Virus record (IMG/VR): IMGVR_UViG_3300021960_008854
Location: 1 to 28,742 of that record
Source: a virus
Reading direction: 5' to 3' (one strand)
Length of the DNA stretch: 28,742 bases
The notes below the pieces were generated by a model, which saw only the letters and a list, made by a program, of their open reading frames with translations, had not been told where the DNA came from and made no database searches. Positions 1 to 28,742 of this stretch are shown here, piece after piece. Made by a program: the position numbers and the translations under genes. Numbering within the stretch: the stretch's first letter is position 1; each line of letters opens with the position of its first letter.

Positions 1-163
1 AAGTTTAACCGTAGGTGTAGACAATCCAGGCGGAGGTGTTGACTTCTTCCTAACATTTACACTAGCAGCGCCGGATGCAGCAGTAAGTGCTACAGGTTAT
101 ATTATTACAGGACAAACAACATTTACATCAAACCCACTAGCAATTACAATTAGCGGTTACTAA
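1..163 (+). CDS. C-terminal end of a probable virion structural protein (partial)
   Basis: An open frame enters from the left edge (codons begin at base 2) and ends with TAA at 161-163. The 53 visible residues are rich in Gly, Thr, Ala and Ser, with alternating hydrophobic residues and no charged stretch, which suggests beta-structure typical of phage structural or adhesin proteins. The stop overlaps the ribosome-binding site of the peptidase gene that follows, so the two are probably co-transcribed. No family was recognised; the structural call rests on composition and on the neighbours. Confidence 0.6.
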   Translation, partial: SLTVGVDNPGGGVDFFLTFTLAAPDAAVSATGYIITGQTTFTSNPLAITISGY

Positions 164-172
164 GGAGAAACA

Positions 173-2233
173 ATGTCTGAGAAGTATTACCAATTAGGTA
201 CTCATACTGCCGAACAATTCCATGAGATACATGACTTACTTTGCCAGACTACAAGCGGAGTTGCAAATATTCCAGACAGATTGTGTACCTGCTACGATGA
301 AAAAACTCATTCGCCTACTCGCGGAACTTTTATGCTTACTGACGAAGAAGCTACACAATTAAAAAACGATGCTCGTATTGCGTGGTTAAACATAGACTAT
401 ACATTATATCCAGACAATTATAGACCACCACCCGAAGAATTACAATCAACTAGTGTTCCTACTCTTACTAGACTACAAAGCACAGTAAAAGTGTATAGAG
501 AACACGAAACTTCAGATACACTGCCAGGCACACCTGATGCAACAGATGTGAACAGAGCTCCGTGGAGTCTAATACGTCATGCCCAAAAACTTGATCCTTG
601 GGTAGATCAAGGCCAAGCAGATAATTATGTATTTGAGTCAACTTTGACACAATACGGTGATGGAGCCGATGTTGATGTTATTGTAGCAGACGATGGTGCA
701 GGTTGGATTGGTCATCCTGAATTCCAAAATAACTGCATAGATAGTCCAGATCCTGACGGTTATACAGGCGGTAATGTACTACCAGGAAATGGAACTTGTG
801 ATGTACTAGATTTGGTGTTAGACGCACCTTATTATTTAGATCCAGATTTCTTCGATGCAGATCCGGCCGGTAGACTAGAAACACGTTGGGATGGTACAAC
901 TGTTCCTGTTGAAAGTGTAGCAAGAGCATGGTGGACAGGAACTAATAACCGTAGTAGTGTATTCAATGCAAAATATCCTAGTGCCGGTGCTATACCTTTT
1001 ATTACAAGCTCTTACACACGTAGTAACTGTAACGGTAGTAATACAGCACAAAGCAGCGTAGGCACCCACTGTACGCCCTGTATGGCGCTTACATACGGTA
1101 GAACACAAGGGTGGGCATACAACGCAAACAAATGGGCATTAAACTTGTATGGCACATATGGCAGTGACATTGAATACGGGTTTGATATACAAAAAATATT
1201 CCATCAAACAAAACCTGTAAATCCAAAGTACGGTACAAAAGATCCAACAGTGAGTTCAAACAGTTGGGGATATAGAGCAACCAAAGCAGGCGGCACCAAC
1301 TACTATCATTTTAGAGGTGGGGCGGCTGTATCTTATACTAGTGAACCTGCGTTTATTTCACACATGGGCATAACAGGTGACGGTGGACGTTGGAAAAGCG
1401 AAATGAAAACCAACTCTATTACAACTGCATTAGATGAACTAATTGATAGCGGAGTATTGTTTGTTTGTGCTGCTGGTAACAGTAATCAAAAACAAACCAA
1501 TTACGGACACCAAGATTTTGATAATTATATTTCAACCAGTCCTACTGATTCATTAGAAGACAGCAGTTATTCCGAATTCGGAATAGAAGTTACAGGTACA
1601 ACAAATAGACGTGGATTTCCACAACAAGGCGGTAGAGCTGTTGATCCTGTAACAGGGGAAATTACTTACAAAACAATAAACATAGGTGCATTAGATGACG
1701 ATTATGCAACAGGTAACATAGAAAGAAAAGTAAATTACAGTGATAGAGGCGAAGGCATCGATGCATACTTTGCAGCAGATGGTATATTGGCAGCAAACAG
1801 AGCATACACCAGTGAAGGTATATATCCTGTTGTATATCCTGGATTTACTGCTAACAGCGGCAGTGGTAGTGGCATTCCAGAAGATTGTGCATTTGGCGGA
1901 ACAAGTGCAGCATGTCCTGTAGGTGCTGGATTTATTGCTACACTAGTTGGGCTAAATCGTGCTTGGACATACAGTGATGTAAAAACTTATTTTGCTAATT
2001 TAGATGACCAAGATGCAAGCGTATTTTACTATGGTACAGAATCTACAAGTGCTACAGATAGTAACTGGAATGATTATAACAGTTTGGAAGGCGGGCCAGC
2101 TAAGGTAGGATACCAAGATCCAGCAGCAATAACACAAACTACATTCCCTAAACGTGCTGCAAATATTGGCACTGGTTTAAATTTATCTGGACTTAGTATA
2201 AATCGTGTAAACAGGTTCGATAGAGGTAGATAA
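173..2233 (+). CDS. Subtilisin-like serine peptidase (S8 family), probably virion-associated
   Basis: A 686-aa protein with the subtilase motifs in order. The Asp motif is VADDGAGWIGHPEF around residues 171-184, with D173 the likely catalytic Asp. The His motif is GTHCTPCMALTYG with H299. Then come SSNSWG (361-366), the oxyanion Asn in CAAGNS (N435), and the Ser motif GGTSAACPVGAG with S578. The His motif is atypical, since canonical enzymes have HGTHVAG. About 165 residues precede the catalytic domain and about 90 follow it. No signal peptide or membrane segment is seen, so it probably acts in phage assembly or is carried on the virion. The start follows AAGGAG (162-167). The gene ends at a terminator shared with the convergent nitroreductase gene. 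The peptidase family is secure; its substrate is unknown. Confidence 0.88.
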   Translation: MSEKYYQLGTHTAEQFHEIHDLLCQTTSGVANIPDRLCTCYDEKTHSPTRGTFMLTDEEATQLKNDARIAWLNIDYTLYPDNYRPPPEELQSTSVPTLTRLQSTVKVYREHETSDTLPGTPDATDVNRAPWSLIRHAQKLDPWVDQGQADNYVFESTLTQYGDGADVDVIVADDGAGWIGHPEFQNNCIDSPDPDGYTGGNVLPGNGTCDVLDLVLDAPYYLDPDFFDADPAGRLETRWDGTTVPVESVARAWWTGTNNRSSVFNAKYPSAGAIPFITSSYTRSNCNGSNTAQSSVGTHCTPCMALTYGRTQGWAYNANKWALNLYGTYGSDIEYGFDIQKIFHQTKPVNPKYGTKDPTVSSNSWGYRATKAGGTNYYHFRGGAAVSYTSEPAFISHMGITGDGGRWKSEMKTNSITTALDELIDSGVLFVCAAGNSNQKQTNYGHQDFDNYISTSPTDSLEDSSYSEFGIEVTGTTNRRGFPQQGGRAVDPVTGEITYKTINIGALDDDYATGNIERKVNYSDRGEGIDAYFAADGILAANRAYTSEGIYPVVYPGFTANSGSGSGIPEDCAFGGTSAACPVGAGFIATLVGLNRAWTYSDVKTYFANLDDQDASVFYYGTESTSATDSNWNDYNSLEGGPAKVGYQDPAAITQTTFPKRAANIGTGLNLSGLSINRVNRFDRGR

Positions 2234-2256
2234 AAAGTTACAAAACTGTAACTTTT
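2233..2256. terminator. Bidirectional intrinsic terminator between convergent genes
   Basis: A perfect 10-bp stem (2233-2242 with 2247-2256) closes a 4-nt loop. On the plus strand the stem ends in TTTT followed by ATTTCTTCTTTT; on the minus strand it ends in a run of five T. It contains the last base of the subtilase stop and the whole stop codon of the minus-strand gene. It would stop transcription from both sides and marks the left border of the minus-strand cassette. Confidence 0.8.
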
Positions 2257-2855
2257 ATTTCTTCTTTTGGAATACTAGGAAATTTTATAGAATTATCTGC
2301 ATGGTGAACTTTTCTATTGACACTTGTATTTTTGTGCCCTACACCCATCATAAGAACAATATCATCTGAAGTGCCTAAAATATCTTTGATAGCATTTCCG
2401 TCGAAACAAGCACAGCATCCTGTACTATATCCTAATATATTACTAGTTAAATTTAAAAATCCAGATGCAATGCCTGTTGCCATGTGCAAATCACGTAAGA
2501 CCGTATTTTCTTTGTCTCCATATTTTCCTTGTTTTATTACAATACGATCTGAATTTTCTGTATTGTCAGTAAACACAAAAAGAATATTTGCTAATGTTTG
2601 GCTGTTAGTAACAGTTTTTTTATCATCAATTAGATAAAACCCAGATGTATGTTCATGAATACGTTCTATAATATTTCTATCTGTAATAGCATAAACACTG
2701 TAAAATGCACTGTTTTGTTTACTTGGGCATTGTGTTACAGAATGAATTAGTAATTCTAAATCTTCTTCTGGTATTTCCTTTGACAAATCCCAGTTACGTT
2801 GACAATGTTGTCCTCTAATAATTGCTTTTTTGATATCTGTACGAGTAAGTTCCAT
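2238..2855 (-). CDS. Nitroreductase-like flavoprotein, paralog 1
   Basis: A 205-aa protein of nitroreductase size. The N-terminal QHCQRNWDLS (16-25) fits the FMN-phosphate-binding Arg region, CPSKQN (43-48) matches the family's PS-x-x-N element, and GIASGFLNLTSNILGYSTG (128-146) is the typical core helix. It is followed directly by CCACF (147-151), an unusual Cys cluster. Family members use FMN and NAD(P)H to reduce nitro groups, quinones or C=C/C=N bonds, or to oxidise cyclised peptides. The substrate here is unknown. It is the last gene of the minus-strand block and related to two genes 1.2-3.1 kb upstream. A strong AGGAGG lies 5 nt before the ATG, and a late-type promoter motif lies 17 nt before it. 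Confidence 0.75.
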   Translation of the reverse strand: MELTRTDIKKAIIRGQHCQRNWDLSKEIPEEDLELLIHSVTQCPSKQNSAFYSVYAITDRNIIERIHEHTSGFYLIDDKKTVTNSQTLANILFVFTDNTENSDRIVIKQGKYGDKENTVLRDLHMATGIASGFLNLTSNILGYSTGCCACFDGNAIKDILGTSDDIVLMMGVGHKNTSVNRKVHHADNSIKFPSIPKEEIKVTVL

Positions 2856-2872
2856 TGTACCCTCCTATAATG

Positions 2873-2880
2873 TATTTATT
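2873..2880 (-). promoter_or_regulatory. Candidate T4-type late promoter (AATAAATA)
   Basis: The minus strand reads AATAAATA, matching the NATAAATA late motif of T4-like marine phages. It ends 17 nt before the ATG of the nitroreductase at 2855, the same spacing as before the fibre gene at 26502. The predicted transcript would carry a short leader including AGGAGG. It overlaps the stop codon of the upstream radical SAM gene, so chance is possible. Confidence 0.5.
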
Positions 2881-3991
2881 ATATTTTACGTTTGGGAATC
2901 TTACTATCTGCACTACTAACACAACTTTCTGTCATGCAAGGCATAGGCTTATCAAATAACTTAAATCCTGTTTCAATGTTTCCTAAAGGTACATCATGAC
3001 AACTGTAAGAGCGTTTAATGCTACCATCAGGTTCACGTATAATTATACCCTGATAACCGGCATTACAACTCCAGCCTTTAAATTTATTAAAGTTAAATGC
3101 ATTAAAGCGTTCGGCTTGATCCATGTACCACGGATTGCCGTTTGAATCTCTAAACTCTACTTGAAAATGCCAAGGCACACTTGCATCAGGTTTATGCATT
3201 GCATCAGCAGGTATTTCAAACTTTGGCTTTGGACGTTCACTCCATACACGTTTACTTTCTGTATATGCACGTTGTGGCATGCCATTCCAAAGTCGCTTTA
3301 AGTCTTCTTCTTTGTATCCTTCAACGATTCTCGATGCCGTAGGGTCGGACTGCGGTTTAAGGGTGACGTTGATACCTTGCTCATGAAAGAACAAAGCGTT
3401 TTCCCAATCACGTTCAAACCAGTCCGGAACCATAACCATATTGATCGTAATTTGTACATCATGCTCCTGACACAGTATCAGCTTGTCTGCAAAGTCTTGC
3501 ATTTTTTCTTTAGTATTTAAGTGTTCTGTGTGAAGGCTTGCTGTAATACTTGCTCTATGGAATGGCTTTACACGTTCTACATAGTCCTCAAACCAACTCA
3601 TAGGACGACTACAGTTTGATGTCATATGAACAGAGGTATAATTAGTGTTATCCACATCATCAGCAAGATGCTGTAAAATATCCAAGTATCCTGGATGAAA
3701 AGTAGGCTCGCCCCCAGACAAACTAAAATGAAAAGAATTAAATCCGTTGCCACGTGCCTGCCTTTTTATTTCATCAATTGTTCGTAAACATAATTCTGTT
3801 GGACGGTGGTCTTTTCTGTCGCTACGAGCGTAGGGCCAACAATAGCTGCAACGATAATTGCAAAACCTGCCAAGAAGCCAACTAACAGTAAAAATATCTC
3901 TATAAAGCAGAGTACGTTGTCCGACTTGAACAATGTCATCAAAGGGAATTTTAGTAAAGTCATAATTTGACCATTTTAAATCTTCAGTCAT
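2879..3991 (-). CDS. Radical SAM enzyme with SPASM-like Cys-rich C-terminus
   Basis: A 370-aa protein. C44-x3-C48-x2-C51 (CNYRCSYC) binds the SAM-cleaving 4Fe-4S cluster, and GGEP at 93-96 contacts the SAM amino group. The C-terminus has C309 (SCNAGYQGIII), a PDG turn at 321-323, then C331, C352 and C357. This resembles a SPASM/twitch domain that would hold auxiliary Fe-S clusters. Such enzymes make 5'-deoxyadenosyl radicals and often modify peptides. Closest relatives in the window by layout are the genes at 10602 and 16505. It has its own sigma-70-type promoter and no clear ribosome-binding site, with the ATG 6 nt after the -10 box. It lies between two nitroreductase genes, which suggests a shared pathway. 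Family certain, substrate unknown. Confidence 0.93.
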   Translation of the reverse strand: MTEDLKWSNYDFTKIPFDDIVQVGQRTLLYRDIFTVSWLLGRFCNYRCSYCWPYARSDRKDHRPTELCLRTIDEIKRQARGNGFNSFHFSLSGGEPTFHPGYLDILQHLADDVDNTNYTSVHMTSNCSRPMSWFEDYVERVKPFHRASITASLHTEHLNTKEKMQDFADKLILCQEHDVQITINMVMVPDWFERDWENALFFHEQGINVTLKPQSDPTASRIVEGYKEEDLKRLWNGMPQRAYTESKRVWSERPKPKFEIPADAMHKPDASVPWHFQVEFRDSNGNPWYMDQAERFNAFNFNKFKGWSCNAGYQGIIIREPDGSIKRSYSCHDVPLGNIETGFKLFDKPMPCMTESCVSSADSKIPKRKI

Positions 3992-3997
3992 ACTATT

Positions 3998-4026
3998 ATT
4001 ATATACTTGAAGAAGTACAAAGTCAA
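3998..4026 (-). promoter_or_regulatory. Sigma-70-type promoter giving a predicted leaderless mRNA
   Basis: On the minus strand, TTGACT (4026-4021) and TATAAT (4003-3998) are separated by exactly 17 nt. Only 6 nt separate the -10 box from the ATG at 3991, so transcription should start at or next to the start codon. The layout is identical to the promoter before the gene at 26431. It probably uses host RNA polymerase early in infection. Confidence 0.72.
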
Positions 4027-4045
4027 TGTAAAACTGACTTTATAC
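4015..4045. promoter_or_regulatory. Dyad/stem-loop overlapping the -35 box
   Basis: Inverted arms AAAGTCA (4019-4025) and TGACTTT (4035-4041) flank a 9-nt loop, with three further pairs after one mismatch (4015-4017 with 4043-4045). One arm covers most of the -35 box of the promoter into 3991. There is no good U-tract for minus-strand transcription, so an operator or mRNA hairpin fits better than a terminator. Confidence 0.4.
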
Positions 4046-4052
4046 TATTTTT

Positions 4053-4676
4053 TTATATATACGAAACTTCAATAGTTTCCTTTTTGCGTGTTGGAAAAAC
4101 TAAACCGCTTTTTTCGTGCAATCTACGATTTCTTGTTTCATCTTTAAAACCAATACCTTGCATCATAGCAGGACCGTTTTCTAAACCTAGATAATCTCTA
4201 ATCTCATCTTTTAAGAAACATTGACAGCATCCTGTGTTGTACCCTAATATCGATGCTGTTAGATTTACATAACCACTTGCAATACCTATTGCCGTAGCCC
4301 TGTCTCTCTTAAATACTTCAATATCAGATTCGTCTGCTGTTGCCCATTTTTTAACACCTTTTTGGCTTAAAGAATTTAATGTGAGTTCCTCATATAAAAA
4401 TAAAACATTAGCCAAAACTTGGCTATTAGTTGTAGGCACTAAAATTCCATTTTTATCTGCTGCATGTGTTCCTGGCGAAAGCTCATGAAGTTTTTCAATT
4501 GTTTGTCTGTCTGTAATTACATGCAATTTATAGAATGCAATATTTTGTTTACTTGGACAATTCGTAGCGGCATGTACAAGAATCTCAATATCATCTGCAG
4601 GCACTTCCTGAGATAGATCAAAATTCCTTTGGCAATGTTGGCTTTTAAGAACTGCTTTTTTAATATCTGTATACAA
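4053..4676 (-). CDS. Nitroreductase-like flavoprotein, paralog 2 (TTG start)
   Basis: A 207-aa protein clearly paralogous to the one at 2238. It shares TDIKKAxxxxQHCQRNxDLS at the N-terminus, CPSKQN (40-45), and GIASGYVNLTASILGYNTG (131-149) followed by CCQCF (150-154). The same FMN-dependent reductase or oxidase role is inferred. The only suitable start is TTG at 4676, preceded by AAAGGAGA at good spacing; no ATG occurs upstream of the conserved N-terminus. A late-type motif lies 24 nt upstream, in the gap after the third paralog. The TGCCxCF element is shared only with paralog 1, so these two probably have closer functions. Confidence 0.75.
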   Translation of the reverse strand: MYTDIKKAVLKSQHCQRNFDLSQEVPADDIEILVHAATNCPSKQNIAFYKLHVITDRQTIEKLHELSPGTHAADKNGILVPTTNSQVLANVLFLYEELTLNSLSQKGVKKWATADESDIEVFKRDRATAIGIASGYVNLTASILGYNTGCCQCFLKDEIRDYLGLENGPAMMQGIGFKDETRNRRLHEKSGLVFPTRKKETIEVSYI

Positions 4677-4700
4677 TGTAGTTCTCCTTTCGTTGTATAG

Positions 4701-4708
4701 TATTTATG
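4701..4708 (-). promoter_or_regulatory. Candidate T4-type late promoter (CATAAATA)
   Basis: The minus strand reads CATAAATACTATA, close to the T4 late consensus TATAAATACTATT. It ends 24 nt before the TTG start at 4676, and AAAGGAGA falls inside the predicted leader. A TTGACA sits just upstream, but no -10 box lies at sigma-70 spacing, so the late-promoter reading is preferred. Confidence 0.55.
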
Positions 4709-4710
4709 TG

Positions 4711-5379
4711 TCAAATTACTAATTTACGAGGTATATCTTTAGGAAAAGACGAACTTTTAAATTTTCCATCAGTATGTAATGTGTGGTCATCATATAATGG
4801 ATACCCTACCCCGAGCATTACCTGTAAATGTTTTGGATTTATATTATACGGTTCTAAAAATTCAACAGGAAGGGCACCAAAATCAAAACAACGGCAAAAT
4901 CCTGTACGCATGCCTATTGTATTTGCTGCAATACCAATAGCACTAGCTGCTAGACCAATTTCTAAATTTGTACAACGTATCCAAAATTCATCAGGTGGTG
5001 GATCTCCACGTTCTCTTTTTAATCTGTCTTCTGAAACTCTAGTTTCTGGTTTTATAAAAAAAAGAAAAAGTAAATTGGCATCAGTTTGAGGATTTTGTAT
5101 TCTGCCATTTTCTAGCTCGGCTAATGTGGAGGCAGATAAAAAATGTCTTTCATCGGGACCATTTGTAGCAGAAATAGAAAATTCTTTTATTTTTTTTCTA
5201 TCTTTTACACAAACAATTTCAAAGGAATCTAAATTTTGTTTTGTAGGTGTACTATATCCAACATCTAACAACCAATCAATTATCGAATCATCTACAGTTT
5301 GTGATAAATCAAAATTACGTTGGCAGTGTTGAAAATTTTTTACTGTTTTTAAAAATAATTCCTGTTTATTACTCTGCAT
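4711..5379 (-). CDS. Nitroreductase-like flavoprotein, paralog 3 (diverged)
   Basis: A 222-aa protein, the most diverged of the three. It keeps FQHCQRNFDLS (16-26), TPTKQN (44-49) and IGLAASAIGIAANTIGMRTG (141-160), followed by FCRCF (161-165), where the other two have CCxCF. GVGYP (190-194) matches the family's C-terminal GYP element better than its paralogs do. FMN-dependent redox activity is inferred. An insertion around residues 84-96 and a longer loop at 112-135 account for the extra length. No ribosome-binding site is visible. TATAAATA lies just 5 nt before the ATG, overlapping the upstream stop codon. It is 8 nt downstream of the 2OG oxygenase gene. Confidence 0.72.
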   Translation of the reverse strand: MQSNKQELFLKTVKNFQHCQRNFDLSQTVDDSIIDWLLDVGYSTPTKQNLDSFEIVCVKDRKKIKEFSISATNGPDERHFLSASTLAELENGRIQNPQTDANLLFLFFIKPETRVSEDRLKRERGDPPPDEFWIRCTNLEIGLAASAIGIAANTIGMRTGFCRCFDFGALPVEFLEPYNINPKHLQVMLGVGYPLYDDHTLHTDGKFKSSSFPKDIPRKLVI

Positions 5380-5384
5380 AATAT

Positions 5385-5392
5385 TATTTATA
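5385..5392 (-). promoter_or_regulatory. Possible late promoter motif (TATAAATA) abutting a start codon
   Basis: An exact TATAAATA, the T4 late -10 consensus, followed by ATATT and the ATG at 5379. If active it would give a leaderless transcript. It includes the TAA stop of the preceding gene and is unusually close to the start, so it may be a chance match. Confidence 0.3.
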
Positions 5393-6065
5393 CCAATAGT
5401 TCTTGCAAAGACCCTTCAAAATTGATATGCAATCCTATTTTCCATGGCCCTTTTAATGATCCTGTACAATGCAAATTATTACTGTTAAATAATATTAAAT
5501 TGCCGGGTTTAAAATTATAGGCTGTTCCTGTAAGCCCTTTGAAATATTCTGGCTTATGTTTGCCGTCTGTAAGGTATTTGTAATAAAAATCTTTGTCAAT
5601 ATCTTCATCAGTTTTATCATAAACACGATCATCAGTATAAGGTGTTGCTTGAAGTATTTTATTTCTATCGAAGTTGTACTTTACATCTCTGTCACCATAC
5701 CAAGTTTGTCCAAACCCGTTATCTACCCATTGATCAAAAACTATAAAATGTTGTTCAATAGAATCATCTGGCAAATATATAGGCAGTAAAGCATTTATCA
5801 ATTGGTAAGGTTCTTCAGAATCAACATGAGTTGTATAAAGGTTAGAATGCTTGTAAATGTTACCGCCTTGTCCTTTAATAGTTTTAAAATATTTTGATAA
5901 TATAGGATCTAACACATCCTTTAAATGCGTCCATGGCGAATTTATTTTAATTACATTTGGATTGTTTGGTTTATTGATATGCAAATCTGTATTAGTATCA
6001 AAAAAGTCTTTGATATAGTTGCAAACTTCTAACGGAATGCTGTTTTCAAAACAGGTATGTCTCAT
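5388..6065 (-). CDS. 2-oxoglutarate/Fe(II)-dependent oxygenase-like protein
   Basis: A 225-aa protein from the ATG at 6065. That start is preferred over the ATG two codons upstream (6071), because the GAGG at the end of the preceding gene lies 9 nt before it rather than 3. The iron-binding facial triad is readable as H80-V-D82 (THVDSE) and H199 (NLHCTG). K209 in WKIGLHINF takes the place of the 2OG-binding basic residue, and FKPGNLILFNS (185-195) is the typical strand before the distal His. Such enzymes hydroxylate or desaturate small molecules, peptides or sugars. It overlaps the upstream radical SAM gene by 20 nt, so translation is coupled. A second 2OG-type domain occurs two genes upstream, at 7211. 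Confidence 0.72.
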   Translation of the reverse strand: MRHTCFENSIPLEVCNYIKDFFDTNTDLHINKPNNPNVIKINSPWTHLKDVLDPILSKYFKTIKGQGGNIYKHSNLYTTHVDSEEPYQLINALLPIYLPDDSIEQHFIVFDQWVDNGFGQTWYGDRDVKYNFDRNKILQATPYTDDRVYDKTDEDIDKDFYYKYLTDGKHKPEYFKGLTGTAYNFKPGNLILFNSNNLHCTGSLKGPWKIGLHINFEGSLQELLV

Positions 6066-7227
6066 AACCATTTTCCTCTATATAAGCAACAAGGTCAGGA
6101 TTATAATCTTTTATATTAGTATTATAAAATCCATCTAGTTTTTTGGTCGTATGTAAAAACTCAAACCAATGCTTCTCATTGTACTTACCGCTTTTTACAA
6201 GTGTGTTTATTAGTTTTGATGCAGTTTTATTATCTTTATTTTTATCTAAAACCCAATCTATATAGGATTGCGGAGCATACAATAGCGAAAGATATCTAGG
6301 ATATCTAACAAAATCAACACTCACATGATAGTTGTTTTCTTCGATTAAAAAATTTAGACTATCTGCTAATTTATTTGCTGTTAGCAAACTAACTGCACAA
6401 TGAAAACTTACGTGTATATTTTTAAATATTTTTTCGTATGTTTGTGCATTTTTGTATGTTTGCTCATAGGTACTTCCAAATCTTTGATAATCGTTTACTT
6501 TGTCGTATGCATCTAAACTAACATTGATGAAAAGCATTTCATATTTGTCAAGTTTTTCTATAATTTTTTTACTAGGTATTTTTGTACCATTAGTTGCGAT
6601 TTCTAATTTTATTTTACTAGGATCTGCTCTTTGCTCAATATAATCTAAAAATTTAATAAAATTTGGAGAAACAAACGGCTCGCCCCCTAACAATTTTATA
6701 TAAACTAAATTGGACAAATCTATATTTTTAAATTTATCAAAACTGGGTTGTAATTTTTTATAACGATCAACTTCTTCTAAAAACTCATCTCGTCGTTGTA
6801 ATTTACTACTAAATTTACTATCACACATTTTGCATTGTAAATTACAAATGTTATCTAAACTCATTTCAACGTATCGTACGCAATCAAATTCATTTGTGTA
6901 TTGTTCTTTTAAATACGGAGAAAATCTATAATTTAAAAATTTTCTTAAAGACTTTCTGTCAGTAAGTTCGCTATTTTGTTCTTGTATATAACACTTTGTA
7001 CATTCTTCACGCTTCACTCCATCTAACATATCTTGGCGAAGTTTTTTTAGATAGTCGTTATTCATTTCTTGAATACCATTATTTTTTAAGGCATCTAAAT
7101 TTACGTTTACTGGATCATCTAAAGTCAAGTATCTACAACACGGCTTGAGTGCTTCGTCGGGACGCACACATAGATGAATCCATGGCAACATACAAAATGT
7201 ATCACTTTTATTATAATCTGTCGACAT
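6046..7227 (-). CDS. Radical SAM enzyme, N-terminal Cys/twitch class
   Basis: A 393-aa protein. The N-terminus carries FCMLPWIHL (11-19), a PDE turn (23-25), C30-C31 and CTKC (76-79). The radical SAM motif CNLQCKMC is at 128-135 (C128, C132, C135), and GGEP at 181-184. The CxxPW...PDG...CC block resembles a SPASM-type half-domain placed ahead of the barrel, a layout shared by six other proteins here. The auxiliary cysteines could bind an Fe-S cluster. The protein has no counterpart C-terminal Cys cluster. It sits between the methyltransferase/oxygenase fusion (17-nt overlap) and the 2OG oxygenase (20-nt overlap). Family secure, substrate unknown. Confidence 0.92.
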   Translation of the reverse strand: MSTDYNKSDTFCMLPWIHLCVRPDEALKPCCRYLTLDDPVNVNLDALKNNGIQEMNNDYLKKLRQDMLDGVKREECTKCYIQEQNSELTDRKSLRKFLNYRFSPYLKEQYTNEFDCVRYVEMSLDNICNLQCKMCDSKFSSKLQRRDEFLEEVDRYKKLQPSFDKFKNIDLSNLVYIKLLGGEPFVSPNFIKFLDYIEQRADPSKIKLEIATNGTKIPSKKIIEKLDKYEMLFINVSLDAYDKVNDYQRFGSTYEQTYKNAQTYEKIFKNIHVSFHCAVSLLTANKLADSLNFLIEENNYHVSVDFVRYPRYLSLLYAPQSYIDWVLDKNKDNKTASKLINTLVKSGKYNEKHWFEFLHTTKKLDGFYNTNIKDYNPDLVAYIEENGYETYLF

Positions 7228-8452
7228 CTATACTTGCAAATCCAATTATACTACGTTTGTATTCTGTGCTTACATCTGGCAACAAATTATCTTTTAAAAA
7301 CCAACTACTACTATGCCATCTGCGTGTGTCAAAAATCATAGCTGTTCCTACTTCCCATTTGTATGCACTATGAAACTTCAAATCTGCATATTCTTTATAA
7401 TATTCTGTGCCGTGCGGATTATATTTTAATACTTCATCGTCAAACAAATAATCTTTACGATACTCATATACTTCGTTATTGTCTGCATATCTCATTTCGC
7501 CTTTTCTATATATTAGTTTTCGAGGAATACTAGATACAATATTATAATTTATAGTATACGGTTGTTTACAATTCCAATCTAAAGGAATAATCACTCCTAA
7601 AATAATATGACAATCGTGTGTAATTACTCCGTCTGCCTTAGGTTTCCAACTATTAGGAAAACTTGTGTAATCTGTATGTAATCCTGCAGGTTCTCCACTG
7701 TGGAAATATTCAAAATTCCAATCGTACTTGTGATCCATTAGTTTTGTAAAATAATCTGTCAGTTCTTTTTTTGTTTCAATCGGTACTGAACAAAATTTGT
7801 TAAAATTATTTCTACCTGTAAATTTTACATTATTAGAATCTAAATATTCTAATTGTTCTTGTTTATATTTTTCTACTGGCAAATCTATCGTGTGTGAACC
7901 AAAATTATTATAATATATTTTATAAGCAGCAGATCCGTTTGCTTCGCCTACTTTTATATTACCTAAAGAATTTATAGCATTTAATATTTTTTCACCATAA
8001 GTTTTATGTCTTAGATTTCTTGCTATTATTACACTGTCTTTATTTAAAAAAGTTTTTGCTTTATTGTAAACTTTTTTCCAGTCTATACTTTTTCCTACTA
8101 ACCCCATACTAACAATATCAAATTTATGTTCATAATTCCAGTCTTCAAAATATGCTTGATACATTTCTGCAAAAGGACAATTTTTGGAGAACATATCTTT
8201 TGTGATTACTTCTCCTAAATTATTTTCATCAAAGTAGCCTTTGTTCCAATCAATTTGTAATCGTACTTGCTCTTGTTCCCATGGATCAACTGCAACATAT
8301 TTCCAATCAGGAAATTTTGGCTGTAGGAAAGAAAACAGTCTTCCGGCGGCTGCACCAATCTCTAATATTGTGCCGGTCTTGCCAATGTTACGCATTTGTG
8401 ATGCTACAAGTTCCATTTCATCTATAGATATCCAACCATCGACTACTGTCAC
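7211..8452 (-). CDS. Fusion of SAM methyltransferase and 2OG-Fe(II) oxygenase-like domains
   Basis: A 413-aa two-part protein. Residues 1-180 look like a class I methyltransferase: motif I ILEIGAAAG (29-37), motif II acid D56 in VAVDPW, and FDIVSMGLVG (111-120). Residues 210-413 look like a 2OG-Fe(II) oxygenase: H259-T-D261 (GLHTDYTSF), H380 (RRWHSSSW) and R400 in KRSIIGFAS as the likely 2OG-binding Arg, with GTAMIFDTRRWH before the distal His. The fusion would methylate and hydroxylate a common substrate. The start is GTG at 8452, in a 4-nt overlap with the PLP enzyme gene, with AAGGA about 10 nt before it. The oxygenase call is somewhat firmer than the methyltransferase call. Confidence 0.75.
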   Translation of the reverse strand: MTVVDGWISIDEMELVASQMRNIGKTGTILEIGAAAGRLFSFLQPKFPDWKYVAVDPWEQEQVRLQIDWNKGYFDENNLGEVITKDMFSKNCPFAEMYQAYFEDWNYEHKFDIVSMGLVGKSIDWKKVYNKAKTFLNKDSVIIARNLRHKTYGEKILNAINSLGNIKVGEANGSAAYKIYYNNFGSHTIDLPVEKYKQEQLEYLDSNNVKFTGRNNFNKFCSVPIETKKELTDYFTKLMDHKYDWNFEYFHSGEPAGLHTDYTSFPNSWKPKADGVITHDCHIILGVIIPLDWNCKQPYTINYNIVSSIPRKLIYRKGEMRYADNNEVYEYRKDYLFDDEVLKYNPHGTEYYKEYADLKFHSAYKWEVGTAMIFDTRRWHSSSWFLKDNLLPDVSTEYKRSIIGFASIDVDRL

Positions 8453-9372
8453 TGTCTTTCATTCCTTTCAATTTGATTTAATCCCTTATCAGTACCACGC
8501 TCATCAAATATACCTTCTATTAGAAAACGTAAGGGTGTACGCACACCAAATTGGTGTTTGCCGTTTTCATCGGATAACCATCCTACATGTATACTATTGG
8601 TTTCTTCTAGATCAAAATCATTACAAACTTTTGAATATAATTCACTATAATTTGACCACCAATAATCAGGTCCAAAATGTCTCATTGCTTCAACGCCTAT
8701 CCACATATCACTTACATTTGCATAAGCAAAGTCGTTCATAATACTTATTGGTCCTACAGTTTTTTCTCTAGTATAACGAATACCGATACGTTGACTGCCC
8801 ATTCCTAATGCTTTGCTTAGACTTACACTTACGCTTTGTACAGCAGGATGTGTCACATCAAATTCAAAATTTCTACACTGCCCAAACCAAGCACCGTCAA
8901 TATGAACTGGAATATCATGCTCATCACAGTAATCTAACAATAAATCAAACTTATCGTGATAGCCGGTGGTGATACAACTAGGATAACTTACAATAAAAAC
9001 ATCGCCTTTGATCAATTCTTTGTAATTAGTTATTTGTTTGACTTTAAAATCTGTTAGTCGTCTGTGATACTTGTATTCACCTTTGTACGTAGCTATATTA
9101 GCGCCGTACAGCTGGTGTAGTTCGTCTAACTGATGTGTAGTACCAAGTATAGCATCTCTGCGTGTAAAGGTCTCTAAACCTATGTATTTTACATATTTAT
9201 GTGCATGTATCCAAGAGTCAACTTCTTTAAGAAAAACTTCTGTGTAAGCGTGTGGATCTTTTGGATAATCTTTCATTCTTAAATTTTGTCTAAATTTTGT
9301 AAACTTACTTAGGTACATAGGACGTTGACGTCTAGTGCCTAGCATTTCAAATGTTATATCTTCATACTTCAT
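8449..9372 (-). CDS. PLP-dependent aminotransferase-like enzyme (fold type I, compact)
   Basis: A 307-aa protein. VSYPSCITTG (128-137), IPVHIDGAWFG (154-164, with D159 as the PLP pyridine-N partner) and SVSLSKALGMGSQRIGIRY (182-200, with K187 as the Schiff-base Lys) form the typical fold-type-I series, in correct order and spacing. At 307 residues it is shorter than the usual 370-430: the N-terminal part before the PLP site and the C-terminal small domain both look reduced. It could be an aminotransferase, decarboxylase or lyase; motifs alone do not separate these. It overlaps the upstream radical SAM gene by 11 nt and the downstream fusion gene by 4 nt. Confidence 0.78.
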   Translation of the reverse strand: MKYEDITFEMLGTRRQRPMYLSKFTKFRQNLRMKDYPKDPHAYTEVFLKEVDSWIHAHKYVKYIGLETFTRRDAILGTTHQLDELHQLYGANIATYKGEYKYHRRLTDFKVKQITNYKELIKGDVFIVSYPSCITTGYHDKFDLLLDYCDEHDIPVHIDGAWFGQCRNFEFDVTHPAVQSVSVSLSKALGMGSQRIGIRYTREKTVGPISIMNDFAYANVSDMWIGVEAMRHFGPDYWWSNYSELYSKVCNDFDLEETNSIHVGWLSDENGKHQFGVRTPLRFLIEGIFDERGTDKGLNQIERNERQ

Positions 9373-10594
9373 ATTTGTCTAACCATGGCCACAATTCTCG
9401 CCAATTTGTTCCTCTACGTATATCAAATTTGTCTAGCATTTCTTTCAAATATTTTATATCTTCTAAAACATGTTCTTGCCTATTTACTTTTTTTCTAAAT
9501 CCGTCAATCCATACCTTCGTTTGTTTATCAGACGTATTTGCAATAGCTTGATCAAATTCTTTATCAAAAAATCCAAAAGGAAAGATACCTGCATCCATGT
9601 AAGGACGGCCGCAAACAAAACTCAAGCTATGTTTAAAATTTCTTATTTGTTTCCATTCTGTTATTTTTTTACACAAGTCTGGTAAAGTTTGCATTGTCAA
9701 GCTAATAATTGTACCATGTATTTTTAAATCAATATCTGGGTAATCATTTAAAATAGTTAAAAAGTTTTCTTCCCAGTTTTTTAAATTTAATCCTGTACGT
9801 ATATATTCTTGCTGTGGCCCCCAACAATCTAAACTGCATACTATTTGAACACCAAATAAATGATCACGTTGCTTTAAACTAGATAGCTTGTCTAACATTC
9901 TACGTAGTTTTTGATTTTCAACTTTTAAATTTGAAAAAATACCAAATCTTAAATCTGGACATGGTTTATTTTCAAAAAAATCTATATTTTTTTCTAATTC
10001 AGGTTGAAAGAAAGGTTCACCACCTAATACATTATAATGATAAATTTCTTTAGCATTTTTTTCTAACCATTTCCAATGCGCTTCGAGCATTTTAGGATAT
10101 TGCTTTCTACCTTCTTCTAATTTTTCTAATTCACGGCCAGCAATTGGGCCAAACTTTTTTTCCTCATATTCCCATACAGTGCTGTATTCTGCACTACAAT
10201 ATATACAACTAAGATTGCATAAATTATTGAAGTAAACTTCTACCATACGAGGTGTTACATTTATTGCCTTTGAATTTTTATCTAATTCAGGAGGAGCAAA
10301 ATCTGTATCAGCGTGTGCCTTAGTCCTATCGCTTGGTGCACCAGCTCTTTCTAAATTCCTACAATATTCGCAGCCGTCTCCAGGCCACTGTCCATTCAGC
10401 ATTTTCTTGCGATGTTCTAATTTTAAAGGAGTATTATGAAAATCTTTATATGTTTCAGGTGTAATATTACTTGATTTGACTCTATGACAACTATTAGTTG
10501 AACCTTCCATTAGCCTTATTGTACTCCACGTCCATTTGAGTAAACATACTGGATCATTTAATTTATATTTTTTTAAAAAATTGTCTTTTTTCAT
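9362..10594 (-). CDS. Radical SAM enzyme, N-terminal Cys/twitch class (divergent)
   Basis: A 410-aa protein. The radical SAM motif is CNLSCIYC (C126, C130, C133), followed by GGEP at 191-194. The N-terminal auxiliary region is present but altered: VCLLKW (16-21) in place of CxxPW, one Cys (C36, NSCHR) where relatives have CC, and CEYC at 75-78. YSTVWEYEEKKFGP after the cluster motif parallels the SxxW...K element of its relatives. The loss of one Cys from the CC pair may change or abolish an auxiliary cluster. The ATG lies 7 nt after the stop of the preceding radical SAM gene and has no strong ribosome-binding site. Confidence 0.9.
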   Translation of the reverse strand: MKKDNFLKKYKLNDPVCLLKWTWSTIRLMEGSTNSCHRVKSSNITPETYKDFHNTPLKLEHRKKMLNGQWPGDGCEYCRNLERAGAPSDRTKAHADTDFAPPELDKNSKAINVTPRMVEVYFNNLCNLSCIYCSAEYSTVWEYEEKKFGPIAGRELEKLEEGRKQYPKMLEAHWKWLEKNAKEIYHYNVLGGEPFFQPELEKNIDFFENKPCPDLRFGIFSNLKVENQKLRRMLDKLSSLKQRDHLFGVQIVCSLDCWGPQQEYIRTGLNLKNWEENFLTILNDYPDIDLKIHGTIISLTMQTLPDLCKKITEWKQIRNFKHSLSFVCGRPYMDAGIFPFGFFDKEFDQAIANTSDKQTKVWIDGFRKKVNRQEHVLEDIKYLKEMLDKFDIRRGTNWRELWPWLDKYEV

Positions 10595-10601
10595 TTGTTA
10601 T

Positions 10602-11498
10602 CTATATCCATTTTTCTACCACTGCGTCTAATTTACAAGGACATGCTCTATAATCGCATACAATAGGATCATCTGGCAATGTGTAGTTGCCTGTTTTAAT
10701 ATTACCTAAACTGCCGCCTACTCCTTTTGTACATCTTTTGATATTACCATTAGGCTCAACCATAAGTCTACGTATACCAGCTGTACAAGTATATCCTTCA
10801 AATTTATGTAATCCTTGATCTAATACTTTCATAAATTTCATAGGCTCACCATTAAAATGTAGTGTTTGAGGTATTTTCCAATCAATGCCAAACGGTCTCA
10901 TTTTATTATAACTATTATTCTGTATCCATTCACGTTGTTCGTCTGTATATTCAAAATAACTTGTACCATCTATACTTGTTCTAGTAAACTTTGGTGTTAT
11001 TTCAATGTTTAAATTTTTTAATCTTTCATACAATGCCTTTGCTCGTTCAAAGTTGTCGGGCACAATCATCAAAGGTACACTTACACTGGCCTTGTGTTGC
11101 ATTATTTTTGCAACTTCAACAAAGTGATCATCATTTGCTTCTTCGGCATGCCAACTTAAAAATACAAATGCACGTTGAGTTTTAAACTGTTCCCAATAAC
11201 GTAAAGTTCTGCTGGCATTTGTTGCATATTCTACAAAAACATTCTCATCGCTGATAGTATCTACAAACTCTTGAAACTTGGGCCACACTGTTGGTTCTCC
11301 ACCTAACACTTCGACATAAATGTATTTGTTACGTTTTTTTATATTTTCTATCAAGTCTATATACGGTTGCCAGTCGGTCGGCCATCTATGACTGCCATCT
11401 CTATGATAATCATTACAATAACTACAATTATAGTTGCAGACGTTGTGAACAAATAGTGTAAGCACACAACAGTCTAAATTTTCACTTGTTATATGCAT
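10602..11498 (-). CDS. Radical SAM enzyme with SPASM-like C-terminus (short)
   Basis: A 298-aa protein. CNYNCSYC (C21, C25, C28) starts almost at the N-terminus, and GGEP is at 66-69. The C-terminus has C238 (TCTAGIRRLMVEPNG), C256 (RCTKG), then C281, C286 and C288 near the end. The CxAG...PNG...RC...LGNI order is the SPASM signature, so auxiliary Fe-S clusters are likely. It shares this layout with the 370-aa protein at 2879, including the LGNI-TG segment. SPASM enzymes commonly modify ribosomally made peptides, but no precursor is adjacent. Its start lies within the end of the SGNH hydrolase gene (17-nt overlap), with GAGA 7-8 nt before the ATG. Confidence 0.93.
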   Translation of the reverse strand: MHITSENLDCCVLTLFVHNVCNYNCSYCNDYHRDGSHRWPTDWQPYIDLIENIKKRNKYIYVEVLGGEPTVWPKFQEFVDTISDENVFVEYATNASRTLRYWEQFKTQRAFVFLSWHAEEANDDHFVEVAKIMQHKASVSVPLMIVPDNFERAKALYERLKNLNIEITPKFTRTSIDGTSYFEYTDEQREWIQNNSYNKMRPFGIDWKIPQTLHFNGEPMKFMKVLDQGLHKFEGYTCTAGIRRLMVEPNGNIKRCTKGVGGSLGNIKTGNYTLPDDPIVCDYRACPCKLDAVVEKWI

Positions 11499-12099
11499 CT
11501 ATTTTCTCTTTAAATTTTTTTGCTGCTACCTTATGAGCGTTTTTGCCAGGATGTACTTTGTCTAAAGCTAAATCAATTTCTCGTATCTTTAAAAAATCCA
11601 CATCTTCAATATGAACTATATTAAATTTAGGTGGATTTACTATATATTTCAAATTAATTGTAAAATGATAGTTTTTTAAATTTAAATAATCTAAAAATAA
11701 TTTTGCATAATTCATACAAGTCCACATTTGATGATAATAATCAAATTCTCCAAGTTTTAATCTTTGTACATACCAAGGTTTCATAAAATTATCCAAAGGC
11801 AATGCCTGAGTCGCAATGCCATTTTCATCTATAATACAATCTCTTGTTGGATACGTCCATAATATAACAACTATATCTGATCTGCTGAAAGAAAAATTTT
11901 GAATATAATATAATATTTCTCTGTTAGATGCCCCACATTTTGAAAGATTAATTGTAGGTATTTTTAATTTTTTACCTAAAATATAAGGCCACGCAAATTT
12001 ACTAGGATTATCTCCCGGTTGGTTAGGACGCACATGACAATCTGGTAAACCATGACCATATGTGTAGCTGCAACCAAATGTGATCAATCTACCAGTCAT
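11482..12099 (-). CDS. SGNH/GDSL-type hydrolase
   Basis: A 205-aa protein from the ATG at 12099, chosen because AAGGA lies 8 nt upstream and because ITFGCSYTYG then begins at residue 6, as expected for this family; an open frame extends nine codons further upstream. Block I is GCSYTYG with nucleophile S11, block II KCGASN (with N59), block III WTYPTR (81-86), and block V D180-x2-H183 (DKVHPG). The full set of Ser, Gly, Asn and Asp/His residues is present. Family members deacylate sugars, lipids or peptides; removal or transfer of an acyl or acetyl group is plausible here. No signal peptide, so it is cytoplasmic. It overlaps both neighbouring radical SAM genes. Confidence 0.82.
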   Translation of the reverse strand: MTGRLITFGCSYTYGHGLPDCHVRPNQPGDNPSKFAWPYILGKKLKIPTINLSKCGASNREILYYIQNFSFSRSDIVVILWTYPTRDCIIDENGIATQALPLDNFMKPWYVQRLKLGEFDYYHQMWTCMNYAKLFLDYLNLKNYHFTINLKYIVNPPKFNIVHIEDVDFLKIREIDLALDKVHPGKNAHKVAAKKFKEKIDAYNK

Positions 12100-13435
12100 A
12101 AAATAAATCCTTGTATTGCGGTACAATATCTAAAATGTTTTGTTTACGTATTTTATCTAATTTTAATGTAGTATCAATAAACGTAGGTAAATGCTCGCTA
12201 TAATCTTCACTATTCATAAAACGTTCAACCTTGTTTAATATATCAACAAAGTTTGTTTTAATTTTTTGTTCATAATCTGTTGATTGAATCCATAACTTAT
12301 ATTCCGCAAATGTATTACATACCTGTTGTTTATATTCAGCAGGTAACATTTTTACATTATAATGTTTAGGTGCATGACACATATGATATGTTACTATAGG
12401 TTTTGCTGTGCTCAATGGATTAAATTTTGTTAAACCACTATCTACTAATTTCCAACGCATAAACTCAGGTAAGTGAAATAAATTCAACGGTGTTACAGTA
12501 TAAGTAAACCAACCTTTGAGATTTATATTCTGGTTAGCTTCTAGTTTTACCATATTATCATAAACTTTGTCCCAATTTGCAGGAGTTCGTTGATAATTAA
12601 AAACATCGCCATATCCGTCAATACTAGCACCTATACGTATTTGTTTAAATTTTTCCCATAATTTTACAATATTTTTTGTTACATTTGTCAAATTACTATT
12701 ATATTCTATTTCAATATTATGACTGTTTCCATTAGCAACTAGTCTTTCTAATAGTTCTAAATGTTCATCTATAATTAAAGGCTCACCGCCTACTATATAC
12801 ATACGCTTTGTATTGTGAGTGTGTTTTTCAAACTGATTCCAGAACCAATTGCTTTGTTTAAACCAATTATAGCTATCTGTTTCCCATCTGCCTTTTTCAT
12901 TTTTTTCTAAAACAACTGTACCATGAGTATCGTTAAATTGATTCCTATTGTGTAATTTTACATAATCATTAAACCATGTGTGACTTTCTGTAGGGCCACA
13001 CATGCGACACTTTAAGTTACAAAAATTTCCATATCGTATATCAAAAAATTCAATAGGTTGTGCATTAGTATCAATACTGCCATCTTCGTTGGTAACAGCT
13101 CTAGCTGCTTCTACATCAAAGTTACCACTATACTCACCCCACTCTAAAACTTCATGCTCACGTCTGCTTTTGATGCCATTTATTTCTTCTTGTCTACAAC
13201 GTTCACATTCTGGATGCCACTCGTCATTTAGCATTTTTAAACGTACTTCTTTAAGAAGTTCTCCGTTCCTGGCATTGTCAATTTCGTGCTTACCTATATT
13301 GTAGGGTGTGCCATCTTCCATCCTTACTATGCCTCTATTCTTAGTATAGCTATTGGTATTACAACAGATACGAATATCCCCGTTGTTTCTAATATTGATA
13401 CTATTCCACGGCATTGGACAAAATGTTTTAGACAT
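12089..13435 (-). CDS. Radical SAM enzyme, N-terminal Cys/twitch class (tandem copy A)
   Basis: A 448-aa protein. The N-terminal block is FCPMPWNS (5-12), NNGDIRICC (17-25) and CERC (77-80); then CNLKCRMC (C139, C143, C146) and GGEP (216-219). It is very similar along its length to the next gene upstream (13428), including FxDxRxGNxCNLKCRMCGPT, the YIVGGEPLxI segment, the IGASxDGxGD strand and the C-terminal HAPKHYNVKMLP region. The pair is a tandem duplication. The long insert (about 150-205) after the cluster motif and the 100-residue C-terminal extension are specific to this pair and the 466-aa relative at 20629. It starts in an 8-nt overlap and has no clear ribosome-binding site. Confidence 0.93.
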   Translation of the reverse strand: MSKTFCPMPWNSINIRNNGDIRICCNTNSYTKNRGIVRMEDGTPYNIGKHEIDNARNGELLKEVRLKMLNDEWHPECERCRQEEINGIKSRREHEVLEWGEYSGNFDVEAARAVTNEDGSIDTNAQPIEFFDIRYGNFCNLKCRMCGPTESHTWFNDYVKLHNRNQFNDTHGTVVLEKNEKGRWETDSYNWFKQSNWFWNQFEKHTHNTKRMYIVGGEPLIIDEHLELLERLVANGNSHNIEIEYNSNLTNVTKNIVKLWEKFKQIRIGASIDGYGDVFNYQRTPANWDKVYDNMVKLEANQNINLKGWFTYTVTPLNLFHLPEFMRWKLVDSGLTKFNPLSTAKPIVTYHMCHAPKHYNVKMLPAEYKQQVCNTFAEYKLWIQSTDYEQKIKTNFVDILNKVERFMNSEDYSEHLPTFIDTTLKLDKIRKQNILDIVPQYKDLFYDW

Positions 13436-14798
13436 CTTTAGGTTCAGTGTCCTTTAGTAATTCGTATAATTCTGGAATGTATGTTTCAATACTATGTCCA
13501 CGTATTTTATCTAAACGTCTTGTGGCTTCCCAGAACTGTGGTAAGTATTCGCTAAAATCTTTTGCATACATATAATCAATATATTGATTTAAAAGTTTTT
13601 CTACTTCACGCTTGCTGGCTTTTTTACGATCATCTGTAAAGTTACTGTCTTCGATCAGCTGAATAAGTTTAGGTTTATATCTTTCGTATTTGGCTTTAAC
13701 AGCATCTTTAGCAAATTGAGGTAACATACGCACATTGTAAAACTTTGGACCATGTAGCGGATGTGGTGTAATTATAGGACGTACATTGTCGTCATTTATT
13801 TTTGGTATTTTGTTTAATATAATCCATTCCATAAATTCAGGAAAATGTAAAACATTAAACACATTGATAGTAGCAGCAATCCATACTTTAAAATTACCTT
13901 CTGCTTTACTAAGTTTAATAAGATTTTCATGTATTTTATCAAAATGGCTTGGATATCTCATATAATAGTTTAAATCGCCAACTCCATCGACACTTGCACC
14001 AATTTGAATACGCTTAAAATGCTTCCAAACATCCCATGCTCGTTGAGGTATATTTGTTAGGTTACTGTTATATTCTACAGTAATTTTATTGGCAACACCT
14101 TCGTCTACACATTTCTGTAAAAATTCATAGTGCCTGTCAATCATAAGTGGTTCACCGCCTACAATATACAGTTTTCGTATTTCTTTAATATTGGCATCCA
14201 TTTGTTCCCAATAATGATCACTTTCGTGCCAATCGTATAAATTGTGCTCAGGTGCATATTTGCCTTTTGAATTTTTTACAAGGTTTACTTTGCCGTGACT
14301 GTCTCTATAACTAGGACCCCATAATTTTACTTGGTCTTCATACCACATATTACTATCAGTAGGACCACACATACGACATTTTAAATTACATAAATTGCCA
14401 AATCTTACATCATAAAAACTACAATCTATTGCATCAACATCAATAGTACCATCTTCTTGTGTATGCGATAATAAGTCTTCCCAATTATGATGTCCGCTGC
14501 GTATCCATATATCGTTTTCATAAACTTGTCGACTACGCATGCCTGATTCGTTTTCAGTTTGACATCTTACACAATCAGGATGCCATTCTCCATTCATCAT
14601 AGCTTTGCGTATATCTTTGGCTATATCACTATTTCTAGTTTCTTTTAAATTTGCAGTACGTGCATTGTAAACCTTGCCTTCAGAATCTTTCATTATTCCG
14701 CCAGTAGGACCGTGCTGTGTTTGACAACACACTCTTATATCGCCGTTAGCTCTGAGACTTTGACTCATCCACGGTATTGGACATAGTGTGTCTTTCAT
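13428..14798 (-). CDS. Radical SAM enzyme, N-terminal Cys/twitch class (tandem copy B)
   Basis: A 456-aa protein. It has LCPIPWMS (5-12), ANGDIRVCC (17-25), CVRC (76-79), CNLKCRMC (C137, C141, C144) and GGEP (214-217). It is the tandem paralog of the 448-aa protein just downstream. The two have separate substrate-contact regions in their C-terminal third, so they may act at different positions of one substrate. The 30-nt gap before it holds GGAG (14804-14807) 5 nt before the ATG, directly preceded by TATAAT (14808-14813). No good -35 box is seen, so a promoter there is doubtful. Family secure, reaction unknown. Confidence 0.93.
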   Translation of the reverse strand: MKDTLCPIPWMSQSLRANGDIRVCCQTQHGPTGGIMKDSEGKVYNARTANLKETRNSDIAKDIRKAMMNGEWHPDCVRCQTENESGMRSRQVYENDIWIRSGHHNWEDLLSHTQEDGTIDVDAIDCSFYDVRFGNLCNLKCRMCGPTDSNMWYEDQVKLWGPSYRDSHGKVNLVKNSKGKYAPEHNLYDWHESDHYWEQMDANIKEIRKLYIVGGEPLMIDRHYEFLQKCVDEGVANKITVEYNSNLTNIPQRAWDVWKHFKRIQIGASVDGVGDLNYYMRYPSHFDKIHENLIKLSKAEGNFKVWIAATINVFNVLHFPEFMEWIILNKIPKINDDNVRPIITPHPLHGPKFYNVRMLPQFAKDAVKAKYERYKPKLIQLIEDSNFTDDRKKASKREVEKLLNQYIDYMYAKDFSEYLPQFWEATRRLDKIRGHSIETYIPELYELLKDTEPKDV

Positions 14799-14828
14799 GT
14801 TTTCTCCATTATATACGTATTTAATAAA

Positions 14829-15974
14829 TTAAAATAATTCTGGCGTGATTAGTGGTTCAATTTTATCCCAAAGCTCAGGATTTTTATCCATCCAGTGTTC
14901 GTTTCTAATTTTGTTAAATTGCGAATCATTTCTTACAAACAAACCAAAATCGCCATCGACATTCATTTCATTTTTTAACAAATTTATAATTTTTTTATAA
15001 ATGACTGTTGTTTTACTTTCTAAATCATCTAGGTAATCTAAAAGCCAAAGTTTAATATCTTTTGGTAAGTTTCTAGGTTGCATCCATTGAGGGCCATCTA
15101 CAACAACACATTCATGATATAGTTCATTATCTTCACAAAAGTCAATTATTTCGTGTAACTTATTTACATTATAAGCACTAATAGCACTGTGAACATTTAT
15201 ATTGTTAAAATGCTGTTTATACCATTGCACATTTTTAGAAACATTTTTCCAATTACTATCTTTTCTTAAAAATTCATTGAGTGTACCGTAACTGTCAATA
15301 CTCAAATCAATATTTACATTTTTACATTGCTTTAACAAATCTAATAATTCATCGTCTGGAGTAATGCTTACATTTGTCACTAATAATATTGTAATATTTT
15401 CAAGTGTACATTTGTTCAAGACTTTTTTAAGTTTGGCTTGTTCCATCATAGGCTCTCCACCTAAAACTTTAATAAAACGTAAATCACTTAGATCGTAATT
15501 ATCAACAATTGTATTGTCAGTGATAACACCTTTAGGTATTTCCATGCCTAGTTTTTTAGCGTCACTATACCAATGTGTGCTCAGCTGAGGCATACACATT
15601 CTACACTTATTATTACACACGTTAGATAATGCTAGATCAATATTTGTAAGTTTTTTTATACGACCTAAACCTTCTTCTTCGCTTGGAAGTCCAAAGTCAC
15701 TACCCCAAGGTGCAATTAAATCTGTACGCATACTTCTTGCACTGTGTTTTTCATCTTCGTAGCATTTTCTACAACCATGCACATATTCATCATTGAGCAT
15801 TTTTTGGCGTAACCAATTCATATATTCGTGATTAAACGGATCAGGATGTGCTACATTTAGATCTTCAGGGACTTCTTCCTGTCTAAAGATACAACAAGGA
15901 AATATCTGTCCATCTGGACGCATCGCCATATGATGGAATGGCATTACACATGCATGTTTAGGTATCTTCTTCAT
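14829..15974 (-). CDS. Radical SAM enzyme, N-terminal Cys/twitch class
   Basis: A 381-aa protein. It has ACVMPFHHMAMRPDG (8-22), C27-C28 (FPCC) and CRKC (68-71); then CNNKCRMC (C120, C124, C127) and GGEP (172-175). The overall length and the LxYLDDLES-type C-terminal helices match the 393-aa protein at 6046 more than the 450-aa pair. The intact RPDG...CC block suggests a functional auxiliary site. The gene overlaps the dehydrogenase gene upstream by 17 nt and is followed by a 30-nt gap. The ATG is preceded by GGA about 8 nt upstream. Confidence 0.93.
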   Translation of the reverse strand: MKKIPKHACVMPFHHMAMRPDGQIFPCCIFRQEEVPEDLNVAHPDPFNHEYMNWLRQKMLNDEYVHGCRKCYEDEKHSARSMRTDLIAPWGSDFGLPSEEEGLGRIKKLTNIDLALSNVCNNKCRMCMPQLSTHWYSDAKKLGMEIPKGVITDNTIVDNYDLSDLRFIKVLGGEPMMEQAKLKKVLNKCTLENITILLVTNVSITPDDELLDLLKQCKNVNIDLSIDSYGTLNEFLRKDSNWKNVSKNVQWYKQHFNNINVHSAISAYNVNKLHEIIDFCEDNELYHECVVVDGPQWMQPRNLPKDIKLWLLDYLDDLESKTTVIYKKIINLLKNEMNVDGDFGLFVRNDSQFNKIRNEHWMDKNPELWDKIEPLITPELF

Positions 15975-16521
15975 ACCACATTTCCGGTTGCATAGGATCT
16001 ATACTAATTTCATTTATATTTAAGTGCTTTGGTTGATCTACAATCCACTTGATATATTCAGCAGCTACATCAATATCCATGCATTTTCTATCAGGGTGTT
16101 TTTCTTGATTATTACTAAGTGTTCCAAAACTAATATAACTTATTTTTGGTCCACTTGCCCATACACCTGTTAGTCCTAGCGTGTTTGAATAATCTCGCAA
16201 TGCTTTCTTTTCTGCATTATACAACCATGCGCCTCCTTTTTTTACTCTGTCTGTTGTGCTACCTATATTGATAATATGACAGTTGTGTTTTTCTAGCACA
16301 CACTTTTTATACACAATGTCTAACAAGCTGCTTTGATTAAATCTAAACAATGCACTACAATTTACAAAAACATCGTGTGCTAATACTGCTTCGGCACAGC
16401 GTTCCATGTCTAATTTTTTTCCAAAATCATAACCTGTTTCTCTACTGATAAATTCTGCATCAGGATATAACTTGTAAAGTGCAGCAGCTACTCCAAAATT
16501 TTTGTTACCTGTTATAATCAT
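15958..16521 (-). CDS. Short-chain dehydrogenase/reductase-like protein (compact)
   Basis: A 187-aa protein with the SDR pattern in order: a glycine loop TGNKNFGVA (4-12), VNCSA (53-57) in place of NNAG, IINIGSTTD with S88, and Y101-x3-K105 (YNAEK). Ser, Tyr and Lys are at normal mutual spacing. It is shorter than the usual 240-260 aa and has a shortened N-terminal half, the glycine loop being TGxxxFG rather than TGxxxGIG. It probably oxidises an alcohol or reduces a ketone with NAD(P)H on a pathway intermediate. AGGAG lies 6 nt before the ATG. It overlaps radical SAM genes on both sides by 17 nt. Confidence 0.75.
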   Translation of the reverse strand: MIITGNKNFGVAAALYKLYPDAEFISRETGYDFGKKLDMERCAEAVLAHDVFVNCSALFRFNQSSLLDIVYKKCVLEKHNCHIINIGSTTDRVKKGGAWLYNAEKKALRDYSNTLGLTGVWASGPKISYISFGTLSNNQEKHPDRKCMDIDVAAEYIKWIVDQPKHLNINEISIDPMQPEMWYEEDT

Positions 16522-17659
16522 TCATAACTCCTAAATCTATATGATTACCTAAAACATCAAAAAATCTATCTTGCTTCATACTTTTTGGCGCACACAATCC
16601 ACAACCGCAAGTTTGTTTTGGACATACGATTGTAGGTAAACTACCTGATTCCATTTGTTGTCTAAGTTCTTCTATAAGTTTTTTACCTTCACTAATTTTA
16701 CCTATACGTCCTCGTTTGCTATCAAAACGTGCTTGGCAAGTTTGATGGTGGTAAATGCTATCTGTTTGTTGTTCTAAATGTAGGAAGAACCAATTGACAC
16801 TACAATTCCATCCTTTGAATTCTCTAAAGTCTACAAAATTACTTTTGCGTGACTCGCTGCCATTGTGTAATAACATATCTCTGCTACCGCAACATGGACG
16901 TCCAATACTATTTCCTAATTTTTTTGCATTTTTTACAACATCTCCAGCAGCACTACTAGCATATACTGCATCATTTTTTTGTTTCCAATAGTTTTTCATC
17001 CAAGCAAGTTGTTCTTCACTGTACTTGTGTGCAAATGTGGGTTTACTATCTGGCTCTTCGCCTATGACTCTTGGTACAAAGTCTACTTCGTGTGCCTTTA
17101 AGAACTCGCATAATTCTACACATTCGTCAAAATACTCTGCATGGAACATAACATTTACACTAACTGTAAATTGATACATTGATCCTTGATATGCAAACTG
17201 TAAAATTCTGTCTTTTACTTGCTGCTTTAGTTTATCATCGCTTTCGCTGTGGTAACTTACCGTTGCGTGACCAAAATTTTCCATAACTGCTTGGCCCATT
17301 TTTTCACTCATAGCACCATTAGTGGTTAGAGCAAATCCTGCTTCCCAACGGTCGGCATATTTTTCTTCGTATTGCTGTTTTAGATATTGAGCAAACGGAA
17401 TAAAGTGTGGGTTGACTGTAGGTTCGCCACCTGTAAATCCAAAACTAGCTATTTTTGTATTGCGATACTGCATATATAAGTCAGTATATTCATACAAAAA
17501 GTCAACATTGTTTTTTAATTCTTCAAGTGTTGCGTGTTTACTGAAATTATCGTGCCTATGTGCAGGGCAGTATGTGCAATCATAGTTGCATCTACGTCCT
17601 GTATCCCAAGTAACTTGAAAAACTTTGCCTGTTAGCAGGTCAATTGTATCAAAACTCAT
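16505..17659 (-). CDS. Radical SAM enzyme with extended Cys-rich C-terminus
   Basis: A 384-aa protein. CNYDCTYC is near the N-terminus (C24, C28, C31) and GGEP at 77-80. The C-terminal half carries many cysteines: C256-C257 (RPCCGSR), C286 (WNCSVNW), C308 (QTCQARFD), and a tight group C346, C351, C353, C356 (CPKQTCGCGLC). This is enough for one or two auxiliary Fe-S clusters in a SPASM-like domain. N-terminally it resembles the proteins at 2879 and 10602 (xWxxGRxCNYxCxYC). AAAGGA lies 5 nt before the ATG. It overlaps the PP-loop gene upstream by 11 nt, so its start depends on that gene's translation. Confidence 0.93.
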   Translation of the reverse strand: MSFDTIDLLTGKVFQVTWDTGRRCNYDCTYCPAHRHDNFSKHATLEELKNNVDFLYEYTDLYMQYRNTKIASFGFTGGEPTVNPHFIPFAQYLKQQYEEKYADRWEAGFALTTNGAMSEKMGQAVMENFGHATVSYHSESDDKLKQQVKDRILQFAYQGSMYQFTVSVNVMFHAEYFDECVELCEFLKAHEVDFVPRVIGEEPDSKPTFAHKYSEEQLAWMKNYWKQKNDAVYASSAAGDVVKNAKKLGNSIGRPCCGSRDMLLHNGSESRKSNFVDFREFKGWNCSVNWFFLHLEQQTDSIYHHQTCQARFDSKRGRIGKISEGKKLIEELRQQMESGSLPTIVCPKQTCGCGLCAPKSMKQDRFFDVLGNHIDLGVMNDYNR

Positions 17660-18473
17660 TTATTTCCTTTATTACTTGTTGTACTCTATTGTTTGCCCAG
17701 GCACGTTCTTCACACCACCAACATTGATTGCATTCAGGAATGTGCATACCTGCACTATAATCTTTAAAATGTCCGCAGGCATCCTTTATTACATCGTGAT
17801 GATTGATATCGCCCTCACAACTGCGTGTTGTTTCATATAAATCCATTATGTTGTGTATGTAATACTGGGCAACAATCCAATCTTTTTTTACAAATCTAAA
17901 AGGATGCACAAATGTAGCATTTACTTTGCCGCTGTAAAACCATAAATCGGCTAGTTGTCCGTCTTCTGCATCTTTATCTCTATTGGGCATACGATCTTCA
18001 CGTAAATCGTCTGGATTTTTACTTGTAGCATTATACACAGCATCGAGTTTATATTCCCATGCAGCAAACTTGTTAAAACTTCCTACAATAATCTGATCTC
18101 CGCTGCGACCATTTATTACAGGTCCAATTACTCCGTGTTCTAATTCTGGCGGAATATATGTAGTGTATCTATTTTCGATAATATAAGGAAACAAGTCTTT
18201 TAGTTTGTTAAAAACTTGCATGGAAATATGCCCTTGCCACGGTCTTGTTTCCCAACAACGTTGATATGTAATAACATCAACCTTTGTATTTAGATTGTAA
18301 CGCTGAATTAGACTGCATAGTAAATATGTCAACAAAGCACTATCTGCTCCGCCACTGAGATTTATACCAACTCTTTGCCACTTGCTGTCAAACGGAATAG
18401 TAAGATGCGACACAGTATGTAGTAATACAGTATCAGCAATATTTTTATAAAGACTATTATTTACTTCATACAT
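17649..18473 (-). CDS. QueC-like PP-loop ATPase with zinc-type Cys cluster, paralog 1
   Basis: A 274-aa protein. The PP-loop INLSGGADSALLTYLL (37-52) binds ATP for AMP-forming activation. The C-terminal TRSCEGD (C219) with C248-x2-C251-x2-C254 and a following Arg (CNQCWWCEER) matches the zinc site of QueC (7-cyano-7-deazaguanine synthase) in order and form. The central GRSGDQIIVGSFNK region differs from typical QueC and suggests another carboxylate or amide substrate. No QueD, QueE-type or FolE gene accompanies it, so queuosine synthesis is unlikely. It is flanked by radical SAM genes, overlapping them by 8 and 11 nt. A second copy occurs 1.3 kb upstream. Confidence 0.82.
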   Translation of the reverse strand: MYEVNNSLYKNIADTVLLHTVSHLTIPFDSKWQRVGINLSGGADSALLTYLLCSLIQRYNLNTKVDVITYQRCWETRPWQGHISMQVFNKLKDLFPYIIENRYTTYIPPELEHGVIGPVINGRSGDQIIVGSFNKFAAWEYKLDAVYNATSKNPDDLREDRMPNRDKDAEDGQLADLWFYSGKVNATFVHPFRFVKKDWIVAQYYIHNIMDLYETTRSCEGDINHHDVIKDACGHFKDYSAGMHIPECNQCWWCEERAWANNRVQQVIKEINEF

Positions 18474-19794
18474 TATATACTAATTCTCCGTCTACAAACT
18501 TAAAACGTTGTATATGATCATTGAAGTTTTGATTCCATAATGCGTCTGATTTAGGAATATACTTTAACAAGGCTTGATAATCTTTATTTGTAGCTTGGTG
18601 TTTCATAACATATTCTCTTACTTGCTCAATGGCTTGTAATGCACTGGTAATATCAGTCCACCATCCGTATTTTATTTCTTCATCCCAAACATAATTATAC
18701 ATTTCTTTAGTTGTAAGAATATTCTTTCTGCGTTCCTTGTCTATTTTAATTACAGCATTCCTTGCATTTTCTATCTCATTTAGAGTAGGACCTCTAAATT
18801 TTAACATCATTACACTGGGATTTAAATAAGCAGGTGTATAAACTATACTGCAATTTATATAATCTAATTCAAGAGACAAAAATCCACGCATAACATCTTC
18901 AAATTCCATCAACTGATATACACTTGTAGTACATACCAAGTTTATATGACTGTGCTTGTTATCAACTGCTTTGAATTTTTCTATGTTTTCTTTAAGTTTA
19001 TTCCAATCGCCTTGTCTAAAGTATGGATACAAGCGAGGTCCTGCATCTACACTTATCATTATATTACAATATCCAAATTTTTTCAAGAGAAAACTTAGGG
19101 CTTTTGGATCAAAATCTGCATTAAAGTTACTATGGAATATAATTTTTATGTTTTTTGCGTTTGGATGTTCACTTAGTTTTTCAAGTGTGGGCAAAAATTG
19201 CTTCTGATATAATACTTCACCACCTGCAAAATCAATACGCTCTAGGTTTGGAAAATTTTTGTTTAAATCTTCTGCTATTTCTAATGCACGTTTGGTACTA
19301 ATTTGCATTGTAAAATCATCATCCGTAGACGACCTATGCATACGACCAGTAAGTTGATGCAGTTGATATTGATGATCTTCTTCGTCGGGTTCATAACCTT
19401 TGAGCTTTTTCATCCAACCGCTACTAAACACTTGACTACAATGTAAACATGCCATGTTACAACTGTGACTGAAACGTATTTCTACTGTTTTTAATCCTGC
19501 AAAATCTACTTCGCCTGTTTCTGTATTGTAGTATGTGAGATCTGCTTCTTGTTCTTGACGCATACTTGTGCCGCTACGGTCACGCTCTACGTGTTCGCAC
19601 ATATCACAGCCAAAACTCCACTCACCTCGCATCATTTCTAATCTATGTTTGCGGAATAATTCGTTATTGTAAAACTCGCTAGGCAGCCAAGCATCATCTA
19701 GTATTTGCATTTTTTCATGTTGCTGCGGACAACTGGTTACAAAGCCATTTTTAAAGTTCAATCCACCTATTGTGTAGTAGCAAGGTAAACTCAT
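18466..19794 (-). CDS. Radical SAM enzyme, N-terminal Cys class with GGEV motif
   Basis: A 442-aa protein. The radical SAM site is CNMACLHC (C112, C116, C119), but the SAM-contact motif reads FAGGEVLY (189-196), with Val in place of Pro. The N-terminal auxiliary block is weak: C5 (LPCYYTIG), NG at 16-17, a single C22 where relatives have CC, and CDMC at 63-66. SSGWMKKLKG after the site parallels the SSGWIKDYKK of the 466-aa protein at 20629, which also lacks the Pro, so these two are closest relatives. It lies between the two PP-loop genes, overlapping them by 8 and 4 nt. This suggests a dedicated rSAM/ATPase unit. Confidence 0.9.
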   Translation of the reverse strand: MSLPCYYTIGGLNFKNGFVTSCPQQHEKMQILDDAWLPSEFYNNELFRKHRLEMMRGEWSFGCDMCEHVERDRSGTSMRQEQEADLTYYNTETGEVDFAGLKTVEIRFSHSCNMACLHCSQVFSSGWMKKLKGYEPDEEDHQYQLHQLTGRMHRSSTDDDFTMQISTKRALEIAEDLNKNFPNLERIDFAGGEVLYQKQFLPTLEKLSEHPNAKNIKIIFHSNFNADFDPKALSFLLKKFGYCNIMISVDAGPRLYPYFRQGDWNKLKENIEKFKAVDNKHSHINLVCTTSVYQLMEFEDVMRGFLSLELDYINCSIVYTPAYLNPSVMMLKFRGPTLNEIENARNAVIKIDKERRKNILTTKEMYNYVWDEEIKYGWWTDITSALQAIEQVREYVMKHQATNKDYQALLKYIPKSDALWNQNFNDHIQRFKFVDGELVYNV

Positions 19795-20639
19795 AAGTTC
19801 TCCAATAGAAAGCCATTACAATTATCTAATCCCCACTGCTTTTCTTGGCAGAAAAAACAATGTCCGCACTCTGGAGGATATTGTCTATTGTGTCTATATT
19901 CTTCACCAAACTCTGCAACATCACCTTCGCAACTACGTGTAAGTTTTAGCAAATCCCACTGATTGTAATTATGATACTGTGCCATTGTAAAGTTTTTGCG
20001 TAATAAACCAAATGGATTGATAGCAGGACCGCTAATAGCCCAATTCCAATTGTCTTTCATATATTCTTCATTGCGGAATGTAGGTTCGTCTTCAGTAGCG
20101 AACGGAGGATTCATTGTTATACCTGTATAAATCAAATCAATCTTGTATCTGTGCATTACATATTCTTGAAAATCTAATGTACATAACACATCACAGTTTG
20201 CTTCTCTTGGTAATTTTGTAAACAAATGTTCTTTACCCAAACGTGTAAGCGGCACATCTTCAAACTCAGGAGGTAAAAATCCCCACACTTGTTCTTGTAT
20301 AATATCAGGAAAGCGTACCTTTAAATAATTATATACATCTTCTGCCATAGGCGCAAGCCAAGGTTTTTCTTTCCAAAAACGTACAAGTGTCATACAATAA
20401 ATTTTATTTTTGTAATTGTTTTTTTCAATATAGTCGCAGAGCATATATGTTAGTATACTGCTGTCTGCACCACCACTTAAACTTACTAGCAAGTTTTTTG
20501 CATTTGGATCAAAATGCACAGGCAATCCATTTATTCTATGTATCTCAGGATATGGACGAAAAAGCATTTCATAGGTTTTTACAAAATTTTCATCCTTATA
20601 TCCTGCTTCTAAATAATCGAGATAATGTTTATCGTCCAT
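19791..20639 (-). CDS. QueC-like PP-loop ATPase with zinc-type Cys cluster, paralog 2
   Basis: A 282-aa protein from the ATG at 20639; a TTG one codon upstream is not needed, and AGGA lies 8 nt before the ATG. The PP-loop LLVSLSGGADSSILTYML is at 50-67. The C-terminal zinc-type site is C237 (TRSCEGD) plus C258, C261 and C264 (ECGHCFFCQEK). It shares TRSCEGD, the CxxCxxCxE block and the KPWxxP / RPWQGH region with the 274-aa paralog, but the middle thirds differ. The two therefore probably activate different groups or form a heteromeric complex. An adenylation-dependent ligase or nitrile/amide-forming role is inferred from the family. Its start lies inside the end of the radical SAM gene upstream (11-nt overlap). 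Confidence 0.82.
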   Translation of the reverse strand: MDDKHYLDYLEAGYKDENFVKTYEMLFRPYPEIHRINGLPVHFDPNAKNLLVSLSGGADSSILTYMLCDYIEKNNYKNKIYCMTLVRFWKEKPWLAPMAEDVYNYLKVRFPDIIQEQVWGFLPPEFEDVPLTRLGKEHLFTKLPREANCDVLCTLDFQEYVMHRYKIDLIYTGITMNPPFATEDEPTFRNEEYMKDNWNWAISGPAINPFGLLRKNFTMAQYHNYNQWDLLKLTRSCEGDVAEFGEEYRHNRQYPPECGHCFFCQEKQWGLDNCNGFLLENL

Positions 20640-22029
20640 CAAATATGTCCTTCATTTCAGGAAATACTTCTGCAAAATTATTGCCACGTTGTGTATCGCA
20701 CCTGTGTAAAAATTCTTGCATTTCGGGCAAACGTCTGCTCCAGTCCTCGCTTTCCATAAACGATAACATTCCTTTTAAACGTTTAATACCATAAGGTGCA
20801 GCATCAAACATTTCTTTTGTAATTTTACCTTTGTGCCAAACAGGTACACCAAGTTCCCAGTTTTCCTCCCACCAAGGATAAAATTCTTCATACTTTTTAC
20901 GTACTTCTGCTTTGAACCAGTCTGGTAATACTTTTACATTCAAGTGTGGTGGATGATATACAAAGTGATAATTTATTCCACCTGCACCAAATGGCCACAT
21001 ATTGATTTTATTAAAGTTTTGTGTTAGTTTCCATTTGATAAAATCTGGCAAATAATAAATGTTTAATGCTTGTACAGCACAAGCAACTGTAATTTCTACA
21101 TTATTGCTGGTTTCTTTGTCTAATATATGGAAAACTTCTTCTGTACGTTTCCATTTACTAGGATAACGTATATAGTCATTCATTTCGTGTATACTGTCTA
21201 CACTATAATGGAATCTTACAAGTTTAAATTCTTTCCATAAATCAAAGAGATCTTCGCGCCACTCGACTCCATTGGAGTTATATCTAAGTTCAAGGTTTCC
21301 TGCATATCCTTGTCTAATGCATTCTTCAAGGATTTCATAATGTTCCTCGATAATAAGACTTTCGCCACCTGCAAAATAAATCTGCTGCATATTAGGAATT
21401 TGCTCATAAAATTGTTGCCAAAAGATTGGATTTTGTTTATGCCAGTTGTAACTGCTTCCATTTGTACTTCCTTTGTCTTGCCATTGCATTGTTTCTTTAA
21501 GAGACTCATTTTGAACTGCTGGAAAAATCTTTTTATAATCTTTAATCCAGCCTGAACTATCGTGTGGTGAACACATAACACACGCAAGTTGACATTTGGT
21601 ACCAAAACGTAAATCAATATATGCTAGTTGCGGAGGTACTTCGCCATCTTCTGTGGTATTAGCAATCAAGTCATCTACATTTACACGTTGACTCCAATAC
21701 GCTGTTTCCCACATACGCTTACTATTATGTCCAGCTGCTTCTTCTTTGTAACACTTTAAACAACTAGGAGGTTTTTCACCATTCATCATTTGTTTGCGAA
21801 CATTACGCATATAATGACTATTCCAAGCAGTTTGAAAATCTGTAACATTCAAGTTATTTGGTTTGCCATCATCTGTTTTAAGAATACCAACTTGTCCACC
21901 GTGTTCTTTATCGTTAGTTGGTCCAACACTACTTGCGTTGGCAGTGCAGCACACTCTCATACTGCCATCTGGTCTTGTGCTTAAATGCACCCAAGGAAGG
22001 ATGCAAAATGTATCCGATACTTTGCTCAT
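20629..22029 (-). CDS. Radical SAM enzyme, N-terminal Cys/twitch class with GGES motif
   Basis: A 466-aa protein, the longest radical SAM protein here. It has FCILPWVHLSTRPDG (8-22), C27-C28 and CLKC (90-93); then CQLACVMC (C146, C150, C153). The SAM-contact motif is FAGGESLI (219-226), with Ser in place of Pro. The C-terminal half (HPPHLNVKVLP and onward) aligns with the tandem pair at 12089/13428. Together with the protein at 18466 it is one of two that lack the Pro, and both neighbour PP-loop genes. The start follows an 11-nt gap with a weak AGGT element. The next gene, the second PP-loop ATPase, begins within its last codons. Confidence 0.92.
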   Translation of the reverse strand: MSKVSDTFCILPWVHLSTRPDGSMRVCCTANASSVGPTNDKEHGGQVGILKTDDGKPNNLNVTDFQTAWNSHYMRNVRKQMMNGEKPPSCLKCYKEEAAGHNSKRMWETAYWSQRVNVDDLIANTTEDGEVPPQLAYIDLRFGTKCQLACVMCSPHDSSGWIKDYKKIFPAVQNESLKETMQWQDKGSTNGSSYNWHKQNPIFWQQFYEQIPNMQQIYFAGGESLIIEEHYEILEECIRQGYAGNLELRYNSNGVEWREDLFDLWKEFKLVRFHYSVDSIHEMNDYIRYPSKWKRTEEVFHILDKETSNNVEITVACAVQALNIYYLPDFIKWKLTQNFNKINMWPFGAGGINYHFVYHPPHLNVKVLPDWFKAEVRKKYEEFYPWWEENWELGVPVWHKGKITKEMFDAAPYGIKRLKGMLSFMESEDWSRRLPEMQEFLHRCDTQRGNNFAEVFPEMKDIFDGR

Positions 22030-22040
22030 ACTGTACTTAC

Positions 22041-23090
22041 CTAATTATCTGCGTAGTTTATTTCGTTATGATACGCTTTGTTTTTTGCACAAGTTCTAAT
22101 ACATCTTGTGAAATGCAGTGGGTGTGTTGGTTCCCAACTTGCTGCCAATAGTTCACTGAACCATTCGTGTTTTTGTATGTCTTTGATACTATGATGTTTT
22201 AAACTATTCCAATCAGGATCAAACTGATTTAGTTTATCTATAATACCTTCTTTGTTTTTAAAAGCACTGTCCCATAAAAAACAACAAGGCCACATAGTTT
22301 GATCACTAGCAATAAAAATCTCACCTTCGTGTATATACTTGCACACCACAGTTTTTAGTATTTCATCTGTTTGTTTTTTATCTGCTTTATTTGCTTTATA
22401 TTCAGTAATAAATTTGTCAAGGTCTTTGATTACATCTTTTTTGCTGTGTTCTTTTTTACCTGTAGTAGTGATAATTTTTTCTTCTTTGTTTTTTTTCTTG
22501 CCAAGTTTTGCAATCCAGTCGTGATAACTGTTGCGCATACCTGTACGAGTAGCAAATTCAAATCCTAATACCGCAGCGTGTGCTTTGGCAGTTGGCAATT
22601 CGTTTTCATTATGATCAAACACAATGTATATCCAAGTTGCGTGTTGTTCAGGTGCAGTTTCTGCAAATGCTGCAATGTTACGTTCTATCACATTCCATTT
22701 GGTATTGACACGATATATATGATTTGTTTCTCTATGTCCATCTATGCAAAAATGTATATGCACTAAACCAGGATGTTGTGCTGCTATACTACCTAGTTCT
22801 TTCCACCAGTCTTGTGTGTTATATCCACCATTTGTACTAAACTCACAATACCCTCCACGCTGTACAAGATAACGTGTCATTTCTAAACAATCAGGATTTA
22901 CTATAGGATCTCCTAGTACACCGCAAAATTTAAATTCAACCCCACTATAATCATCTGCAGGGAAAATACGTTGCAAATCTTGCAACGTAAATGAATTTAT
23001 TTGTAAAGATTCTTTGTTCAGTGTCCTAGCACAACCCGGACAGGCTGCATTACAATCACTGGTAATTTCTAACTCTACTTTGCGTATCAC
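22041..23090 (-). CDS. Radical SAM enzyme, GDP-motif pair, member 1 (GTG start)
   Basis: A 349-aa protein. CNAACPGC (C13, C17, C20) is followed by CGVLGDPIVNP (56-66), where GDP replaces the usual GGEP. The C-terminal region has C250, C269-C270 (WPCC), and C330/C334 (TRCIRTC), a SPASM-like set. A Lys-rich stretch at 198-240 separates barrel from tail. It is paralogous to the 359-aa protein just upstream: compare CIDGHRETNHIYR (115-127) with SVDGLRDTNHLYR. The start is GTG at 23090 in a 4-nt GTGA overlap, with GGAG 10 nt before it. The function probably differs from the GGEP classes. Confidence 0.9.
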   Translation of the reverse strand: MIRKVELEITSDCNAACPGCARTLNKESLQINSFTLQDLQRIFPADDYSGVEFKFCGVLGDPIVNPDCLEMTRYLVQRGGYCEFSTNGGYNTQDWWKELGSIAAQHPGLVHIHFCIDGHRETNHIYRVNTKWNVIERNIAAFAETAPEQHATWIYIVFDHNENELPTAKAHAAVLGFEFATRTGMRNSYHDWIAKLGKKKNKEEKIITTTGKKEHSKKDVIKDLDKFITEYKANKADKKQTDEILKTVVCKYIHEGEIFIASDQTMWPCCFLWDSAFKNKEGIIDKLNQFDPDWNSLKHHSIKDIQKHEWFSELLAASWEPTHPLHFTRCIRTCAKNKAYHNEINYADN

Positions 23091-24166
23091 TTGAACTGTG
23101 CTCCAAACGGATCAAATTCTTTACCGCACTTCATACTACAGACTTTTAATTTGCCATCGGCACAACTTGACTTTTTCCAACTGTTTTCAATGTTATCAAA
23201 TATACCAGTTTCAAACACTGCACGTAAACCGTGTGTTTTAGCACTGATTGCATCTTTACCGCCAACAGCATCAATAAAGTCCCACACTTGTTCCACCTTT
23301 GGATCTTTGTGCCACCATTTGTACATACGTCCAGCAGTCCAGCAACAAGGCATTGCAAGTCCTTCTGCTGTGATAAACAAGTTGCCTTCGTCTTTTACCT
23401 TGCAATGTATTTCAGCACGATCATAATATGCATCCATACTACCGTGTTTGTCTTTTACTTTGTCATACTGTTTAATTGCATCATTTTGAAACTCTGCTTT
23501 TGGTTTTGCTAACTTTTGTGTTTCTTTGCCTTTGCGATTTACTGCTTGATGCGATTCTTTCTTTTCACTACTAGCAGTCACAAATCTTCCTGTTTTCTTT
23601 TTTATAAACCTTTCACATCCCCATTCATTTGCAAGTGCTTCTGCTTTCTCTACTTGATGTTGATTATGTTCAAAAATTAAAAAGTCCCAACGTGCTCTAC
23701 CACCGGCATCTATAAATGCTCGCATATTGCGTTCTACATTGTCCCAGACAACACCTTGCCTGTATAAATGATTAGTGTCCCTAAGACCGTCAACGCTGAA
23801 AATAACAGCACCCATCCTGCCAAAGACTTTGGCCAGTTCGCTCCACCACGTTTCATCTCTTGCTCCTGCGTTTGTGTTCATAGAAAGCCACATGTGTTCA
23901 TTGTGCTCTCTAAAGTATTCGAATATTTCTAGTGTATCACGTGCAACAATAGGATCGCCCAAGTTACCACACATATACATTGTTTTTAGTTGTGCAATAA
24001 ATTCTGGTTCAAATATTATTTTACAATCATCAAGTGTTAGTTCACTTAAATCAATGTGTGGATTTAATGCACCGCCATTTTGATTGCGATCACACATAGG
24101 ACAACTGGCTTGACAGTTTTGTGTATTTTCTAAGTGTATAGTTTTTATGTCTTCATACCTGTACAT
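23087..24166 (-). CDS. Radical SAM enzyme, GDP-motif pair, member 2
   Basis: A 359-aa protein. CQASCPMC (C18, C22, C25) is followed by CGNLGDPIVA (66-75), again GDP in place of GGEP, with a Cys four residues before it (C66) as in its paralog. The barrel strand FSVDGLRDTNHLYRQG (123-138) is conserved between the two. The tail holds C255, C274-C275 (MPCC), C335, C343 and C347 (CSMKC), consistent with an auxiliary cluster domain. A Lys/Glu-rich linker covers 188-225. The gene begins inside the end of the small ORF upstream (14-nt overlap), without a clear ribosome-binding site, so coupling is likely. Substrate unknown. Confidence 0.9.
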   Translation of the reverse strand: MYRYEDIKTIHLENTQNCQASCPMCDRNQNGGALNPHIDLSELTLDDCKIIFEPEFIAQLKTMYMCGNLGDPIVARDTLEIFEYFREHNEHMWLSMNTNAGARDETWWSELAKVFGRMGAVIFSVDGLRDTNHLYRQGVVWDNVERNMRAFIDAGGRARWDFLIFEHNQHQVEKAEALANEWGCERFIKKKTGRFVTASSEKKESHQAVNRKGKETQKLAKPKAEFQNDAIKQYDKVKDKHGSMDAYYDRAEIHCKVKDEGNLFITAEGLAMPCCWTAGRMYKWWHKDPKVEQVWDFIDAVGGKDAISAKTHGLRAVFETGIFDNIENSWKKSSCADGKLKVCSMKCGKEFDPFGAQFK

Positions 24167-24383
24167 CGAGCACCAACTTTACATCTTTACCAGGACCAGT
24201 TTTACTAGGCAAATCTCCGTATTGTTCTACATACCATTCGATAACAGCACGGTACCAATTTTGACTATTGTGATGTGCTTTTTTATTAAACTGCCAAATA
24301 TTGTTGTTTGTTGCTTGCATAGTGCTTAGAGCTCTTGCACTTTCTGTTTGAAGTTCACGTAATGTTAAATCATTTATATCCAA
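24153..24383 (-). CDS. Small uncharacterised protein (TTG start)
   Basis: A 76-aa protein with no recognised family. It fits tightly between two genes, overlapping each by 14 nt. AAGG lies about 10 nt before a TTG start at 24383, so it is probably real. The N-terminal half (LTLRELQTESARALSTMQ) looks helical; the middle is rich in Asn, Trp and His (NNNIWQFNKKAHHNSQNWYR); the end is charged and Gly/Pro containing. There is no leader-peptide Gly-Gly site and no Cys. It is the only member of the minus-strand block without an enzyme signature, so it could be a carrier, chaperone or peptide substrate, but nothing proves this. Confidence 0.6.
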   Translation of the reverse strand: MDINDLTLRELQTESARALSTMQATNNNIWQFNKKAHHNSQNWYRAVIEWYVEQYGDLPSKTGPGKDVKLVLDVQV

Positions 24384-25410
24384 TTTTCATAAACCTTGTA
24401 TACTTTTCTAATGGCAGTGCGCCTTCATATAAAACTTTTGACATAGGAGCAGCAGCACTAAATTCTTCTAATGTCTTTTTACAATTTACATGTTCTTCTA
24501 TTTCAAAATAATCATTTCCTTGTATAATTATAAGTTGATTATCTAATATATTTCCATACCAATTATCAAAATCGTCTATATGCTCTGTACTTGTATTGAT
24601 TACTGTATTAGGATAACCCCACAATGTTTCTTTTGATCCGTCGCTTTTATTTACTTCGTATATATGCTCATCAAACATAATTTCTTGTATATCTTGTGTA
24701 CAGGAGGTAAATCTCCAATCTTGCAATACCCATTTTTTGTTAAAAGTTTCTGCAATTTTCCAAACATCGGGATCAATATCAAAACTTACTATTTTTTCTA
24801 CATTACACCTTGATTCAAATAACATAGTTGCTAACGTAGCATACCAACCTGCACATAAGAATACAACACCTAAGTCAACGTCTAATTCTTCAAGTGTATT
24901 TACTAACCATAGTTTACTGCTAATTTGTCCTCTACTAAAACAATCTTTATCAAATTCAATGTTGTTTGTTATTAAATCTTTTAAGGCTTTAACAAAATAG
25001 CTATCAGTATATCTTTCTAAAACTTTAAACAAACTCCATATATTGTCATCTGTGATTAATTTTTTTAAATCTTCATCTTTTATAAGTCTAAAAATACTAA
25101 AAATGTTATCTTCTAATACTGCCTTACGCAAATCCTCATTTCCTGGAAGTAATCTAAATAAACTATGAAGATTTTCTTCTAATACTGCTTTACGTAAATC
25201 TTCTACTTCGCCAACACATCTTTTGTTGTCAATAACTCTAAAAATACTATGCATATTTTTGCTTACAATAGCTTTGCTTAGTTCTTCTTCTTCTACAAGT
25301 TGTAAAATGCTATAGACATCTTCATCAATATATGATCTTCTAAGCAAAGAAAATTTTTCATTGTCTGCATTTAACAGTTCAAATCTATCTAGTATTTCAA
25401 ATATTTCCAT
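24370..25410 (-). CDS. Methyltransferase-like protein with N-terminal tandem repeats
   Basis: A 346-aa protein from the ATG at 25410 (AGGA 8 nt upstream; a TTG one codon earlier is rejected). Residues 17-135 hold about five repeats of 20-28 aa with the pattern DLxKAVxxxNxxSLFRL, probably a helical repeat domain for protein or RNA contact. Residues 165-345 resemble a Rossmann methyltransferase: VFLCAGWYATLATMLF (183-198) as motif I, lacking the usual GxGxG, and FDIDPD (210-215) as motif II. LIIIQGNDYF may be the later catalytic strand. Methyl transfer is inferred and not certain, because the glycine loop is degenerate. It overlaps the glycosyltransferase-like gene upstream by 14 nt. Confidence 0.62.
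   Translation of the reverse strand: MEIFEILDRFELLNADNEKFSLLRRSYIDEDVYSILQLVEEEELSKAIVSKNMHSIFRVIDNKRCVGEVEDLRKAVLEENLHSLFRLLPGNEDLRKAVLEDNIFSIFRLIKDEDLKKLITDDNIWSLFKVLERYTDSYFVKALKDLITNNIEFDKDCFSRGQISSKLWLVNTLEELDVDLGVVFLCAGWYATLATMLFESRCNVEKIVSFDIDPDVWKIAETFNKKWVLQDWRFTSCTQDIQEIMFDEHIYEVNKSDGSKETLWGYPNTVINTSTEHIDDFDNWYGNILDNQLIIIQGNDYFEIEEHVNCKKTLEEFSAAAPMSKVLYEGALPLEKYTRFMKIGYK
25006..25362 (-). repeat. Tandem repeats encoding DLxKAVxxxNxxSLFRL units
   Basis: The DNA encoding the N-terminal part of the methyltransferase-like protein contains roughly five in-frame repeats. The clearest pair begins at 25109 and 25175, 66 nt (22 codons) apart, with near-identical sequence over about 30 nt. 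Outer units are more diverged and vary in length. Such repeats can expand or shrink by slippage or recombination. Confidence 0.7.
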
Positions 25411-26431
25411 CAAACTTTTCCTTTAACCAGTCAAAGTCATTGATACGTTTCAATTCTTCTGTATTGTTCCTATGACGAGCACCATACGATGCGCCTGCTT
25501 TTGCACCTTTTAACGCATATTCTGCAAAAGGAGGATCATTTTCTGTATATATACACCAAGTTCTCAATCTTTTATTTGTTTCCTCGTCCTTTTGTCTGTC
25601 TATAATTTTACTGCTCAACTTGACACATTCTCTAAAAGCACTTTTCCATGTGTTAAAAGGATCAGTGTTAAAAGCTGTAATATTAGAAATTTTATTCATA
25701 GCTACAAACTTGTTACTAATACTGGTTGTCATATCAGGTTTGCTTGTATCCATTGTTAAAGTTAGTTCTGTAGGAAACAATTTTATTCCACCGTAGCCAT
25801 ATACTAAACCATTTACCGGATTTAAACTTCTCCACACATGCACAGCACCTTTATTATGATGTTCTGGAATATAATCAAATGCAAAATCATCCATCAGTTG
25901 TGCATCGCCGTCTATAATCCAAAACATTTCTGTTTCACATAAACTAGCAGCGGCTATGTGTGCTTGATGAATTCCTTTTACACCGTGTATGCGTTTTACA
26001 TCTGGAAAACGTTCTAATATACGATCATAATTTTCGTCTGCATTTGGCTCATTGTAACTGATAAAAACTTTATCAAAATCACTAACAACCGGTTCACTTG
26101 CTTGTATTTCAACAAACTTTTTATTGATATAAAAACGTGCTTTTAACTCACCAGGCCCGTGGTGACTGTTTTTAGGCATCAATGCTATACCATCATAAAA
26201 TTCACCATTTAAAAAAACGTGTGTAATGTCTTGACTATAATCATCTGGTACATAATCAAATTCAAAATTATCTTTTACAACTAGATTGTTATAAACAATC
26301 CAAACAAACTTGGTTAAACATTTTTGTTTTGCCTCTGGTACTGTGCTTGCACATTTAGCCGTAGGCACAGATTGCTTTAAATCTAAAAATAATTTTTCAG
26401 ACGGATCGCCTATAAAATAAACATCATACAT
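25397..26431 (-). CDS. Glycosyltransferase-like protein with internal duplication
   Basis: A 344-aa protein. FWIIDGDAQL (170-179) has a DGD (174-176) that fits the metal-binding DxD of GT-A transferases, preceded by a typical nucleotide-binding strand (KVFISYNEPNAD, 121-132). Residues about 3-80 look like a degenerate copy of about 121-205: WIVYNNLVVKDNFEFDYVPD matches WIIDGDAQLMDDFAFDYIPE, with DGD replaced by YNN. Only the second copy could bind the sugar-nucleotide metal. It probably transfers a sugar to a pathway product, phage structure or host glycan. It is the first gene of the minus-strand block, with its ATG 6 nt after a sigma-70 -10 box and no ribosome-binding site. Confidence 0.68.
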   Translation of the reverse strand: MYDVYFIGDPSEKLFLDLKQSVPTAKCASTVPEAKQKCLTKFVWIVYNNLVVKDNFEFDYVPDDYSQDITHVFLNGEFYDGIALMPKNSHHGPGELKARFYINKKFVEIQASEPVVSDFDKVFISYNEPNADENYDRILERFPDVKRIHGVKGIHQAHIAAASLCETEMFWIIDGDAQLMDDFAFDYIPEHHNKGAVHVWRSLNPVNGLVYGYGGIKLFPTELTLTMDTSKPDMTTSISNKFVAMNKISNITAFNTDPFNTWKSAFRECVKLSSKIIDRQKDEETNKRLRTWCIYTENDPPFAEYALKGAKAGASYGARHRNNTEELKRINDFDWLKEKFDGNI

Positions 26432-26437
26432 ACAGTA

Positions 26438-26466
26438 ATTATATGATAATATAACTTTGAAGTCAA
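26438..26466 (-). promoter_or_regulatory. Sigma-70-type promoter at the head of the cassette (leaderless)
   Basis: On the minus strand, TTGACT (26466-26461), a 17-nt spacer and a perfect TATAAT (26443-26438). Six bases then separate it from the ATG at 26431, so the mRNA should begin at the start codon. It would drive the whole 24-kb gene run, presumably with host RNA polymerase early in infection. Confidence 0.78.
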
Positions 26467-26476
26467 GAACAGAATA

Positions 26477-26484
26477 GATAAATA
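26477..26484 (+). promoter_or_regulatory. T4-type late promoter motif (GATAAATA) for the fibre gene
   Basis: GATAAATA matches NATAAATA and ends 17 nt before the fibre-gene ATG. The predicted leader contains CGGAGG (26491-26496), 5 nt before the start. It faces away from the sigma-70 promoter, so this 70-nt divergent region appears to separate late virion expression from early cassette expression. Confidence 0.65.
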
Positions 26485-26501
26485 ATGTAGCGGAGGACGT
26501 T

Positions 26502-27941
26502 ATGGCAGATTTTATACCAGGTGAAGCATATAGATTAGATATCGTTGGTGCAGACGAATCTATAATTGTAGATAGTTGGCAAGGAACTATAAAAGCAAAT
26601 ACTGTATCAGATTTAGGTATGGTACAAGTTGATGTATCTACAGGAAAACTTTATGGACCAATGGTTGGTGATATCGAAGACACCGAAGGTAATATTATAT
26701 TTGACATTACGTCTCAAACATTAAAAGCAGACGTATATGGTAGTGTTTATGATAATAGTGGTGCTGTTAAAATTATCGACGGCATGACTGGTAAGATTAC
26801 TGGTTCTTTAAGTGGTAATGTAATTGATATTGATGGCGCTACAATGGTTGATACTGCAACCAAAACTATTACCGCAAATACTTTTACTGGTGATCTATAC
26901 GGTGATGTTTATGGAAATCTTACAACTGATAGTGTAGTATATGGCACATTTAGCGGTGATTTTAATGGTACTTCATATGGTGAATTTTTTGGTGATAGCA
27001 CAGGTACACACAACGGTGATGTAATAGGTGATGTTACTGGTAATGTTACAGGACAACTTACCGGTAGTGTTACAGGAGAATTACTTGCAGTAAGAGAAGG
27101 TGCAGATGTTCCAGAACGTCTTACAGGATGGAATGAACATTTCCAACAATGGGAATGGTATGGCGGTGTAGGCAATCCATTTCCAGGTGAAGACCACGAT
27201 GTTGCCAGAGGACCAATTATATTAGCTGGTCCAGACAGAACAGAAACTGCACTTAGAGCAAACGTAATTCATTACAACGGAACAGAAATTATCAAATTAC
27301 ACACAGAAATTGATCCAGACTGTGATACTGCACCTGCTACTATTAGAGGAAATTTTGATGGTAACTTTATATACAGTGACAGTAACGGTGCGCAAGATGC
27401 ATTGACTGTTAGTGCGCAAGGAACAGTGTTACACCCCGTAAATGGTGTAGTAACAATTGGTGGCTATATCACAGATGCAATCGATTGTGATGTAAATATT
27501 TTTTCTGATGTAATTACAGTTGAAACTAGTGCGGATGAAGAATTTTTAAATGTAAAAAACTACAATGGTACAGTAAATGCAAAAACTGCTGTGGGAACAG
27601 ATAATCCACTTGCAATTATTTCAGGTGAAGGTTACAACGGAACAGACTTTGTAACTGGTGGCTTATTTGGTATATATGCAGATGCAGCACCAACTGATAC
27701 TCATGTAGAAAGTAAATTTGTTGTTAGCTTACCAAAAGGCAATGACAATCATGATCAAACAAATCCAAGACGTTTGAGCTTCGACGGTGATGGTGTTTTG
27801 ACTGTGCCTGTTTTCAAAGCAAGAGGTACAACTTTTGCAGATAGAGATAGTATGGTTGCAGAAGCAGGTATGATTATTTTCAATACAAGTTCTAGTAAAT
27901 TCCAAGGTTATACTGGAACAACTTGGGTTGACTTACACTAA
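26502..27941 (+). CDS. Fibre-like virion structural protein with glycine repeats
   Basis: A 479-aa protein. Residues 19-125 contain roughly 27-residue repeats with ITxxTLKADVYGSVYD and GSLSGNVIDIDGA-type units. Residues 130-192 follow an xxxG pattern (GDVIGDVTGNVTGQLTG) typical of beta-helical phage fibre or baseplate-attached proteins in T4-like marine phages. The C-terminus ends in a module of the form MIIFNTSSSKFQGYTGTTWV, common at the ends of such fibre proteins. No catalytic motif is seen. Only one Cys pair lies close together (DPDCDT and AIDCDV are separate). A late-type promoter and strong ribosome-binding site precede it. It probably takes part in host attachment and could be a target of the adjacent modification cassette. 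Confidence 0.82.
   Translation: MADFIPGEAYRLDIVGADESIIVDSWQGTIKANTVSDLGMVQVDVSTGKLYGPMVGDIEDTEGNIIFDITSQTLKADVYGSVYDNSGAVKIIDGMTGKITGSLSGNVIDIDGATMVDTATKTITANTFTGDLYGDVYGNLTTDSVVYGTFSGDFNGTSYGEFFGDSTGTHNGDVIGDVTGNVTGQLTGSVTGELLAVREGADVPERLTGWNEHFQQWEWYGGVGNPFPGEDHDVARGPIILAGPDRTETALRANVIHYNGTEIIKLHTEIDPDCDTAPATIRGNFDGNFIYSDSNGAQDALTVSAQGTVLHPVNGVVTIGGYITDAIDCDVNIFSDVITVETSADEEFLNVKNYNGTVNAKTAVGTDNPLAIISGEGYNGTDFVTGGLFGIYADAAPTDTHVESKFVVSLPKGNDNHDQTNPRRLSFDGDGVLTVPVFKARGTTFADRDSMVAEAGMIIFNTSSSKFQGYTGTTWVDLH
26889..27077 (+). repeat. xxxG coding repeats in the fibre gene
   Basis: About fifteen tetrapeptide units with Gly in the fourth position, often followed by Asp, encoded by degenerate 12-nt repeats (commonly GGTGATGTN-type). 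The matching minus-strand frame reads as Pro/Ser/Thr-rich and is not a gene. The regular pattern suggests a narrow beta-solenoid shaft. Confidence 0.7.
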
Positions 27942-27955
27942 ATCTATGTTATAAT
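27928..27955 (+). promoter_or_regulatory. Sigma-70-type promoter for the ANL ligase gene
   Basis: TTGACT (27928-27933), 16-nt spacer, TATAAT (27950-27955). The -35 lies inside the last codons of the fibre gene. Transcription would start near 27962, leaving a leader of about 25 nt with TGGAGG (27971-27976). This gives the ligase early expression separate from the late fibre gene and uses the same TTGACT hexamer as the two cassette promoters. Confidence 0.65.
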
Positions 27956-27986
27956 GAAACAATAGAAATTTGGAGGTTCTTTCAGT

Positions 27987-28742
27987 ATGATCTACATTGA
28001 TGGCGTAGAATATCTTAAAAGCAACAATGAACACGTTAAAACATCAGTAATAAACTATCTTGAAAACTGGAACATTACTGTTAGTACAAGCGGAACAACA
28101 GGCAACCCAAAAACATATCAACACAGTGCAAAACTAATGAGACAAGTTGCAGAATACAATGCAGAATATTTCATGCTTGACTCTAATAGTAGTATGATGG
28201 CATTGTACAATCCTAGAGGTATTGGATTTACAAGTATGAGTTTGTATCCTTGTCACGTTGCAAACTGCGATACATTTATTGAAACTACAGTTGCAAATCT
28301 ACCAGATCGAATCCGTGAAGTACAGCCAACAAATATGTTGATACTTCCTAATGTTTGGAAAACTTGGCATAGACACAAGAAATGGAAAAACTTGGATTTA
28401 AGTTGTATGAAGCAAATGCAGGTAGGCAGTGATATTACTCCTACAGGACTAATGGAAGATTTACGAGCTCGTGGCGCACAACAAGTAAACACAGGTTATG
28501 GAAGTACAGAAGTACCACCTATCATTATGAGTACAGAACGCCAAGACGTGTACAATTTTAATGATATCAATCCAAATATTGATTTTAAATTTGTTGAGCA
28601 CGATGACGGTACAACTGAATTTTACTGCAAATACAAAGAACAAACAGAATGGTGGGACAGCGGCGATCTTGTTGAATTTAACAGTGCAGATGAATTTAGA
28701 TTGTCTGGAAGAAGATACAATGCATTTAAAATGGAAAATTGC
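27987..28742 (+). CDS. AMP-forming (ANL superfamily) ligase, 5' part
   Basis: 252 codons are open to the right edge. STSGTTGNPK (33-42) is the phosphate-binding loop, NTGYGSTEVPP (168-178) matches the A5 motif, WWDSGDLVEF (222-231) holds the A7 Asp, and RLSGRRYNAFKMENC (238-252) fits the A8 hinge Arg/Lys region. These enzymes activate a carboxylate as acyl-AMP for transfer to CoA, a carrier or an amine. The core is very compact: the P-loop starts at residue 33, whereas family members usually have well over 100 residues before it. TGGAGG lies 10 nt before the ATG. The small lid domain is probably beyond the window. It is on the opposite strand from the cassette but could supply an activated acid. 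Confidence 0.82.
   Translation, partial: MIYIDGVEYLKSNNEHVKTSVINYLENWNITVSTSGTTGNPKTYQHSAKLMRQVAEYNAEYFMLDSNSSMMALYNPRGIGFTSMSLYPCHVANCDTFIETTVANLPDRIREVQPTNMLILPNVWKTWHRHKKWKNLDLSCMKQMQVGSDITPTGLMEDLRARGAQQVNTGYGSTEVPPIIMSTERQDVYNFNDINPNIDFKFVEHDDGTTEFYCKYKEQTEWWDSGDLVEFNSADEFRLSGRRYNAFKMENC

Follow-up and report, generated by a model that had tools for sequence, protein, structure and literature searches.

ALKBH8, the eukaryotic tRNA wobble-uridine enzyme, has the domain order RRM-AlkB-methyltransferase (MT). Its single chain combines the MT with a 2OG-Fe(II) oxygenase, and the two enzymes modify the same substrate one after the other: the MT makes mcm5U, which the oxygenase then hydroxylates (PMC4682802). 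Two further reports describe a T4-like marine virus whose genome has 12 radical SAM genes (PMC5332604) and pelagimyophages that carry cassettes of radical SAM genes in a variable region (PMC7029224). With such radical-SAM-rich T4-like marine viruses on record, the setting of the locus described here is known in outline; in the parts covered here, these reports mention neither an MT-oxygenase fusion nor a product of the islands.

We analyzed a 28,742-nucleotide stretch of viral DNA (IMG/VR record IMGVR_UViG_3300021960_008854; hereafter, the window) that encodes a protein in which an MT is fused to a 2OG-Fe(II) oxygenase, denoted OX1. With a probability of roughly 60%, we consider this protein to be a bifunctional tailoring enzyme encoded by a T4-like marine virus, in which OX1 would be the core and the MT an optional part, both acting on a shared intermediate by a logic like that of ALKBH8. 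Both proteins carry an MT and a 2OG-Fe(II) oxygenase in one chain; unlike ALKBH8, the viral protein has the MT first and the oxygenase last, lacks an RRM, and is encoded in a viral radical SAM island. A Pfam search of the 413-amino acid (aa) chain yielded no RRM or AlkB match, so that by domain content it does not qualify as an ALKBH8. The author of a preliminary description of the sequence knew of no standard family with this domain order; a characterized protein combining the two enzymes exists in ALKBH8, although its domain order is the reverse. By analogy, ALKBH8 is the closest functional counterpart of the viral fusion, which apparently is not its relative.

A two-domain protein in a radical SAM island

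The features of the window that are relevant for this analysis are the following:

2238..25413, minus strand: modification island of tightly overlapping genes (radical SAM, nitroreductases, PP-loop, SGNH-like, PLP enzyme, oxygenases)
8449..9372, minus strand: PLP-dependent enzyme, decarboxylase/aminotransferase-like (weak Pyridoxal_deC match), overlapping the fusion gene by 4 bp
7211..8452, minus strand: fused MT-OX1 gene, a single open frame of 413 aa with a GTG start, both folds supported
7919..8452, minus strand: MT domain (class I SAM-dependent methyltransferase), residues 1-178, supported by profile, motifs and model
7898..7918, minus strand: junction and linker, approximately residues 179-185, placed by the strand ends in the model and an 8-bp difference from the split L005/L006 genes
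7211..7915, minus strand: OX1 (2OG-Fe(II) oxygenase), residues ~180-413, supported by H259/D261/H380/K399, the model and 22 relatives
6046..7227, minus strand: Twitch-domain radical SAM enzyme downstream of the fusion (NF033640, 254 bits; cutoff 170), overlapping the fusion gene by 17 bp
5388..6071, minus strand: OX2, a second candidate 2OG-Fe(II) oxygenase, with H82/D84/H201/K211 invariant in 13 relatives

Altogether, roughly 12 genes of the island encode radical SAM enzymes; besides these, it holds three nitroreductases, two PP-loop proteins with weak resemblance to QueC, an SGNH-like protein and the PLP enzyme. The N_Twi_rSAM profile produced 12 matches in the window and matched all 33 viral records searched, with 2 to 21 matches in each; a T4-type Gp23 capsid gene is present in 8 of these records. 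A precursor peptide within the island was considered and set aside, given that the tightly packed genes leave little room for one.

Several other genes of these loci deserve mention. Adjoining the island, on the plus strand of the window (26502-27941), lies a gene for a repetitive GDVxGxVTG-type protein, possibly a tail or fibre protein. In the L041 record (G008:C1:21335-24172), an open frame of 1020 aa contains two complete radical SAM domains of the twitch type, one after the other, and is apparently a further fusion. A protein combining B12-binding and radical SAM domains directly follows OX2 in L036 (11533-12966), and the nitroreductase-type proteins of L046 (10829-11833), L045 and L048 are 334-338 aa long, compared with 205-222 aa in the window. 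OX2 itself has no Pfam match, and a lysine (K211) stands where an arginine would be expected. A close relationship between OX1 and OX2 is not supported, as only a local profile match (44 columns, 43% probability) connects them.

The preliminary description placed an MT fused to a 2OG-Fe(II) oxygenase at 7211-8452, and this assignment is borne out by the single frame and by support for both folds. That the frame results from a sequencing or assembly error uniting two genes is scarcely credible: an intact MT occurs in the fusion of a single contig, that of the window, but no ATG occurs in any frame within approximately 75 nucleotides on either side of the junction, so that two genes merged by a simple one-base sequencing error would not account for the frame, and fused frames recur in four other records. 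Thus, the fusion is present in five records representing three virus genotypes. The fused frames of L010, L011 and L012, from three metagenome assemblies, are 375 aa long and differ by no more than 3 nucleotides, and that of L013/L066, in a 518-kb virus, is 377 aa long. The MT-OX1 fusion in the window is a genuine, structurally supported two-domain protein.

Folds and active sites of the two halves

The MT half has the features of a class I SAM-dependent MT, namely, a Rossmann fold, motif I (ILEIGAAAG, residues 29-37, as read in the preliminary description), the beta-2 acidic residue D56, and motif IV (FDIVSMG, at 111). Methyltransf_23 matches the window protein weakly (Pfam, E 5e-4, under the curated cutoff), whereas its nearest separate relative, the standalone MT of L066 (64% identical), clears the cutoff with 28.8 versus 27 bits. 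An MT profile (A9, which includes the window protein among its rows) matches window positions 7919-8446 at 1.4e-83, and the MT profile matches PDB 3dtn (MM_2633) at E 5.6e-6. Another alignment (A5), in which standalone MTs were mixed with many oxygenases, was discarded because the MTs came out misaligned. In the full-length model, the MT half shows the alternating strand and helix order of class I MTs, and its structural matches in PDB are 3dtn, TrmR, MfnG and further methyltransferases. The viral MTs share motif I and the Rossmann pattern with class I MTs of the Methyltransf_23 type, such as 3dtn, but form a small subfamily of about 175 aa in which the fused window copy falls under the Pfam cutoff.

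The mean pLDDT of the full-length 413-aa model is 69, its oxygenase half being of low confidence because of the shallow alignment, and the packing of the two halves was not taken from it. The MT half in this model ends in strands 166-171 and 174-178, OX1 begins with a strand at residue 185, and approximately 6 residues link the two.

The OX1 half was modeled separately with 22 viral sequences (pLDDT 92.2, pTM 0.88). The OX1 model has the double-stranded beta-helix of the 2OG-Fe(II) oxygenase superfamily, and its best matches among solved structures are almost all 2OG-Fe(II) oxygenases, including P. putida P4H (Z 13.3), SnoN (13.0) and PHD2 (12.7); Foldseek matches include the natural-product oxygenases SnoK, FtmOx1, EvdO2 and HygX. 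OX1 shares with P4H, PHD2 and SnoN-SnoK the fold (Z 12-13) and the HxD...H motif, but is only 8-14% identical to them, has a lysine as the putative ligand of the 2OG carboxylate, and has no sequence-profile match in PDB. Indeed, no sequence match for this half was obtained in Pfam, PHROGs, NCBIfam or, with profiles, PDB.

The preliminary description read here a full HxD...H plus arginine set. The first part stands: both histidines and the aspartate (the HTD of H259/D261, and the distal H380) are invariant in the 22 aligned relatives, and therefore the motif is not due to chance. The arginine does not, as position 400 is variable (R, K, Q, L, C or F; arginine in the window); the conserved basic residue is Lys399, following the distal histidine and invariant in 22 of 22 relatives. 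By the alignment and the predicted model, Lys399 falls where the last strand begins, in a K-x-S position, which suggests that it is the 2OG ligand.

Split, fused and decayed forms

Each of the 33 viral records has exactly one full-strength OX1 match, and 15 of them have an MT. In most relatives, OX1 is a standalone gene of approximately 220-270 aa, and the MT genes, too, are mostly separate from it; because most relatives either have separate MT and OX1 genes or lack an MT, the fusion is confined to a few viruses. The commonest position of the MT gene is directly before OX1, and the two abut or overlap in L005/L006, L042, L045, L048, L049, L057 and L062. In L005/L006, two tandem MT genes precede OX1, the second overlapping the OX1 start by 8 bp, and the DNA alignment of the window with these loci has an 8-bp gap exactly at the junction, spanning the stop codon of the MT and the ATG of OX1. 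The fused frame probably arose when two adjacent genes of an operon, overlapping each other, lost these two codons, a scenario that the split relatives support. In the MT tree, the window MT clusters with the MT of L066 and the degenerate MT halves of other fusions (88/97), whereas in the OX1 tree the window falls among unfused relatives (92/90), a pair of topologies that fits one as well as two fusion events.

Additional MT genes lie elsewhere in the islands (L042, L044, L063, L066, L114), with up to two per virus; in L114, at 6320, an MT-like gene (209 aa) follows OX1 instead of preceding it. These dispersed genes would be expected if the fusion served co-expression only, with the MT and OX1 acting on different substrates of one island. 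However, the prevalent placement of the MT directly before OX1 and the retention of fused forms across diverged viruses make this explanation improbable.

The gene upstream of the fusion, which encodes the PLP enzyme, shows 67-87% identity among 16 viruses. Where a PLP gene of the window type has enough sequence downstream of it, OX1 follows in nearly all loci, sometimes with one to three genes in between. Given that OX1 is so regularly found after this gene, and an MT in only 15 of 33 records, the PLP-OX1 pair is the stable unit and the MT an optional part. Conversely, L052-L054 and L060 have OX1 and, in the stretch seen, no window-type PLP gene. PLP relatives were detected in 175 viral stretches and, among those kept (L070-L148), form two branches, with 46-88% and 35-40% identity; members of the latter have no OX1 nearby.

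The fused MTs of L010 and L013 do not have a complete SAM site: some 42 residues have been lost, the beta-2 acidic position among them, and L010 has cysteine instead of the final glycine of motif I. The decayed remnant nevertheless evolves under purifying selection, with dN 0.18 and dS 1.78 between L037 (same record as L010) and L066; for the OX1 half of this pair, dN is 0.15 and dS is saturated, and the amino acid divergence is near that of the MT remnant. In L066, a separate, intact MT (that nearest to the window MT) accompanies the degenerate fused one. These observations are compatible with an MT half that serves the oxygenase mainly for docking or substrate recognition, without catalysis, methylation having become secondary or been lost. 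The window MT, in which motif I, D56 and motif IV are all retained as in a working enzyme, argues against such a role, and we regard it as unlikely for this protein.

A stretch like the beginning of the MT is also retained at the N-terminus of some OX1-only relatives, as would be expected of a docking module. In the OX1 proteins of L034, L035, L040 and L041, this stretch, for example MKDGFKNLQEYE, is similar to GWISIDEME at the MT start. When 445 N-termini were ranked, two of these four came just under the true MTs, and shuffled sequences reach their scores with p between 0 (0/5000) and 0.014. Because these proteins form two close pairs, the resemblance is suggestive only of an MT vestige. Taken to its end, this series might depict an MT that was captured by fusion and is becoming a docking domain of a viral 2OG oxygenase, without catalytic activity but under selection, in islands with up to 21 radical SAM genes, with the window as the intact stage, L010/L013 as the degenerate stage, and the extensions in L034, L035, L040 and L041 as the final vestige. 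We offer this course of events tentatively and would not bet on it.

Proposed role of the fusion

Returning to the bifunctional tailoring enzyme, the PLP and radical SAM enzymes of the island would make an intermediate, and the fusion would both methylate and hydroxylate that same intermediate in the manner of ALKBH8, oxygenation being the conserved core step and methylation an optional decoration. The substrate could be a small molecule, a nucleotide, a peptide or a side chain of a protein. The two activities are predictions from motifs and fold alone, and catalysis, action on one common substrate and the succession of the steps are inferred. With both active sites apparently intact in the window, sequential methylation and hydroxylation of one intermediate is the most likely activity of this protein. 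The preliminary description took the fusion to imply coupled steps, which fits the two intact sites of the window but is weakened by the relatives: OX1 occurs without an MT in most viruses, MTs are usually separate genes, and the MT is degraded in two fused relatives, so that the coupling is not essential.

Demethylases occur among 2OG oxygenases, and the preliminary description accordingly raised the option that the oxygenase oxidatively strips a methyl group placed by the MT. Nothing in our results favors this option, which we deem highly improbable: the fold matches are prolyl hydroxylases and natural-product tailoring enzymes, and more than half of the records have OX1 but no MT.

The fusion protein has no match in PHROGs and NCBIfam, tblastn with the 413-aa protein gave no matches among GenBank phages, and we found no report of a viral MT-oxygenase fusion in the literature. 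A scan of a cellular genome collection with the OX1 and PLP profiles gave no confirmed relative, although such scans rest on few short patterns that distant relatives could escape. The fusion appears new in detail, and the mechanism proposed for it is plausible.

Through the fusion, a methyltransferase and a hydroxylase would be tied to a single step in a widespread, unexplained viral radical SAM pathway, and the natural fused, split, degenerate and MT-less versions provide a ready comparison of which step is essential. Because OX1 and its PLP partner were found here in viral contigs only, they are good entry points to what the islands modify.

Follow-up and report, generated by a model that had tools for sequence, protein, structure and literature searches.

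The compact ANL-superfamily ligase gene that runs off the end of the window, a virus record of 28,742 bases representing a linear fragment, has as its stable partners a ~200-aa protein of GNAT type and a flavin-dependent halogenase, rather than the radical-SAM cassette; the proposal that it serves that cassette, made in the original prediction, mostly fails. The analysis documents conserved motifs, operon layouts, predicted folds, patterns of co-occurrence and the transfer of the ligase gene between phage lineages.

The ligase ORF (27987-28742, plus strand) comprises the N-terminal 252 codons of an adenylating enzyme found in marine phages and is open at the window end. It matches the Pfam AMP-binding model PF00501 (E 1.2e-13, 51.1 bits against a cut-off of 29.9), and since this match begins at profile position 170 of 384, almost half of the model is unmatched before the P-loop. 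The A3-type P-loop STSGTTGNPK (28083-28112, residues 33-42) contains a core, S-G-T-T-G at S35-G39, that shows no variation across 20 aligned relatives. In the same 20-row alignment the A5-type motif YGSTE (28497-28511, residues 171-175) has YGSSE as its sole variant (L056/L057), and the A7-type SGD (28659-28667, residues 225-227), the A8-type hinge GR (28707-28712, residues 241-242) and the A10-type lid lysine K321 (in DDNLRKI), which completes the GR...K pattern, are all invariant; in ANL enzymes the last two belong to the hinge and to a mobile C-terminal lid whose lysine is catalytic. The motif positions predicted earlier were accurate for the P-loop, A7 and A8, while A5 lies at residue 171, not 168. 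The full-length protein has 329 aa in the nearest relatives and 319-353 aa across others, 329-333 aa (up to 353) being the summary figure for complete copies, and the window copy is short of ~77 C-terminal residues, including the lid, which is cut by the window end. The complete relatives possess a short lid with its A10-type lysine, so that the gene does not have the lid-less ending raised as a concern in the original prediction, and the description of the enzyme as a compact ANL ligase holds. The ORF is therefore real, and its complete relatives retain every ANL catalytic motif. Such relatives were found in viral contigs, 27 of them by a single-sequence search and 40 loci, many overlapping, by an alignment search. 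Against named phages, tblastn returned no close relative of the ligase, with a distant form matching at just 18-23% in five unannotated faecal phage records, and the one genome scanned for a cellular homologue yielded just one match, a remote one (24% over 94 residues). Models of defence systems matched neither the ligase nor its partner proteins, apart from one weak match of the halogenase (E 0.0017).

The predicted structure of the full-length ligase (pLDDT 80.3) gave an ANL match spanning all 329 residues, with a VIA Z of 19.6 and an rmsd of 7.0 over 303 aligned residues for MenE, and with PltF as the top Foldseek match (E 4.2e-16). The ANL fold is shared with MenE (5bus/5x8f), PltF (7thq), feruloyl-CoA synthetase (8wev), McbA and Cfl (7a9j). 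As many ANL subfamilies tie as fold matches, the fold names no substrate, and a one-mechanism reading drawn from the PltF match was dropped, the top ANL matches being tied. Motifs A3, A5, A7 and A8 and the A10-type lysine are common to the phage ligase and known ANL enzymes; the latter, however, are ~475-540 aa long and just 11-18% identical to it, and the phage protein differs from ANL acyl/aryl-CoA ligases and A domains in having only ~32 residues ahead of the P-loop together with the short lid. Among ANL proteins that retain the full set of catalytic motifs, it is very small. Another compact ANL family, of similar length, does exist, the DVU_1553 family AMP-dependent CoA ligases (NF045666, 331 positions), so that small size by itself has precedent, but the phage ligase scores 21.6 bits (26.8 for L064) against a curated cut-off of 300 bits, and has even less ahead of its P-loop than this family, where the P-loop stands at about profile position 93. 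Its best NCBIfam match was a long-chain-fatty-acid CoA ligase model, far under the cut-off of that model.

A clue to the class of substrate comes from Gly80, which in one alignment pairs with the Asp of SFDLS in DltA (7vhv), a residue that we take to anchor the substrate amine. This column is Gly or Ala in 20/20 aligned ligases, and the Asp that anchors the alpha-amino group in NRPS-type amino-acid adenylation is accordingly absent from all of them. Because Gly or Ala replaces the amine-anchoring Asp, the substrate is probably a carboxylic acid other than an alpha-amino acid. A search for the carrier domain PF00550 found none in 25 records at E up to 1, these records being fragments and a host carrier being possible.

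To define the partners of the ligase, 87 contigs were compared by tblastn with reference proteins, 74 of them ligase-positive and 13 negative; many are near copies of one another, so the counts below overstate independence. Two contexts were seen. In 30 contigs the surroundings are T4-like, in the order uvsW, gp47, gp46, gp45, gp44, halogenase, ligase and c18 (a protein of ~200 aa), followed by glutaredoxin, regA, hsp20 and gp43, with a desaturase first in some; T4 gene names were assigned by eye from the sequence, and for gp46 and gp43 also by PHROGs. The halogenase is immediately upstream of the ligase, and c18 immediately downstream, in 27/27 of these contigs where each is visible, and the halogenase/ligase/c18 junctions are mostly overlaps of a few bases. 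The other 44 contigs, window included, have the cassette context. Here a tail-fibre-like gene precedes the ligase wherever it can be seen (42/42); in the window it encodes 479 aa (26502-27941, plus strand), its name being tentative given weak PHROG matches only. The ligase is followed directly by c7, also of ~200 aa, in 33 of 40 visible cases, and by the halogenase and then c7 in the other 7 of 40. The c7 gene overlaps the ligase in cassette phages and would lie just past the window end, judging by relatives. Some loci are incomplete: in L079 halogenase-c7 is present but the contig is cut on the ligase side, and L124 and L135 are cut before the ligase. In L127 and L128 the ligase gene is uninterrupted, at ~52% identity by tblastn.

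The halogenase linked to the ligase is a clear member of its family. It matches PF04820 at E 7.6e-93 and 312 bits (cut-off 21), as does that of the rearranged locus L064 at 5e-78, and it has GxGxxG as well as Lys and Glu columns of catalytic type that are invariant in 8/8 aligned sequences; the WxWxIP motif is degenerate (GWNFII, GWIFKI). The motif list used for this comparison came from PMC8407142. PF04820 was searched in sets of 28, 15, 20 and 13 records; it is found nowhere in the window record and is often absent from ligase-positive cassette records, which are mostly fragments. Likewise, the operon is without halogenase in 33/40 cassette contigs, most of them from fragmentary records. The gp46 protein, present in 6/49 cassette records, was used to gauge the reach of each record. 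Among the records that reach gp46, 4/4 ligase-positive ones hold one halogenase and 0/2 ligase-negative ones do (G048, G051), a comparison of small number that was devised after the first cases had been seen. The halogenase adjoins gp46 in G005 (cut by the contig end), G058 and G061, and is in the ligase operon in G054. The cassette-phage halogenases of L143, L148 and L149 adjoin gp46 as in cyanophage S-B64, so that this position recurs in distant phages.

Across marine phages flavin-dependent halogenases are widespread, and they also occur apart from the ligase. PF04820-type halogenases without this ligase were matched in 74 named phage records, and a halogenase thus does not need the ligase. 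The phage halogenases such as VirX1 (cyanophage Syn10) belong to the same PF04820 / PHROG 2928 tryptophan-halogenase family and share the conserved Lys/Glu columns, but the ligase-linked query does not exceed 34% identity to any halogenase of the named phages listed, and no ligase is annotated next to the halogenases of Syn10 (which has two adjacent genes), HTVC008M and S-B64. In Syn10 the two adjacent halogenase-family genes occupy L067:4443-7548, and the second, annotated as hypothetical, has a length of 530 aa that fits VirX1. PMC10452541 reports halogenase genes in 20/153 cyanophage genomes, and PMC8407142 presents VirX1 as the first viral halogenase and as accepting phenols and other aromatics. 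The literature within our scope, which took in few subscription papers, held no description of this ligase beside a phage halogenase. To our knowledge, no natural substrate has been assigned to a viral flavin-dependent halogenase.

For the third partner, a structural model of c7 (pLDDT 81.9), built from a shallow alignment containing rows of both c7 and c18, has the GNAT strand order. Foldseek placed BjaI (E 3.9e-5) and PaiA on top with other GNATs, and FeeM later (E 3.6e-4); superposition on PA3270 gave a VIA Z of 12.4 and an rmsd of 3.4 over 155 aligned residues. These matches are tied across many acceptor types: BjaI, which uses acyl-CoA according to PDB titles, and FeeM are only 10-12% identical to c7, and other GNATs score equally. 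There was no Pfam or NCBIfam GNAT match, nor a match to any named acetyltransferase family, and neither c7 nor c18 found a relative among named phages. We describe c7 as a predicted GNAT-type acyltransferase. A match of the c7 profile to TAL effectors was set aside as an artefact of TAL repeats, no stretch passing alone. A comparison of the c7 and c18 profiles gave a probability of 0.3% and so lends no support to homology; the two proteins nevertheless share R-x3-R, (S/T)-x-H-like and K/R-x3-Q-like stretches in the same order, as well as position and length, and this order and position suggest that they may be homologous.

The history of the ligase joins the two contexts. A tree built from 34 ligases places the window group (8 rows) within the T4-like clade with starred support and the other cassette-phage ligases on a branch apart, while the neighbours of the window-type ligase on both sides belong to the cassette lineage. 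Since it is nested in the T4-like clade, the ligase has moved between phage lineages, and the simplest reading is that a resident ligase was swapped in place, beside c7, for one from a T4-like phage. The lineages themselves have different relatives: the closest match to gp43 from the T4-like group is in Phage C48C1 (54%), filed under Kyanoviridae, followed by cyanophages (46% and below), and the cassette-group gp46 most resembles that of PA5oct-type Pseudomonas phages (49%).

Taken together, these partners suggest a module composed of the ligase, the overlapping GNAT-type N-acyltransferase and the flavin-dependent halogenase, the last sharing the operon in many relatives and lying elsewhere in the genome in others. 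The reading that we favour, at about even odds, is that the ligase activates a carboxylic acid for transfer by the GNAT protein onto an amine, with the halogenase acting on the same product. In such a pathway, the ligase would use ATP to convert the acid to an acyl-adenylate and then, presumably, to an acyl-CoA; the GNAT protein would move the acyl group onto an amine; and the halogenase would chlorinate, brominate or iodinate the acyl part or the amine part, in the product or in a precursor. We infer both the order of these reactions and the sharing of one product by three enzymes. Pathways of the PltF-PltL-PltA type likewise pair an ANL enzyme with a flavin-dependent halogenase, which there modifies a substrate held on a carrier protein; in the phage module, by contrast, no carrier protein was found and the GNAT protein takes the third place. 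More tentatively, it is possible, if rather unlikely, that two distant marine phage lineages exchange this three-enzyme module, and that it makes a halogenated N-acyl compound during infection. If true, at least one clade of the viral halogenases, so far orphan, would have its native pathway in this module. The conserved set of partners makes the viral-halogenase question concrete, in that it asks for a particular acid, amine and halogenated product.

The link to the cassette has to be weighed against this three-enzyme pathway. The window island (2238-26431, minus strand) is rich in radical-SAM proteins, with 12 N_Twi_rSAM matches in the record. We consider it improbable that the ligase feeds an activated acid to the product of the cassette, with the GNAT protein as a bridge that acylates this product. 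N_Twi_rSAM is over its cut-off in 15/20 cassette-context records of one set and 2/2 of another, but in 0/21 T4-like ligase records (0/8 and 0/13), including one of 146,762 bp (G036), a count that leaves out nine contigs (L119, L120, L127, L128 and L130-L134) and in which 4/21 records have partial matches below the cut-off. Conversely, the ligase model has no match in 10/10 cassette records of the type with c7 only, one of them 136,876 bp long (G051), having matched 14/14 other records in the same search. The ligase is thus found in phages without the cassette, an outcome that the original prediction had itself named as counting against it, and the window-type ligase came from T4-like phages. 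On the other side, wherever both flanks are visible in cassette phages the ligase lies within the island, between the tail-fibre-like gene and rSAMc8. Moreover, in 10 ligase-negative contigs the island still includes c7, on the opposite strand relative to the tail-fibre-like gene, and in 9 of these c7 adjoins rSAMc8 on the same strand, the remaining one (L116) being cut there. A weaker link to the cassette remains, therefore, through the GNAT gene, which stays with it even when the ligase is missing.

The promoter has also been read as tying the ligase to the cassette. As predicted originally, the ligase has a sigma-70-type promoter of its own, TTGACT-16-TATAAT (27928-27955, plus strand), with an extended -10 (TGTTATAAT) and a -35 that overlaps the end of the tail-fibre-like gene; a ribosome-binding site, GGAGG (27972-27976, plus strand), lies 10 bases ahead of the start codon. 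The window has 4 promoter-like sites with at least 11/12 matches, where shuffled sequences lead one to expect 1.95 +/- 1.45, so that a single site is weak evidence. TTGACT/C with TATAAT or TATAGT is, however, kept in 18/18 distinct upstream regions of cassette-type ligase units, immediately before the ligase in 12/18 and before a small ORF of 72-83 aa preceding it in 6/18. In most of the 18 regions the -35 overlaps the final codons of the upstream gene, but L004 and L023 have theirs beyond the upstream stop codon, where coding constraint is no explanation. The T4-like copies have no such promoter within 75 bases before their start and mostly overlap the upstream gene. The hexamers of the ligase promoter match those of the divergent cassette promoter at 26466-26438, a point in favour of a shared role with the cassette.

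Several features of these regions can be noted in their own right. The promoter-like site at 26466-26438 (minus strand), with hexamers TTGACT/TATAAT identical to those of the ligase promoter, ends only 6 bases short of 26431, where the next gene is listed to start; that gene would then have a leaderless transcript or a wrongly chosen start codon. The small protein of 72-83 aa encoded between promoter and ligase (L023:3860-4111, L077:3223-3441, L081, L094, L095 and L099) is hydrophobic. Within the window island there are three nitroreductase-like paralogues (2238-2855, 4053-4676 and 4711-5379; one of the three was tested), a decarboxylase-like protein under the Pfam cut-off (8449-9372) and two related ATP-pyrophosphatase-like proteins, tentatively named (17649-18473 and 19791-20642). 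Elsewhere, L008:2527-4794 is a 755-aa ORF with two tandem radical-SAM twitch units.

The surroundings in the cassette phages bring to mind a role at the cell or virion surface. There, ligase and GNAT protein would N-acylate surface glycans of the virion or host, at an amino sugar or amino acid, altering receptor binding or blocking superinfection, with the halogenase acting separately. The window-type pair does sit among tail-fibre-like genes and two sugar-transferase-like genes, named by eye, and according to PMC7029224 pelagimyophages have a host-recognition island that includes glycosyltransferases. Nevertheless, the two putative glycosyltransferases are without a Pfam match, the T4-like ligase is located in a replication operon, flanked by clamp-loader genes and regA, with no glycan gene seen beside it, and the linkage to the halogenase is left unexplained. 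Such a function has a low probability in our estimation.

A more specific form of acyl chemistry would yield a halogenated N-acyl aromatic amino acid or amine lipid, in which the ligase would activate a fatty acid, a desaturase desaturate it, the GNAT protein couple it to an aromatic amine and the halogenase mark the ring. The long-chain-fatty-acid model noted above as the best NCBIfam match of the ligase, the resemblance in fold of the c7 model to FeeM and BjaI, and the phenols and other aromatics taken by VirX1 (PMC8407142) are all consistent with this, as is a PF00487 fatty-acid desaturase gene that lies beside the ligase/c18 pair in a subset of T4-like loci. Yet this desaturase is missing from many T4-like loci and none was seen in cassette loci, the ligase folds name no substrate, the GNAT matches are tied, and residue-level support for an aromatic acceptor is absent, which leaves the lipid product quite improbable. 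Finally, modification of a nucleic acid by the GNAT protein (a phage DNA base or a tRNA, as with Mom- or AtaT-type enzymes), the ligase supplying the acyl group, is highly improbable: the tRNA-acetylating GNATs AtaT and TacT are among the c7 fold matches (Z about 10) and the T4-like ligase copies are in a replication operon, but the c7 matches are tied over many acceptor types, no named acetyltransferase family matches in sequence and the halogenase would have no role.

Returning to the pathway of acid activation, N-acylation and halogenation, a set of shortened ligases bears on how far it depends on adenylation. Ligases of ~215 aa are found in L119:2910-3557, in L130:38-679 and at the start of L120, in frame beside c18, and that of L119 comes after a halogenase. 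The L119 and L130 proteins are without the P-loop, carry K or I at the position of the A5 Glu and D at that of the SGD Gly, and end before the lid; the L120 ligase is cut off ahead of the P-loop region. Identity between L119 and L130 is 64%, synonymous change is close to saturation and dN/dS is about 0.14 (a rough estimate), which suggests that a non-catalytic form of the ligase is apparently under purifying selection. These remnants may thus be a non-catalytic ANL protein, and since some T4-like loci keep a ligase without P-loop and lid, adenylation appears not to be always needed, an argument against it as the sole role of the ligase. A selected form of this kind would suit the study of non-catalytic ANL proteins. 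In a further contig, L146:3592-17400 (minus strand, record G012) is a single ORF of 4602 aa, perhaps encoding a giant tail or baseplate protein.
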